From a virus, in IMG/VR virus record IMGVR_UViG_3300047496_000044, positions 1-55,527 of that record: a stretch of 55,527 bases of DNA; one strand, written 5' to 3'. A program made the translations under genes and the position numbers. The notes below the pieces were generated by a model. The model saw only the letters and a list, made by a program, of their open reading frames with translations, was not told the DNA's origin and did no database searches. Shown here one piece after another: positions 1 to 55,527 of the stretch. How positions within the stretch are numbered: the stretch's first letter is position 1; every line of letters starts with the position of its first letter.

Positions 1-1
1 C

Positions 2-145
2 ATTACACCAGATAAGATAGTAGAGCTTAGAGATGCAGTAGAAGATGAAGTAAGAAAGAAACTAGACATTCCGTATCCATCGGAAGTAGCATCATTAAAT
101 TATGAACATACAATGGGACAGTCAGCTATAGTGAGGGGGAAATGA
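2..145 (+). CDS. C-terminal end of an unidentified protein (5' partial)
   Basis: An open frame enters from the left edge and gives 47 residues before a TGA. The visible part is charged (ELRDAVEDEVRKKL) and ends in SAIVRGK. Its stop overlaps the ATG of the next gene in an ATGA arrangement, which supports it as a real, translationally coupled gene end. Too little is present to assign a family. The downstream sugar-transferase genes make a related role possible, but that is only context. Confidence 0.6.
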   Translation: MTPDKIVELRDAVEDEVRKKLDIPYPSEVASLNYEHTMGQSAIVRGK

Positions 146-798
146 ATGATGTAATTGTTGTTACGTACTGCACACATTCAAGTGGAACACTAGAGTTATA
201 TAAGGAACAGTTAAAGTCATCAGACATTCCGTTACATATTGAAACAGTACCATTGAATGGTACAAGAGAGACATTTATTTCTAATGTGACTATGAGGTGG
301 AAGGTAAATTTATGTAAGACTATTTTACCAGTAATTAAGTCATATAAAACTGTGTTTATAACAGATGCATGGGACGTGCAGTTTTTTGGATCAAAGCAGG
401 AATTACTAGATAAGTCTCCAGATTGTGTGACGATATCAGCCGAAAGAAATTGTTGGCCAGAGAGTGATATAGCTGGAAAAATAAATGGTGATACGCCATG
501 GAAGTATGCTAATTCACAGATTGCAGCTCCAGTAGATTGCTTAGAAGATTGGTTGAATAAAGTTGAAGTTAGTAGTGAATTGGATGTAATGGAACAGACA
601 TGGTTTAATAGACGATTATCAGAAGGATCAGAATTAGTATGTTTGGATAGTACCACTAAATTATTTTATGTTGTCTCAGGTTGGTTGGAGGATGGAACAG
701 TTAAGTATAAAGATGGTCGTTTATGGAATAGTTTATGTGGTACAGTTCCAAATTTTGTGCATTGTTCTGGGGAAACATCATTAGAGTTATTGAGGTGA
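142..798 (+). CDS. PLOD-like (lysyl-hydroxylase-type) glycosyltransferase
   Basis: This 218-residue protein looks like the GT-A glycosyltransferase domain found in PLOD/procollagen glycosyltransferases. The visible signs are a strand followed by a DxD-type motif in FITDAWDVQFF (near residue 74) and the typical following block SAERNCWPESD (near residue 99), then an aromatic-rich C-terminal half with NFVHCSGE near the end. Such enzymes transfer a sugar from a nucleotide-sugar using a metal bound by the aspartates. The ATG overlaps the preceding stop. The next two genes are another glycosyltransferase and a methyltransferase, so a role in modifying DNA, virion or host glycans is plausible, but the acceptor is unknown. 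Confidence 0.7.
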   Translation: MNDVIVVTYCTHSSGTLELYKEQLKSSDIPLHIETVPLNGTRETFISNVTMRWKVNLCKTILPVIKSYKTVFITDAWDVQFFGSKQELLDKSPDCVTISAERNCWPESDIAGKINGDTPWKYANSQIAAPVDCLEDWLNKVEVSSELDVMEQTWFNRRLSEGSELVCLDSTTKLFYVVSGWLEDGTVKYKDGRLWNSLCGTVPNFVHCSGETSLELLR

Positions 799-799
799 T

Positions 800-1342
800 A
801 TGCGTTACACGATAATTACTCCAACAATTCAAAGGCGTAGTTTAATAGATACTTGTGCATCAGTAAATACACAGTCTTGTGGGGATTGGGAACATATAGT
901 AATGATTGATTGCGTTAATTTAGATAATGAATTGGTTAATTCCATACAACATCCGCAAAGGCAAATAAGGCAGTGTGATATTGAGCATAAAAATGGTGGA
1001 AACACTTGTAGATATAACGCATGGGAACTGGCAAAGGGTGAGTATATTTATTATTTAGATGATGATAATTTTTTAGCTGATGATGGTGTATTAGAGGATA
1101 TGAAAATTGTAACAGACAATTGGGCGTTATTTCCTATATGGAGATTACGACAAAAGTTTTTCCACGATCCGCCCATTATGTGCTCGGTCGATACAGCTAA
1201 TCTCTTAGTTAAAAGAGATATAGGAAGATGGCTTAATGTTCCTAATTATGAATCTGATGGGATGTTAGTTGAAGAATTAAAAAAACATACATATCAGTCT
1301 TTTAGAGATTTTAGACCAATAACAGTTATAAAGACAAGGTAA
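800..1342 (+). CDS. GT2-family glycosyltransferase
   Basis: The 180-residue product begins with the classic family 2 opening YTIITPTIQRRSLIDTCASV. It has a conserved N-G-N/R segment (EHKNGGNTCRYNAWELAKGEYI) leading to YYLDDDNF, the metal- and nucleotide-sugar-binding DxD region, near residues 90-96. It is shorter than most GT2 enzymes and keeps mainly the nucleotide-binding GT-A half, so the acceptor-binding part is small. The start lies one base after the preceding stop. The acceptor is unknown; the neighbours (a PLOD-like transferase and a methyltransferase) suggest a shared modification cluster. Confidence 0.75.
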   Translation: MRYTIITPTIQRRSLIDTCASVNTQSCGDWEHIVMIDCVNLDNELVNSIQHPQRQIRQCDIEHKNGGNTCRYNAWELAKGEYIYYLDDDNFLADDGVLEDMKIVTDNWALFPIWRLRQKFFHDPPIMCSVDTANLLVKRDIGRWLNVPNYESDGMLVEELKKHTYQSFRDFRPITVIKTR

Positions 1343-1361
1343 GGACAAGGTAAGGAAAGAT

Positions 1362-1994
1362 ATGGAAGTGACAAAAGATCCAAACGATTTATTAGCAACA
1401 GTTCAAGCCGCACAAAAAGTGGTTGATTTACAACAAGGGAATCGTGTTTTAGATATAGGTTGTGGGGATGGGACTTTGTTAGGGTGGTACACAATTGGAA
1501 TTTTTACAGTTGGAATAGACACTGATGAAAAATTGCTTACTGAAGGATTAACATCTAAGAGAATCGATGTGGGAATATTCAATAGTTTTTCATTGATAAA
1601 CGTATTACAACCGTTTGCTGGTTTAGCAGATATAAAAGTTCGTTTTAAGATTATAACCATAATAGACACATTACAGGAATTAGACCAAGTACAAGTTCTA
1701 AAAGACTGTAAGTTGTTATTAGACAAAGAAGGTGTAATAGTTATAGAGACTAAGTATGTATTAAGTGACAAAAAGGAAAATACTTATTCAGTAATTAAGC
1801 TTAAAAGTATGGTAGTAGATGCTGATTTGGAACTACAAGGTATTGAGATTAAATCGGACAAAAGTATTCTACGATCTTTTATTACTCGTAAAGATAATAA
1901 AACGTTTGGGGTTGGATTATCACATACTGATAAGCTTTGGTTAACTACTAATGTTGATATGAAGATAATTGATGAAATGCGTGCTGGAGTATAA
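1362..1994 (+). CDS. class I SAM-dependent methyltransferase
   Basis: The 210-residue protein has a Rossmann-type SAM-binding motif I, RVLDIGCGDGTLLG, near residues 28-41, followed by an acidic motif II ending VGIDTDEKLL. A later strand, EGVIVIETKY, fits motif post-III. The ATG has AAGGAAAG upstream. The substrate cannot be read from the sequence. It lies directly after two glycosyltransferases and one base before the next ATG, so methylation of a sugar or modified base in the same pathway is an inference. Confidence 0.75.
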   Translation: MEVTKDPNDLLATVQAAQKVVDLQQGNRVLDIGCGDGTLLGWYTIGIFTVGIDTDEKLLTEGLTSKRIDVGIFNSFSLINVLQPFAGLADIKVRFKIITIIDTLQELDQVQVLKDCKLLLDKEGVIVIETKYVLSDKKENTYSVIKLKSMVVDADLELQGIEIKSDKSILRSFITRKDNKTFGVGLSHTDKLWLTTNVDMKIIDEMRAGV

Positions 1995-2402
1995 ATGAAG
2001 TTACAGTCCACAATAGATTTGTATGCAACGGCTGGTGGTGATAGTTGGTTAGTACACCCACCCGGTCTTGTAACAGATACGCCTCAAGTAAGAGATATAG
2101 CTAGAAAAAGACTCGTAAAAACGAACCCTGATATTGATGCAGGTGGTCCGGGTATAAAGACAGCTAGATACAAAGAGAAGTCACAAACAGATGAAAATGC
2201 GTTCGTAGGTAAAAAGTATAGAACACAAGATACGAAGTATGGTCATTTATTAAATGAGTACGATTCATCTGATGAGGCATTTACAGCATCGTTAGCTAGA
2301 CCTTATACAAGGGTACTTAGACATCAAGAACCAGCACAAACAAACAAAAGTAGAAACGCCGCCAGGCAAAGATTAGTGAGGACTAATCCAGATGTTATAT
2401 AG
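1995..2402 (+). CDS. hypothetical protein with AGGPG element
   Basis: This 135-residue protein is unrecognised. It opens with MKLQSTIDLYATAGGD, similar to the N-termini of the proteins starting at 4520 and 5152 (a short I/L-x-L/I-Y/F-x-A leader). It contains DAGGPGIKT near residue 48, a degenerate form of the GGPGSG element in the giant genes downstream. It has an internal repeat: RKRLVKTNPDI near residue 36 and RQRLVRTNPDV at the C-terminus. The ATG immediately follows the methyltransferase stop, with GGAG upstream. The N-terminal likeness suggests membership of the same virion-associated group. Confidence 0.55.
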   Translation: MKLQSTIDLYATAGGDSWLVHPPGLVTDTPQVRDIARKRLVKTNPDIDAGGPGIKTARYKEKSQTDENAFVGKKYRTQDTKYGHLLNEYDSSDEAFTASLARPYTRVLRHQEPAQTNKSRNAARQRLVRTNPDVI

Positions 2403-2787
2403 TGAGCAACAAATAAAGACTAAGGCTTGGTTAGTCGTAGAAATAGTTAACATGATGTTGCTTAGTGAAAAACTATCGGTTGATAAATTGTTTCTTGTGG
2501 GTTCGTATGCGTCTGGTAAACAGACAGAGTGGTCAGACTTAGATTTTGTAGTAGTGTTGAAGGATGAGCTAGCAGGGCTTATTAAGCCTCGTCGTTTGTA
2601 TCCGTCTTGGGATATGATAGAACAGATAAACGCTAAAATAGACAATAATCGTGTGCATGTTATATTTGGATCGGAAGAAGCAGTTAAGTCTTTACATCAG
2701 AAACATAGACATGAGAAAAAAGATTATTCGTACAAACAAATTCAACTGGGGGACATACATGCCGTTACATATACAGCCCGCGCTTAG
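2392..2787 (+). CDS. nucleotidyltransferase-fold (MNT-like) protein
   Basis: The 131-residue protein carries the pol-beta-type nucleotidyltransferase signature GSYASGKQTEWSDLDFVVV (near residues 37-55): the GSxxxG helix turn followed by the metal-binding SDLDF. Minimal nucleotidyltransferases of this kind transfer NMP groups to proteins, RNA or small molecules and are often antitoxins or antibiotic-modifying enzymes. No HEPN partner is visible next to it. It overlaps the preceding gene by 11 bases. The substrate is unknown. Confidence 0.7.
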   Translation: MLYSEQQIKTKAWLVVEIVNMMLLSEKLSVDKLFLVGSYASGKQTEWSDLDFVVVLKDELAGLIKPRRLYPSWDMIEQINAKIDNNRVHVIFGSEEAVKSLHQKHRHEKKDYSYKQIQLGDIHAVTYTARA

Positions 2788-2953
2788 GGCAAGGGAAGAA
2801 GCTTTAGAAATGGCCGGGCTTATTCTTACATTAGACTCAGCAACAGTTACGTGTCAAAAATCAGCCGAAGTAGCAGGTACTGTAGCTAAAGTTATACCAT
2901 CGTTAACTATTTATGTGGGTGGTGGTAAACCAGTTACGTATGCAGCTAAATAG
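2759..2953 (+). CDS. small hypothetical protein
   Basis: This 64-residue product (MPLHIQPALRAREEALEM...) is unrecognised. The start at 2759 has GGGGGAC upstream and overlaps the nucleotidyltransferase end by 29 bases; a longer frame from 2651 has no comparable ribosome site and would overlap far more. The sequence ends with a beta-like segment, SLTIYVGGGKPVTYAAK. A small structural protein is possible from context. Confidence 0.5.
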   Translation: MPLHIQPALRAREEALEMAGLILTLDSATVTCQKSAEVAGTVAKVIPSLTIYVGGGKPVTYAAK

Positions 2954-2969
2954 AACTATGGGAGGCATA

Positions 2970-3473
2970 ATGTTAACTCAGGAAAACATTATGGTATGGA
3001 TAGCTTTTTTTATTATGTTTTTTACTTTATGCGTAATGCAATGGAACAACAAGCTTCCAAGCGTACACGCTATAAGAATACTGTTAACAACAATTAACTC
3101 AAAAGGCGCAAACATATTAACGTTAGCGTTGATGACAATTTTCTTTTTTGTAATGGGTATGCGTTTCATATATTGGACAGTGGAAAAGATGATAGATGGA
3201 AGGTTAACATCAGACAATGCTATAGTTGCTCAAGGATTTAATTGGATATCGGGGGCAGCTTTCGGAATGGTATTGTCAGCAATGTTGAAGGCTATGACAG
3301 GGGATGGTGGACAGAATCGTTCTACTGATGTAGTTACACCAGGAACGACTGTAACTTCTACGACATCGTCTACCACTAAGACAGATGTAAATGGCACTAT
3401 TTCACATGAAATAGCAAATGAAGCAGCTAACTCTACGCTAACGCAAGCTACAACAGGTACAGGTACTGTGTAA
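2970..3473 (+). CDS. small membrane protein with Thr/Ser-rich tail
   Basis: The start at 2970 is set by GGGAGG seven bases upstream. The 167-residue protein has a transmembrane segment at about residues 8-24 (VWIAFFIMFFTLCVM), a second around 50-66 (LTLALMTIFFFVMGMRF), and a weaker hydrophobic stretch near 90-105 (ISGAAFGMVLSAML). The rest is a Thr/Ser-rich tail (TVTSTTSSTTKTDV). Two or three membrane spans resemble small phage holins, but no lysis partner is adjacent and the long hydrophilic tail is unusual for one. I infer only a membrane location. Confidence 0.55.
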   Translation: MLTQENIMVWIAFFIMFFTLCVMQWNNKLPSVHAIRILLTTINSKGANILTLALMTIFFFVMGMRFIYWTVEKMIDGRLTSDNAIVAQGFNWISGAAFGMVLSAMLKAMTGDGGQNRSTDVVTPGTTVTSTTSSTTKTDVNGTISHEIANEAANSTLTQATTGTGTV

Positions 3474-3475
3474 CA

Positions 3476-4114
3476 ATGAAAAATACGACTAAGTTCGCAG
3501 GGTTAACTATTCATATAGAGAATCCTGTGGGTAGTACTAGAAGTGGCGTAGATAATAATGGAAAGCCTTGGTCTGTAGTTATGACTCATGCTTATGGCGA
3601 GATACTTGGAAGTATGGGTGTAGATGGAGATCCAGTAGATTGTTTTCTTGGATCAGATAAAGCTGCAAAATTTGCTTACGTAGTTCATACAACAAGAAAA
3701 GACGGGACTGGTTTTGATGAAGATAAAGTTATGCTTGGATTTCCGGATGTGGTAAGTGCAAAACAGGCATGGGCAAAAAACTTCGATGAACCAGAACATT
3801 TCTTTGGTAGTATAAGTACAATACCGATTGAGATATTTAAGCAAAAAGTAATGCAGACCAAGAGTAATCCAGCAATGCTTCATGCGTCAAAGATGAATAG
3901 TGTCATAGAGTTGTATGAAGCTGCATCAGCAGGGCCAGGTATAGGAACACCAGTGAGTGTTGATGGGTTTCATGGTAGAGGTGTCATTGTAAGAATAGAT
4001 GGAAGAAAGATGACAGTGAAATTTAGAAATGGTATGTATATTACAAGAGATGTTGGATCAGTACATGCTTTAAGTGATAATTACTATCAATCTAGATATA
4101 TGTCAGGGAGATAG
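3476..4114 (+). CDS. inorganic-pyrophosphatase-like polyvalent-domain protein
   Basis: Residues 1-125 match my recollection of the phage InPase domain: FAGLTIHIENPVGSTRSG, then HAYGEILGSMGVDGDPVDCFLG with the acidic DGDPVD block of soluble pyrophosphatases, then FDEDKVMLGF. In phages this domain is usually a module of large polyvalent proteins. Here it stands alone, joined to a second domain after a hinge, IELYEAASAGPGIG, itself like the leader and GGPGSG element of nearby genes. The C-terminal part (TPVSVDGFHGRGVIVRIDGRKMTVKFRNG) looks like a small KOW/SH3-like barrel. Activity is unproven. Confidence 0.65.
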   Translation: MKNTTKFAGLTIHIENPVGSTRSGVDNNGKPWSVVMTHAYGEILGSMGVDGDPVDCFLGSDKAAKFAYVVHTTRKDGTGFDEDKVMLGFPDVVSAKQAWAKNFDEPEHFFGSISTIPIEIFKQKVMQTKSNPAMLHASKMNSVIELYEAASAGPGIGTPVSVDGFHGRGVIVRIDGRKMTVKFRNGMYITRDVGSVHALSDNYYQSRYMSGR

Positions 4115-4188
4115 TATTAGTCATCTATAGTAAGATATTTGGTACAAGCTTGTCGGCAACCAGCCAGCAAGAGAAAGTGGTAAGTAGT

Positions 4189-4473
4189 ATGAATAGATCA
4201 GACACAATAGATGACATGCCAAGGGTAGGTGAAGTTGTTATTTGGCATGACCCAAGAGGTCTCGCACACAACGCTTTAGTAACAGCGGTGTGGGGTAAGA
4301 CTTGTATTAACCTAGTTGTAGTTAGTAAAGATAGTTCAAGGAATGATGATTATGGGAGGCAAATAGAAAGGCATACTTCTCAGACACATGGTAGTACACA
4401 TAAAGTACATGGGTTGTATTGGAGGTATGAAGATGAAGAACCAAATCAATATATACCACCAGTAGAGAAGTAG
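4189..4473 (+). CDS. hypothetical protein
   Basis: This is an unrecognised product of 94 residues from the ATG at 4189. A TTG at 4150 would add 13 residues but has no better ribosome site. It contains a beta-rich stretch, MPRVGEVVIWHDPRGLAHNALVTAVWG, typical of small barrel proteins, and ends in an acidic, proline-bearing tail. It lies between the pyrophosphatase-like and MuF-like genes, within the putative virion-protein block. Confidence 0.5.
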   Translation: MNRSDTIDDMPRVGEVVIWHDPRGLAHNALVTAVWGKTCINLVVVSKDSSRNDDYGRQIERHTSQTHGSTHKVHGLYWRYEDEEPNQYIPPVEK

Positions 4474-4519
4474 ACTTAAAGATTGCTGTGGAACCTAAAA
4501 GGAACCATAAGACAATTTT

Positions 4520-5002
4520 ATGAATATACATTCCACATTGTCGATTTATGCTGATATAGGTGATAGTGTACAAAAAGTGTTTCATAAAAAGACTGGTAAG
4601 AAAAAGGGTCTGGACAGCATAAAAAATGACATTACAGATATAGTTAAAAGGAATGCTAAAGGTAACGTATCGGAAAATGACTTAGATGCATATTTAGGTA
4701 CTAGAATGCAGTATATGAAGAATGTGTTTAAGAAATTGAATAACATTAAAACAGATAAGTCAAAGCAAAGAGTAGATTTGATAAACGATACAGAAACAAA
4801 ATCAGCTAAGTGGTTTGGTAAAACTAAAGGTGCATCAGGTAAAGGTCTGCATAAACTTTGGATTGATAATGATGGCTGCGATGAATGTAGTGCAAACGCT
4901 GACCAAGGTCCAATTCCTGTAGAAGATGAATTTCAATCAGGAGATTTGGCTCCGTTGGCTCATCCTAATTGTCAGTGTGAATTGGAGTTTATGAGACTAT
5001 GA
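4520..5002 (+). CDS. MuF-like / SPP1 gp7-like C-terminal domain protein
   Basis: The 160-residue protein ends with the hallmark of the phage head morphogenesis (MuF/SPP1 gp7) C-terminal domain: a tryptophan strand and Cys pair in LWIDNDGCDECSANADQGP, then LAPLAHPNCQCELEF with the HPNCxC motif. The usual family member is 250-500 residues, with a portal-binding N-terminal half; here only the C-terminal part is present, behind a lysine-rich helical region and the leader STLSIYADIGD. It may therefore be a detached minor head module. Its stop overlaps the next small gene (ATGA). Confidence 0.7.
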   Translation: MNIHSTLSIYADIGDSVQKVFHKKTGKKKGLDSIKNDITDIVKRNAKGNVSENDLDAYLGTRMQYMKNVFKKLNNIKTDKSKQRVDLINDTETKSAKWFGKTKGASGKGLHKLWIDNDGCDECSANADQGPIPVEDEFQSGDLAPLAHPNCQCELEFMRL

Positions 5003-5145
5003 CAAAGACATTACCAGCAGGCGTGTATATAGACAAAAATGGAAAGAAAGTTTTAAAAATTACATGGGATGACGTAATAAATAATCAGGACAATAAAGCA
5101 TATCCCGATAAAAAGATAAATTCGCCATTCAAAAAGTACAGGTAA
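4999..5145 (+). CDS. 48-residue hypothetical protein
   Basis: A short open frame encodes MTKTLPAGVYIDKNGKKV... ending in PFKKYR. It is supported by an ATGA overlap with the MuF-like gene and by filling the gap before the giant gene at 5152. It is basic and beta-like (AGVYIDKNGKKVLKITWDD). No family is recognised. Confidence 0.45.
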   Translation: MTKTLPAGVYIDKNGKKVLKITWDDVINNQDNKAYPDKKINSPFKKYR

Positions 5146-5151
5146 TGTAAT

Positions 5152-8100
5152 ATGAAGCTTTTAGAATCTATTCAGTTGTTTGAAGTGAAAGCTGGTGGTC
5201 CTGGATCAGGTTGCGATGAATCCGTAGCAGAAAGTCATGGAACATCGTGCGGACCGAAACCACAAAAAGTAAAAGTCAAAGGTGAGTACATAGCTAAAGT
5301 AAAAGAAAAAGAATTAGCTAAGTATGCAAAGTATCAAGCGCAATTAGCGGTAAATCCTAATGCTGTAAAAAAGATATTGGGACTTTGGACGTACGATAGT
5401 AATATAGGTAAACTGTACAAAGCCATTATGGCTGGGGATTGGCATTCGTTATCCCAGTTACAACAAGACCATATTACAGGGAAGTTGACAGTAAAAGATT
5501 ATTTACATAGTATAAGTAACACTGGTAAAAGATTAGATTTATGGGTAATTGAAAAAAATAAAGCTACAGGGCAGATAAGACTAGTAACAAAAGCCTTTGG
5601 TAATGCAGCTAAAGGTCAAGTAGAAATCACAGATAAGCAGCAACATGCCGCATTAACAGCTGTTTCAAAGTTAATGAGTAACACTGGATTAAGTACAAGT
5701 TTTAGTTCAAAAGTAATGAATGAGTTTATGAAAGACGCAGGTCTTTCAACGTTAAAAGATGTATCAGCGATGGTTAAATCTTGGACTAGTTCCCCCACAA
5801 ATGATGGTGGTACTAAGTTAAGAAAAATAGCTTCTAATTATTATGGCAGGCCATGGAGCAGTGAATATAGTGGAGGACAACATTCAAATACTAACCCAAC
5901 TGTAACGCCAAATGAAATAGATCAAGCATTAGCAGTTAAAGCTTTGGCAACTGCGTATGCACAAGCGGATGGTACAAAGTATGTATATCGTGCTATACAT
6001 GTTACTCCGGAATTAAACAAAAAAATAATACAAGCTAAATTGGATGGGACAGATAGTATAAGTATACCGATTAACTCATTAGCTAGTTATTCTACGGTAT
6101 TAAATAAAGCAGCAAACTTTGGGTCTATAGTAATGCGTAGAGAGGTAAACCCAGATGATGTTTGGTTTGCTAATAAGGCTATGGCTCACTTGTTTGACAA
6201 TCATCAGCATGAAGCAGAATGGGTGATGGGTACTAAAGATACATCAGTATCAATAAAGCCATCTGATATATGGTTAAGGGGTAAAGAATCCAAGCCACCG
6301 TGGGAGTCATCAACGTCAACATTAGATCAATATAAACCTAACCTATCTACAGATTCTATACCAGCTACGCCTGCTCATCCATATTTAGATAAACAAACTG
6401 GAATTCAAAAAGGATCTAATCCAGGTGGAACGTATAAAGGAACAGATGGAGTAGAAAGATATATCAAGTTTTATAGTAGTCCAAACCAAGGGTTCGGGGA
6501 GCATTTAGCTAATAGCATATATAGCGACTTAGGTATACCAGCTCCCAAGTCAAGTATAATAGATGTAAATGGTAAAACAGGGTACACGTCTGAGATAATA
6601 CCTGATGGAAAAACAATACAGGAAATAGGTCTAACTAAAGAAGCAGCACAACAAGTTTTACATGGTTTTGCAGCAGATGTATTAACAGCAAATTGGGACG
6701 TAGTTGGAACAGGCATGGATAATTTATTGCTTAAAAAGGGTACTATCTATCGCATAGACAATGGAGCATCGTTTTTATATAGAGCACAAGGTGGACTAAA
6801 ACCAGACAGTGTTTTAAATCAAATAACAGAATGGGATAAGTTCTTAGATCAAAAGTCAAATCCAAACTATGCTAAGATAGCTGAAAAGGCTGGTATAACT
6901 AAAGCCGAAGATATTTCAGATATTAAAGAACAAGTAAATAAGATAGTAGAATTGAGGAGTAAGTATGGAGATTGGTATAATTATGTAAATATGAAAATTC
7001 CAAATATAAATGCACTGGCTAGAGAGAAGATAATAACTATGTTAGACCATAGAACAAATTTGTTACAACAAAAAGTTAAAGATATGAGTGCATCTAGTAT
7101 GAATTTTGGGGGTCCTGGATCAGGGAGAAAGCCCAGTTATACTAAAGGTTTAAATAAGTGGAAGTCTGTGGAACAGGAAACAAAGACAGCACGAAAAGAC
7201 CCTAAGCAAATGAAACTACCGTTTAAAGTTATAAAGTCTAATGAAGATATGACGGAAAGAGAATCAGGTCCTATATCCAGAAAACTTGGTAATAAGATTA
7301 TGAAAGAAGGAACACAGTTTTGTGTATATGGGGAAGAACCATTGGGTTGTTATCCGTCAAAGGAAAAAGCTATGACAGTAAGTAGAGGTGGTAGTTTTAT
7401 AGAAAATGACATTCAAAGTAAAACAGCTCCACCGCCTATTAGGAAGCATATAAAGCCACCATTACCTGTTCCATTAGGCGATCCTGAGGTAACACATATA
7501 GACGCGTTTAGTTTTCATAAAGTAGGAAAGCCTTCTACTCCCAATAAGTTACCAAAGGTTGGTCACGTAAGGCCTGGTGGTAGTATGAAGCATGGTAAAG
7601 GCGTTGGACATAGATTTACTAATCCATCTTTTCAAGCTGGTGGCCCAGGTTCAGGATGTGAGGGGTCTAATTGTGGGAGGAAACGTAGTTTGTTTCGTAA
7701 TGATTCTCGTCCACCAGCTAATCCAGATTTTGTTCCTAAACCGTTCAAGCTTTATATACAACAAGATAGTCCAACTATAAGTAAAGAAAGTAAAGAAAGT
7801 AAAGAAAGTAAAGAACATCAAAGGCTAGTTCAAGAATTACAAAAGATGAATTTATCAGTTCAACGTGGTGTAGATGGTAAGCCTGTATCATTGAAGGAAG
7901 TAGCGCGAGATGAAATGGTAGTTAGTAACATGAAGTTACTTAAAAGTATTCAAGGTCCTACAGTAACAGTATATCATGGTACAGATGCGGATAAAGATGA
8001 TATTTTAAATAAAGGGTTACGCCCAGATAAGGAGGGTAAGTTATATGTAGCCCTCAGTCCAGAAGGAGCAAGAGAATATGGAAATAAAGTATTTAAAGCA

Positions 8101-8832
8101 GAAATTAATACTAAAGATGTGCTTCCATATTTAGGTAGCGAAGATGGAGAGTTTCAAGTTAGAGGTGGTAATATATCGAAAGAAAGACTTTCTTTACATT
8201 CAGAGGATGTTGGGGATATAGATGCAGATGTAAGCTTAGAAGCAGGTGGCCCAGGTTCGGGTAGACACAGTGAGGGTTTAACAAAAAAATTAACTAAAAA
8301 AGGTGATTGGGTTAAGCATAATGGAAATAGCTATCGTGTAAATGGGCATGTTAAGAGTGCTAAAGGTAATTGGATGGTTAAAGTAACAGGTGGAATGGGT
8401 GGAACTAAATTAATACCAGAATCAAATTTAACTATTAAAAAGGATATTGATTCATACGCAGATTATGGAGAACCAATGGCAGGCAGTATGGGTCATGCAC
8501 ATTTAGACACAAATATGTGGTTTACCCCACCTAGTTTAGCTAAACGTGGAAAAGGTAATCATATACCAGTTGACGATCCCAAAGAGACAGACAACAAATT
8601 TATGGATGTGACTAAGCGTAATAGTTTAGATACACAAAAAGAAAGAATGAAGTTATTAAAACGTGGGGCGCCAGGTGGATTACCACCAGCTTTACCGGTA
8701 AGGACAACACTGGTTGCGCCACACACAGCCACGTATCAGCCTGGAATGTTTGCGGCAAGGCAGGGAAGACGTAGACGTTCTACACTTGAACCAGGCAGTA
8801 CGTTTAGAGCTTATGATGCAGCTCATATATAG
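5152..8832 (+). CDS. giant polyvalent protein: ADP-ribosyltransferase-like, kinase-like, second ART-like domain
   Basis: This 1226-residue multidomain protein has four GGPGSG elements (nt 5194, 7108, 7639, 8245) separating its parts. Residues 270-380 look like an ADP-ribosyltransferase of the R-S-E clade: YRAI (R280), SYS (312-314) and HEAEW with an ExE pair (E354, E356). Residues 410-640 look like a PI-kinase/HipA-type kinase fold: YIKFY (K439), ADVLTANWDVVG (N514, D516) and IDNGAS (D536). Residues 935-1025 resemble a second ART of the H-Y type: VYHGT (H942), then KLYVALSPEGAREYG. A small FCVYGEEPLGCY module lies near residue 725. It has a (SKE)4 repeat. It begins with the leader ESIQLFEVKAGGPGSG. 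Probably a virion-associated effector or internal head protein; activities are predicted from motifs only. Confidence 0.7.
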   Translation: MKLLESIQLFEVKAGGPGSGCDESVAESHGTSCGPKPQKVKVKGEYIAKVKEKELAKYAKYQAQLAVNPNAVKKILGLWTYDSNIGKLYKAIMAGDWHSLSQLQQDHITGKLTVKDYLHSISNTGKRLDLWVIEKNKATGQIRLVTKAFGNAAKGQVEITDKQQHAALTAVSKLMSNTGLSTSFSSKVMNEFMKDAGLSTLKDVSAMVKSWTSSPTNDGGTKLRKIASNYYGRPWSSEYSGGQHSNTNPTVTPNEIDQALAVKALATAYAQADGTKYVYRAIHVTPELNKKIIQAKLDGTDSISIPINSLASYSTVLNKAANFGSIVMRREVNPDDVWFANKAMAHLFDNHQHEAEWVMGTKDTSVSIKPSDIWLRGKESKPPWESSTSTLDQYKPNLSTDSIPATPAHPYLDKQTGIQKGSNPGGTYKGTDGVERYIKFYSSPNQGFGEHLANSIYSDLGIPAPKSSIIDVNGKTGYTSEIIPDGKTIQEIGLTKEAAQQVLHGFAADVLTANWDVVGTGMDNLLLKKGTIYRIDNGASFLYRAQGGLKPDSVLNQITEWDKFLDQKSNPNYAKIAEKAGITKAEDISDIKEQVNKIVELRSKYGDWYNYVNMKIPNINALAREKIITMLDHRTNLLQQKVKDMSASSMNFGGPGSGRKPSYTKGLNKWKSVEQETKTARKDPKQMKLPFKVIKSNEDMTERESGPISRKLGNKIMKEGTQFCVYGEEPLGCYPSKEKAMTVSRGGSFIENDIQSKTAPPPIRKHIKPPLPVPLGDPEVTHIDAFSFHKVGKPSTPNKLPKVGHVRPGGSMKHGKGVGHRFTNPSFQAGGPGSGCEGSNCGRKRSLFRNDSRPPANPDFVPKPFKLYIQQDSPTISKESKESKESKEHQRLVQELQKMNLSVQRGVDGKPVSLKEVARDEMVVSNMKLLKSIQGPTVTVYHGTDADKDDILNKGLRPDKEGKLYVALSPEGAREYGNKVFKAEINTKDVLPYLGSEDGEFQVRGGNISKERLSLHSEDVGDIDADVSLEAGGPGSGRHSEGLTKKLTKKGDWVKHNGNSYRVNGHVKSAKGNWMVKVTGGMGGTKLIPESNLTIKKDIDSYADYGEPMAGSMGHAHLDTNMWFTPPSLAKRGKGNHIPVDDPKETDNKFMDVTKRNSLDTQKERMKLLKRGAPGGLPPALPVRTTLVAPHTATYQPGMFAARQGRRRRSTLEPGSTFRAYDAAHI
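7780..7815 (+). repeat. 9-bp tandem repeat, four units (SKE)4
   Basis: AGTAAAGAA is repeated four times without change, giving (SKE)4 in the giant protein between its GGPGSGC element and second ART-like domain. It is probably a flexible charged linker and, being identical at the DNA level, a likely length-variable site. Confidence 0.9.
7846..7871 (+). repeat. 26-bp word shared with the island at 23888
   Basis: This 26-bp stretch, beginning ATGAATTTATCAG, is identical to 23888-23913. Here it is read as MNLSVQRGV inside the giant gene; the other copy is read in a different frame. It is far longer than expected by chance in a sequence this size. Confidence 0.85.
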
Positions 8833-8841
8833 GAGAACAAA

Positions 8842-9093
8842 ATGTTTAATACTAGTTCACTCGGTAGTTCACTTGGTACTTTCTCAGTTAGATATGGTTT
8901 TATGGGTATTGATGGTATATTCGGGATATTCATAGGGTTGATATGTTTGATAGTTGTATGTGGTTTAGGTTATAAGATTACAATGGCGGTAAGTGCAAAG
9001 ATGGGTGCAGACGCAGGATGGCAACAGATTTTGTCTTTGATTTTAATACTATTGATATTTTTGTGTTTCTTGCATTTCTTTGGATTGTATTAA
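8842..9093 (+). CDS. small two-span membrane protein
   Basis: The 83-residue product has two clear hydrophobic helices: GIFGIFIGLICLIVVCGLGY at about residues 25-44 and SLILILLIFLCFLHFFGLY at the C-terminus, separated by a short loop. The start follows AGGAGAACAAA. It sits between the two giant polyvalent genes. Size and topology fit a holin-like or membrane-anchor protein, but nothing else supports lysis. If the giant proteins are injected, a membrane partner would be interesting, though this is speculation. Confidence 0.6.
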   Translation: MFNTSSLGSSLGTFSVRYGFMGIDGIFGIFIGLICLIVVCGLGYKITMAVSAKMGADAGWQQILSLILILLIFLCFLHFFGLY

Positions 9094-9103
9094 AAGGTAA
9101 GTT

Positions 9104-12100
9104 ATGAACAAAAAATTAGACACAGTATTCGATCAGAAAGACTTGATAGCGGCTGTTGTTGAGGCAGCCGCTGATTTTGTTCATTCTGCGTGGGACGGTA
9201 TGGTTAAGCCAACATATCCATCAGATCATAAAGCAGCTATGCGAGTACCAAAAGGTGGTAGTTCATGTGCATCGTGTGAGTACCTTGTAGGTAAAGATGA
9301 ATGTAGTAACAAACATTTCCAGAAGTGGAATGGGTCAAACAAATTACCAGCACCAGCAGATGAGTATTGTAGTGACTGGTATGAACCAAAGAAAAAGATA
9401 GAAGCAGGTGGGCCTGGTTCAGGACGTCACCAGATGTTTTATCATGGTATAAATAAACCTAGGTTGAATAGTAAGTCGATTGACGATATAGTTAAAAGTA
9501 TATTAACTAATGGCTTAAAAACTCAGTCTTCATCTATAGGAAATAGAGTATACTTGTATAGGGCGGAAGCTAAAAATATGGCCCATGAATATACACAGAA
9601 AGGAAAAAATGGAAATACATATGTTGCTAAATTTAAAATACCCGTAGAGTGGGCAAAAAGAAATTTAAAGTCTGATAACGATTCAGCAATGGGGTCTGTA
9701 GAAGGTAAAAAAGATATTCCACGGGAATTTTTACATTCCATTCAAGTGTATAAGGGAAAGTTAGATAGAATAGATGGAGAAGATGCATTACCAATAAAAG
9801 AAATAAAAGCAGGTGGACCTGGTTCGGGTAGACATGCAGATCCAAGCAAGTTTGGATTTCATGGTACTGAGATGAAACGTGTAAGTTCTATTATTAAACA
9901 GGGCATACTACCCCAAGTAGGAAAAAATTCACTTGGTGATCTAGCACCAGCTGCGTATGTCGGTACAAGAAATCGAGCATTAGCGTATGCAGTAGGTAAT
10001 GTTACTAACTATGATTTTAAAGTATTCCCCCCACGTAAAATCGAGCCATCACCAGATACAAAAATACCAATAGTTGTTATTAAGCCTAGTTTATACGATG
10101 AACCAATGTCAAAATCAGATAAAAAATTAGCAGACACAACAGGAGATCGAGAGGCATTTAGTAGTGGTGTCGCTAAGAAACATATAGATAGAATTGAAAT
10201 ATATAATTACAAAGATGTTAAAGATTTAGATTATGAAAATAAAGCCGATCCAGTACAGGTAATTCATCTTAATAGTATAAAAGCTTATGGTACTAGTGAA
10301 GGTGTAACAAAGTCATGGGATACCAGAGGTAGATCAAATAAAGAACACGTTTACCAACTTAAGCCTGGTCAAACTACAGAAGATGTATATAGAAAACCAA
10401 ATGGGGAGTGGGACGAAGATAGAGCTGCTTTTCATAAGAGAGTAATTGATAGTTACATACAAGGAAAAACAAAAGTTAACGAACCACCAGAATTTACGTT
10501 GTTGGGTGGCGGAACAGCTTCTGGAAAGACTACCCTTAGTAATCAGATATTAGGTAATAGGCCTAATACAGTTAGAATCGATCCAGACGAAATAAAAAAA
10601 TTGATACCAGAGTATGCAGGTCTTAAAAAATCAGACCCAGAAAAAGCTTCGTTTAGAGTTCATGAAGAATCATCGTACTTATCAAAAGCAATTTTAGCCG
10701 CAGCCGCAGCAAAAGGTTTAAACATTACTTTAGATAGTACATCTTCTGGGGGTAGTACAGCCAAGTTGATTCCGAAGTTAGCATCAGCAGGATATCATAT
10801 TCATGCTTTATTTGCTGATATACCCGTATCGGTGGCTAAACAAAGATCATTTGATAGAGCTAATAATCCATCAAGTCCGTCATTTGGGCGATATGTTCCA
10901 GATGACGTTCTTGAAGATTCACATAAAGGTGCAGCTGCAAATTTTATGCGATTGAAGGATATGCCTGAAGTAAGTTCAGCTCAACTGTTTGATAATACAG
11001 ATAAACCATTACTTGTATATGGCAGGGCTGGTAAGAGTAATCCAATTGTATTTGATGATGATAGATGGAGTAACTATCAAAGAAAAGCTAGAGGAACAAG
11101 TATGGAAGGGGCAAGTCAACATAAAAATAATAAAGATAATAAAGATAAAAAGCCTGGGCATTATACAGACTATAATAAAGATATATTTGATGACAGTGAT
11201 GATATAGATGATTTTAGTAAATTATTGGAACAAGAACAAAATAAGGTACCAGCAGATGAGTACTGTAGTGATTGGTATGAACCAAAAAAGAAAATAGAAG
11301 CAGGTGGCCCAGGTTCTGGCCGCAGACCAACAAAGAATTTTGATCCAAGTGGTAATATTTTAGGTAAACAATTACTCGGAGGTATATCTCAGATACCGGA
11401 TTATAGTTTCAAGGAACAACAATCACAACCAGTAACAAATGTGAATGTAGCAGATTTAAGGCCAGTTCAATCTGGAGTTATTGCTAGTGTAATAACAAAG
11501 TTAATGGATGATATGGAAGTTAATGGTTATAAGAAAAACATGCCTGTTGATGTAATTAAGTTTAACGGTAAATACGTTTTGTTAGAAGGGCACCATAGAG
11601 CTACAGCATGGGGGTTGTTGGGTAATGACACAGTTCCAGCTAAAGTTTTAGATTTAGGTAACGATGTAAAAGCAGGTTCAGAAGATTCTCTTGATGGAGA
11701 TAAAGAAGGAACATTATGGAAAGGAATCTGGATAAAAGGTTTTACTGGTCCTCAAGAAGAAGGACTAAGAGCTATGCTCTCCAGAATTCCACCAGAATTG
11801 TTATATAACGTAAAGGTTATAAAATCGGCAATAGAACTAAATGCAAAGCATGGTAGGTACGATCCTGAAACAAAAGAAATTTTATTTAATCCAACTAATT
11901 TTAGTTTAAGAGAAAGATTAGGTAAGGGTGATGGATGGCTATATCATGCTGAGTTGACAGTTGTGCATGAAGTAGGGCATAGTATATACGAGTCACTAGC
12001 ACCAGAACAAAAAACAGAATGGAATAGATTAGGAGGTTGGCAAAAAGGTTGGAAGCAAGGGCAAGCTCCAGCATATGAAGAAAAACGACCCGGGTGGGGA

Positions 12101-12304
12101 AATTCAGTTAGTGAGTACACACATATAGCAGGTTTAAAGTTACCAAGGTATTATTCGGAACGGAATCCGAATGAGTGTTTTTCAGATTGCTTTGCATATT
12201 ATATTTTAGGTAAACAACATCAAATGGAACCTAGTATGAAAAACTTTATTGCTAGTATAGTTAATGAGAAGGTTAAGGCATATCCACAAGTTAACATACA
12301 TTGA
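9104..12304 (+). CDS. giant polyvalent protein: two ART-like domains, zeta-toxin-like kinase, ParB-like domain, HExxH metalloprotease
   Basis: This 1066-residue protein is punctuated by three GGPGSG elements (nt 9407, 9812, 11303). Residues 50-95 hold a four-Cys motif (C55, C58, C67, C89) ending CSDWYEP. Two ART-like modules follow: FYHGI (H114) with RVYLYRAEAKNMAHEY, and FHGT (H253) with AAYVGTRNRALAYA. Near residue 468 the P-loop GGGTASGKTT (K475) with DSTSSGG downstream matches zeta-toxin kinases. A second CSDWYEP segment precedes a ParB/sulfiredoxin-like motif LLEGHHRATAW (E828, H830). The C-terminus has HEVGH (H955, E956, H959) with a candidate third ligand in NECFSD (E1024), a gluzincin-type metalloprotease. 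The likely role is a packaged effector or self-processing polyprotein; no activity is shown. Confidence 0.75.
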   Translation: MNKKLDTVFDQKDLIAAVVEAAADFVHSAWDGMVKPTYPSDHKAAMRVPKGGSSCASCEYLVGKDECSNKHFQKWNGSNKLPAPADEYCSDWYEPKKKIEAGGPGSGRHQMFYHGINKPRLNSKSIDDIVKSILTNGLKTQSSSIGNRVYLYRAEAKNMAHEYTQKGKNGNTYVAKFKIPVEWAKRNLKSDNDSAMGSVEGKKDIPREFLHSIQVYKGKLDRIDGEDALPIKEIKAGGPGSGRHADPSKFGFHGTEMKRVSSIIKQGILPQVGKNSLGDLAPAAYVGTRNRALAYAVGNVTNYDFKVFPPRKIEPSPDTKIPIVVIKPSLYDEPMSKSDKKLADTTGDREAFSSGVAKKHIDRIEIYNYKDVKDLDYENKADPVQVIHLNSIKAYGTSEGVTKSWDTRGRSNKEHVYQLKPGQTTEDVYRKPNGEWDEDRAAFHKRVIDSYIQGKTKVNEPPEFTLLGGGTASGKTTLSNQILGNRPNTVRIDPDEIKKLIPEYAGLKKSDPEKASFRVHEESSYLSKAILAAAAAKGLNITLDSTSSGGSTAKLIPKLASAGYHIHALFADIPVSVAKQRSFDRANNPSSPSFGRYVPDDVLEDSHKGAAANFMRLKDMPEVSSAQLFDNTDKPLLVYGRAGKSNPIVFDDDRWSNYQRKARGTSMEGASQHKNNKDNKDKKPGHYTDYNKDIFDDSDDIDDFSKLLEQEQNKVPADEYCSDWYEPKKKIEAGGPGSGRRPTKNFDPSGNILGKQLLGGISQIPDYSFKEQQSQPVTNVNVADLRPVQSGVIASVITKLMDDMEVNGYKKNMPVDVIKFNGKYVLLEGHHRATAWGLLGNDTVPAKVLDLGNDVKAGSEDSLDGDKEGTLWKGIWIKGFTGPQEEGLRAMLSRIPPELLYNVKVIKSAIELNAKHGRYDPETKEILFNPTNFSLRERLGKGDGWLYHAELTVVHEVGHSIYESLAPEQKTEWNRLGGWQKGWKQGQAPAYEEKRPGWGNSVSEYTHIAGLKLPRYYSERNPNECFSDCFAYYILGKQHQMEPSMKNFIASIVNEKVKAYPQVNIH
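9353..9427 (+). repeat. 75-bp coding duplication, copy 1
   Basis: This segment encodes 25 residues running from PADEYCSDWYEP to GGPGSGR. It is repeated at 11249-11323 in the same gene. By eye the two copies differ at ten positions, all third-codon and synonymous, so the peptide is identical. Confidence 0.9.
11249..11323 (+). repeat. 75-bp coding duplication, copy 2
   Basis: Second copy of the segment at 9353-9427, placed between the zeta-like and ParB-like domains. The upstream Cys pair of the N-terminal four-Cys motif is not duplicated, so this copy carries only the last Cys, the WYEP block and the GGPGSG element. Confidence 0.9.
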
Positions 12305-12331
12305 AATTTTGAAATGCAAAATATGTATAAT
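12301..12331 (+). promoter_or_regulatory. extended -10 promoter upstream of the decoration-protein unit
   Basis: TGTATAAT has its -10 box at 12326-12331; a TTGAAA lies at 12301-12306 with a long 19-bp spacer. It is in the gap after the giant gene and before two genes that end in a strong double terminator. The same TGTATAAT pattern recurs at 44513 and 48821 and, as ATGTATAAT, at 15588. Confidence 0.6.
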
Positions 12332-12337
12332 ATAACT

Positions 12338-12361
12338 ATGCCAAACAAAGGCCCGCAGTGA
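12338..12361 (+). CDS. possible 7-residue leader peptide
   Basis: ATG at 12338 lies six bases after the -10 box, about where transcription would start. It opens MPNKGPQ and a TGA whose last base begins the AGGAGG ribosome site of the next gene. Translation of this mini-frame could couple to or regulate the next gene. It may equally be chance. Confidence 0.25.
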   Translation: MPNKGPQ

Positions 12362-12370
12362 GGAGGCCAG

Positions 12371-12664
12371 ATGAATTGGATTGAACAAATTATAGTGTAT
12401 TTGAAACAATTAGTTGCAGGTCAAATATCTGTGAGATCAGACATAAGTAAACTTGTGACGAAAGTATCACAAGTAGAATCTAAAGAAACTAAGTTACAAG
12501 AACAGTTGTCTGGTATACAGATACAGTTAACAATGTTAGAAACGTCTCAAGCTAATTGTTGTCAGATGCTTAATACTAAACTGGATCAGATCTTACAAGT
12601 TTTGATTCCACCGCCACCAGGACCAGCTGTAGGTTTTAATGTTACAGTTGAAAATGGAAATTAA
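12371..12664 (+). CDS. coiled-coil hypothetical protein
   Basis: This is a 97-residue protein after a strong AGGAGG site. An amphipathic start (MNWIEQIIVYLKQLV) is followed by a heptad-rich helix, about residues 20-78 (KLVTKVSQVESKETKLQEQLSGIQIQLTMLE...), then PPPPGPAV and a short tail. A long coiled coil ending in a polyproline stretch suggests a trimeric or dimeric fibre-like or spanin-like protein. Because it is co-transcribed with the Ig-like protein downstream, a virion surface role is reasonable. No family is recognised. Confidence 0.55.
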   Translation: MNWIEQIIVYLKQLVAGQISVRSDISKLVTKVSQVESKETKLQEQLSGIQIQLTMLETSQANCCQMLNTKLDQILQVLIPPPPGPAVGFNVTVENGN

Positions 12665-12680
12665 AAGGGAGAAGATTAAA

Positions 12681-13022
12681 ATGTCTAAGACAAAAGGTGC
12701 AACTATTGATTTTCAGCTATTAGATAACGGTACTGTTAAGTTTACAGCTACTCCAGTAGATAGTGTGGGGAATTCGACTACGTTACCGGCTGGAACTTCA
12801 CCATTAACGTGGGTGTCGGATCAACCTGCATTAACTTTAAGTGCAGACCCGTCTGATACAAGTGGGTTTGCTTTGAGTCAAATTGGTACACCGACTGCAT
12901 TAGCAACAGGTGTTAACGTTTCGTGCTCGACTACACTGGGTGGAAGTCTTATCACTGGTTCAGCTACTCCCGTTGATATTGTTGCTGGGCCTGCTAGTGG
13001 ATTTGCAGTTGCAGAGCAATAA
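12681..13022 (+). CDS. Ig-like (BIG-type) virion decoration protein
   Basis: The start at 12681 follows GGGAGAAG. The 113 residues have a repeated beta-strand pattern of a bacterial Ig-like domain: GATIDFQLLDNGTVKFTATPVD, SPLTWVSDQPALTLSADP, then GVNVSCSTTLGGSLITGSATPVDIVAG. Single Ig-like proteins of this size commonly decorate phage capsids or tails. The gene has a promoter 350 bp upstream and is followed at once by two hairpins, the second a textbook terminator, which fits an abundantly expressed structural protein. Confidence 0.65.
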   Translation: MSKTKGATIDFQLLDNGTVKFTATPVDSVGNSTTLPAGTSPLTWVSDQPALTLSADPSDTSGFALSQIGTPTALATGVNVSCSTTLGGSLITGSATPVDIVAGPASGFAVAEQ

Positions 13023-13026
13023 GGTT

Positions 13027-13091
13027 GCTTTGTTGATGTAGAACAAAGCTAATGTAGGGTGGTGGCGGCTGGGTTACCACCCTACATTTTT
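13027..13091 (+). terminator. tandem hairpins ending in a rho-independent terminator
   Basis: Hairpin 1 is GCTTTGTT (13027-13034) with AACAAAGC (13042-13049), loop 7. Hairpin 2 pairs TGTAGGGTGGT (13053-13063) with ACCACCCTACA (13076-13086), perfect over 11 bp, loop 12, then TTTTT. It directly follows the Ig-like decoration gene. Confidence 0.9.
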
Positions 13092-13128
13092 ATACTGGGG
13101 ACCATATGAAAGAGGTAGCAATTATAAC

Positions 13129-13542
13129 ATGAGTAAAAACATAAGTATACATCGTAAAGATGGTTCTAAGATAAATATGAACAAGGATGGTAACATTTGG
13201 TATTTGATTGATAAGTCGAGTGGGCCATTGATAGGTACAGTTAAGAATGGTTATTGTAACATTTATTTGACATATGGATTGAATGTTGAGACACAAGGTA
13301 AGTTTATACCTGTAGATAGAATGCTATTACGTTATGCAGATAAGCTAAAGTTTAAGTATATTAGAATGCAGCATACTGATTATGAAGATACAAGCAAAGG
13401 TAAAGTTTTGCATGTTAAGTATGGTTACATAAAAAGAGATCGGTGTAGTAGATTGTTAGCACGTAGAAAAGAGACAAAGTTGGGTAATGTACAAAGATTA
13501 GTATTATTGAAGTTATCTGATTTTACATTTAAGGAGAAGTAA
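13129..13542 (+). CDS. hypothetical protein
   Basis: An unrecognised 137-residue, lysine-rich protein. The first half is beta-like (SIHRKDGSKINMNKDGNIWYLIDK, then GTVKNGYCNIYLTYG) and the second half is strongly basic (RDRCSRLLARRKETKLG). AGAGG lies upstream of the ATG. The gene starts a new segment after the double terminator, with its stop two bases before the candidate lipoprotein gene. A nucleic-acid-binding role is possible from charge alone. Confidence 0.5.
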   Translation: MSKNISIHRKDGSKINMNKDGNIWYLIDKSSGPLIGTVKNGYCNIYLTYGLNVETQGKFIPVDRMLLRYADKLKFKYIRMQHTDYEDTSKGKVLHVKYGYIKRDRCSRLLARRKETKLGNVQRLVLLKLSDFTFKEK

Positions 13543-13543
13543 A

Positions 13544-14113
13544 ATGAATCGTAGAGAAGTAATAAAGAAGGTTGGTTTAAGTGCGGGGACAGTATTGATA
13601 GCAGGTCAGTTTCTTGGTATATCCGCATGTAATGTATATAACGATATTATGCAATATATTCCAGTTGCGTTAACTGCATTTTCAACAATAGTTTCGATAC
13701 TAAATCCTGGGGTGGGTGCAACGATACTTGCTGTAATTTCTATGGTTAAAGTTGCATTGGCAGATGTACAGACGGCAGTTACAAATTATGAGAATGCACC
13801 GTCTAGTGAAAAGGTTACGTTATCAGGTAAAATAGCGACTGCAATCAATGCAGCAGAAGCAGAACTACAACAGTTCTGGAGTGATCTTAAGTTACCAGAC
13901 GGAAATTTAGCTACATTGATTGAAGGTGTTATCAATGTAATTGTTAGTACACTTGCAGCATTCCTGCCACAGCTAGCACCAGCTATACCAGTTCCCGCAA
14001 AGACATTGACTAAGAGGATTAACTACACAGCTAAAAAGCGTTCAATAAAACAGTTTAAGAGTGACTTGAATGCAGAGTTTACTAAGGGTGGTTACCCTGT
14101 TATTTTTAAGTAA
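13544..14113 (+). CDS. candidate Tat-exported lipoprotein
   Basis: The 189-residue protein begins MNRREVIKKVGLSAGTVLIA and continues to GISAC. It has a twin-arginine pair, a hydrophobic core and a lipobox (ISAC, Cys near residue 28). The mature part is alpha-helical and hydrophobic (VALTAFSTIVSILNPGVGATILAVISMV) with a second hydrophobic stretch (LIEGVINVIVSTLAAFLPQLAP) and a basic C-terminus. Phage lipoproteins often act in superinfection exclusion at the host membrane, which is my inference here. The preceding stop is two bases upstream, with AAGGAGAAG as ribosome site. Confidence 0.6.
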   Translation: MNRREVIKKVGLSAGTVLIAGQFLGISACNVYNDIMQYIPVALTAFSTIVSILNPGVGATILAVISMVKVALADVQTAVTNYENAPSSEKVTLSGKIATAINAAEAELQQFWSDLKLPDGNLATLIEGVINVIVSTLAAFLPQLAPAIPVPAKTLTKRINYTAKKRSIKQFKSDLNAEFTKGGYPVIFK

Positions 14114-14163
14114 AGTGATGAAATAGTGAGGTTTGGTGCTGTTACGTAAAGTGATGAAATAGT
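14111..14163 (+). repeat. 17-bp direct repeat after the lipoprotein gene
   Basis: TAAAGTGATGAAATAGT occurs at 14111-14127, starting on the stop codon, and again at 14147-14163. A looser second echo follows in the gap: TTTGGTGCTGTT and TTTAGTGCTGTT. The rest of the 126-bp gap to 14240 shows no clear promoter or hairpin. Confidence 0.8.
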
Positions 14164-14239
14164 AAAGTGAGGTATGGTTGAGTCACGCAGTAGTGATGTT
14201 TAGTGCTGTTGTGTTTAATTTAAGACTAGAGGTTTTAAG

Positions 14240-14998
14240 ATGAGTTTTAAACTAGGTAAGTTAAAACCAAAGTTTAATTATAAAACATTGTATCTCGAAC
14301 ATTTTTTAGATAAAGGTCTATTACCCACACCAGCTACAAAAGTTTATCGAGAATACAAAATACCAGATGTAGCTAAACAGATGTTTGGTAATGATAGATA
14401 TGGAGATTGCACGTGTGCAGGAGTAGCCAATCTCAGTATTTTGTTTAGTAGTCATACAGGCACACTCGTTATACCTACTACAGAAGATGTGTTGAGTTTG
14501 TATTCAAAAGTAACAGGGTTTAACGAACAGACCGGTGAAAATGATAACGGGGCAGCTATGACAGACGTTTTGGACTATTGGAAAACGACTGGTTTTCTCG
14601 GTAATAAAATCTTGGGGTGGGCACAAATAGATCATACTAATGAAACGCATAGACAATTAGCTGTCGATATATTCGGGGCTACATATGTTGGAGTACAGTT
14701 GCCTGCTAGTGCACAACAACAGTTTATAGAAGGGGAAGAATGCCATTGGAGTGTTGTTAGTGGCAGTCCAATAGAAGGTGGGCATTGCATAATTCATCCA
14801 GGATATGGACTTACTGGTGGGGATTATGGTACATGGGGAAATTGGTTTGTAAAAGCTTCAACAGCATGGGAACAAACGTATATAGATGAAGAATATGTTG
14901 TAATATCACAGGAGTGGATTAACAAGGTAACCAATAAGACACCAGGCGGATTAGACGTAAATAAATTAAAAGAATATTTAGAATTATTAAAGGAGTAG
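14240..14998 (+). CDS. papain-like cysteine-protease-fold protein
   Basis: The 252-residue protein resembles C1-type papain-fold proteins: an N-terminal GNDRYGDCTCAGVANL (candidate catalytic Cys near residue 56-58), a C-terminal EGGHCIIHPGYGL (His near residue 178) and a later Asn/Trp block GTWGNWFVKASTAWEQTYIDEEYVVIS, in the expected Cys-His-Asn order. Such proteins cut peptides or amide bonds and occur in phage virions and lysis modules. No signal peptide is seen. It could be a structural protease or a cell-wall amidase; I cannot separate these. Confidence 0.6.
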   Translation: MSFKLGKLKPKFNYKTLYLEHFLDKGLLPTPATKVYREYKIPDVAKQMFGNDRYGDCTCAGVANLSILFSSHTGTLVIPTTEDVLSLYSKVTGFNEQTGENDNGAAMTDVLDYWKTTGFLGNKILGWAQIDHTNETHRQLAVDIFGATYVGVQLPASAQQQFIEGEECHWSVVSGSPIEGGHCIIHPGYGLTGGDYGTWGNWFVKASTAWEQTYIDEEYVVISQEWINKVTNKTPGGLDVNKLKEYLELLKE

Positions 14999-15001
14999 GT
15001 T

Positions 15002-15382
15002 ATGAGTAATGATTTTAAACCAGTTCCTGTTCCAGCATCAGCATTGATACCGGTAGGTGGTACAAATTTTGCTAACATGAATGATATAAGGGAGTTACGT
15101 AGTTTAGAAGAATCCGCACCAGCTTTCCACAGAAATATAACTCGTTCATTAGTGGCGGCTGGTAAGGTACGAGAAAATAATGTTGAACTAGAACAATTGC
15201 ATAATAGACCCAGTAAATTTGGTTTAGGGGCGATTGTAAAAAATAAAATGGGTAAACAAGTAACAATAATTCAAGTAAGTGCTGGGCACACAAAAAAGAC
15301 TAATACACCAGTGCACAAAGTTGCAGATAAGAAAGGTAATGTATGGCTGGAGAAGGAAAGCGATCTGAAACTAATTCTATAA
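15002..15382 (+). CDS. hypothetical protein
   Basis: An unrecognised 126-residue protein with a helical middle (NMNDIRELRSLEESAPAFHRNITRSLVAAGKV) and a beta-rich C-terminal third (FGLGAIVKNKMGKQVTIIQVSAGHTKKTNTPVHKVADKKGN) that looks like a small SH3-like barrel. AGGAG precedes the ATG. It overlaps the next gene by 40 bases. Confidence 0.5.
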   Translation: MSNDFKPVPVPASALIPVGGTNFANMNDIRELRSLEESAPAFHRNITRSLVAAGKVRENNVELEQLHNRPSKFGLGAIVKNKMGKQVTIIQVSAGHTKKTNTPVHKVADKKGNVWLEKESDLKLIL

Positions 15383-15576
15383 AGCCGGTAAATAAGTATC
15401 AAGAGGAAGAAAATAAACGTATAGCAGCAATGTTAACACTACTAACAGATGAACAAAATTTAACATCGTGGGAAATAGATTTTGTTTCAGATATAAGTTC
15501 TAAATTTGAAGGTGGGTTTAAGTTAACACAAAGACAGTTTGATAAACTTGAAATGATATATCGAAAATTTAATTAG
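15343..15576 (+). CDS. small hypothetical protein
   Basis: A 77-residue, charged, mostly helical protein (EEENKRIAAMLTLLTDEQNLTSWEIDFV...). The pattern TDEQNLTSWEIDFVSDISSKF...LTQRQFDKLEMIYRKF resembles small phage proteins annotated only as unknown. The start has AAAGG upstream and lies inside the end of the preceding gene. Confidence 0.5.
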   Translation: MAGEGKRSETNSIKPVNKYQEEENKRIAAMLTLLTDEQNLTSWEIDFVSDISSKFEGGFKLTQRQFDKLEMIYRKFN

Positions 15577-15587
15577 TAACTTGTAAT

Positions 15588-15596
15588 ATGTATAAT
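15588..15596 (+). promoter_or_regulatory. extended -10 promoter before the endonuclease gene
   Basis: ATGTATAAT has its -10 at 15591-15596, in the only gap between 15.0 and 16.5 kb. No good -35 is visible. The endonuclease ATG is 11 bases after the -10 box, so the leader would be about five bases long and lacks a ribosome site. Confidence 0.5.
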
Positions 15597-15607
15597 GTAT
15601 TTGTACT

Positions 15608-16054
15608 ATGAAAAAACTGGAAAAACAACGTCGTGATAGATATTTAAAGAATAAGTATGGAAGGTCATTGAACTGGTATAACAGACAATTAAAAAAGAAT
15701 AAAGGTGGATGTCATATTTGTGGTAGGTTACCTGTAAAGTTACCGTTAGCTGTGGATCATTGGCATAAGTTAGAAAAGTTAAAAGTAAAGATACGAAAAT
15801 TAGATACTGGTTTATGGCAAGCGTACAACATAGCCTTTAGTGAAAAAGGTTATGTATTGAAGGAAGGTAAGTGTTGTTTCAAATCACATAACAAAAAGAA
15901 AGCTAAGAAACAAGTTAAGTTAATGTTGAAAAGAAAAGCTAATAGAGGGTTATTATGTTGGGCTTGTAATAGTGGGTTAAGAAAGTGGCTAGATAATGCC
16001 GTTAATTTAAGAAATGCAGCTGACTATCTTGAAAGACATCAATTAGGAAAATAA
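15608..16054 (+). CDS. recombination endonuclease VII-like (HNH) nuclease
   Basis: The 148-residue product has the endonuclease VII-type His-Me finger layout: a first Cys pair (GGCHICGRLP), then LAVDHWHK with the catalytic His region, and a second zinc pair (RGLLCWACNSGLRKWLDN), followed by the helix NLRNAADYLERH. These enzymes cut branched DNA during packaging or recombination, or are homing-type HNH nucleases. It may resolve junctions for the terminase or be a free-standing mobile nuclease; position does not decide. The ATG lies just after a promoter-like box. Confidence 0.8.
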   Translation: MKKLEKQRRDRYLKNKYGRSLNWYNRQLKKNKGGCHICGRLPVKLPLAVDHWHKLEKLKVKIRKLDTGLWQAYNIAFSEKGYVLKEGKCCFKSHNKKKAKKQVKLMLKRKANRGLLCWACNSGLRKWLDNAVNLRNAADYLERHQLGK

Positions 16055-16057
16055 ATT

Positions 16058-16501
16058 ATGTTAATAGAGATAATGAAAGAATTTTCTTTTGAGGCGTCAC
16101 ATATGCTACCGCATCATCCAGGTAAGTGTAGAAGACTACACGGGCATAGTTGGAAGTTACGAGTGTATGTGAAAGGAGTAATTTCTAAAGAAACAGGATT
16201 CGTAATGGATTATGGTGATATAAAGAAGTCAGTACAGCCTATTGTAGATGAGTTAGATCACAAGCATTTAGGTATGTGGAGTAATCACACTGAATGTTTT
16301 GCGGGTGTAACTGAAATAAATCTGCCGGTAGATAATATGGTATTAGGTTTACCTTTGAACTTCTATCCCAGTTCAGAAAACCTAATTGTATGGATAGCAA
16401 ATAATTTATCTTACTTACCTTGGTCACGATTAGAATTAGATGAGACATGTACATCAAGATGTATTTTGATTCGTGAGGAATATGAAAAGATCAATGGATG
16501 A
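16058..16501 (+). CDS. queD: 6-carboxy-5,6,7,8-tetrahydropterin synthase (QueD/PTPS family)
   Basis: The 147-residue protein shows the QueD/PTPS pattern: FSFEASHMLPHHPGKCRRLHGHSWKL, with zinc-binding histidines and the catalytic Cys followed by RRLHGHS, then GFVMDYGDIK, LDHKHL, NFYPSSENLIVWIANNL and a final ETCTSRCIL. QueD converts dihydroneopterin triphosphate to carboxytetrahydropterin in 7-deazaguanine synthesis. QueE lies about 3.4 kb downstream. It includes an insertion around residues 70-98. An ATG at 16073 is an alternative start. Phages use this pathway for modified guanines in DNA, or for host tRNA queuosine. Confidence 0.85.
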   Translation: MLIEIMKEFSFEASHMLPHHPGKCRRLHGHSWKLRVYVKGVISKETGFVMDYGDIKKSVQPIVDELDHKHLGMWSNHTECFAGVTEINLPVDNMVLGLPLNFYPSSENLIVWIANNLSYLPWSRLELDETCTSRCILIREEYEKING

Positions 16502-16793
16502 TATTTATAGTTTGCACGAAAAAGATGTTAGTAAGTTACGAAAAAATAAGTATTGGAAAAAAGGGTATGAAGCAGCTAAGAAAAAGTTAACAAGACAAGA
16601 TAATCCATACAAGTTATCAGATGAAATAAGAGAGTTGTTAAAGAAAAGAACCTATTGGGATATAGGTTGGGAAGAAAAGGCATACACGCCATCTAAAAAA
16701 CAGATTGAATCTGAAAAGAGAAAACATGACGTTAGTAAGAGGGACAAAGAAAAACATAAGAGTGACAAAGGACACAAAAATAAACATAGATAG
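16482..16793 (+). CDS. lysine-rich hypothetical protein
   Basis: A 103-residue, very basic protein from the ATG at 16482; an ATG at 16494 is a realistic alternative because GAGGA is close to the first. The sequence has two similar blocks, YWKKGYEAAKKK and YWDIGWEEKAY, followed by a Lys/His/Asp/Glu-rich tail (KRDKEKHKSDKGHKNKHR). It overlaps the end of queD. The charge suggests nucleic-acid binding. No family is recognised. Confidence 0.5.
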   Translation: MKRSMDDIYSLHEKDVSKLRKNKYWKKGYEAAKKKLTRQDNPYKLSDEIRELLKKRTYWDIGWEEKAYTPSKKQIESEKRKHDVSKRDKEKHKSDKGHKNKHR

Positions 16794-16983
16794 AATTCTA
16801 TTAAGACGATGTAGAATACCTTATGAGTCTGATATTTGTTTTTTCTGTTTACGACAAGCTAGAAATGAAACTGAAAGTGGGATAAGGATGTGTAGTAAGT
16901 GTGTTAAGAACTATACAGTAACAGATGGTTTGTTTCAGTATGTGGGTGTAAACAAAAATAATATATTTATAACTACATTATAG
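16762..16983 (+). CDS. small zinc-finger protein
   Basis: The protein has two Cys pairs, DICFFCLRQA and GIRMCSKCVKNY, 18 residues apart, as in a zinc ribbon. The start is uncertain: GTG at 16762 limits overlap with the preceding gene; an ATG at 16726 is also possible. Several similar Cys-pair proteins occur within the next 4 kb. Confidence 0.45.
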   Translation: MTKDTKINIDRILLRRCRIPYESDICFFCLRQARNETESGIRMCSKCVKNYTVTDGLFQYVGVNKNNIFITTL

Positions 16984-16992
16984 GTATTTAAC

Positions 16993-18078
16993 ATGACAGA
17001 TAAACAGATATCAGTAGCATGGCTTCCAGCGTCTGTAGACGCCTGCGCCTTGTATCGAATGTTTATACCATACATAAATACTCCAAGATCAACGTATTTA
17101 TTTCGGCACGGCCCACTTTTATCAGATTATTTTAAAGGTTATGATATTGCTGTAGTTCAACGTCAAGTCAGTGAACAAAATCATATGGCAATGGCTAGAA
17201 TAAGAGAACAAGGATTGAAAATAGTTTATGACTTAGATGATAACATTTGGGCTTTACCAGAATACAATCCTGCTAAACAAGTATTTGATCGTAACTTAGA
17301 TGGGTTTAGAAAGTGTGCTGAACTAGCTCATATATTGACAGTAAGTACAATAGGTTTAGCTACAGCTGCTAAGACTGGTTTTAGATTAAATAAAGAAATC
17401 TTTGTTATTCCGAATAGTATTGATTTTAATATGTATAGAAAAAAAGATATAAAACGATATGATGAAAGAGTTGTTATAGGGTGGGGTGGTTCAAATACAC
17501 ATTCTGAAGATGTAAGTCAAGCGTTTGAGGTAATATGTGATGTATTAGACAACAGTCCTAGTGCCTATATGGAGATTGTTGGTTCACCAGCTACAGATAC
17601 AAGACTAGAAACAATAGTTGTACAAGGGAAAAAGAAACAACGTAAAGTATTCATACCCAGTAAAATATCTAAGCATGTAAAGACAAATTTTAAAGTGTGG
17701 GTACCGGTTGGGGAGTATCCTAATAGGATGTGCTCATGGGGTTGGGATATATCAGTTGCACCATTACAAGACAATAGGTTCAATCGTTCTAAAAGTAATT
17801 TAAAGATGTTAGAAGCAGCTGTAATGAAAATACCATGTTTGGTTTCGGACGTTCAGCCTTACAATGAGTTTTGTTCCTTAGGTGGGGATGATCTTAGATG
17901 GTTATTGTGTAGAACAGATAGAGATTGGAAAAACAAATTGACAGTACTGGTTAACGAACCAGAAAGAAGAGAGCATATTGGTAATCTTATGTACGATGTA
18001 GCGTTTAAGTTTTTTAACATAGACAATGTAAAGAACAATTGGAACTATGTTTTTTCTCAGGCTATGTTATGTCAATAA
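16993..18078 (+). CDS. GT-B (group 1/GT4-like) glycosyltransferase
   Basis: The 361-residue protein looks like a family 4-type transferase. Its N-terminal domain has KIVYDLDDNIWALPE and the linker EIFVIPNSIDFNMY; the C-terminal nucleotide-sugar domain opens VVIGWGGSNTHSED and ends with APLQDNRFNRSKSNLKMLEAAVMKIPCLVSDVQPY, the helix-turn that binds the donor. It uses a nucleotide-sugar donor, but sugar and acceptor cannot be told. It lies between queD and queE with a second, weaker glycosyltransferase, so sugar decoration of a modified base is one possibility. Confidence 0.75.
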   Translation: MTDKQISVAWLPASVDACALYRMFIPYINTPRSTYLFRHGPLLSDYFKGYDIAVVQRQVSEQNHMAMARIREQGLKIVYDLDDNIWALPEYNPAKQVFDRNLDGFRKCAELAHILTVSTIGLATAAKTGFRLNKEIFVIPNSIDFNMYRKKDIKRYDERVVIGWGGSNTHSEDVSQAFEVICDVLDNSPSAYMEIVGSPATDTRLETIVVQGKKKQRKVFIPSKISKHVKTNFKVWVPVGEYPNRMCSWGWDISVAPLQDNRFNRSKSNLKMLEAAVMKIPCLVSDVQPYNEFCSLGGDDLRWLLCRTDRDWKNKLTVLVNEPERREHIGNLMYDVAFKFFNIDNVKNNWNYVFSQAMLCQ

Positions 18079-18335
18079 TTATTGTGTTGTTTTTAATGAT
18101 TGTAATTTTTTGTTTATTAGGGATAGTTTCGGCAGTACTGGAAGCTTATTTAGAAGTAAAAAACAGACCAAAGGAAGAGATGTTTAAGTGTCCATTAGGA
18201 CATGGTATATTTAGAAAAAAACATTGTTTAGTATTATTTCCTGATTTAGGCGGAACAGCACAGAACTCGTTTATTTGCCCTATATGTTACAAAGAAAAAG
18301 TGTTTGATAATCCAGATAGGAAATTATATGGATAG
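18069..18335 (+). CDS. membrane-anchored zinc-ribbon protein
   Basis: The 88-residue product starts with one transmembrane helix (SIIIVLFLMIVIFCLLGIVSA, residues 2-22) and continues as a soluble domain with Cys pairs MFKCPLGH, KKHCLVLF and SFICPICYKEK. The start at 18069 sits inside the end of the glycosyltransferase gene. A membrane-tethered zinc domain is unusual but its function is unknown. Confidence 0.5.
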   Translation: MSIIIVLFLMIVIFCLLGIVSAVLEAYLEVKNRPKEEMFKCPLGHGIFRKKHCLVLFPDLGGTAQNSFICPICYKEKVFDNPDRKLYG

Positions 18336-19191
18336 TAGTTTAGTAACAATGCCAGACTCGTTACGAGAATTCCTTATAGCAATGGCGGTTATACAGGAAT
18401 ATCAAGTACAAGTTGTGACTGGAGCAAACCAAAAGCCACCAATTAGAGATGTATATAACAATATAACTATCAGGCTAAAAGATACGTTTAGATATTTACA
18501 GCCATGTTTGCAAGTAATAAATACGTTAGTTCCGTCATATGATTACACTGGTTGGAATGAATATAGTAGAAACGACCATTCTAATTTTATCGACTTTGAT
18601 TTTGAAGTTGCAAAGAATATAGCTAGGCCAAATAGATTACATATAACAGAAGCATTCGGGGTAATTCATGGAACTGTATTGAATGCGTTGGGTTTTGGAA
18701 TGTTTCCACAGAATCAGCCTATACTAGCTCAACTGATGTTACCTAAGAAAATAGATAGTGTTATTACAGGGTTGATTATTGAATGGGATGAAGAAGTAAA
18801 CAAAAAGTTTAAAGGTTACATCAATAATAACTATCCAGAGATAGAAATAGTATCAATAAAAGATATTTCGTATCCTATAGATACTGTGTTTTCATACATA
18901 AATAGTTTTGACTTTATCATTGGAAAAGCTTCCACAGAAACATATATTGCAGCTGCATTAGATAAATGTGTAGTAGAGATATTTGAGTCAGAAGAAGATC
19001 AGTATTTATATATTAACAATAACATTGAAGTTTATGCTAGTACAGTAGGAAAACCAACGTTAGACTATCTATGGTTTATGTGGGAGACAGCGTGGGAAAC
19101 ATTAAAAGAACGTTTACAAAACATGAAGTGCCAAGACGAGACGCACAAGGTCTTACAGGAATCTACTGTAGACGTTGTCAGCGAGAAATAA
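18328..19191 (+). CDS. putative GT-B/GT9-like glycosyltransferase
   Basis: A 287-residue protein whose C-terminal half resembles heptosyltransferase-type donor domains: INSFDFIIGKASTETYIAAALDKCVVEIFE, the GxxS...AA+...V pattern. The N-terminal half is divergent (FLIAMAVIQEYQVQVVTGANQKPPIRDVYNN), recalling the opening of GT9 enzymes. The ATG at 18328 has AGGAAA upstream; a longer frame would overlap more of the preceding gene. The identification rests on one region, so it is tentative. Confidence 0.45.
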   Translation: MDSSLVTMPDSLREFLIAMAVIQEYQVQVVTGANQKPPIRDVYNNITIRLKDTFRYLQPCLQVINTLVPSYDYTGWNEYSRNDHSNFIDFDFEVAKNIARPNRLHITEAFGVIHGTVLNALGFGMFPQNQPILAQLMLPKKIDSVITGLIIEWDEEVNKKFKGYINNNYPEIEIVSIKDISYPIDTVFSYINSFDFIIGKASTETYIAAALDKCVVEIFESEEDQYLYINNNIEVYASTVGKPTLDYLWFMWETAWETLKERLQNMKCQDETHKVLQESTVDVVSEK

Positions 19192-19559
19192 TACGTCACG
19201 CATTATCGCAGATACGTTCGGTTACAATGTGCCAGATATGTATATTGAAAGAACAAGGAATAGAGAATCCAGAAGAGCACGTTTTAACATCGTATCAGTT
19301 AAGTTCAGATATGAATAGGATACCAATTCCATTGGATGACCAAGGTTTAGAGCAAGGTATTTTAATGTTGTATCCAGAAGAAATGACAGAACAACAAGGT
19401 ATGTTACCGCAGTCGGGTGGAGTAGTTGGAACGGTAAAGGCTATATTCAGGGCATTTGGGTTTACAAAGCCTAAGGAAGAAATAATAGCCGAAGAACCTA
19501 TAAGTAAAGCTGTAGCAAAAAGTAAACGCGGTGGAGGATTGTATGAGCCAAAACGATAA
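19128..19559 (+). CDS. zinc-ribbon hypothetical protein
   Basis: This has Cys pairs YCRRCQRE and MCQICILKEQ near its N-terminus, then a longer acidic region (PEEHVLTSYQLSSDMN...EEMTEQQGMLPQSGG) and a short basic C-terminus (KSKRGGGLYEPKR). The start is uncertain: GTG at 19128 is a choice that keeps both Cys pairs and reduces overlap. The stop overlaps the start region of queE. Confidence 0.45.
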   Translation: MPRRDAQGLTGIYCRRCQREIIRHALSQIRSVTMCQICILKEQGIENPEEHVLTSYQLSSDMNRIPIPLDDQGLEQGILMLYPEEMTEQQGMLPQSGGVVGTVKAIFRAFGFTKPKEEIIAEEPISKAVAKSKRGGGLYEPKR

Positions 19560-20295
19560 AGATAAAAAGTATCCTATATCAGAGATTTTTAATTCACCAC
19601 AAGGAGAGGGTGTTTATACTGGGGTGATGATGACGTTTATTCGTACTGCTGGGTGTACCGTAGGAAAACCATTCCCAAAAGAAAATTACTTACCTAGAGA
19701 AGAACAAACATTTGTGGGGTTGGAAAATATGCCAGCTAAGTTTCCAATCTACACAGAAAAGTGTACGTTGTGGGATGGTAGAGAATTTGCTTGTGATACA
19801 GACTACCGGGTTAAGGAACGATTAACAGTACAAGAGATATTAGAACGTATTCCTGAAAGTATAAGGAGAGTATGTGTTACAGGTGGTGAGCCTTTGATGC
19901 ACGATTTATTGGACTTGTTTACTGCGTTAACTAAAAAAGGTAAATTTATACATTTAGAAACATCAGGAACAAAAAATTATGTTAATCCAGCTATATGGGT
20001 AACGGTTGCACCGAAAAAAGGTTGTACAGGTTACATGATAAGTACAGCCAACGAATTGAAGTTTTTAGTTGATGAAGATTTCGATCCAGAATCTTTGATA
20101 CCAGATACATTGGAACGTATTGATAAATTAGCTTTGCGAAAGCCTGTTTATCTACATCCAGTAAATTATGAGCATACTATTAACGCATATAACGTTAAAC
20201 TATGTAAGAAGTACCAAGAAAAGTATCCACAGTTTAGAATTGGTTTACAGTTTCATAAAGCTATGGAAATGGTTATTGGAGAACACGTTCGATGA
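19543..20295 (+). CDS. queE: 7-carboxy-7-deazaguanine synthase (QueE-like radical SAM)
   Basis: The 250-residue protein has SEIFNSPQGEGVYTGVMMTFIRTAGC at the N-terminus, the signature of QueE. The 4Fe-4S cysteines are spread by an insertion: AGC, then EKC about 38 residues later and FACDTDY. CVTGGEPLMHD is the GGEP motif that binds SAM, and HLETSGT follows. QueE turns carboxytetrahydropterin into 7-carboxy-7-deazaguanine. The ATG at 19543 follows GGAGG. No QueC, FolE or DNA-inserting transglycosylase (DpdA) is visible in this window. Confidence 0.9.
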   Translation: MSQNDKDKKYPISEIFNSPQGEGVYTGVMMTFIRTAGCTVGKPFPKENYLPREEQTFVGLENMPAKFPIYTEKCTLWDGREFACDTDYRVKERLTVQEILERIPESIRRVCVTGGEPLMHDLLDLFTALTKKGKFIHLETSGTKNYVNPAIWVTVAPKKGCTGYMISTANELKFLVDEDFDPESLIPDTLERIDKLALRKPVYLHPVNYEHTINAYNVKLCKKYQEKYPQFRIGLQFHKAMEMVIGEHVR

Positions 20296-20609
20296 ATGAT
20301 ATTCAACAGACTATGATGCAGTTTAATTGTGGGCAGTGTCAAACGTCTATGATAGCCCCACAGCCTATACTGAGAGTATTTAATGCTGTAGATTGTTCAA
20401 GTATAGTCTCTATCCATAACAAGAAACATAGATGTCCTAGTTGTGGAACAACTTATATTTGTGTATTTCACCCACAAGGATTAGACCCAGAAGGTAAATT
20501 GATGTTTGTATGGGCACCAGTTGTGACTAAAGAATCAGCTATAGTCAAAGCTAATAACCAAGAAGATATAAATAAAGCTGTAGAACAAAGTAAAATAAAG
20601 CTTGTATAA
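20292..20609 (+). CDS. zinc-ribbon protein
   Basis: A 105-residue protein with two Cys pairs, FNCGQCQTSM and HRCPSCGTTYICVF, forming a zinc ribbon. The ATG overlaps the queE stop (ATGA). The C-terminal part is a charged helix (KANNQEDINKAVEQSKIK). It lies upstream of the GroES-like gene. Function unknown. Confidence 0.5.
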   Translation: MNDIQQTMMQFNCGQCQTSMIAPQPILRVFNAVDCSSIVSIHNKKHRCPSCGTTYICVFHPQGLDPEGKLMFVWAPVVTKESAIVKANNQEDINKAVEQSKIKLV

Positions 20610-20619
20610 GGATAAGATA

Positions 20620-21177
20620 ATGAAAAGAAATACTACAAAGGTACAAGATAAAATAGCGAAATTGGAATTACAGTTGTCTAAGATATGTCAGTCTATTTAT
20701 GAACTGTCTATGAACGGGCGGAGGTTTATTCCAAAGTCTCCATATGTTTTAGTACGTGTACTTCCGAAAGAACATAGAACAAAAGGTGGTATTTATATTC
20801 CAGAGCAGTCTCAAAATAAACCAGTTTATGAAGGTATTGTTTTAGATACGTGGAGGCCATGGACGGAGTATAGGAATAAATCAGAAACAACAATTGAAAT
20901 TAAACATGAAAGTGTACTGAAAATTGGAGATCGTATTGCTTTTCCGCATAGTGAGGGTTTACCTGTAGGAGATTGGCTTTACGATCGTTATTATAGGTTG
21001 GTTCGTGAAGCGAATGAAACATACCCGTACCATACTGTATTAGGAATACTTGATTATCAAGGTGACGTAGAAGTACAGACTAAACTAAGAGAATTAACTA
21101 AACAGTTGTCGTCGATAACATTCTCAGGCGTATCGCTATCACGTGGGGCTAATATACATACCCCAAACCGCGCGTGA
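20620..21177 (+). CDS. GroES-like co-chaperonin
   Basis: A 185-residue protein with a GroES/Cpn10 core: RRFIPKSPYVLVRVLPKEHR, TKGGIYIPEQSQNKPVYEGIVL and KIGDRIAFPHSEGLPV, the last being the typical GDxVxF strand. Family members are about 95-110 residues; this one has extra N-terminal coiled-coil and C-terminal helical parts. Phage co-chaperonins (for example T4 gp31) work with host GroEL to fold the capsid protein, so it may be needed for particle assembly. The gene precedes the terminase. AAGGA lies before the ATG. Confidence 0.75.
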   Translation: MKRNTTKVQDKIAKLELQLSKICQSIYELSMNGRRFIPKSPYVLVRVLPKEHRTKGGIYIPEQSQNKPVYEGIVLDTWRPWTEYRNKSETTIEIKHESVLKIGDRIAFPHSEGLPVGDWLYDRYYRLVREANETYPYHTVLGILDYQGDVEVQTKLRELTKQLSSITFSGVSLSRGANIHTPNRA

Positions 21178-21230
21178 TGAAAGCTGCACTTCGCTAATGC
21201 AACGCTTATATGGAGTAAATACTATTCAAG

Positions 21231-23048
21231 GTGTCAGTAATACATACAGCAAGTCCATATGGTTTTACAAGAACTAAATCTGCGTATCACGGGCCAGATT
21301 CGACAAGGGTAAAAGAACAGCTGCTCCTACTTCAGACCGCATGGAAAGAAATGGGAGCAGCTAAATTTATTCAAAACTATTGTTGGATTCAACCTAAGCC
21401 ACCTGAAAAAGGTGAGCGTCGTAATCTCCCGCCACTAAAGATCTGGAATAGGAACTTAATTCCATTCAAATTAAATCGTATACAGTTAGATATTGAAAGT
21501 AAACTAGGAAAGAGAAACATTTTCCTTAAGCCTCGTCAAGGTGGGTACACCACGTACACAATGATTCGCAGGCTATTTGTTCCATGTATTCTTAATCCAG
21601 GTGAAAATGGATTATTGATTGCACAAAAAGGTCAATCTGTAACAGACTACTTTAGAATTTTAAGACGTGCATACAATACATTCGGAGTAAAGGATCCATT
21701 CAATAAGGACAAAAATACTTTCGCAAGAGAATTACATCAGCATTTATTACATACGGTATATTCAAATAGACGGGAACTTGTATTCGATCAGATCGACGTA
21801 TCGATACATTGTGAGTCAGCAGAAGTGGAGGAAGCAGGGCAAGGATATACGCCAACGCATGTTGTAGCGTCAGAAGTTGCAAGATGGGAAGGCAATCCTG
21901 AAGCAACGTTAGCAAATTTAAAAGAAGCTATTCCAGCAGCAGGTACGTTGGATTTAGAATCTACAGCAAATGGTTGGGGTGGTTATTTCTTTGAAGAGGC
22001 AATGAGGGCGAGGGATACGTCTAAACCATACAGAGAATTTACGTATCATTTTCATCCGTGGTGGTTTCACGAAGAATACTATGATGACATTCCTGTAGAT
22101 GAGGATTCATTACAAAAAGATGAACTTCGTTTAATAATGACGTTTGATTTAAATTTACAACAGATAGCATGGAGAAGACGAAAAAAAGAAGAACTTCGAG
22201 GAGACTTCGATGAGAAATATCCTGAGGACGACGTTAGTTGTTTTTTAATGTCTGGTCAACAATACTTTGATAAAGAGATAATTCGTGAGCGTAGGACTGA
22301 ACTAGTAACGTATAAACCAAAAGAGGAATATCAGAAATTAACTATTTATAGAAAAGAACGCCCACACCATGAGTACATAATCGGAGCAGACGTTGCTTCA
22401 GGTTTAGACACGACAGAAGGAAAAGGGGACTTGGATTATTCCGCGGCGGTTGTTATTGATAAGGCTACTGGGGAGCAGGTTGCATCGTACCACGCTCATA
22501 TTATTCCAGAGGAGTATGGATGGGAACTAGTTGATCTTGCCAAGCGTTACAATAATGCACTGATAGCAGTAGAGCGAAACATGGATGGAGGAGCAGTTAT
22601 TTTAACAATGGAAGTTGCTTGTATGTATGGGAACATTTATAAGCATCGGGATTGGTGGAAAAAAGATTGGCGAAAAGGCAATAAAGGGCAAGGTGGTGGA
22701 AGTCAGATGCGAGAAATCGTCGGCTTTCCAACAAACCAAAAAACAAGACCATTGGCATTGAATCGTCTTCGTCACTTCATTACAGAATCTCCGGACTTGA
22801 TTTACGACATTAAATTGATTGAGGAATGTGCAACATTCGTCAGAGATTACAAGAAAAAAGGAATACCATCTGCGTCTCCCGGGTGCCATGACGATAGGGT
22901 TATGGCAGCTTCCATTGCACATTATGTTCGGAACGTTGTGCTGGGCTACCTGAATCCAGAACAGTTGCCCAGGCGTGAATCATATGGAGAGACGCCCCAG
23001 GAATTCGCCGCAGATGAAATTGAAACAGATACCACTGGGGATGAATAA
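21231..23048 (+). CDS. terL: terminase large subunit
   Basis: The 605-residue packaging motor-nuclease has an N-terminal ATPase: RNIFLKPRQGGYTTYTMIRR, a Walker A of the RQxGxST type with Tyr where Lys is usual; VVASEVARW as Walker B region; and LESTANGWG as the coupling segment. The C-terminal RNase-H-like nuclease has IIGADVASGLD...DYSAAVV, ALIAVERNMDG and DDRVMAAS, supplying acidic metal ligands. The start is a GTG at 21231 with only CAAG before it; GGAG is further upstream. Base composition rises toward its 3' end. No small terminase subunit is recognisable. Confidence 0.92.
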   Translation: MSVIHTASPYGFTRTKSAYHGPDSTRVKEQLLLLQTAWKEMGAAKFIQNYCWIQPKPPEKGERRNLPPLKIWNRNLIPFKLNRIQLDIESKLGKRNIFLKPRQGGYTTYTMIRRLFVPCILNPGENGLLIAQKGQSVTDYFRILRRAYNTFGVKDPFNKDKNTFARELHQHLLHTVYSNRRELVFDQIDVSIHCESAEVEEAGQGYTPTHVVASEVARWEGNPEATLANLKEAIPAAGTLDLESTANGWGGYFFEEAMRARDTSKPYREFTYHFHPWWFHEEYYDDIPVDEDSLQKDELRLIMTFDLNLQQIAWRRRKKEELRGDFDEKYPEDDVSCFLMSGQQYFDKEIIRERRTELVTYKPKEEYQKLTIYRKERPHHEYIIGADVASGLDTTEGKGDLDYSAAVVIDKATGEQVASYHAHIIPEEYGWELVDLAKRYNNALIAVERNMDGGAVILTMEVACMYGNIYKHRDWWKKDWRKGNKGQGGGSQMREIVGFPTNQKTRPLALNRLRHFITESPDLIYDIKLIEECATFVRDYKKKGIPSASPGCHDDRVMAASIAHYVRNVVLGYLNPEQLPRRESYGETPQEFAADEIETDTTGDE

Positions 23049-23061
23049 TTTTGTAGAACGG

Positions 23062-23154
23062 CTGTATCCCAAAAAGTCAAAGGGATAGGTCAGTTGGCAG
23101 CAGGAACAGTGATAGATTAGCCTTTTGTTTTTTTTTTTTTTCAAAACAAAATTG
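23062..23154 (+). repeat. direct repeat copy 1 (after terminase)
   Basis: This matches 24665-24759 with substitutions and indels, including an exact 26-bp core at 23086-23111. It looks like a decayed 3' gene end plus terminator: the stem is degenerate and the T-tract has grown to 14 T (23128-23141). Confidence 0.85.
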
Positions 23155-23163
23155 TGTAAAACG

Positions 23164-23240
23164 GCCCTGAAAATAAGGGCTAGCCTACCAAGGGGTCGTC
23201 CAGACCCCATTATCGATTGGGAAAAATAATGCTTTTTCCC
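23164..23240 (+). terminator. three stacked hairpins between terminase and the island promoter
   Basis: GCCCT/AGGGC (23164-23180), GGGGTC/GACCCC (23192-23208) and GGGAAAAA/TTTTTCCC (23219-23240) follow one another in a 228-bp gene-free stretch (23049-23276). They could insulate the terminase transcript from the next unit. Only the third has a U-rich arm, so individual terminator activity is uncertain. Confidence 0.55.
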
Positions 23241-23242
23241 CA

Positions 23243-23270
23243 TTGACATTCATCTTTAAGATGCTACAAT
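23243..23270 (+). promoter_or_regulatory. sigma70-type promoter of the island
   Basis: TTGACA (23243-23248), 16-bp spacer, TACAAT (23265-23270). This is the best classical -35/-10 pair in the window and unlike the extended -10 boxes elsewhere. The first ATG, 23277, is six bases after the -10. Confidence 0.8.
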
Positions 23271-23276
23271 TAACTC

Positions 23277-23582
23277 ATGGAAGTGAAGCGGGTGGCAGAA
23301 GTTAAAAACAGGTCATTTGGCGGGCGGCATTATCAATTTCAATCTAAAGGAGAATGTATGAATCGGGTTCCTGATTTGAGAAACATTACTATGAATGGGG
23401 TACCACTTCAGGTTGTGGTTGACGAAGAAGTTCGTGGGGAGATTAAAACGCACCACGCCGCCGAGGTTCGGGAAATGAACTTTGTGAAACGCGTACACAT
23501 TCCAACATCTTCATTCCGGAACCATTCAGGTTCCAGAAGTGGTAAAGGTCGCGTGATATTCCACAGAGGAGGTGCCCAGTGA
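23277..23582 (+). CDS. small basic hypothetical protein (island gene 1)
   Basis: Two in-frame starts are possible: 23277, at the predicted transcription start (leaderless, 101 residues), or 23358, after a strong AAAGGAGAA (74 residues). The sequence is basic and Arg/His-rich (RNITMNGVPLQVVVDEEVRGEIKTHH, then SSFRNHSGSRSGKGRVIFHRGG). No family is recognised. Base composition is richer in GC than the tail and replication genes. It is first in a four-gene run ending in a strong terminator. Confidence 0.5.
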   Translation: MEVKRVAEVKNRSFGGRHYQFQSKGECMNRVPDLRNITMNGVPLQVVVDEEVRGEIKTHHAAEVREMNFVKRVHIPTSSFRNHSGSRSGKGRVIFHRGGAQ

Positions 23583-23839
23583 GTCGAGTAAAATTATCTC
23601 CGGAAGAAGAAAAACAAATTAAGAATGTAATGGGAATCTGTTGGGCGGCAGTAGAGTATGATTGTGCCTCTCAATATAAAAACCAAAACATTCCCATTTC
23701 ACATGCAGTTGGTATTGTACTAGATTTCTTCCATCCCAGTAGATTTGAAGGCTGGGCCAAACTTGATCCAGCTGTGTACTCAAAGTTTGAGCAACTATCC
23801 AACACAGCAAAGTCCAAGTTAGCAAGGAGCGTGTTATGA
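23579..23839 (+). CDS. small hypothetical protein (island gene 2)
   Basis: An 86-residue, mostly helical protein with a GTG start at 23579 after GAGGAGGT and overlapping the previous stop. The motif LSPEEEKQIKNVMGICWAAVEYDC...SHAVGIVLDFFHPSRFEGW is not one I recognise. Its stop overlaps the next ATG (ATGA), indicating translational coupling. Confidence 0.55.
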   Translation: MSRVKLSPEEEKQIKNVMGICWAAVEYDCASQYKNQNIPISHAVGIVLDFFHPSRFEGWAKLDPAVYSKFEQLSNTAKSKLARSVL

Positions 23840-24129
23840 ATTGCAGACATTGTGGTAAACCATTAGTAGAAGAAAGAAATACCATTAATGAATTTATCAG
23901 TTCAACGTGGTGTTTCAATTGTGACGGCAGATTCGCAGAGCCTCTACCAACAAAAAAGTGGGCAGTGTGGTATGAGCTACCCGGACGACCTGTTACATAT
24001 ATTCACATTTTCCATACATCAGGACAAGCCGCTGTTGATTACTGTTGCTTGGAAGGTGTTGGATTTGACGGCAGACAAAAAGTAACAGTAACAAAAGATC
24101 AGATCATTCGGGTGGAAGAAGTAAAATGA
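23836..24129 (+). CDS. zinc-ribbon protein (island gene 3)
   Basis: A 97-residue protein beginning MNCRHCGKPLVEE with a second pair, TWCFNCDGRF, forming a zinc ribbon, followed by a beta-rich domain (WAVWYELPGRPVTYIHIFHTSG). It contains the 26-bp segment identical to part of the giant gene at 7846-7871, read here in a different frame. ATGA overlap with the previous gene. Confidence 0.55.
   Translation: MNCRHCGKPLVEERNTINEFISSTWCFNCDGRFAEPLPTKKWAVWYELPGRPVTYIHIFHTSGQAAVDYCCLEGVGFDGRQKVTVTKDQIIRVEEVK
23888..23913 (+). repeat. 26-bp word shared with the giant gene at 7846
   Basis: Second exact copy of the 7846-7871 sequence, within island gene 3, encoding a different peptide (NEFISSTWC) because the frame differs. 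Confidence 0.85.
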
Positions 24130-24169
24130 GCAGCAAAAAGTTTGAACATCAAAATTGAAAAGGAGAATT

Positions 24170-24691
24170 ATGAATAACGGAGAAAAGAAAATTGTGATCG
24201 GTTCCACTGGCAACAAGTATGTGGTTAGCAAAAAGGAAAACAAGATGACGTGTTCATGTCCTCGGTGGACTAAGACCAGTCCCAGGGAAAATTGCAAGCA
24301 CATCAAATCGGTTTTGACTGGGTTGACTCTGAAACAGTTGGCAGCATTGAAGTCGAAGGCTGGTAAATCTGAATCCAAAAAGGAGAACAATATGAAGATG
24401 AATGTGAAGTCTGAGAAGTCCGCGAAGGTTGTTGTGAAGGCATCGTTGGCTCCAAAGGGAAAGTCGGAATCGATGAATGTGAAGAAGGCCAGCGAGGTCA
24501 TCTACAAATTGATTGCCAAGGCGCCCGGGAAGTTTGTGCGCGAAGGCTTGCGCGAAAAGTCTGGACTGGATCGGTCGTCGGTGGCCGCGGCCTGCAAGGC
24601 GTTGTGGAAGGAAAAGAAAATCCGCCGGGTGATCTTGAAGTCTGGGTCTGCTGGTCCTTACATCCTGTATCCCAAAAAGGCACAAGGGTAG
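24170..24691 (+). CDS. SWIM-type zinc-finger plus winged-helix-like protein (island gene 4)
   Basis: The ATG at 24170 follows AAGGAGAA. The N-terminus has MTCSCPRWTK...ENCKHI, the CxCx(n)CxH pattern of SWIM zinc fingers. A Lys/Ser-rich linker follows, then about 60 residues (SEVIYKLIAKAPGKFVREGLREKSGLDRSSVAAACKALWKEKKIRRV) that read like a winged-helix DNA-binding domain. It ends in YPKKAQG, inside repeat copy 2, followed by a strong terminator. A DNA-binding regulator is the likely role. Confidence 0.6.
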   Translation: MNNGEKKIVIGSTGNKYVVSKKENKMTCSCPRWTKTSPRENCKHIKSVLTGLTLKQLAALKSKAGKSESKKENNMKMNVKSEKSAKVVVKASLAPKGKSESMNVKKASEVIYKLIAKAPGKFVREGLREKSGLDRSSVAAACKALWKEKKIRRVILKSGSAGPYILYPKKAQG

Positions 24692-24759
24692 GTCAGTTGG
24701 CAGCAGGAACAGTGCAGGGCTAGAGTAATCTAGCCCTTTTGTTTTTCAAAACAAAATTG
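24665..24759 (+). repeat. direct repeat copy 2 (end of island gene 4)
   Basis: The intact form of the repeat at 23062-23154: it holds the last codons of the SWIM gene, the 26-bp core (24689-24714) and the terminator. Copy 1 probably arose from the same 3' end by duplication or recombination. Confidence 0.85.
24717..24746 (+). terminator. rho-independent terminator
   Basis: GGGCTAGA (24717-24724), loop GTAA, TCTAGCCC (24729-24736), then TTTTGTTTTT. A perfect 8-bp stem closing the island transcription unit. Confidence 0.92.
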
Positions 24760-24792
24760 AGGATGGCCGCAAGCTGGAAGAAGGGAATCGCG

Positions 24793-25353
24793 ATGATTAC
24801 CACCACACTGCAAAAACTGAAAGATGCGGATGCCTGCGTACCACGCTACAAGCATCTACGTGAGGCTCTGGGCACTAGCTTTGGAATGGATACCGAGTTA
24901 CCGCTGACGCGGATTCTCGAAACCAATGGCAGCGAGGATGTTCTCTGGGCACTCAATAATGCGGTTGACGGAGGCGACAAGATTCTCCGTCTTTGGGCTG
25001 CGGACTGTGCCGAACATGTTCAACATATTTGGCTTGCGAAGTACCCAAACGATCAACGACCGGCAGAAGCTATTAAAGCAGCTCGGCAGTTTGCACGCGG
25101 AGAGATAACCGCTGCGGCAATGGATGCGGCGAGGGATGCGGCGAGGGATGCGGCGAGGGCTGCGGCGGGGGATGCGGCGAGGGATGCGGCGAGGGCTGCG
25201 GCGAGGGATGCGGCGGATGCGGCGTGGGCGGCGTGGGCGGCGTGGGATGCGGCGGGGGGTGCGGAAGAAAAGTGGCAGACGGATCGCCTCATTGCCTATC
25301 TGAATGAAGCAGTAACCGGGGACTGGCACGCGAGTGCTCAGATTGCCGGATGA
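24793..25353 (+). CDS. GC-rich Ala/Arg/Asp repeat protein, Imm5-like
   Basis: The 186-residue protein has a helical N-terminal part (VLWALNNAVDGGDKILRLWAADCAEHVQHIW, then NDQRPAEAIKAARQFARGE) that recalls the Imm5-type immunity/unknown family (CAE...RP..AI.A.R....G). A run of AARDAARDAARAAAGD repeats follows, then AAWAAWAAWDAA and a short tail. The ATG at 24793 has AGAAGGGA seven bases upstream. It is much richer in GC than all neighbours and lies beyond the island terminator, so it looks recently acquired. No partner toxin is visible. Confidence 0.55.
   Translation: MITTTLQKLKDADACVPRYKHLREALGTSFGMDTELPLTRILETNGSEDVLWALNNAVDGGDKILRLWAADCAEHVQHIWLAKYPNDQRPAEAIKAARQFARGEITAAAMDAARDAARDAARAAAGDAARDAARAAARDAADAAWAAWAAWDAAGGAEEKWQTDRLIAYLNEAVTGDWHASAQIAG
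25118..25262 (+). repeat. 12-bp GC-rich tandem repeat
   Basis: Variants of GCGGCGAGGGAT and GCGGCGTGGG repeat about a dozen times within the Ala/Arg/Asp gene. The DNA repeat is cleaner than needed for the peptide, suggesting slippage-driven growth. Confidence 0.85.
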
Positions 25354-25401
25354 ACCGCAACCGCTCGTGATGGGTTGAGCAGAAATTGAAAAGGAGATAA
25401 C

Positions 25402-25671
25402 ATGAAAAAGGCAATAAAGGGAATACAAGCTGGAGGACCAGGATCAGGTCGTAGGCCAGGATATGGAAATTCAGCTCACAGTGAATTGAAAAGTTGGGGA
25501 TTTAAGCATCATTTTGGTAATGATGGATCATCTAACTACACCCATAAGGACTCTGGTTATACAGCAAAGATAAGTCCAAGTGGCAAATTGAAAATGACGG
25601 ACGATAGTGGAAAGTCATATAAAGGTAGAGTAGACCAATTTGTTTCTGACGCTTTATACCAAAGGCGATAA
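25402..25671 (+). CDS. small GGPGSG-element protein
   Basis: An 89-residue protein after AAAAGGAGA. It begins MKKAIKGIQAGGPGSGRRPG, the same leader-plus-element as in the giant genes, then a beta-rich domain (LKSWGFKHHFGNDGSSNYTHKDSGYTAKISPSGKLKMTDDSGKSYKG). The AT-rich codon style returns here, matching the phage backbone rather than the island just upstream. It may be a single-module relative of the polyvalent proteins. Confidence 0.6.
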   Translation: MKKAIKGIQAGGPGSGRRPGYGNSAHSELKSWGFKHHFGNDGSSNYTHKDSGYTAKISPSGKLKMTDDSGKSYKGRVDQFVSDALYQRR

Positions 25672-25680
25672 GGAGAATGT

Positions 25681-25992
25681 ATGAGTAGTTTAAGAACAAT
25701 GATAGATGGAGTAGGTAGTTTAGCCTATGATATGTCTGAAGTACACACAGGGTTTAAAGTAAATGATGATGTGTTAGTACGTAGACAAACAAATCGATCA
25801 GGTCCAATTACAAGTGAAGTAAGAATTGGAACGATCTTAGCTCTTGGGGAATCCTCAGCTACTGTATTATTAAAGAATGGTGGGGGGACGACCGAGAAAA
25901 AAGAGATACATATAAAGGAAATATCACCAGTTACGTTGGCAATGAGGCGTCACAGTATTCAGTTTCAGCCTGCTTTTAGGGGTAGAGTTTAA
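25681..25992 (+). CDS. hypothetical protein of the connector region
   Basis: A 103-residue protein after AAGGAGAA. It has a leader-like start (SSLRTMIDGVGSLAYD) and a beta-barrel-like middle (VNDDVLVRRQ...VRIGTILALGESSATVLLKNGGG). Position just before connector-like genes suggests a head-tail joining or virion protein; I do not recognise the family. Confidence 0.45.
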   Translation: MSSLRTMIDGVGSLAYDMSEVHTGFKVNDDVLVRRQTNRSGPITSEVRIGTILALGESSATVLLKNGGGTTEKKEIHIKEISPVTLAMRRHSIQFQPAFRGRV

Positions 25993-26018
25993 TAATTAAA
26001 AAACTAAGGAGAAGTACA

Positions 26019-26435
26019 ATGATAGAAAAAAAGATCAGTTATTTAAATGTAACGCTAACAGATGTAGAATTGTTAGCATTAGGTTGGACTAAAGATGAGT
26101 TAGATGCTGGTAGTCACTTACCGAAAGTCAGTGGTGCTGTCGGTAACTCGACTCAGATTATAACAGACATGACGTCTGCTATTAACAATTCACCCTTTAG
26201 TGCAACAGCACAAGCAGCTGCTATAGCCGCAGCAGGTCCTATTATGGACTTACCGGGTATGATTAAGTCTGTGCTATTGAATTTTCAAGAAGCCCAGGAA
26301 AAGCTTAATTATATTTTGGGGGGTTCGATGGTAGCTCCTGCTAGTTTAACAGCTCCAACAGGTGGTTTAATTACATCTGGTTCTGATAGTGCAACGTATA
26401 ATCTGTTAGTTGGAATTTTTCAGATTTTAAAATAA
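26019..26435 (+). CDS. hypothetical virion protein
   Basis: A 138-residue protein after AAGGAGAAG. It has TDVELLALGWTKDELDAGSHLP, then an alanine-rich helix (ATAQAAAIAAAGPIMD), a Gly/Ser/Thr loop (GGLITSGSDSATYN) and a hydrophobic end (LLVGIFQILK). It is placed directly before the tail-completion-like gene. Family not recognised. Confidence 0.45.
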   Translation: MIEKKISYLNVTLTDVELLALGWTKDELDAGSHLPKVSGAVGNSTQIITDMTSAINNSPFSATAQAAAIAAAGPIMDLPGMIKSVLLNFQEAQEKLNYILGGSMVAPASLTAPTGGLITSGSDSATYNLLVGIFQILK

Positions 26436-26436
26436 C

Positions 26437-26955
26437 ATGGCTCCTACTATCTATGCGACTAGTTTCTTTGACGATCTTGATGAGTTCTTATTGGAACTCG
26501 CTGAGCACGACAAAGAAATAACAGCAGGTGTAGCTGCAACAGGTGAAGCCGCAGCTTACGCTGAAGTCTGGGAGTGGGGAAATATGCGTCAAAGTAAAGA
26601 AGGCCCGCGGACAGTACTGGGAGTGAATCCAGACGGAGAAGATGTTTGGCTTAGTTTTCAGGCTCCCGCGGGTTACATTAGTATACATGAAAATCAGTAC
26701 TGGGATATATTGAAACAGGAATTGAAAAAAGTAAAGTTCAAAAGTAAAACAGCGCAAGGTATAACAAAAGAATTACAGAGTGCGTCAGTTAGGGCCATGA
26801 AACGTATAATCCCTATTATTTCAGACTCAGCTCCAATAGGGATAGCAGATACATCTCCAACATTAAATAAGTCATTTAGAGTTGTTATGCCAGGTGACCC
26901 TAGTTTAGATAATACAGATGATAGAAAAGTGTTAACATTTGGAATGGAAGAATAG
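26437..26955 (+). CDS. putative neck/tail-completion protein (HK97 gp10-like)
   Basis: The 172-residue protein has YAEVWEWGN, a helical middle and SDSAPIGIADTSPTLNKSFRVV near the C-terminus, reminiscent of the AP..TG.L..S...V block of gp10-type head-tail proteins. Position two genes before a tail-terminator-like protein and three before the tail tube supports a connector role. It starts right after the previous stop with no separate ribosome site, so it is probably translationally coupled. Confidence 0.5.
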   Translation: MAPTIYATSFFDDLDEFLLELAEHDKEITAGVAATGEAAAYAEVWEWGNMRQSKEGPRTVLGVNPDGEDVWLSFQAPAGYISIHENQYWDILKQELKKVKFKSKTAQGITKELQSASVRAMKRIIPIISDSAPIGIADTSPTLNKSFRVVMPGDPSLDNTDDRKVLTFGMEE

Positions 26956-26965
26956 TGGGGATTAT

Positions 26966-27445
26966 ATGTCGGGATGGACTAGAGATCAGTTAGAAAAAAT
27001 TTCTAAAGAAGGTAATAAGTTTAGAGGTCTTAAGTTGCATGGTGCAGACTTTACAGGGATGAATTTAGAAAAAGCTGATTTTAGATCAGCTTCATGTCCG
27101 TATGCTGTATTTAAAGATACTAATTGTAAGTTCATAAATGCTGAAGGTGCAAATTTTACGTGTACTAGTTGGGGTGGTTCAAATATCCATAGAGGTAATT
27201 TTAAAGACGCCATTTTATGCGATGCAGATTGGCGTGGTGTAAAAGATATGTTTGGAATAACTATGACTATGGAGTGTCGAACGTGGCAGGGATTGAAACT
27301 TGACCCAGGATTTTATTATGGATTTTTATTTTATGGTATGTTAATGGAACCGCCGTCAGAAGAAATAAAAGATAAGTTGATTACATTTTTCGGGGTAGAC
27401 CATTTTAAAACGTTACATAAACTGTATGCCAATAGGCAAATGTAG
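26966..27445 (+). CDS. pentapeptide-repeat protein
   Basis: The start at 26966 has GGGG before it. The 159 residues include a run of pentapeptide repeats from about residue 17 to 90: FRGLKLHGADFTGMNLEKAD, FRSAS, AVFKD, KFINAEGANFTCT and so on, with the A(D/N)LXX pattern that builds a right-handed beta helix. Such proteins can mimic DNA; in a tail cluster it may be structural. The repeat is followed by a unique C-terminal part (WQGLKLDPGFYYGFLFYGML). Confidence 0.75.
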   Translation: MSGWTRDQLEKISKEGNKFRGLKLHGADFTGMNLEKADFRSASCPYAVFKDTNCKFINAEGANFTCTSWGGSNIHRGNFKDAILCDADWRGVKDMFGITMTMECRTWQGLKLDPGFYYGFLFYGMLMEPPSEEIKDKLITFFGVDHFKTLHKLYANRQM

Positions 27446-27448
27446 ATT

Positions 27449-27988
27449 ATGTTTCAAGATTGCATATATAGTTTTTATGAATATGTAAAGTCTAGAATAC
27501 TAGCAGCAGCTAGTAATCCAACAAACACGCCTAAGTTAGTAGGTGGAATTTTAAACGCACAAGACTGGCCCCCAAAAAACTTTGCTTATGATTGTTTTTA
27601 CTTATTGATAATAGGAGAAGCTCCAATAGGATCACAAGGATATTCACAGTATTCGCCAATGATATTTCATCAGATACAATGGGTATGGATAAATAGAGGA
27701 ACAGATACGCAGCCTGGAACTAGACAAGCTAACAGAGGAGATAAGTATTACATAGCTCAGACTATGAAGGGGTATTTATTAAATGGGCTGGTTCCGGGTT
27801 ACACACAAAAATTAACTTGGTCTATGAATAGTGCTGGAATTTTTACAGGGGTAGCTACAAGTACTCCTAATGAGCCTATTACATGGAATCCAGTAACGTT
27901 CCATGAAAAATTGGATAAGGCTAGTGGTTTAACATATTGTGCAGCTGCATTAAGGGTTTGGGATATGACAGACGCAATTACAGCTTAA
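27449..27988 (+). CDS. putative tail terminator/completion protein
   Basis: A 179-residue protein immediately before the tail tube gene, the usual place for the tail terminator. It has an N-terminal helix (FQDCIYSFYEYVKSRILAA) and a beta-rich core (FHQIQWVWINRGTDTQPG, then LTYCAAALRVWDMTD). Sequence alone does not fix the family; position is the main support. Confidence 0.5.
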   Translation: MFQDCIYSFYEYVKSRILAAASNPTNTPKLVGGILNAQDWPPKNFAYDCFYLLIIGEAPIGSQGYSQYSPMIFHQIQWVWINRGTDTQPGTRQANRGDKYYIAQTMKGYLLNGLVPGYTQKLTWSMNSAGIFTGVATSTPNEPITWNPVTFHEKLDKASGLTYCAAALRVWDMTDAITA

Positions 27989-27992
27989 AATT

Positions 27993-28000
27993 TGTATAGT
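27993..28000 (+). promoter_or_regulatory. weak extended -10 promoter before the tail tube gene
   Basis: TGTATAGT has its -10 at 27995-28000. No clear -35. It sits in the 106-bp gap before the tail tube gene, giving a predicted leader of about 88 bases with two hairpins. Confidence 0.4.
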
Positions 28001-28028
28001 TTAGAATGTATATGGAAAGCAGATAATA

Positions 28029-28079
28029 ATGGTGACTGAATCGTAGAGATACAGCACCATCCCCGCTGCGTAGAGCAGC
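28029..28079 (+). promoter_or_regulatory. structured 5' leader of the tail tube gene
   Basis: ATGGTG-a-CTG (28029-28038) pairs with CAGCACCAT (28052-28060) with one bulged base, and GCTGC (28065-28069) pairs with GCAGC (28075-28079). The ribosome site AAAGGAG follows within a few bases. Possibly an mRNA-stabilising leader. Confidence 0.5.
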
Positions 28080-28094
28080 TAAAAGGAGTATAGA

Positions 28095-29207
28095 ATGAGC
28101 TTTCCTAAAAGTTTACAACAGCCATTCAGGAAAAATAAGCTGGTTGTAGGGGCTGGGTTCCGAGCCTATTTTGCTCCCTACAATGTGGCTCTTGGATCGG
28201 CTGTAGCAAGTACTGTTAGTGGTCCAACTATAATTGATCTTACACAAGGTCCATTTGATTCATATTATCCCCCATTCGGTCTAGCTGATCTTGGGTGGGT
28301 AAAGGATTTTAAATTGACCGTAGAATCTAAGATCGGTCAAGTTAGGTCTGGTTATCGTGGTGCAGTTCGTGCACAGTATCGTGGCCAAGTAGGTGAATCG
28401 TTTGAATTGAAATTCAATGAATATGGACGTATGCAGTATCGTCTAGCTACTGGTGCAAACGTTATTAACTTGTTAAGTGCATCTGGTTTAGCTGGAGGTA
28501 CAGTTGGTCCATTATCAGCTTCTGGTTCACCTAGTGCTGTAGTTTCTGCATATACACCAGGTAGTCCTATTGGTTGGGATGCACCACAGCAAACAGCTCC
28601 TACACTAACGTTGTCAACTATTCCGCAGCTTGCACAGATTTATCCGGGTAGTTATATTGCAATGGAAAACGATTATGTAGTTGGTACCTTTGGTTCAGCA
28701 TTATCAGACGCAGGTATTAACGTGTATCAGAATGCAGTTACTGATATTGATTACTACCGAAAGAATACTGATTATGTTGCCAGGGTAGTTTCGATTGCAG
28801 GTAACGTGTTAACATTAGATCAGCCTTTTGTAGGTGGTGGTTCTGGAAATCCAGCTAGTGTGTTTAATTACGCTACTGGTACAGGGGCCGCTGGTATGAA
28901 AGTTGTACCTATTAAAGGTTGGGCAGCCAGGGAAGGTGGAACGTTCATTGCTGAATATACCTGTTTGCTTATGTGTAACACGGTGGATGGGGCACAGATA
29001 GTAATATATTATCCTCATTGTTCCATTTCTCAGAACAAAGATGTAGCCGCAGCGTGGACTATTGAAAATGCTGGTACGACTGATGAGTCTGGTTTTCAAT
29101 TAGACGCACAGTTTGAAGCACTAGCTTTCGACGATCCACTTGATGGTGAAACGGTCGTTGCTTACAAAGCCTATTACTTAAAGGCTGGGGAAGCAGCTGG
29201 TATTTAA
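28095..29207 (+). CDS. major tail tube protein
   Basis: The 370-residue protein has the length, Gly/Ser/Ala-rich composition and position of a tail tube subunit, directly before the two chaperone frames and the tape measure. Residues 60-120 (DLGWVKDFKLTVESKIGQVRSG, then YRGQVGESFELKFNEYGRMQYRLATG) match the beta-sandwich core of tail tube proteins; the C-terminus (FQLDAQFEALAFDDPLDG) resembles the closing strands. It has a Gly-rich loop insertion near residues 130-165. Its own leader and hairpin terminator agree with high expression. Confidence 0.75.
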   Translation: MSFPKSLQQPFRKNKLVVGAGFRAYFAPYNVALGSAVASTVSGPTIIDLTQGPFDSYYPPFGLADLGWVKDFKLTVESKIGQVRSGYRGAVRAQYRGQVGESFELKFNEYGRMQYRLATGANVINLLSASGLAGGTVGPLSASGSPSAVVSAYTPGSPIGWDAPQQTAPTLTLSTIPQLAQIYPGSYIAMENDYVVGTFGSALSDAGINVYQNAVTDIDYYRKNTDYVARVVSIAGNVLTLDQPFVGGGSGNPASVFNYATGTGAAGMKVVPIKGWAAREGGTFIAEYTCLLMCNTVDGAQIVIYYPHCSISQNKDVAAAWTIENAGTTDESGFQLDAQFEALAFDDPLDGETVVAYKAYYLKAGEAAGI

Positions 29208-29213
29208 TATAAT

Positions 29214-29245
29214 GGGTGGGCCTAATAAGCCCACCCTACTTTATT
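29214..29245 (+). terminator. hairpin terminator after the tail tube gene
   Basis: GGGTGGGC (29214-29221) pairs perfectly with GCCCACCC (29229-29236), loop 7, followed by TACTTTATT. The U-tract is interrupted, so read-through to the chaperone genes is expected. Confidence 0.7.
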
Positions 29246-29284
29246 GGTACACTCGAATGATAATTAACCTAAGGAGAAGTTACA

Positions 29285-30031
29285 ATGGACGACGAAAAAG
29301 TAGTGAGTGTAAGTACCGAAGACCCAAAAGTATTAGAAACAAATGAATGGATTGGTAATAAGAAAAATGAACTTGAGCAGAGAGTATTGATTAGACAAGA
29401 ATACGAGCAGTTATTTGAAATATGGAAAGCTAAAGAATTAGTAGCGTTAGAAAAAAGAAATGAAGAAGTCATTACAGAAGGCTTAAAAAAATACTATGAT
29501 AAGTGGTTAGAAGAACAAAAGCCCCCAACGCCTGAAGATATTCAGCAACTATTGGACCAGGAGTATGAAACATTCGCTCTTAAAGTCCAAGTAGAAGATG
29601 GTAACGGTGAGTATACAACAGAACTGTTTACTATCAGAGAACTCCCACAAGTTGCTGAGAAAAAATTCTACCGACAATTTAAGGATCGTGTTCTGAATAA
29701 GACTACGGAACTACAAGCTTTTACCCAGGAAAGTATAGATCAGCCTTTTGAAACAAAAGCTAAAGCATTTTTAGGGTTATTAGATGAATCGTTTGACATG
29801 ATTGCAGATACTGTAGTTATTGTGCTGAATCCGTTTGGTAAAAAGAAACACATAGACAGAGATTGGGTACAGATGAATATAAGTTCAAACAGGCAATGGA
29901 GCATCATTGAGGGCCAATTGAAAGTGAATCGGGTAAAGGATTTTTTCTCTCGGCTCTCCCAAAGTGGGCAGCAGACCCAAATGATGATGACAGGTCAAAG
30001 ATTCCAGCAGTTGCAGCAGTTTGTTCGTTAA
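29285..30031 (+). CDS. tail assembly chaperone, zero-frame product (gpG-like)
   Basis: A 248-residue acidic, helical protein between tail tube and tape measure, where the G/GT chaperone lies. It has a long charged helix region (KKNELEQRVLIRQEYEQLFEIWKAKELVALEK) and a C-terminus rich in Gln (RLSQSGQQTQ...QQLQQFVR). At codons 219-221 it contains the slippery heptamer T TTT TTC (29941-29947). A -1 slip would continue without a stop into the next gene, giving a fused product of about 393 residues. TAATG overlap with the next ATG. Confidence 0.8.
   Translation: MDDEKVVSVSTEDPKVLETNEWIGNKKNELEQRVLIRQEYEQLFEIWKAKELVALEKRNEEVITEGLKKYYDKWLEEQKPPTPEDIQQLLDQEYETFALKVQVEDGNGEYTTELFTIRELPQVAEKKFYRQFKDRVLNKTTELQAFTQESIDQPFETKAKAFLGLLDESFDMIADTVVIVLNPFGKKKHIDRDWVQMNISSNRQWSIIEGQLKVNRVKDFFSRLSQSGQQTQMMMTGQRFQQLQQFVR
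29941..29947 (+). promoter_or_regulatory. -1 programmed ribosomal frameshift site (T TTT TTC)
   Basis: In the zero frame the codons are GAT TTT TTC, so P- and A-site tRNAs can re-pair after a one-base slip. The -1 frame is open from here through the ATG at 30031 to 30465. A small hairpin CCCA/TGGG (29958-29968) begins ten bases downstream. Confidence 0.85.
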
Positions 30032-30465
30032 TGGAAACATTTTGTTTGCCTTGGCATGAGATAGAGGAAAGGTTTACCAGGTCAGAAATAGTATTAATGG
30101 GTTGGAGGTCATCTGAACAGGCATATAATTGGAAAAGAAAATTAAAAAGCAAACCACATATGGAAGAATATAGTAATGATAATGAAACAGTACGAAGTCA
30201 GGCTGGTAAATTTAGAAAGAACTATGATGGTATTGGACCTGAAAAAATGCCTGATGAATTTTTCGCACAACAGACTATAAAAGATGAGCGTGGACGAGTA
30301 ATAGCCCACGAAGGTGATTTTAATTTAGGTCAAGTAAAAGGTGAGCAGGCTAGAAGGTATATGGAATCATTAGGAATTCCCTTACCACCTGGTATAAGTA
30401 AAGTTGGTACATCACATGATGAAACATCAGAACAGATACGAAAGGCTTATGGCATTAGGAGATAG
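30031..30465 (+). CDS. tail assembly chaperone, -1 frame part (gpT-like)
   Basis: The 144-residue downstream part of the chaperone pair (LPWHEIEERFTRSEIVLMGWRSSEQAYNW...) probably is made mainly as a C-terminal extension of the zero-frame protein by -1 frameshifting. The frame is open upstream of the ATG back to 29947, adding LSALPKWAADPNDD and more. The WxE...FT..E...M.WR pattern resembles the T-domain of other phage chaperones. An independent start at 30031 is possible but has no ribosome site. Ends four bases before the tape measure start. Confidence 0.8.
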   Translation: METFCLPWHEIEERFTRSEIVLMGWRSSEQAYNWKRKLKSKPHMEEYSNDNETVRSQAGKFRKNYDGIGPEKMPDEFFAQQTIKDERGRVIAHEGDFNLGQVKGEQARRYMESLGIPLPPGISKVGTSHDETSEQIRKAYGIRR

Positions 30466-30468
30466 CTT

Positions 30469-33400
30469 ATGGATGAACCAGTAAAAAAGCTATTAGTTAA
30501 GCTGGGAATTAGTACATCTGACTGGAAAGTAGCAGTCAATGAGATTAAATCCCAGCTTAATGCTATCAATGCACAAGCTAAAGCTGATGCTGCGTCAATG
30601 AAAGCAGTACAAAAAGAACAGATTGATTTAACTAAACAACAGATAGCCGAACAACAAAGATTAGCTGCCGAAGCTAAAGCTATGGCAGAGTTTGATAAAG
30701 CGAAAGCTGCATGGGAAAAGAAGAATCAGGAAGCTTTAAAGACTAAGTTACAGTTAAAGATATTAGAAACAGCTGAATTAAAGAAACAAGAAGTAATAAC
30801 AAGGGCGGCTACAAAAGCAGAACAAGCTAATTTAAGGTTAAAACAGCAGCAGCTTTCGTTTGAAAAACAGTCTGCATATATAGCTGAAAAGAAGTTAGCC
30901 GATGAGTTAAAAGCATCTGAGAGACTAAAGCAAGAAAAACTAATTGAAGAAGAACGTGTACGAAGAATAGCTGCACAACAAAAAGTATTAGGTGCAGTTA
31001 ATCAGACTGGGCAACTATCTGTTACACCTTATACGAACAATGAGATTATTCAGTCTCGTGCAGCTTTAAGTGAAGAAAAACAACGTTTAGCTTTAATGGA
31101 AGCTGAACTAAGGGTACAAGGAACGCAAGCTGGAGTTAAAAGAGTAGATTTAGAATTAGCAGAGAAACAGATAGCGGAAGAAAGGGCGAAATTAGGTTTA
31201 CAGGAAGTACAGATAACAAGATCAGAACAGCTTCTCAGGCTGCAAAAAGAACAGGAAAGAATTCAAGCTTCTACTGTAGATGCAGCCGCAGTAGCAAAGA
31301 TAAAACAAAGGGTAGGTTATTCTCCATATACAGCTCCTAAGATTGGTGGACTATTAGGTGTTGGAGGTTTGTTGGGTGAATCTACATCTTCAGCTGTAGA
31401 AGAAGTGTATAAAGAGAAAGAAAAATTGAGTATTATGCAAGCTGAGCTACGGGTAATGGCTCAGGAAGAAGAATATCGTAAAGTAGACATTGCTTCAGTA
31501 TCCACAGCAATAAGTAAAGAAAGAGAAAGACTAGAATTATTAAGTATGCAGTTGCGTGAACAAAAGGAACAATCTATAGCTGGAAAATTAACTGGTTTTG
31601 CCAAAGAAACAGCTAGTGGGATTGGAAATACATTACAAAGGTTAACTGGTGGTGGTGTATTGGGTAGTATAATAGTTGGTGGTATAAGTATAGAACTTAT
31701 CAATAAGTTAGTTGAAAAAGTTGGTGAACTAAAAGCTGATTTAGTAGGCGCTGTAGGACCAGCACAACAGTTGAGAGTTGAATTTGAAAGGTTAGCAGAA
31801 CGTAAGGGAATATCAGGGGAAGATATGTTGAAAGACCTTCGTGCTAATACGCGGGGGTTAGTAGCAGACTTGGATTTATATAAAACAGCCAATACGTTTC
31901 TTCGTTCAGGAATGAAATTAACTGAAGAACAGATGTCTAAGTTAGTAGGTACGACAGTAGAACTTGCAAGGGCAACAGGGCATACAGCTCCAGAAGCTAT
32001 GAGGGCGTTGGAACAGTATTTTATAACTGGTTATGCCAGGTCTATTGGTAGAGTCACAGGTATAAATAGACAAGAATTGGCTGTAAGAGGGTTATCAAAT
32101 ACGTTATCACCATTAGATAAAAAAACAGTAGAATTTGTTAATTTACAGTTTCAAGAAGAACAGATGTTTCTTAGAGTTGGTAAGGCGGCTACAACAGTAC
32201 CAGAAATATTACAACAAGTTACAGTAGCACAACAGAACTTTATAGAAGGTATAGCTAAAGGAATCACAAATAGTAATAGCTTTAATGAAGCTATACAAAG
32301 AATGTCTCAGTTGTTAATTAGTTTAGGACCAAAATTAGAAGATATAGCAGTAAAGGTAGGAACACATTTAGGTAATGCTGTTAAATGGGTAGCCGATAAT
32401 TTTAATACTTTAAAGCATGTAGTAGAAGGATTGATTGCAGTTAAAGTTGGAATATGGGCTATTAAGCAAGGAATTGAATTAGAAAAGCTTGGATCAAAAG
32501 TTGTACAATTAGCTTATAAGTACGGTATATTAAAATTAGCTAAAGAATCATTAGACACGCCAACAAAAGGTATAAGGGCTGGGGAAGGAATAGCTGAAGG
32601 TGTGGGGGTAGGTGTAGCCGAAGGTGTCGGCGAAGGGGCGGGAGTAGGTGTAGGGGTAGGTGTAGCCGAAGGTGTGGGCGGAGGGGTAGCCGCAGCTGGA
32701 TTATTAGCTTCGTTACCGGTTGTGATTGCTATTGGGGCAGCTTTAGGTTATATCGCTTTAGTAGCTAAAACAGTGGGTTTAACATTTTCAGATATAGTTC
32801 CAGCAGCTCGAGAATTAGAGACAGAGATTAAAGAAAAGTTAACAGCGGCATGGGACATAGTTAGTAAAAAATCTATATCGTATTGGTCAGATCTTAAAAA
32901 CGCTGCTAAACCTGTTATAGATTATTTATCTGACTCTATTGGGTTGAATATAGTTTCAGCGTGGGAGAAGGTAGAACAGGCCGGAGGTAAGGCCTGGGAT
33001 TATATTAAAGAACATGCAGTAGATGCCTTAAAGAATACACCAGAAGGGTTTATTGCACGTCAAATAAAAGCTTTATCAGAAAAAGATAAACTAAGACCAC
33101 CTGATGTTTCATCTTTACCGTCCTTATCGGATAACCGTCGTACCCCTTGGAACGCATTATTAGTTAAACCTAAGTCAAAAGAAGAAGAGGAAAAACAAGA
33201 CGCATGGTTTGCAGCACAAAAGAAAATAGCAGAGCAAACATCACAGTTACATCAGTTGATGAATAAGAGCATTTTAGATGCGTTAAAACAACGTATATCA
33301 GCAGAAGATCAAGCTTTAAAAGATCAATATGATGAAGGTATAATATCGTTAAGGGAATATGCAGCTAAAGAAAAAGCCATAAAGACAGAAGAATCAGATG

Positions 33401-36400
33401 CGGAGATAAAGAAACTTAGAAGTGATTTAGAGGAAAAGTTAAAAGCAGTAAAAGTTGGGGAATCAATTGAAATTGATGGTAAGCCTTATCAAACAGGGAA
33501 TGCAGAATCAGCTGAACTAGCTAAAAAGATTTTGAGAGAAAGGGAAGCAGACGCAGAAATTGCTATTGAGACTAGAAAAAATACACAGTTGCATAGTATT
33601 AACAGACAGTTGATTAGTGATGAGGAAGCAGCCTATCGTGTTTATATAGAAACTATCAATAAGATTGAGTTGGATGGAGTTAAAGAACGAACGACCATTC
33701 TAGAAACAGAATTTAAGCAAGGTAATGTAGGTGCACAGACATATATAGAAGATCGTAAGTCATTGATTAAAGAAGAGCTTGATTTAACGTTAAGTGGATT
33801 AAGTGCTAAAAAAGACGCCAATAAAAATAATGCTATTGAACTAGCTAACATTGCTAAGGAAGAAGGATTAGCAAGATTAGCTGCTATAAAACAAACAAAT
33901 CAGTTGGAGTTACAAGAAGCAGACATACAGGTACAAGCTTTACAAAATCATTACGACAAAGCTAAAAGATTTCTTGAAACACAGTATACAATAGCTAAAG
34001 GATCAGTTGATATTGATTCTTCACAGAAAGCATATGCTATTGATACACAGCTTTTGAGTTTAACAGATCAGTTTATAGAAAAACAGATACAACAATTAAA
34101 TGTTGTAGGACAGACGCAGGCATACTATACAAAAATATATGAGTCTATTTCTCAAGCAACATTAGAGCAGCAAAAATTAAATCAGCAATTAGCTCAAGCT
34201 AAGGATTTGTCTGGTCCTTTATCGAATGTATTTGGACAGATAGCAGGGTTGGTTGGAGAATTTAGAAATACATCAGGGGCAGTGTCAGTTCTTAATAACC
34301 TGTCGAAGTCATTAGAGAATATCTCTAAGTTTACAGTTTACAATAATTTAAGAAAAGCACAGTCTAATAAGGTACCCGGATTAAACGTAGCTAAGTCAGC
34401 ACAACAGATATTTGATGAGGCTCTTGGAAAATCTGCTAGTACAGTAGATATGTTAGATTCTGTATATAGAGATACAGCAAAAGAAGTTAAATATTTTGGG
34501 GATGCGTTAGAGACTGTAAGAAAACAATTGTTGCAAGATCAAGCTTCGCAGGCAGTACCGTTAACAAATATTCCGTTACAGTCGGCACAGGATAATACAG
34601 ATTTTCCGACTTACGATTCATCACAAGGTTTCGATAATGCGTTTCCTTGGAAAAATTTTCAAGTAGGAGGAATAGTTACAGAAACAGGTCCAGCTTGGTT
34701 GCATAAAAATGAGGAGGTAATAAATGCACCACAAGTTGGAATGTTGTCAAAGATGGTAGAAAAACTGACACAGGAAATATCCAAACTAACAGGTAGTTTA
34801 GTAAAAGTATTGAATAAGATTGATAACAGCAATAAGCCTACGTCAACATTAAATGATTCAGTCGGTGGATTAAAAGGTTTTGAAGTACAAGGTACCGAAG
34901 TGAATTACAAAAATAAGTCTAGTAATGATAATGATAATAGTGCGTTATCACAGTTGAAAGCTCCAGTTAAGGCTCTTGCTACGTCTTTTATGAATTTGTT
35001 TCATAGTACAGATAAGTTAACAGGTGCACAGGTTCCATTTGCAGCACGTTTGCAAGACTTTACTAAAAACTTAAGTGGGTGGATTGCAGGAATACAAGGA
35101 GTTATACAAGGCGTCACTGGTGGTAAAAATGCAGCTGGTGGGGCTTTAAGTGGTGGCATGGCAGGAATGCAGTTAGGTTCTAATTTTGGACCAATAGGAG
35201 CAGCCGCAGGGGCAGTTGGAGGGGCAGCTCTCGGGGCTATTTTTGGAAATAAACAGGCAAGACTTACTTCAGATTTGAAGAAGGTCCAAGATCAGATGCA
35301 ATCAATAATAGACTCTATGAATGCTGGTACTATTTCATTAGCACAGACAATTGCAGATTTACGCAGGGAAAGACAACAAGCATTAACAATGTTGTCAGGT
35401 GATAAAAAAGGAAGCAAGAGTAAGAAAGGTCAGCCAAGTCAAGTACAACAAGCTATACAGGCTATTGATTCTGAAATTGCTAAGTTGGTAGAACAGCAGA
35501 CACAGATATTACAAAATTTAACATCGTCACTAATAACTTTATCTCAGCCTTTACAGTTTCAAGATTATTTAAATTCACTGGATCAGATTATACAAAAGTA
35601 TCAAGAATTCGCTTCAGCAGCACAAGGTAATGCACAAGAGATGGGTCAAGCAAATCAGTTTCTTACACTTAGTCTGCAAAACTATGTAACAACGTTAAGT
35701 CAACAATTGAATCAGGCACAACAAACAGCTATACAAGATGCATTAACGTTAATAAATCTTGAGTATCAAAGACAACAGTTGATAAATCAAACAGCTCAAC
35801 AAGAATATGATATATTAACTCAGGGAGTCTTAGCTCGTCAGCGTACAACGGCTATGACTAAAGGTCAAGAAATAGGACAGCTTAGATATCAGAGAGACAT
35901 GCAGTTGCAACAAATGGATGAAGAAATAGCTATCAATCAAGCTAAGGTAGATGCAGAAAGTAAAATCTTTGGATTAGCGACAACAAGAATTGGACTAGAA
36001 CAACAATTACTGCAAGCACAAAAAGAACAAGCAGATTATCAAATAGCACAAGTGTTGGCTTTATCGCAAGTTGTATCGGCATTAACATCGGGATTATCTT
36101 CAGGGCAGATAATGAGCCAGCTACAGGCAATGTATGCTGGTGGTTCCATGCCTACTGGTTCTGGTTTACTATTGTTATTAGCTCAGTTGTTAGGTTTGGA
36201 TGTACCGGCTGGGGATACAGGTGGACAGTATGGTACTCAAAACTGGTTGACACAAGTTCCACAACAATGGCAAGACGCAGCACAATATGTATCACAACAA
36301 AATCCAAACTTTTATAAAGATTTTGAGGCAGCAGCAGGTTCGTCACCAGGTTCACCAAGTCGTACAGCTGCCGTTGATGATGTACAGCCTTTAGTTGCAC

Positions 36401-36993
36401 AAGGTAAAGTTGAAGGGTATGACATGCAGGGATTTTTAAACTGGTTAGAAACTGGCAATATACCAGTATTAGAAAAGGGCGGACCAATTGAAAGGACTGG
36501 TTTGATATATGGTCACGAAGGCGAGCATGTATTAAATGCGCCTACAGTAGAAAAGTTAAAGACTATTGGTGGTGTTGATAATGTAATAGCTATGGTTACT
36601 GGGTTTGCAGATTCTTTAGGTAGCGTATTCAAAGGTGTGGGTAATACAGCAACAGGTAAGTCTATGATTATAAGTCAAACAGCTACTGCACAGCCATCAC
36701 CAGCTATGCCATCGGTTGCTAATGATCTATCTTCCACTATGGCGTTACAAGCTCATGGTGCTATGCTATCAATGGCACAACAAAGATCGTCTATTGAATA
36801 CAACATATTGAGTGCAAAACAGGCGCACTTAAGTGCAGAAATGAATTATCTCAGTGCATTAAACGATACATTAAGCAACATACAGAATACAGAGTTTGGA
36901 GCTGGAAGTACAAGTTTAGAAGGATTGTTTCAGAAAGTATATGAAACAAGAGGCAGACAAGGTGCTGGTAACTTCCGACGTGAAATTTTATAA
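30469..36993 (+). CDS. tail tape measure protein
   Basis: The 2174-residue protein is the longest in the window and follows the chaperones, as expected for the ruler that sets tail length; at the usual 0.15 nm per residue the tail would be roughly 300 nm. The N-terminal 400 residues are Ala/Glu/Lys/Gln-rich coiled coil (AAEAKAMAEFDKAKAAWEKK). A Gly/Val-rich hinge lies near residues 704-744 and precedes a hydrophobic segment (LLASLPVVIAIGAALGYIALVA). Two copies of a GG..TG...HE.E.VLNAP motif occur near residues 1400 and 2005. No lytic domain is evident. Confidence 0.95.
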   Translation: MDEPVKKLLVKLGISTSDWKVAVNEIKSQLNAINAQAKADAASMKAVQKEQIDLTKQQIAEQQRLAAEAKAMAEFDKAKAAWEKKNQEALKTKLQLKILETAELKKQEVITRAATKAEQANLRLKQQQLSFEKQSAYIAEKKLADELKASERLKQEKLIEEERVRRIAAQQKVLGAVNQTGQLSVTPYTNNEIIQSRAALSEEKQRLALMEAELRVQGTQAGVKRVDLELAEKQIAEERAKLGLQEVQITRSEQLLRLQKEQERIQASTVDAAAVAKIKQRVGYSPYTAPKIGGLLGVGGLLGESTSSAVEEVYKEKEKLSIMQAELRVMAQEEEYRKVDIASVSTAISKERERLELLSMQLREQKEQSIAGKLTGFAKETASGIGNTLQRLTGGGVLGSIIVGGISIELINKLVEKVGELKADLVGAVGPAQQLRVEFERLAERKGISGEDMLKDLRANTRGLVADLDLYKTANTFLRSGMKLTEEQMSKLVGTTVELARATGHTAPEAMRALEQYFITGYARSIGRVTGINRQELAVRGLSNTLSPLDKKTVEFVNLQFQEEQMFLRVGKAATTVPEILQQVTVAQQNFIEGIAKGITNSNSFNEAIQRMSQLLISLGPKLEDIAVKVGTHLGNAVKWVADNFNTLKHVVEGLIAVKVGIWAIKQGIELEKLGSKVVQLAYKYGILKLAKESLDTPTKGIRAGEGIAEGVGVGVAEGVGEGAGVGVGVGVAEGVGGGVAAAGLLASLPVVIAIGAALGYIALVAKTVGLTFSDIVPAARELETEIKEKLTAAWDIVSKKSISYWSDLKNAAKPVIDYLSDSIGLNIVSAWEKVEQAGGKAWDYIKEHAVDALKNTPEGFIARQIKALSEKDKLRPPDVSSLPSLSDNRRTPWNALLVKPKSKEEEEKQDAWFAAQKKIAEQTSQLHQLMNKSILDALKQRISAEDQALKDQYDEGIISLREYAAKEKAIKTEESDAEIKKLRSDLEEKLKAVKVGESIEIDGKPYQTGNAESAELAKKILREREADAEIAIETRKNTQLHSINRQLISDEEAAYRVYIETINKIELDGVKERTTILETEFKQGNVGAQTYIEDRKSLIKEELDLTLSGLSAKKDANKNNAIELANIAKEEGLARLAAIKQTNQLELQEADIQVQALQNHYDKAKRFLETQYTIAKGSVDIDSSQKAYAIDTQLLSLTDQFIEKQIQQLNVVGQTQAYYTKIYESISQATLEQQKLNQQLAQAKDLSGPLSNVFGQIAGLVGEFRNTSGAVSVLNNLSKSLENISKFTVYNNLRKAQSNKVPGLNVAKSAQQIFDEALGKSASTVDMLDSVYRDTAKEVKYFGDALETVRKQLLQDQASQAVPLTNIPLQSAQDNTDFPTYDSSQGFDNAFPWKNFQVGGIVTETGPAWLHKNEEVINAPQVGMLSKMVEKLTQEISKLTGSLVKVLNKIDNSNKPTSTLNDSVGGLKGFEVQGTEVNYKNKSSNDNDNSALSQLKAPVKALATSFMNLFHSTDKLTGAQVPFAARLQDFTKNLSGWIAGIQGVIQGVTGGKNAAGGALSGGMAGMQLGSNFGPIGAAAGAVGGAALGAIFGNKQARLTSDLKKVQDQMQSIIDSMNAGTISLAQTIADLRRERQQALTMLSGDKKGSKSKKGQPSQVQQAIQAIDSEIAKLVEQQTQILQNLTSSLITLSQPLQFQDYLNSLDQIIQKYQEFASAAQGNAQEMGQANQFLTLSLQNYVTTLSQQLNQAQQTAIQDALTLINLEYQRQQLINQTAQQEYDILTQGVLARQRTTAMTKGQEIGQLRYQRDMQLQQMDEEIAINQAKVDAESKIFGLATTRIGLEQQLLQAQKEQADYQIAQVLALSQVVSALTSGLSSGQIMSQLQAMYAGGSMPTGSGLLLLLAQLLGLDVPAGDTGGQYGTQNWLTQVPQQWQDAAQYVSQQNPNFYKDFEAAAGSSPGSPSRTAAVDDVQPLVAQGKVEGYDMQGFLNWLETGNIPVLEKGGPIERTGLIYGHEGEHVLNAPTVEKLKTIGGVDNVIAMVTGFADSLGSVFKGVGNTATGKSMIISQTATAQPSPAMPSVANDLSSTMALQAHGAMLSMAQQRSSIEYNILSAKQAHLSAEMNYLSALNDTLSNIQNTEFGAGSTSLEGLFQKVYETRGRQGAGNFRREIL

Positions 36994-39900
36994 ATGAAAG
37001 TCTTTATAAACAACGGATCAGGAAACGTTGACTACACAAGGTATGTAGTTGATGGATCATTAAATATAGAAGACTCCGTTAATGTTCCTACTTTAATATC
37101 ATTTCAGTTGAGTAACATAGATCAGTTATTTGTTGTACCAAGACGAAGTTCGTACGTAACAGTACAAAGTGAAATTTATCTGGATTCATCATCAGGTATC
37201 TCTAATACGCCTATAAGTAATATAACTGTAACAGGAACAGATCAGCCTTGGGTTATTACGGGTGGATTAAATTCGGGGTATTCGTATAATTCAGGTGGTA
37301 CTGGAACGTCGCCTGCTAGTATAAGTGTTGTAGCGGGACAAACATATACCTTAAATTATGTATCGGGGACAGTTTCAAGAAAATCAGGAACGTATGGGTT
37401 TTATGGACCAACTGGTGATCCTACAAATCCCGGTCCCAGTTCACCACAAACAAGTGGATGGCCAGGTTTTTGGTGTGCCCCTAATACGTGTAATGCTGGT
37501 TGTTGTATTGGAGCATGGGCAGATTCGTCGGGTAACTTAGTTTCAGCACCATTCGCTGTAGGAAATAATTTTGTTGGTACAGCTCCGGGCGGTGCGACTC
37601 AGTTATTACTAGGTATAAACGACACTATACTTTTTAGTGATAATGTTGGTTCATGGGTATTTAGTGTGGGGGTAGTTGCGTTTAAAATACTGGCTACTGG
37701 TTTTATTACTACTGAGCCAGAAAGAACATATTTAGGTCTAAGTCAAGGTACGAAGTCTACAAGTAAAATAGCTACAGTACAAAATCAAGTTTACACATAC
37801 AATATAAATGTAACGTCAGATGAATGGTTGTTAAATGTTAAGACAGTACCGTATATTCCTGCCTTTGTTAATCAGACTGATAGTCAAATCTTAGCTAACA
37901 TAGCTACAGCTTTAGCTCCTGGTTTTTTCAATACAACGTTGATGGCGAGTGGAACATTGGTTCCATATTTTGCTTACGATCCGTCACAGACTTGGTCTGA
38001 TGTAGCTAAGACATTTGCAGATGCCAATAGGTATCACTACAAAGTAATCAATAAACAGATAATATATCAGCCATTCGGAGATAAGCCTTTAGGTATAGCT
38101 TATGATGATACAACACAAAAAGAAAAATCATTATCACCGTTAGAGCTAAAAACAAGTTTAGTTACAGTCCCGCCTGTAAATGATTGTATTGTTATTGGAG
38201 ATGTAGAACCGCAGACAAATTGGGATAATTATTTTATTGGGGATGGGTTCACATCAAACTTTCAGTTAAAGCATCAAGTATTTCAAGGAACATCTTCCGA
38301 ATTATTATCCGATGATTGGACAGAAAGTTCATTTACACAAGGTACATGGACCGTAAACGATCCGTTAGGTGTATGTATTCTGGCGGATGGAAATGGAAAT
38401 GCTGTAGGTGCATTAAATGTAATACAGAAAGGTTCAGTTGGAGTATATACTCCGCAGAACTTAGCTACATATATTCAAGCTCAAAATGGCTTAGAACTTG
38501 GTGGTGGAATAAATCTACAACACGGGCAAATTATTTTTAACGATACAGCTTCTGGTGGTGGAGGAATAATTGGTGGTATATATGGAACATCTACATTTTT
38601 ACCCGGAAACTGTTTAGCGGGATTCGGTATAACAGGGCAACAAGGATTTGGACCGGTAAACATTTATGATGTAGAAACGTTACCGACTAGCAGTACAGTA
38701 AATTTAACATATATTCGATTCCTTGCATCATCTATCAATGGTGCATGTTTACTTGGGGCATGGACTGATAACACAGGACAGCTTAAAGCGTTGCCGTTCT
38801 TAGTTGGCATAGGAATACAAGCTACAGTTCCAGCTGGAGTTACAAAATTATCATTAGGAGTAAACGATTGGCAGTATGGAAATAATTCAGGTTCATGGGT
38901 AATCAGTGTAAACGGTAGTAATGTAACGGTACAGAGCACAACAGCTCCGTGGAATTTAGGGGGTAGTTTAAATTCTGCATATCCATTTAATAACGCTGGG
39001 ACAACAGCCCCAATAACAGTAAATGTAACACCAGGACAAACGATAACTATAAATTATGTTAGTGGAACTGTATCACTTGGTCCAGGTCATCCGTCAGTAG
39101 ACTCTAATGGAGATGCAACAGACATACCAGCAACAGGGATAGAAGCAAGACCCGGAAATTTTGCAGCCATAACGTATTCAGCTATAGTTCAAAGTTTAGG
39201 ACCGTGGGTACCTGGGTATGTTATAAAAGGTACAGGTTTTGCAGCTGCTGCATCTATAATGAACGGAAAATCGTTCACTATTACAGCTATAAATCCAACA
39301 ACTGGAATAATAACTGTAGTAGGTTTACAAACGTATTCGTCACACTATGGTCCAACAGCGGATAGTGGTACGGTAAGTTCAAGTGTAAATGATGTACTTG
39401 TAACCGCCTCAGGGGCGGCGGGCATTGTTGTACAGCCAATATTGAATGGTCAATATGTAGGTACACAGGTAGTATCGCAGATAAATCATCAATATGTATT
39501 GCAGACATGGATAGGCGCAAATACACAGTCTAGATATATACGGCCGTATGGTAATCTTACACAGACCAAGTACTACGGAAATCAGAATCTAGCTGCGTCT
39601 GGAGCAATAACATTTGTAATTACGGACGTAAACTTAGGTAACTATGTCATAGAGCAGTTAAATCCGTTGTTTGGTTTATTCCCATCCGCACCGCCACCAG
39701 TAGTAACACAGTACACAAAGACAAACGTAACGCTTCCGCCTTTTGCTTTGTATTGTCTGATTAACGGAATAGATTTAAATGTATCTATAAACTACACAGT
39801 ATTAAGTGAACCTCCACAAGGGTTTTTAACAGTGCAATCTTTAACAGGTATGTCGGGTGGTAATAATCCCTGGCTACCGTCTCAGTTAAGTACACCGGTT

Positions 39901-42900
39901 GTATATCAGCTTGGGTTTGGGATGATAAATCAGACTGCACAGATTTCCCAGTCTGGCGAAGCCTATGAGTTGTCTTTTTATACAGACACAATTCCATCAG
40001 TTGGGGCTAGAATAAGATTTTTAAGCTGGAGTGCCGGACAAAGTGTCGCTAGAGTTAGAGATACAGTGGCGGTGGCAGCAGAGGCGGCTATATCCGGTGA
40101 TGATGGTGTACGTTCAGCTATAATGCAGAATTTATCACCGTTACCAAGGACATCAGATGAATGTGAAGCCGCAGCCGCGGCTGCTATATTAGATAGAGAA
40201 TACCCACAGTTTCAAGGTAGTTATACAGTAGTGACGGTTCCATTTAGATATGAGTCATTATTCTCACCGTCATTATATGACTATCCCAAGTCCGGGGAAT
40301 TTTTCTATGTTAATTCGTTAGTGCGGGGAGTAACAGGGCAAAACTTTTTTGTTAATACAGCAAGAATATCTGTAGTTGAATTGAAACAGGAAGTTCTAAA
40401 TATAAGTATAGACTACGGTCCAGATTTATATTTAGAAAGGCTATTACCATCGTTCTTAGAACGAGAACAAAACATATTAGTTCCAACACAAACGGTTTCT
40501 CCGCCTAGTTATATAACATTGCCGCAGGTATTGAATGCTCATTTAGCTACGTTAGATAATGCACAGATAACAGCTATTGTGGATTCCACGACTGGAAATT
40601 ATGTAACAGTAGATTTAGGATCAGCTCCAGTAACAGGTTGTGAGGTAAGAAATGTTGATTCTGGATGGGGAACACAGTCACAAGGAAGAGTAGGCTTATT
40701 TACTACTCAGACATTTAATTTAACTAGAACCTCTAGAGATCAAACGTGGTATTTAAGAACATTAAATGGAAGTCAATTCTCTAGGTTTAGTAAAGCTTTG
40801 CGGGTGGTATATCCGTTAGTACCAACAGCTCCAACATTGGTACAAGCTGATACTACAAAAGCTGTATTTGATTATGCAGGTGATGTACGTGATATTTATG
40901 GGTTAGAATTAAGGGCATTTCCGATAAGTGGCGAACTGTTTTTTGTTGGTACTCCTACGGTAGAAGATAATCTTACACAGTATGTAAGGACAGCTGTAGT
41001 TGTAGGTCCGACAATACAGAGTAATGTTATTGCTGTTTACGATCCGCCAAGTTATACGAATCCATTTCCTTATAGTACGCAGTTGGGTGTTGGAGATATA
41101 ATCTATACTACGTGTGCAAATGACAACACATTTCAAGGTATAGAAATAATATCTCAAGTGATAGCAGCTACACAGCCTACGAATCCATTTTATCCAGCTA
41201 GTGTAACGTTAAATTCAGCTAATGCTTATTTGTATTACAACACTAGTAGTAACAATGGATTTCAAAGAACGTATCCAACGTTAACGTCGCAAGCTGTAGC
41301 TTCGTATGCAAATCTACAGAGTTTACAGTTTAATAGTTTCAACTTAAATCGTGGGACCGATCCTTGGTATCAACCGATGCAGGTTGATACCTATGATACT
41401 AATGGTATGTTCCACGGGTATAGCACAGTAGCAGCTATAGCGACACAAGGTTATGACATGATTATAACCGGGTCGTTATTTTTTCCATCGGGTGGTAATT
41501 GGACGTTTGTAGTGAATCATGACGATGCATTTTTGTTTGGTATTCAAGGAGCGACAAGGGTACTTGGGCCACAAATAAATCCAATAGGGCAGACACATAC
41601 AGCAGTACTGAATCTTCCGATTTTAGGTGCAAATAATCAGGCTGGAAATTATCAGAATGAAACGTATATTGTAAGCGTACCAGTTAGTGGTAATTACAAT
41701 TTTGAAATTGACTATACACAGTGGAAAGATAATCAGACACTAGTAGTGTTTGCTGGGTCGTCGTTTTCGAAGGCACAAGGTATATACCCAACGCCACCAG
41801 GAATAGGGTTAGGTGGAAGTAATGGTACACCGTGGGAGTTCGGGTGGTTTGATTATGGACAAGTTACACCGGATATACAAGGACAGTATGTATTTGGAGT
41901 AGATAATGTAGTGGGAACCGTTCAACAAATACAGACAGGAAATTATTCATTTGTAGCTAGCGGTTCTATATCAGGAAATTATCAGGGTATATGTACTGTA
42001 TTAACACAGACACCACATGGTTTTAATATTGGTAACACAGCTATAATTGGATGCGGATGGTCTAGTTGGCCTGCGACATTACCAACGCCACCAAATTCAG
42101 GTGCAGTTTTCTGTGGTCAGCAGGTTGTAACTAATGTACTCTCGGTTACCGGCTTTCAGTTCATTATATCTAGGTTTACTACGCCTGCGGCTTTGGCTCA
42201 AGGATCGTGGGAACAAGTAATAGCTGCTACAGGTGTAAATTTTCAACAGATTCAGGGTGTATGTTCGTTGATGCCTACGCCACAGAATTTAACATTAGCT
42301 TCTGGAGTTATATTGCAGAGGCCCGTGTTTGCCCCGTCAGATTTAGTGATAGACTTTACACAGCCTGACATAGCAGAGACATTAGAAATTATTCAGGCAT
42401 TGTCGCCTAATAACAGAGTAGGAAGCCTAAGAGCATTTTTCTATAATACACAATGGGATTATTCGCTACCCACGACTATACCAGCATTCGATGTACCAAT
42501 GCTGGTAAACATCGTAATAGATGGAAATACACAACAAGTAGAGTGGCAAGTACAACAAGGTTCGCCTAAAGGATACAGGGTAGAAATAAATGATGTTGTA
42601 ACCGGGCAGACATATAACAGATTTACAGTTGATAATCCGTTAAATCCACAAGGTATAAAACAGTTTAAAATAAATCCATTAGACTTTGCCAATACCAGAA
42701 CAATAGTTGTAACGCCATTCGATGCGTTAGGAGATGGCATACCAGTTATAATAACGAATGCAAGTAGCTATAGTATTTCAGGCAGTCAAAGTCCTGGATC
42801 ATACTCGATTGGATGTACGTATGATGGTCCGATACCAATTAGTTTCGTATTGATAAGGATACCGTTAGATGTACCAATACAGTTTGGTACGAATTTCAAT

Positions 42901-43155
42901 TTAAGCCAAGCCTATTTAGAAACAGCTCCAACATCACTATTCGTATGTAACATTTATCAGATATTAGCGGGTGGTGCTCCTGCGTCTGCATTTCTTGTGG
43001 GTACTATTACATTTAACGCAGGTTCAAGAATAGCTACGTTCTCTGGTGGACCTATAAATTTCTCAGCTGGGGATATAATAAAAGTAGTAACACCGGCTAC
43101 AGCAGACGCAACAGCTTCGGACATTGGTATTGTATTATCAGCGATAAAAAATTAG
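36994..43155 (+). CDS. giant tail-tip protein with LecA-like and PA14-like domains
   Basis: This 2053-residue protein starts directly after the tape measure stop, the place of distal tail and tip proteins. The N-terminal 60 residues (VFINNGSGNVDYTRYVVDGSLNIEDSVNVPT) fit a tail hub/baseplate opening. Residues about 77-228 resemble a LecA-type lectin fold (VSGTVSRKSG, then SAPFAVGNNFVG...LLLGINDTILFSDNVGSWVFSV), with a related but rearranged copy near 585-700. Residues 1450-1593 look like a PA14 domain (GNWTFVVNHDDAFLFGIQG). FN3-like segments lie around 1210-1270. It probably binds host surface sugars. Confidence 0.75.
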   Translation: MKVFINNGSGNVDYTRYVVDGSLNIEDSVNVPTLISFQLSNIDQLFVVPRRSSYVTVQSEIYLDSSSGISNTPISNITVTGTDQPWVITGGLNSGYSYNSGGTGTSPASISVVAGQTYTLNYVSGTVSRKSGTYGFYGPTGDPTNPGPSSPQTSGWPGFWCAPNTCNAGCCIGAWADSSGNLVSAPFAVGNNFVGTAPGGATQLLLGINDTILFSDNVGSWVFSVGVVAFKILATGFITTEPERTYLGLSQGTKSTSKIATVQNQVYTYNINVTSDEWLLNVKTVPYIPAFVNQTDSQILANIATALAPGFFNTTLMASGTLVPYFAYDPSQTWSDVAKTFADANRYHYKVINKQIIYQPFGDKPLGIAYDDTTQKEKSLSPLELKTSLVTVPPVNDCIVIGDVEPQTNWDNYFIGDGFTSNFQLKHQVFQGTSSELLSDDWTESSFTQGTWTVNDPLGVCILADGNGNAVGALNVIQKGSVGVYTPQNLATYIQAQNGLELGGGINLQHGQIIFNDTASGGGGIIGGIYGTSTFLPGNCLAGFGITGQQGFGPVNIYDVETLPTSSTVNLTYIRFLASSINGACLLGAWTDNTGQLKALPFLVGIGIQATVPAGVTKLSLGVNDWQYGNNSGSWVISVNGSNVTVQSTTAPWNLGGSLNSAYPFNNAGTTAPITVNVTPGQTITINYVSGTVSLGPGHPSVDSNGDATDIPATGIEARPGNFAAITYSAIVQSLGPWVPGYVIKGTGFAAAASIMNGKSFTITAINPTTGIITVVGLQTYSSHYGPTADSGTVSSSVNDVLVTASGAAGIVVQPILNGQYVGTQVVSQINHQYVLQTWIGANTQSRYIRPYGNLTQTKYYGNQNLAASGAITFVITDVNLGNYVIEQLNPLFGLFPSAPPPVVTQYTKTNVTLPPFALYCLINGIDLNVSINYTVLSEPPQGFLTVQSLTGMSGGNNPWLPSQLSTPVVYQLGFGMINQTAQISQSGEAYELSFYTDTIPSVGARIRFLSWSAGQSVARVRDTVAVAAEAAISGDDGVRSAIMQNLSPLPRTSDECEAAAAAAILDREYPQFQGSYTVVTVPFRYESLFSPSLYDYPKSGEFFYVNSLVRGVTGQNFFVNTARISVVELKQEVLNISIDYGPDLYLERLLPSFLEREQNILVPTQTVSPPSYITLPQVLNAHLATLDNAQITAIVDSTTGNYVTVDLGSAPVTGCEVRNVDSGWGTQSQGRVGLFTTQTFNLTRTSRDQTWYLRTLNGSQFSRFSKALRVVYPLVPTAPTLVQADTTKAVFDYAGDVRDIYGLELRAFPISGELFFVGTPTVEDNLTQYVRTAVVVGPTIQSNVIAVYDPPSYTNPFPYSTQLGVGDIIYTTCANDNTFQGIEIISQVIAATQPTNPFYPASVTLNSANAYLYYNTSSNNGFQRTYPTLTSQAVASYANLQSLQFNSFNLNRGTDPWYQPMQVDTYDTNGMFHGYSTVAAIATQGYDMIITGSLFFPSGGNWTFVVNHDDAFLFGIQGATRVLGPQINPIGQTHTAVLNLPILGANNQAGNYQNETYIVSVPVSGNYNFEIDYTQWKDNQTLVVFAGSSFSKAQGIYPTPPGIGLGGSNGTPWEFGWFDYGQVTPDIQGQYVFGVDNVVGTVQQIQTGNYSFVASGSISGNYQGICTVLTQTPHGFNIGNTAIIGCGWSSWPATLPTPPNSGAVFCGQQVVTNVLSVTGFQFIISRFTTPAALAQGSWEQVIAATGVNFQQIQGVCSLMPTPQNLTLASGVILQRPVFAPSDLVIDFTQPDIAETLEIIQALSPNNRVGSLRAFFYNTQWDYSLPTTIPAFDVPMLVNIVIDGNTQQVEWQVQQGSPKGYRVEINDVVTGQTYNRFTVDNPLNPQGIKQFKINPLDFANTRTIVVTPFDALGDGIPVIITNASSYSISGSQSPGSYSIGCTYDGPIPISFVLIRIPLDVPIQFGTNFNLSQAYLETAPTSLFVCNIYQILAGGAPASAFLVGTITFNAGSRIATFSGGPINFSAGDIIKVVTPATADATASDIGIVLSAIKN

Positions 43156-43164
43156 GGGTGGGTT

Positions 43165-44181
43165 ATGATGCAGTTTATGGATGGGTTTGATTATTTAACA
43201 GCCGCTAATTTAGGTTTAAAGTGGGATGCGTCAGTTGGATTTGCTTTGGTAACGCCAGGAGTATATGGAAAAGGTTCAGCTGTAAGTGCTAGTAATAATG
43301 CAATGGTACACACATTAAATACGAATACAGCTAGTGGAAATAGTGCATTTCATTTTAATACACCAGCTTTGAATACAGTTATAACTATTGCGTCATGGAG
43401 AGATGGTGGGACAACCCAAGTTGATCTTCGTATGAGTGGTGGTGGAGATTTATATTTTACTCGTAATGGTACAAGCATAGGAACAGTTATACCGCCAGCG
43501 CTTAGAATAACAGCCGGTATATATTATTGGTTAGAAGCTCAAATTATCGTACATCAGACATTAGGACAATTAAAATTATACATCGGTTCTAGTTTAGCAT
43601 TAAGTCTTACAGGTTTAAATACACAGAATACAGCCAATCAGTATTTTAATCAGGTGACTATACAAGGTAATAATAGTCCGACTTTATATGATAATTACCA
43701 TTTTTGGGATCCAAGTGCCGGGGATGTAAGCGCATTTCCGTATGGTGAACATATAATAGACACAAAATTAGCTAATGCTGTAGGTTCAAATACAACATGG
43801 AACAAGGGTGGGTCAACGATCAATGCAAACAATTATCAACAGGTAAATGAAGCTAATGAAGATGGCGATACTACATATGTATTTATGTCAGCATCAGGAG
43901 CAGGTGATATTGATAGTTATGGATGGGCCACATTATCTGAATCAACTGGAACAATAGGTACAATAGCTATCAATACAATAGCAAGAATAGATGATGCTGG
44001 TCCGCACACATACGATCATTACACATTATCAGGTGGGTCATCAGCATTAAGTTCAGCTATAACGCCACTTTCTTCATATGACAACGAACAGACATTTCAA
44101 GGCACAGACCCTAATACCGGAGTAGCTTGGACTATAGCGGGGAGGAACGCAGCTCAATTCGGCTATAAGTTAATAAGCTAA
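43165..44181 (+). CDS. concanavalin/LamG-like tail fibre protein
   Basis: A 338-residue protein starting MMQFMDGFDYLTAANLGLKW, an opening common to phage tail proteins with a lectin-like beta-sandwich. Strands WLEAQIIVHQTLGQLKLYIGSSLALSL and TLYDNYHFWDPSAGDVSAFP fit a jelly-roll (LamG-like) fold, ending with a second domain (GDIDSYGWATLSESTG). Two ATGs overlap at the start (43165 and 43168). A host-binding or tip-decoration role is inferred from fold and position. Confidence 0.65.
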   Translation: MMQFMDGFDYLTAANLGLKWDASVGFALVTPGVYGKGSAVSASNNAMVHTLNTNTASGNSAFHFNTPALNTVITIASWRDGGTTQVDLRMSGGGDLYFTRNGTSIGTVIPPALRITAGIYYWLEAQIIVHQTLGQLKLYIGSSLALSLTGLNTQNTANQYFNQVTIQGNNSPTLYDNYHFWDPSAGDVSAFPYGEHIIDTKLANAVGSNTTWNKGGSTINANNYQQVNEANEDGDTTYVFMSASGAGDIDSYGWATLSESTGTIGTIAINTIARIDDAGPHTYDHYTLSGGSSALSSAITPLSSYDNEQTFQGTDPNTGVAWTIAGRNAAQFGYKLIS

Positions 44182-44182
44182 T

Positions 44183-44479
44183 ATGGCTGTAAGAATAACT
44201 CAGATACCGGTTGAAACGTCTATTGCTCCAACAGACGGAAAAGTAAGAATAACTCAGATAGCAACTGAGACATCTATTGCCCCAACAGATGGTGCCGTAA
44301 GAATAACTCAGATAGCAATAGAAACATCTATTGCATACATTGTAGCTACACAGTTAACATTTTTTGATGAAGATATAAATTACATAATGCAGCCTTGGAT
44401 GAATAGTGGAGTAAAACAGACGTTAGATGAATTTGTATATATCAAACCACAACAGCCACGTGTTTGGATTTCTTCTTAA
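44183..44479 (+). CDS. tandem-repeat tail fibre-associated protein
   Basis: A 98-residue protein whose first half is three 18-residue repeats with consensus VRITQIxxETSIAPTDGx, the third diverging at its end. The C-terminal half (LTFFDEDINYIMQPWMNSGV) is unique. It follows the lectin-like gene by one base and ends the tail module before a promoter. Probably a short fibre or spike accessory. Confidence 0.6.
   Translation: MAVRITQIPVETSIAPTDGKVRITQIATETSIAPTDGAVRITQIAIETSIAYIVATQLTFFDEDINYIMQPWMNSGVKQTLDEFVYIKPQQPRVWISS
44189..44350 (+). repeat. 54-bp tandem repeat, three units
   Basis: Units at 44189-44242, 44243-44296 and 44297-44350 share GTAAGAATAACTCAGATA at their start. The first two are close throughout; the third diverges in its last third. 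Confidence 0.9.
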
Positions 44480-44488
44480 AAAACGTCA

Positions 44489-44520
44489 TTCAAAAAATTA
44501 AACCACAAAATCTGTATAAT
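44489..44520 (+). promoter_or_regulatory. extended -10 promoter before the helicase gene
   Basis: TGTATAAT, -10 at 44515-44520, with TTCAAA at 44489-44494 (20-bp spacer). It marks the change from tail to replication genes. The helicase ATG is eight bases after the box, so the transcript would be nearly leaderless. Confidence 0.65.
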
Positions 44521-44528
44521 ATGATTAC

Positions 44529-46097
44529 ATGCCAAAATCAATTCATGTAGTCATTGACAATAGAAATTGTAGTATGAGGTCGCGTTATAACTATGACAAA
44601 CTCATACCGTACTGGAGCTATCCAGTTAATAGTTATATTTACATGAGAAGGCCATGGTATAGAAAATGTAAGATATGTAAGCGACCAAAACAAGCTCATA
44701 AGATTGGAGATGAAGGTCATAGATATGAGCCGGTATGGGACGGAAAAATAAAGCTACTAAAAAGAGATAAACTACCATCAGGATTATTCTGGGCTACGTA
44801 CAAAGAGATAGAAAAAGAAAGACACATTAAGTTCAAGATAAAAAGAGATGTAAATGTACCGTACACAAAATCAAAAAGACACTGGATACTTTCAGACGGT
44901 AAGTATGATTTTCAGAATGAATGTGTAGATAAGGTTGTGCATACCATATGCAATGGTAAAGGTGGCTTGATATTAAATGCGACCGGTTCAGGTAAGACTC
45001 GTATATTTGCAATGATAGCTTCTAGACTAGATTGTGATTTATTGTTTGTGGTAGATCAGTTGAATTTGTTGGACCAAGCTAGAAAAGACATAGCGGAACA
45101 TCTTGGAGAGAGGATTGGTAAGGTAGGTGAATCACATTTCAGATTAGGGCGCGTGACAGTTGGAACAATTCAGACGCTTCATGCCCATAGAAAAGATAAA
45201 AAATTTCTACAGTGGTTTAAACATATTGATGTAATAGCTATAGACGAAGTTCATACCATGCTAGGTAAGTCTAACTTTGATGTAATGACAATTGCAAAGC
45301 CACTAGCCACAATAGGACTCACAGCCACCCTTGGATTATCTCAGAAACAAACAAGGTTAAAAGCATATTCGTTATGTGGTCCAGTGCTTTATGAATATCC
45401 AATCAAAAAAGGTATGAAGGATGAGGTGTTGTCACAGGGTATAGGTGTACAGCTTTGCTACGCTAATCACATAGCTGACATAGCTGGGTACTCTGCTAAT
45501 GAAGCATATGATACGTACATAGTTAACAACGCTGAGAGGAATCATATTATTACCAGACTTGTTAGTAAAGCCAATAAATTAGGTAAGTATACGATTGTTC
45601 TGGTAGATAGATTAAAACATCTGGAAGATTTGTCTAAAAGACTAGACAAAAAGGACATCCTGCATAAAGTTGTCTCAGGTACGTTTAAAGGGAAGCACAT
45701 TAAGGTTTCTGAAAGAATCAAACACGTTTCTAAATTTGAAAAAGGTAAGATACGTGTAATCCTAGCTAATAAAGTAATGAAGAAAGGAGTAGATATAAAA
45801 AGAGTAGATATTGTAATCAATGCTACAGGTAGAAAGAGCAAAAATGATGCTATTCAGATATTTGGAAGAGGTGTAAGAAAGCATAAAGATAAGGCTGGAT
45901 TGATTTATATTGACATAGCAGACATAGATACTGAAAGACGAAATTGGTTTTATAAAGCTTCAAAGAGCAGAATAAAAGCATTAAAACAGATTGGAATTTC
46001 TATTCAGAAAATAGACTATACAGACGAACTTCGCATGATTGACATATTTAAGAAAGCTGAAAAATTACTTCACAAGGAGATTAAAAATGGAAGATAG
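44529..46097 (+). CDS. SF2 DNA/RNA helicase (UvsW-like)
   Basis: The 522-residue helicase has motif I LILNATGSGKTRI (near residue 147), motif II IAIDEVHTM, motif III GLTATLG, and motif VI QIFGRGVRKHKDKAG. The DEVH form and layout fit UvsW/RadD-type phage helicases that unwind branched DNA. The N-terminus has a possible small zinc site (RKCKICKRP...H). The first ATG is at 44529, without a ribosome site but next to a promoter. It heads the replication cluster. Confidence 0.9.
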   Translation: MPKSIHVVIDNRNCSMRSRYNYDKLIPYWSYPVNSYIYMRRPWYRKCKICKRPKQAHKIGDEGHRYEPVWDGKIKLLKRDKLPSGLFWATYKEIEKERHIKFKIKRDVNVPYTKSKRHWILSDGKYDFQNECVDKVVHTICNGKGGLILNATGSGKTRIFAMIASRLDCDLLFVVDQLNLLDQARKDIAEHLGERIGKVGESHFRLGRVTVGTIQTLHAHRKDKKFLQWFKHIDVIAIDEVHTMLGKSNFDVMTIAKPLATIGLTATLGLSQKQTRLKAYSLCGPVLYEYPIKKGMKDEVLSQGIGVQLCYANHIADIAGYSANEAYDTYIVNNAERNHIITRLVSKANKLGKYTIVLVDRLKHLEDLSKRLDKKDILHKVVSGTFKGKHIKVSERIKHVSKFEKGKIRVILANKVMKKGVDIKRVDIVINATGRKSKNDAIQIFGRGVRKHKDKAGLIYIDIADIDTERRNWFYKASKSRIKALKQIGISIQKIDYTDELRMIDIFKKAEKLLHKEIKNGR

Positions 46098-46338
46098 TAA
46101 AGATAGTGTCTTTATTGGATTGACTCTGGAAGAAAGAGCAAGAATAGCATGGTATACGTTAGTAACAGCAGTAAAGATTATGTTCTTGAATGATTTAGAT
46201 AGAAAGTATCTTGTACAGACTAATAAAATTCACATCAGACTACAACACATAGACGCAAAGTTGATGTTAGCAATTGGACCATCTAAGGAAATAATGAGAA
46301 AAGAAGTAGCGAAAAGAGGTAAAATTAAGAAAAGTTAA
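46087..46338 (+). CDS. small helical protein
   Basis: An 83-residue protein with an AAGGAGA site and ATG at 46087, slightly overlapping the helicase end. It is helical and basic at the C-terminus (IMRKEVAKRGKIKKS). The stop codon is embedded in an 11-bp tandem repeat. No family is recognised. Confidence 0.5.
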   Translation: MEDSKDSVFIGLTLEERARIAWYTLVTAVKIMFLNDLDRKYLVQTNKIHIRLQHIDAKLMLAIGPSKEIMRKEVAKRGKIKKS

Positions 46339-46359
46339 AGAAAAGTTAAAGAAAAGTTA
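46327..46359 (+). repeat. 11-bp tandem repeat, three units
   Basis: AAGAAAAGTTA three times in a row across the stop codon of the preceding gene. It introduces the structured gap at 46339-46500. Confidence 0.9.
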
Positions 46360-46363
46360 AGAC

Positions 46364-46457
46364 AAGGCTCCGCCTTCAATACTTTCTTTACGAAGTAAAG
46401 AAATGTATTGTAATAATACACAATTCTTTAACATAGCTTTATATAGAACATAAGCTA
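46364..46457 (+). other. three hairpins in the 162-bp non-coding gap
   Basis: AAGGC/GCCTT (46364-46376); AATAC+TTTCTTTAC paired with GTAAAGAAA+GTATT (46378-46409, 14 bp with one bulge, loop GAA); TAGCTT(t)AT paired with ATAAGCTA (46434-46457). No reading frame covers them and no poly-T follows, so they may form a structured RNA, processing site or replication element. Confidence 0.6.
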
Positions 46458-46500
46458 AAAATGTTAGTATATTCGCGCGCATCAGCTATGAAGCATACAT

Positions 46501-47091
46501 ATGAATAAACAGGAAATAATAGAAAAGGAACTCGAAGAACTGGAAGGCATCAAGGAAAATTTCTATTCAGTAGTAGAAAAAGCTGTAGGTAAAATAAGAG
46601 GTACAGACATAAGGCTATTCCTGACAGATAAAGATAAAATGAGACTGCTTATTTTAAAGACATGGACTATAAGATATAAAGTAGACTTAGACTATATTCT
46701 CAGAAACTTACTCCCATTCTGGGAAGTATTCATACAAAGACACACAAGGAAAGTCTCCAAGCAAGGATTGAATGTAAAGGTAAGTACTCTGACAGGTAAG
46801 AAAAGTGAAAGTATTCTTTTAGACACCATCAAAAAAGACTTCCCAGATAAATTGAATGAACAGATTTGGAAATCCAGAGAGATAGAGAGATTAGTAAATA
46901 GATATAAAGATAACGCTGAAAAGACAAAAGCACCATATATCAGAACACTTGAAAGATATGTTAAGCATTACAGATACAAAATGAAACAGGAAACAAAGCT
47001 ACGAGAAAGAATAGAAACAGAATTTCTTAAACGTAGATACAGAGGAAATCCATATGTCACAACACTTGAAAGATATGTTAAGCATTTATAA
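46501..47091 (+). CDS. basic coiled-coil protein
   Basis: A 196-residue Lys/Glu/Arg-rich protein, helical (EIIEKELEELEGIKENFYSVVEKAV). It contains a repeated element: APYIRTLERYVKHY near residue 142 and NPYVTTLERYVKHL at the end, reflecting a DNA direct repeat. The ATG at 46501 has no good ribosome site, so the leader structure upstream may matter. Its end overlaps the next gene. A nucleic-acid-binding replication accessory is possible. Confidence 0.5.
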   Translation: MNKQEIIEKELEELEGIKENFYSVVEKAVGKIRGTDIRLFLTDKDKMRLLILKTWTIRYKVDLDYILRNLLPFWEVFIQRHTRKVSKQGLNVKVSTLTGKKSESILLDTIKKDFPDKLNEQIWKSREIERLVNRYKDNAEKTKAPYIRTLERYVKHYRYKMKQETKLRERIETEFLKRRYRGNPYVTTLERYVKHL

Positions 47092-47422
47092 GTCAATGAA
47101 GTTCATAGACTTTGATGGTACATTAGCTAAACAGTTGCACCCTTACGATCCTAAAGTAGCAGGACCACCTATACCAGCTTCAGTGAGACTTGTTAAAAAA
47201 TGGATGGCGAATAAGGAACAAATAGTGATATTTACAAGTAGAGTATCGCCAGCGACACATAATTCATTACAGATTAAATTCGCTAAAAAGTTAATAACAG
47301 CTTGGTGTAGAAAGTATCTTGGTAAGACTTTTCCAATCACATCAGACAAACATCCGTCAGCAGAATATTGGGACAATAAAGCTCATAGAGTAGAGACAAA
47401 TACAGGAAGAGTGTTAGCATGA
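47054..47422 (+). CDS. HAD-like phosphatase
   Basis: A protein with MKFIDFDGTLA (HAD motif I, DxDGT), IVIFTSRVS (motif II, Thr/Ser) and SAEYWDNKAH (motif IV region), typical of small phage HAD phosphatases. From 47054 it is 122 residues and has AGAGGA before the ATG; from 47096 it would begin right at motif I but lacks a ribosome site. The substrate, a nucleotide or sugar phosphate, is unknown. It overlaps the following helicase ATG by four bases (ATGA). Confidence 0.75.
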   Translation: MSQHLKDMLSIYKSMKFIDFDGTLAKQLHPYDPKVAGPPIPASVRLVKKWMANKEQIVIFTSRVSPATHNSLQIKFAKKLITAWCRKYLGKTFPITSDKHPSAEYWDNKAHRVETNTGRVLA

Positions 47423-48783
47423 GTTATTGGCGTGAAGAACAATGGCTAGAACGTGTACTAGTTCCGTTATGCAGGGACAGACAGTTCTTAAAGAAAATGT
47501 CAGGTGTGTTAACAGAGAATGATTTTAAGCCGCGTAAAGGTGAAGGGTTAGTAGAAGCATATTGGATAGCTCAGGCAGCATTTAGATATTGGCGTGAATA
47601 CAAGACACCTATAGGTGGAATGCTTAGTACTGAGATGCATGATTACATACGTGAAAATAAAAAACACGTTGGAAAAAAGAACAGAGAAAAGCTTTTCTCA
47701 TTAGTAGATAACATTCAGAATGCTGAGATAGTAGCAATTGAAGCTATAGAAAAGAAGGTAATTGATTACAAAAGGCGTAGAGAAAAAGCAAGGGCAATCA
47801 AAGAGATGTTGGACTTACAGGAAAAAGGTGAACTAGACGATAAGGCATTTGATAAATTGTGCCGAAGGGCGTTAGAAAGACGAGAAGAATTACTCCAGAT
47901 AAGTGATTATACAGACACAGCAGACATAGATCGTAGAATAACAAGACGAGAAAAGAATACAGAACAAGACTATCCTGCTTTATTTATAAAGTGCATAGAC
48001 GATAACATTAGATCAATTCCACGCGGGGAGTATATATTAATACTTGCTAAGTACAATGTAGGAAAATCTACAATGGCAGTACACTTGGCAAAGGCATGGT
48101 CATATCAAGGTTTTAAAGTTATACTCTATACGTTAGAAGATCCAGGTGAAATGGTAGAAGATAGATTTGATGCAAGTCTTAGTGGCATACCTATGAAAAA
48201 GCTTTTACGAAAGTCATCCAAGCTTAGACATAGATTGAAAAAATCAATAGACAAGATGAGAGGTAGAATACGAATAGTGGATGGGTCTGAAGATGGAATG
48301 TCTATTCAGCGTATGAAGGAAGTGTATGAAAATTTTAGGAATCAAGGGTTTGCAGCTGATTTTATAATCGTAGACTACGATGAGGGTGTGAATCCAGCAG
48401 AACATTATAAAAGTGATGCGGGTGAACGTAGAGAGATGATGGAGATACACAAAGATTTTAAAAAATGGATGGCGAAAGATCAGTTGTGGGGAGCAATGTT
48501 GGCACAGACTGTTAGGGGTAAGTCTGGTGTTAGAAAAATGATTGTCACAGGGGATGATGCAGCAATAGATATTAGTAAAGTAAAACGTGCTGCATTAGGT
48601 ATAGGCTTGGGAGATGGAATAGAATCGTGGGGAGATCATGGTAGGTTTTTATACATCATGCGTCATAGGTATGATAAAGCTAGAAAAGGTTGGCCAATAG
48701 CAGGTGATTTTCAAAAGGCTGTGATCTATGACCAGGAGTTAACAGAGGAATTTATTAGACAAGAGGCTGAACAAGATACATAG
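47419..48783 (+). CDS. replicative helicase, DnaB-like
   Basis: The 454-residue protein has an N-terminal helical region like the DnaB N-domain and a C-terminal RecA-type ATPase. The P-loop reads ILAKYNVGKSTMAVHLA: the first Gly of the Walker A is replaced by Ala-Lys. VILYTLEDPGEMVEDRF is the DnaB H1a segment, FIIVDYDEG the Walker B, and LWGAMLAQTVRGKSG the H3 region. It would unwind DNA at the fork with the primase downstream. Confidence 0.8.
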   Translation: MSYWREEQWLERVLVPLCRDRQFLKKMSGVLTENDFKPRKGEGLVEAYWIAQAAFRYWREYKTPIGGMLSTEMHDYIRENKKHVGKKNREKLFSLVDNIQNAEIVAIEAIEKKVIDYKRRREKARAIKEMLDLQEKGELDDKAFDKLCRRALERREELLQISDYTDTADIDRRITRREKNTEQDYPALFIKCIDDNIRSIPRGEYILILAKYNVGKSTMAVHLAKAWSYQGFKVILYTLEDPGEMVEDRFDASLSGIPMKKLLRKSSKLRHRLKKSIDKMRGRIRIVDGSEDGMSIQRMKEVYENFRNQGFAADFIIVDYDEGVNPAEHYKSDAGERREMMEIHKDFKKWMAKDQLWGAMLAQTVRGKSGVRKMIVTGDDAAIDISKVKRAALGIGLGDGIESWGDHGRFLYIMRHRYDKARKGWPIAGDFQKAVIYDQELTEEFIRQEAEQDT

Positions 48784-48797
48784 CATAAATGCAGGGC

Positions 48798-48828
48798 TTA
48801 AAAAATAGTATTTCTAAATATGTATAAT
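48798..48828 (+). promoter_or_regulatory. extended -10 promoter inside the replication cluster
   Basis: TGTATAAT, -10 at 48823-48828, with TTAAAA at 48798-48803 (19-bp spacer). It lies in the 74-bp gap after the helicase gene and would drive the primase/nuclease genes. Confidence 0.6.
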
Positions 48829-48857
48829 ATGTGGAAGGCAATTAAAGGTAATTATTT

Positions 48858-49250
48858 ATGCGGACATTTGAAGAAATAAGATCGTTACTTAGTGTGCAGA
48901 TAAGTAAGGAAAAAAAGCGTCTCAAAACGTTTGGTACTAAAGCAAATAGTTTTGATATAGCTAATGCGATTACAAGATACGTTCAAGCTTTTATGTCAGA
49001 GAGTAGGCATAAAGAATTGAGGCATTTGGTTAAACATATACCAAAGTTAGAAGATAAGAGTTATGTAAAAGAGAGACTAAAATCAACAATGGTTATGGCT
49101 AAAGCATTACAACATACTGCGGAAGAGACTGAAAAGAAACGTCCTTGGAGATCAAAAGTCGAACAGAAAATTGACAAAAAGGAACGACAGGAACATAAGC
49201 ATGAACATAAAGGAAGCCATAGAAGTAGCAGGCGTAGAAGTTCAAGGTGA
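48858..49250 (+). CDS. basic hypothetical protein
   Basis: A 130-residue, helical protein with a very basic tail (KKERQEHKHEHKGSHRSSRRRSSR). AAAGG precedes the ATG; an ATG right after the -10 box at 48829 leads only to a 16-codon frame. It overlaps the primase start by 50 bases. The basic tail suggests DNA or RNA binding. Confidence 0.5.
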   Translation: MRTFEEIRSLLSVQISKEKKRLKTFGTKANSFDIANAITRYVQAFMSESRHKELRHLVKHIPKLEDKSYVKERLKSTMVMAKALQHTAEETEKKRPWRSKVEQKIDKKERQEHKHEHKGSHRSSRRRSSR

Positions 49251-50166
49251 TGGTGAAGAGATAAGAATTTGCTGTCCTTTTTGTATTGAAGAAGGTGAAC
49301 TTTCATTAGACGAAAGGTTTAGGCTTGGTATAAATACACGTACAGGGGCAGGGCATTGTTTTAATTGTGGTAAAAAAGGTTATGGGGAATGGATGCTTTC
49401 TGAATTACAAAGGGTGTTAGACACAGGTGAAATGGAGTTAGCAGAAGAAAAACGTAAGCATAAAAGTAAGCATAAGAGGAATAAAGTAATGTTACCAGAA
49501 GGATTTGAACTTCTAGATAATAGTGGTTATTGGGGTAAAAAAGCTTGGTCTTATGTTCGTAAACGTGGCGTAACAGAAAAACAAATTAAAAACAAAGGGA
49601 TAGGTTATACTACCATAGGACCAATGGCTTATAGGATAATCTTTCCAGTATACAGACACAATAAACTAATTGGATTGGTGGGAAGAGATTTTTTAGGTAC
49701 TAATCCAATAAAGTATCTCAATTCAGTTGGAGATAAAGCCATATACAATCTACCAGATTCGACACATCATAAAAGTATCTGTTTATCAGAAGGGGTGTTT
49801 GATGCTTTGAGTATCGAACGTGGCTCACTTAAACTTGGTATAGACAGTGGTGCATTGTTAGGTCATGCGTTGAAAGATGAGCAATTAGAATTGTTACAGA
49901 GTATGGGTTATAAGTATGTGTATCTTTGGTTGGACCCAGATAATGCTGGGGTAAAAGGGACAATGACTATAGCAGATAAGTTGATGCCTATTTTTAAAGT
50001 GCTGGTAGTATTACCTGAAGGATTTAAAAATACAGACAGAGATGATATAGATTTGGATCCAGGTGAATTAGAAGGTAAAATAGTAGTAAAAAAACTTAGC
50101 CATACCAGAAAGTGTACTACAGAATTATTGCAACAATTACGAGCATGGCAAGCATTCGATGAGTAA
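49201..50166 (+). CDS. DnaG-like primase
   Basis: From the ATG at 49201 (AGGAA upstream) the 321-residue protein has an N-terminal zinc finger (ICCPFCIEEGEL...GHCFNCGKKG), then a catalytic core with FPVYRHNKLIGLVGRDF and the TOPRIM motifs SICLSEGVFDALS and VYLWLDPDNAGVKG. It lacks a separate helicase-binding domain. It likely primes DNA synthesis with the DnaB-like helicase encoded just upstream. Confidence 0.88.
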   Translation: MNIKEAIEVAGVEVQGDGEEIRICCPFCIEEGELSLDERFRLGINTRTGAGHCFNCGKKGYGEWMLSELQRVLDTGEMELAEEKRKHKSKHKRNKVMLPEGFELLDNSGYWGKKAWSYVRKRGVTEKQIKNKGIGYTTIGPMAYRIIFPVYRHNKLIGLVGRDFLGTNPIKYLNSVGDKAIYNLPDSTHHKSICLSEGVFDALSIERGSLKLGIDSGALLGHALKDEQLELLQSMGYKYVYLWLDPDNAGVKGTMTIADKLMPIFKVLVVLPEGFKNTDRDDIDLDPGELEGKIVVKKLSHTRKCTTELLQQLRAWQAFDE

Positions 50167-50194
50167 ATAAGTTAAAAAAAAGGGGGGAACGATA

Positions 50195-50431
50195 ATGGTA
50201 GATGAATTGTTTAAATTACCAGTTGGTTTTATAGGGTGGTGTCATATATGTGCAGAAGAACCGTTTAAGAAAGAAACAGTTGTAAAGGTAAACACAGGTC
50301 CAAGAGAAATGGAGGAAATAGGTTTAGAACGACCCACAAAGACTAAGACACTTCCAGGAGTAGGTTTCAAGACATTAGAGGAAATGACTGTTCATAAGAA
50401 AAAAGTACATCCAGTTTGGAGGATTAGATAA
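50195..50431 (+). CDS. small C2H2-type zinc protein
   Basis: A 78-residue protein after AAGGGGGGAA. GWCHICAEEP and TVHKKKVHP supply a Cys pair and His pair spaced as in a long C2H2 finger. The linker is unusually long (about 45 residues), so the fold is uncertain. It sits between primase and nuclease genes. Confidence 0.5.
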   Translation: MVDELFKLPVGFIGWCHICAEEPFKKETVVKVNTGPREMEEIGLERPTKTKTLPGVGFKTLEEMTVHKKKVHPVWRIR

Positions 50432-50465
50432 AGATAAGGATTATATCAAGTTTGAAAGGGGTAGT

Positions 50466-50777
50466 ATGGATATAGATAAACATAAATATCTTAGGGTTCA
50501 GATTAGTATTACTAGGGTAAGTGATGGAAAGAATGCAACGTATTGGGATGATGAAGGATTATATCAAAATGGAGAGTATGACGGAACATTTATTTGGGAA
50601 GATGGTAACTTCTCTTGTGATTGTAACCGTAGTATATTTTTCCATAAAGCCTTGGGTGAACCAGAAGCAGTAGAGGCTGAGTGTGGTGAATCAAAATTCA
50701 GGGTTGATTTTATTAAAGACGAAACAGGAAAGATTTGGTATAGGGATTATGTCGATACAAAAAGTAGTACTGATTGA
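50466..50777 (+). CDS. hypothetical protein
   Basis: A 103-residue, acidic protein after AAAGGGG. It is beta-like (RVQISITRVSDGKNATYWDDEGLY, then FIWEDGNFSCDCNRSIFFH) with CDC motif. No family is recognised. Its end overlaps the start of the nuclease gene by 29 bases. Confidence 0.5.
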   Translation: MDIDKHKYLRVQISITRVSDGKNATYWDDEGLYQNGEYDGTFIWEDGNFSCDCNRSIFFHKALGEPEAVEAECGESKFRVDFIKDETGKIWYRDYVDTKSSTD

Positions 50778-51915
50778 TGGGCGTAACCAGCTATATCGTC
50801 ACCACTATTCTCCTAGTCTTATGCACCTTAGTAGAGAAGATGGGTTCCCTACTGGTTCTATTTTTGGTAATTTGAATTATGTATTACTTGGAATCCATAA
50901 ACATTTACCAGACGCAGCGATAGTATGGTGTTGGGATGGGTTGGGAGAAACGTGGCGTCATAGATTAACAGCAGACACGCCTCGGGTTGAAATGAATAAG
51001 GAAGTAGATGAAGAAAATGATTATGATGATGCACAGGCTAGTATCGTAAATAGTTCGTTATCGTATTTTGGGGTAAAGGAAAAAAAGAAACGTAAGATAG
51101 CAAAAGTTTATGGTTATAAAGCTAACAGGGCATGGACACCAACTAAACATAAAACTAGATATCCAACAGAGGAAAAAGAACGAGCAATTATACAGGTACC
51201 AGTTCTTAAACTTATGCTAGATGGTATAGGTATAAGACAATTTGAAATACCCAAGTTAGAGTGTGATGATTTAATAGGTATTCTTGTACACAGACTTATA
51301 GATATAGATAATGAAGTCGAGATTTATATATTTTCTAGTGACAAGGATTTTTATCAATTACTAAGATATAAGCAAGTGACAATAGTTAAAAATTTGAAAG
51401 ACGGTAAGTTAGATTGTCCTGTTATACATGACGTAGAAAATAATTTCGGTATAGCAATAAAAGATTGGACAAAGTTTAGGGCGTGGACAGGTGATAGTAC
51501 AGATAACATAGACCATTTGTTTAGAGTAGGACCAGCAACAGCTAGAAAGTTTTTAGACGACGGTCTGGACCCATCATGTAAAAACATAAACGATCTTTCC
51601 CCAGAAGCCTTAGAGGCTGCAAGGGGTAAGTATAGTAAATACTTTCAGCCATATGGTATAGAAAAGTTGTGGAGATCAATTCATAATAACTATTTGTTGA
51701 GTAAGCTTATAAAAGATCCAGATAGTGAACTTTTGGCAGAAGATGTACGAAAGGATTTAAGGCACGCGCTTAAAGGCTTTGACAGTGTTAAGTCATTCCG
51801 AAGAACTAAGGCATCAAGGACAGTAGATATGTATAGAAAGTTGACAGTATTATTCAGTTCGTATGAATTAGCAAGCGTTCTTGCTAGAAGGAGTGAATTG
51901 GAAACTATCCCTTAA
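50749..51915 (+). CDS. 5'-3' exonuclease / flap endonuclease (FEN family)
   Basis: The start at 50749 gives 388 residues. Motifs fit the FEN/5' nuclease family: VLIDGRNQLYRHHY (metal-binding Asp near the N-terminus), LECDDLIGILVHRL, IFSSDKDFYQLLRY and WTGDSTDNIDHLFRVGPATARKFL, which supplies the DxxDN and helix-hairpin-helix segment. Such phage nucleases remove RNA primers or degrade DNA 5'-3'. It is part of the replication block. Confidence 0.88.
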   Translation: MSIQKVVLIDGRNQLYRHHYSPSLMHLSREDGFPTGSIFGNLNYVLLGIHKHLPDAAIVWCWDGLGETWRHRLTADTPRVEMNKEVDEENDYDDAQASIVNSSLSYFGVKEKKKRKIAKVYGYKANRAWTPTKHKTRYPTEEKERAIIQVPVLKLMLDGIGIRQFEIPKLECDDLIGILVHRLIDIDNEVEIYIFSSDKDFYQLLRYKQVTIVKNLKDGKLDCPVIHDVENNFGIAIKDWTKFRAWTGDSTDNIDHLFRVGPATARKFLDDGLDPSCKNINDLSPEALEAARGKYSKYFQPYGIEKLWRSIHNNYLLSKLIKDPDSELLAEDVRKDLRHALKGFDSVKSFRRTKASRTVDMYRKLTVLFSSYELASVLARRSELETIP

Positions 51916-51981
51916 CTAGTAAATTCTGGTAAAAACATTGCTTTAATGTTAAATATGGGCTATTTACACTAATTAAAATGC

Positions 51982-52010
51982 TTGCTTGTATGTATGAAAC
52001 ACAATATAAT
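51982..52010 (+). promoter_or_regulatory. possible promoter before the sigma-like gene
   Basis: TTGCTT (51982-51987), 17-bp spacer, TATAAT (52005-52010) in the 140-bp gap 51916-52055. A hairpin AACATT/AATGTT (51934-51950) precedes it and could end the upstream transcript, but has no U-tract. Confidence 0.5.
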
Positions 52011-52055
52011 TTCCTTGTGTGTTACTACGTACAATACATTTTAGGAGATGTAAAC

Positions 52056-52841
52056 ATGAACGTAAGCATGAGACAAAGACAAAGTAACTTGGAGTATAAA
52101 CAAGCACTAAAGTCACTAAGGATAGAGGCTAAGGAACGAAAGTTGTATGCTCCATGTGAAAATTACAGACGATTGGTGTGTCAACAGGCATGGGCGGCAT
52201 GGAGAAGGTTACCAGCACACACAAAGGCGTGGATAGAAATAGATGACATGATAAATCATGGGATGCTGATAGTTTATAAGTATATTACAGAACAGTATGA
52301 TTCTAAACGTTCAAGTTCTATTACTACTGGTTTGCATCATATCTTGCACAATATGTACATATACGACTACGTTGCAGTTTATGGTTCATGGAAACGAGGA
52401 TGGGAAAAAGGTAAGGATGGAAAGTTGGCACCGTTGCATATGCATTCTATAGAAGCTATGCAAGCAAAAGAATATGGGGATGGGTTGTCTATGCCACATA
52501 TAGATACATTTATGTTTACGTCTGAGTCTAGCATTGTAAATAATGTGTTGACTAAGTGCTTTGTAGTTCCTGCGATGCAGCAGGTATATTCTGAGGCATC
52601 AGAAGATCTTAAAAAACAGATAGTAGAATGGTTTTGGCAAAAGTCTGAAAAAATTCATCCTAATGGAAAACCTTTTAAGAAGATGGCAAAGGAGTTTAGA
52701 GTGTTGGCAGACGCACAAGATTTACATTTTCAAGACTGCTTACATCTTGTACGTAGTGTAGAATGTTTAGATTCATTATCTCGCAACATATTTCAGATTC
52801 CATATGATGAAACTTGCAGTCCAGTTATGAGGGGAATATGA
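52056..52841 (+). CDS. putative RNA polymerase sigma-like factor
   Basis: The ATG at 52056 follows TAGGAGA. In the 261 residues, IEIDDMINHGMLIVYKYITEQYDSKRSSSITTGLHHILHNMYIYDYV resembles sigma region 2 (DDxxxxG...Y..A...YD......T....I......D). A later helical part (FKKMAKEFRVLADAQDLHFQDCLHLVRSVECLDSLS) could form a region 4-like helix-turn-helix. Phages use such proteins to redirect host polymerase to late promoters. The match is weak, so it may be another helical protein. Confidence 0.45.
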   Translation: MNVSMRQRQSNLEYKQALKSLRIEAKERKLYAPCENYRRLVCQQAWAAWRRLPAHTKAWIEIDDMINHGMLIVYKYITEQYDSKRSSSITTGLHHILHNMYIYDYVAVYGSWKRGWEKGKDGKLAPLHMHSIEAMQAKEYGDGLSMPHIDTFMFTSESSIVNNVLTKCFVVPAMQQVYSEASEDLKKQIVEWFWQKSEKIHPNGKPFKKMAKEFRVLADAQDLHFQDCLHLVRSVECLDSLSRNIFQIPYDETCSPVMRGI

Positions 52842-52921
52842 AACCAACGTTGGAAAATAAGACATTTGTTGACTATGTTTTAGAATTGCTTAAGTGGTAT
52901 AACGACAAAGGAGAAGTATAA
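52838..52921 (+). CDS. 27-residue mini-gene
   Basis: Encodes MKPTLENKTFVDYVLELLKW and seven more residues. The ATG overlaps the previous stop (ATGA) and the TAA overlaps the next ATG (TAATG); GAGGGGA lies before the start. Double coupling argues it is translated, either as a peptide or to relay ribosomes. An amphipathic helix is likely. Confidence 0.45.
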   Translation: MKPTLENKTFVDYVLELLKWYNDKGEV

Positions 52922-53250
52922 TGCCAAAAGGATCAGCGTTATCAAAAGAAATGAAGTGTAGTGATGAATTACAAGCCTTGGTTAAAGCTAAGAAGATTAG
53001 CCGTGGGGACATGATGAAACAAGTCTGGAAGTACATTAAGAAACACGACCTAAAAGGAGTGGATGGTGGGGATGGTCGTATCATTAAACTAGATGATAAG
53101 CTAGAAGCTGTAGTTACTAAGAGTTCAGCATTGAAAAAAGCAATAAAGGAAAAACGTAAGGTTACCATGCGGGGGAACACAATTAAAATTCCTAAGGGTT
53201 GTATTTTTATGACGGAACTAGCAGGTGGATTGAGTAAGAATCTGAGTTAG
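52921..53250 (+). CDS. SWIB/MDM2-domain protein
   Basis: A 109-residue protein. Residues 8-72 fit the SWIB fold: LSKEMKCSDELQALVKAKKISRGDMMKQVWKYIKKHDLKG, then RIIKLDDKLEAVVT. The W-x-YIK-x-H-x-L-(K/Q) core and a following I...D..L motif are characteristic. SWIB domains occur in eukaryotic chromatin remodellers, in chlamydiae and in some phages. The role in phage is unknown; DNA or topology related functions are guesses. AAAGGAGAAG precedes the ATG. Confidence 0.75.
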   Translation: MPKGSALSKEMKCSDELQALVKAKKISRGDMMKQVWKYIKKHDLKGVDGGDGRIIKLDDKLEAVVTKSSALKKAIKEKRKVTMRGNTIKIPKGCIFMTELAGGLSKNLS

Positions 53251-53292
53251 GAGACGTGTTAAAATCGAAACTAGGATGATGAAAGAAATAGA

Positions 53293-53526
53293 ATGTTTGA
53301 ATGTGTGGGTTGTAGTTTAAGGTATATGCTGGAAGATGTTGAGACAGGTAAGTTCTTTCCATCTTCCAGTATGTGTTTACCATGTTATCAGTATATGTAT
53401 AGGAATATAAAGTTGTGTTTTGGAGACAAAGATAAATATGACTTAAAAGTATTAGCATGTAGGGAATGTCCAGATAAAAGATTTTGTCGGGCATTTATAT
53501 ATCACCGAAAGGAGTTTAAGAAATGA
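53293..53526 (+). CDS. Cys-rich zinc protein
   Basis: A 77-residue protein with FECVGCSLRY, SSMCLPCYQY and ACRECPDKRFCRAF: seven or eight Cys in pairs, suggesting two zinc sites. It ends in an ATGA overlap with the histone-like gene. No family is recognised. Confidence 0.5.
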   Translation: MFECVGCSLRYMLEDVETGKFFPSSSMCLPCYQYMYRNIKLCFGDKDKYDLKVLACRECPDKRFCRAFIYHRKEFKK

Positions 53527-54227
53527 CAGATGAAGTTGATGATATTGAAGTTTTTGAACGTACTGAGACAGTAACTGATGAAGCTGAAAATGGTATGACT
53601 GATCTTGATGAAGAGACAGGAGAAGAACCCGGTCATGAAACATCAGACATAGATGAGGAGACTGAAACTATTTTGGAAGAGGAAGAACTTCAACAACCTA
53701 AACAACCTAAACAACCTAAACCAAAAGATGTGAAGCAAGTTAGAAAGGTAGTAGTGTTAGATGGTAAGCATAGGAAAATGGCTAAGTTAGTTAGTCCAAG
53801 AATTAAAGTTAAAAACACTAAACCTGTTAAAACGAAAGTTAAAACGAAAGTTAAAACGAAAGTTAAACGTACTAAACCTGTTAAAGCGAAAGTTACAGCG
53901 AAGTCTAATGTTAAAAAAGTTAAAGTAGTTAAAAAAATTAAGGTTGTAAAAGGTAAACCTGAAAAACGTGGACCAAAAGGTCCGCAGTGGAAAAATTGGA
54001 AGATTCCATATCAAGAATCATCTACATCAGGTCAGATTTTTATAGTTGCAAAAAGTAAGAATGGTATTAGGCACAAGGAGTTGCAGAAAATTTGTAAAAA
54101 GACCGGGGCTAATCCAGCAACTATGTTTAAAAGTTTAAAGAGTGGAAAATGTAGGGGTTGGTATTGGGATGTAGATGATAGGCATAGTCGTATTCGTGTG
54201 ACTAACATTCGTATAGTTAAAAAATAA
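53523..54227 (+). CDS. acidic-basic histone-H1-like protein
   Basis: A 234-residue protein in three parts. Residues 1-65 are very acidic (TDEVDDIEVFERTETVTDEAE...). Residues 60-160 are Lys/Pro/Val-rich with repeats KQPKQPKQPKPK and TKVKTKVKTKVKRTKPVKAK, like histone-H1 or HC1 tails. The C-terminal 75 residues form a folded helical domain (IFIVAKSKNGIRHKELQKICKKTGANPATMFKSL) that reads like a winged helix. A nucleoid-binding or packaging protein is likely. Confidence 0.6.
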   Translation: MTDEVDDIEVFERTETVTDEAENGMTDLDEETGEEPGHETSDIDEETETILEEEELQQPKQPKQPKPKDVKQVRKVVVLDGKHRKMAKLVSPRIKVKNTKPVKTKVKTKVKTKVKRTKPVKAKVTAKSNVKKVKVVKKIKVVKGKPEKRGPKGPQWKNWKIPYQESSTSGQIFIVAKSKNGIRHKELQKICKKTGANPATMFKSLKSGKCRGWYWDVDDRHSRIRVTNIRIVKK

Positions 54228-54243
54228 TCATTGAGGTTAAGAT

Positions 54244-55260
54244 ATGCAGATTGTGAACATTCCTATTGAGTCGTTAGAAGAACGTTATAGTGCACAGTGG
54301 AATAAGTGGTTCGATAATTATGTTGAAGATAATAATGTTCAAGACGTGTACACGGTTTACCCCAACACGTTACGTAATACCATAAAAGATGGAGACTTTT
54401 TAGACGTTGTTAGTACAGTGCATTTTAAATCTCACCAGATAGCAAACATTTGTTGGCGGGTAGATCGTGGGTTAATCCCAAGAGATAAAAAAGTTGTGTT
54501 TCTTATACAGGATGGGTGGTTTCCTGTGGAGCAATTGGCATATCTAAGAGATATGTTAAGTTGCCGTTACTGGAAATTTGTTGGGGTATTTCATGCTGGT
54601 ACATATTCAAAATATGACATGACTGCCAGGCAAGGTATGTACACATGGGGAGAAGAGCTAGAAAATTCGTGGTTTAAGATATACGATAAGATAATAGTAG
54701 GTTCACAACATCATGCAGATTTGCTTTTAAGTATGCGAAAGGTAAATCCAAAAAAGTTGCATGTTATACCTTGGAAGGTAGAAGTACCATCGTTGTCAGT
54801 TACGAAGGAAAATATAGTTGTATTTCCACACAGACTTGGTATGGAAAAACAGCCTGAGTTATTTGGTAAGTTATCTTATGATACATTCTGTAATTCAAAA
54901 GATTGGAAATTTGTTCGCGCACCAGATGTATGTAGTACAAAGGCTGAATACTATCAGTTGTTGGCAAAGTCTAAGATAGCAGTTAGTCTTGGTCTTGAAG
55001 AATTGTTCGGGATAGCTATGATAGAAGCTACGTTGTTGGGTTGCATTCCTATCGTGCCAGATGCATTTTCGTATAGAGAAATGTATAAACGTGAGTTTAG
55101 ATACCAGGATATGAACGAATGTAAAAACATGATACTTAATTTTATGAATGTTAGTATTTCTGGGGATATGACTGTTAATAAATATAATTGTTTTAATTAT
55201 GGGGTGGGTAAAAAAGGTGATTTTTTTGATAGGGTTTTTACGTTGATGAGGGAATTATGA
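54244..55260 (+). CDS. GT-B glycosyltransferase
   Basis: A 338-residue protein with a GT-B layout: KKVVFLIQDGWFPVEQLAY in the N-domain, IIVGSQHHADLLL and KLHVIPW in the linker, IVVFPHRLGMEKQPE opening the C-domain, and ELFGIAMIEATLLGCIPIVPDAFSYREMY as the donor-binding helix-turn. It resembles group-1 transferases. TTGAGG lies upstream of the ATG, and its stop overlaps the next start. The next gene is a sugar deacetylase, so it belongs to a glycan-modifying cluster. Confidence 0.75.
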   Translation: MQIVNIPIESLEERYSAQWNKWFDNYVEDNNVQDVYTVYPNTLRNTIKDGDFLDVVSTVHFKSHQIANICWRVDRGLIPRDKKVVFLIQDGWFPVEQLAYLRDMLSCRYWKFVGVFHAGTYSKYDMTARQGMYTWGEELENSWFKIYDKIIVGSQHHADLLLSMRKVNPKKLHVIPWKVEVPSLSVTKENIVVFPHRLGMEKQPELFGKLSYDTFCNSKDWKFVRAPDVCSTKAEYYQLLAKSKIAVSLGLEELFGIAMIEATLLGCIPIVPDAFSYREMYKREFRYQDMNECKNMILNFMNVSISGDMTVNKYNCFNYGVGKKGDFFDRVFTLMREL

Positions 55261-55527
55261 CAAACGATAAGTATGTAATAGTTCATGCAGACGATTTAGG
55301 TATGTGCAATTCAGTAAATGAAGCTATATTCACTGTATTTGAGGGGGGATATATTACATCGGCTAGTATAATGGCTCCGTGTGCATGGGTGCCAGAAGTG
55401 ATAGCATGGTCTAAAAATCATCGTTATGATTTAGGGGCACACATAACGTTAACTTGTGAATGGAATAAGTATCGTTGGAGGCCAATAACAGATTACGCAA
55501 ATTTACGAGATGAAGATGGTTATATGG
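55257..55527 (+). CDS. YdjC/ChbG-type carbohydrate deacetylase (3' partial)
   Basis: The first 90 residues are visible. The opening VIVHADDLGMCNSVNEAI has the D-D metal site of YdjC-family deacetylases, followed by GYITSASIMAPCAWV and DLGAHITLTCEWNKYRWRPI, with the conserved His. The family removes acetyl groups from chito-oligosaccharides or related N-acetyl sugars. ATGA overlap with the glycosyltransferase indicates coupling. The rest lies beyond the window. Confidence 0.85.
   Translation, partial: MTNDKYVIVHADDLGMCNSVNEAIFTVFEGGYITSASIMAPCAWVPEVIAWSKNHRYDLGAHITLTCEWNKYRWRPITDYANLRDEDGYM

Follow-up and report, generated by a model that had tools for sequence, protein, structure and literature searches.

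Beyond a few model phages, the proteins that phages package in the capsid and inject into the host are mostly unknown. Herpesvirus protease sites end in Ala and have a hydrophobic residue at P3 (third before the cut), and HK97 cuts after Lys. In T4, a 10-residue leader suffices for capsid targeting, and gp21 cuts after L/I-x-E (PMC9026906); in the giant phage SPN3US, the cut falls after A-x-E (PMC10052503). The locus described here lies in a 55,527-nucleotide viral record of IMG/VR (IMGVR_UViG_3300047496_000044), which was analyzed over its whole length and is called the window below. It encodes repeated copies of a short peptide, GGPGSGR, and our analysis indicates that the form φ-x-P1/GGPGSGR (φ, hydrophobic; slash, the proposed cut) is probably a capsid-protease cut site that frees injected effector domains.

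Two 75-bp segments that lie in frame in ORF 9104-12304 (copies 1 and 2, Table 1) encode the same 25 residues, PADEYCSDWYEPKKKIEAGGPGSGR. The preliminary description had reported identical residues and ten synonymous differences, and translation bore this out, with exactly 10 differing sites, all in third positions. The pair was also recovered mechanically, with 88% identity between the two copies. When copy 1 was compared with copy 2 by NG86, this gave S = 17.2, N = 57.8, dS ∼1.1, and dN = 0, and the probability that all ten changes would be synonymous under neutrality is ∼4e-7. This comparison of dN and dS, proposed in the preliminary description, shows that selection at the protein level is real. 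Recent gene conversion between the copies is ruled out by the 10 synonymous differences. The homology of the copies extends a few residues upstream (NKLPAPADEY versus NKVPADEY), and this part differs by a two-residue indel and one replacement (L/V), which shows that the copies are not under absolute constraint.

The 25-mer is a composite in which 18 residues from the C-terminal tail of a HiPIP-like domain are followed by the 7 residues GGPGSGR. A sequence-specific function, rather than that of a passive linker, had been attributed to the entire 25-mer; this holds for GGPGSGR, which recurs up to tens of times per phage genome under strict sequence rules, and is not supported for the first 18 residues, which are the tail of the HiPIP-like domain. 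The idea of one fixed 25-residue peptide also finds no support in the other motif copies, whose upstream sequences are unrelated save for hydrophobicity at −3 and a constant residue at −1. Nor is it supported by G018 (IMGVR_UViG_3300021479_000008, 119 kb), a distant relative of the window with a 58% identical terminase and many collinear genes: in the orthologous protein of G018 the tail, PADEFCSDWWEPKKELEA, is single, differs at 4/18 positions, and is not followed by GGPGSGR. The window contains 8 copies of GGPGSG, so the "duplication" is a pair within a larger family of motif copies.

The HiPIP-like domain is whole at copy 1, and its tail alone is present at copy 2. HiPIPs are characterized by the arrangement CxxC...C...C, an aromatic residue close to the final cysteine, and a bound 4Fe-4S cluster. 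The pattern of the domain (PxDH...VPKGGSxCxxCxYL...C...W.G...YCSDWYEP) is shared by many IMG/VR contigs, in which the domain is often a small protein by itself (for YCSDWYEP-domain small proteins, loci L140-L153), and its four cysteines are conserved across 13 aligned sequences. A PDB profile search with the four-cysteine domain matched HiPIPs only, weakly (E=0.25), and the structure model of the domain was of poor quality. In the cultured phage DSL-LC01, the neighbor of a giant protein is annotated as a high-potential iron-sulfur protein.

All 8 GGPGSG copies of the window are on the + strand (reversed-pattern control, 0), with 4 in ORF 5152-8832, 3 in ORF 9104-12304, and 1 in ORF 25402-25671, and they sit between domains or behind short N-terminal leaders. 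Those in ORF 9104-12304 stand between recognizable modules (zeta kinase, ParB-like, and metallopeptidase), and with these three the protein contains at least two effector-type domains in one phage protein, as polyvalent proteins do. Its metallopeptidase domain matches PF07737 at E=0.006, below the family cut-off. ORF 5152-8832 begins with MKLLESIQLFEVKA/GGPGSG and has partial homology to proteins of G018 and of another contig, G003. At 5194 and 7639 in the window, the R after GGPGSG is swapped for a two-cysteine loop, CxGxNCGRP, in the forms CEGSNCGRK and CDESVAESHGTSCGPK; this swap is also found at loci L294, L292, and L298.

Table 1. Features of the window (slash, proposed cut site)
Feature	Position	Strand	Basis
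Second polyvalent protein, 1226 aa; motif at 5194, 7108, 7639, 8245	5152..8832	+	
Polyvalent (multi-effector) protein, 1066 aa, holds both copies	9104..12304	+	
HiPIP-like four-cysteine domain (CxxC...C...YCSDWYEP), with copy 1 as its tail	9209..9397	+	13-sequence alignment
Copy 1: HiPIP tail and KKKIEA/GGPGSGR	9353..9427	+	translation
Module 1, ADP-ribosyltransferase-like	9428..9811	+	by eye only; no Pfam match
GGPGSGR motif at module 1/module 2 boundary (KEIKA/GGPGSGR)	9812..9832	+	
Zeta-toxin/P-loop kinase domain, aa 452-634	10457..11005	+	PF06414 E=2.4e-30
Copy 2: orphan HiPIP tail without CxxC half, and KKKIEA/GGPGSGR	11249..11323	+	
ParB-like domain, aa 769-856	11408..11671	+	phrog_4715 E=2.7e-7
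Zincin-like metallopeptidase domain (HEVGH), aa 854-1066	11663..12301	+	60% identity to G018 orthologue
Terminase	21231-23048		
Small protein, 89 aa, leader MKKAIKGIQA/GGPGSGRRPG, motif at 25432	25402..25671	+	

Pattern scans of IMG/VR yielded ∼38 contigs with the motif. The number of GGPGSG copies per contig reached 27 (G009, 113 kb) and 19 (G010, 25 kb), the copies of a contig almost always sharing a strand, and reversed-pattern controls gave 0 except in two of 30 contigs, which rules out a chance origin of the motif. The residue before GGPGSG (P1) is constant per genome, being K at 27/27 sites in G009 and 19/19 in G010, F at 6/6 and 7/7, E at 5/5, and N at 3/3; in the clade of the window it is A, at 7/8 sites in the window itself. 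After sites with similar flanks had been removed and related contigs merged, pairs of sites within genomes agreed at P1 in 96% of cases versus 34% after shuffling (maximum 47%), and concordance at P2 and P4 was inside the shuffled range. P3 is hydrophobic in 72/72 K-type sites and in 96% of the 51 A-type sites, and most upstream positions other than P3 and P1 are unconstrained. The form of a prohead site (P3 and P1 constrained, P2 free) is seen in K-, A-, and N-type sites and not in F- and E-type sites, which lack the hydrophobic P3 rule. The residue that follows GGPGSG is R, or C in the CxGxNCGRP variant, and the R-[HKR] found downstream is basic. When Glu was required ahead of the motif, a scan returned only chance reads in other frames, and a scan of bacterial genomes with the strict motif pattern returned none. 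Queries with the short motif found nothing in cultured phages; low-complexity masking, which hides peptides rich in glycine, may be the reason.

In the proposed mechanism, GGPGSG[R] would mark where each mature unit of a capsid-loaded protein begins, within a site φ-x-P1/GGPGSG-R whose P3 is hydrophobic, P2 free, and P1 set per phage (Ala in the clade of the window; elsewhere Lys, Phe, Glu, or Asn). The capsid maturation (prohead) protease of the phage would cut before GG. This cut would take off a short N-terminal targeting leader and would split polyproteins into HiPIP-like, ART-like, zeta kinase, ParB-like, and metallopeptidase domains, and the freed effector domains would be ejected into the host together with the DNA. 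A P1 residue that is fixed per phage would follow if the cargo proteins of every phage were cut by the capsid protease of that phage. With such a unit-boundary motif, whose P1 letter would reveal the specificity of the cognate protease, metagenomic sequence would suffice to list injected effectors and to divide them into their mature products.

The first motif lies at most 45 aa from the first Met in 59/95 motif ORFs, behind leaders such as MSKFEFTK, MKKAIKGIQA, and MNLGQRIVLQA. Pairs of leaders are alike in 33% of cases within genomes versus 3% between genomes, and the sequence after the motif is similar in only 3/24 alike-leader pairs. By analogy with the capsid targeting sequences of T4, the motif leader appears to be a common tag on unrelated proteins.

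Other motifs stand at the start codon itself. When ATG-GGPGSG behind a ribosome site was searched for, 55 stretches were found, a number that is not a frequency, as the scan selects for the start-codon form; they encode many MGGPGSGR proteins that are small and lysine-rich, several per contig. In contig G021, which was found through another pattern, 4/4 motifs are at a gene start (M-GGPGSGR). Small lysine-rich phage proteins that open with MGGPGSGR[KR]KG right behind a ribosome site are present at loci L345-L398 and L194. The M-GGPGSGR gene starts place the start of the unit at GG and suggest that GGPGSGR has an N-terminal role of its own. Because known prohead sites do not require GGPGSG downstream and the M-GGPGSGR proteins are independent of a protease, the peptide must have a further role. 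We tentatively suggest, as a possible rather than a probable extension, that the capsid cargo of phages has GGPGSGR as a common "mature N-terminus" tag, reached either via a protease with a genome-specific P1 or via an M-GGPGSGR start. If so, it would mark proteins for capsid loading or ejection, and the cargo repertoire of uncultured phages would be readable from sequence.

The M-GGPGSGR proteins, mostly small and lysine-rich, require no cleavage, and together with the basic R-[HKR] downstream and the recurrence of the CxGxNCGRP variant they are compatible with a motif that is never cut and heads each domain as a structural or binding tag for the capsid or the packaged DNA, with P1 locked for another reason. 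We regard this as unlikely, as an uncut tag leaves unexplained the constraint on P3 and P1 only, the genome-specific P1, and the leaders.

Cleavage by a capsid protease, the reading that we favor, is consistent with the protease genes of the motif contigs. Six K-type contigs have S78 or phrog_3017 proteases. S78 proteases are found in G019 and G027; G009, G010, G030, and G037 match a head-maturation-protease family; and in G037 the motif and an XkdF-type protease are in one ORF. The A-type clade gave no match to S78 or to the head-maturation-protease family. In five of its contigs (G018, G006, G025, G003, and G033), a candidate protease-scaffold protein is encoded between the portal (identified in G018) and a putative capsid gene that is conserved; in G018 this candidate lies at 95869-97524. 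This candidate has a conserved N-terminal half (invariant H and GMSME), and the rest of the protein is acidic or coiled, which resembles protease-scaffold fusions. The best match of its structure model (pLDDT 66, modest confidence) was T4 gp21 (E 6e-4, prob 1.0), followed by herpesvirus proteases and, in BFVD, by phage prohead proteases. As hhalign found no link between the A-type and K-type proteases, the protease link rests on the predicted fold.

From its position and conservation, we infer that the gene after the candidate A-type protease encodes the capsid protein; PHROGs gave no clear name for it. In all five contigs (5/5), the putative capsid protein has φ-x-A before a conserved AAD boundary, with variable leaders that end in LQA, IGA, VSA, FTA, and ISA, the same rule as at GGPGSGR. 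The capsid proteins of G009 and G011 apparently have no leader. No recognized portal, protease, or capsid gene is present in the window record. The gap between the terminase and the small motif protein (23049-25402) is ∼2 kb in the window versus ∼20 kb in G018, where it includes the portal, protease-scaffold, and putative capsid genes; this shortfall may reflect a genuine rearrangement, divergence, or an incomplete or chimeric record.

Another protease that might act at the motif is the polyvalent protein's own zincin-like metallopeptidase, as the window and G018 proteins have an HExxH metallopeptidase at their end and polyvalent proteins in general are proposed by Iyer et al. to be processed by zincins (PMC5512222). 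Such autoprocessing is quite unlikely, as most motif-rich contigs (G010 with its 19 sites, for example) lack HExxH in all of their motif ORFs, sites located in other, small proteins would have to be cut in trans, and φ-x-P1 is the form of a prohead-protease site.

Relatives of the window were located through DNA patterns; a related-locus search with the whole ORF 9104-12304 found nothing. A tblastn search of window proteins against cultured phages returned single-domain matches only, and the stretches read of five cultured-phage records with such matches contained no motif. In the G018 orthologue, a leader is followed by GGPGSGRH, a zinc-ribbon-like region, the HiPIP-like domain, and directly thereafter the metallopeptidase. 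Homology between the window and G018 ends exactly at the start of GGPGSGR in copy 1 and picks up again at the metallopeptidase. The single G018 tail without GGPGSGR and this break at the motif indicate that a ∼750-codon cassette was inserted at the boundary, and this insertion accounts for the 25-residue "duplication". Copy 2 is the amputated tail of a second HiPIP-like domain plus its motif. Part of the protein-level selection may have acted in intact HiPIP domains before the cassettes joined, and some of the synonymous divergence between the copies may be older than the joining.

Module order varies among the window, G018, and G003 with breaks at the motif, and in a G003 protein a unit with the motif at its end has recently been duplicated in tandem (48 upstream residues identical, dS 0.14). 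It is nevertheless very improbable that the segment has been preserved for its use as a recombination hot spot, where domain cassettes are shuffled, and not for its peptide, because copies that differ at 10/75 DNA sites and have an identical peptide point to selection on the protein. The domain shuffling is real and probably a by-product. At 3476-4114 in the window there is a stand-alone homologue of an InPase-like domain that G018 and G003 carry fused into their motif polyproteins, which suggests domain fission or fusion between relatives. Two adjoining giant ORFs (30469-43155; 2174 and 2053 aa), the second with a tail-fibre-like region at its end (phrog_7049), are kept in G018, G025, and G003.

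Among the papers searched, none contained GGPGSGR, and matches to GGPGSG were unrelated; a text search of Iyer et al. 2017 (PMC5512222) found no boundary motif. Capsid-protease cleavage at GGPGSGR would resemble the processing of the internal proteins and Alt of T4, with a short N-terminal leader and hydrophobic-x-P1 cleavage (by gp21 in T4, proposed here) and with capsid cargo ejected into the host that includes an ADP-ribosyltransferase in T4 and an ART-like module, recognized by eye, here. In T4, however, P1 is Glu, GGPGSG is absent after the cut, and there are no chains of effector domains with repeated sites. Phages phiKZ and SPN3US likewise process many ejection proteins with a single prohead protease at a short motif, but with another P3 and P1 (A-x-E) and no invariant P' side. 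Herpesvirus assemblin and the HK97 (S78) protease have a related fold, whereas their sites are few per genome and lack GGPGSG. The polyvalent proteins described in 2017 by Iyer et al. share the fusion of ParB, ART, zincin, InPase, and kinase domains in single phage proteins and differ in that their processing was ascribed to zincins; for these proteins, the motif would provide the missing processing site.
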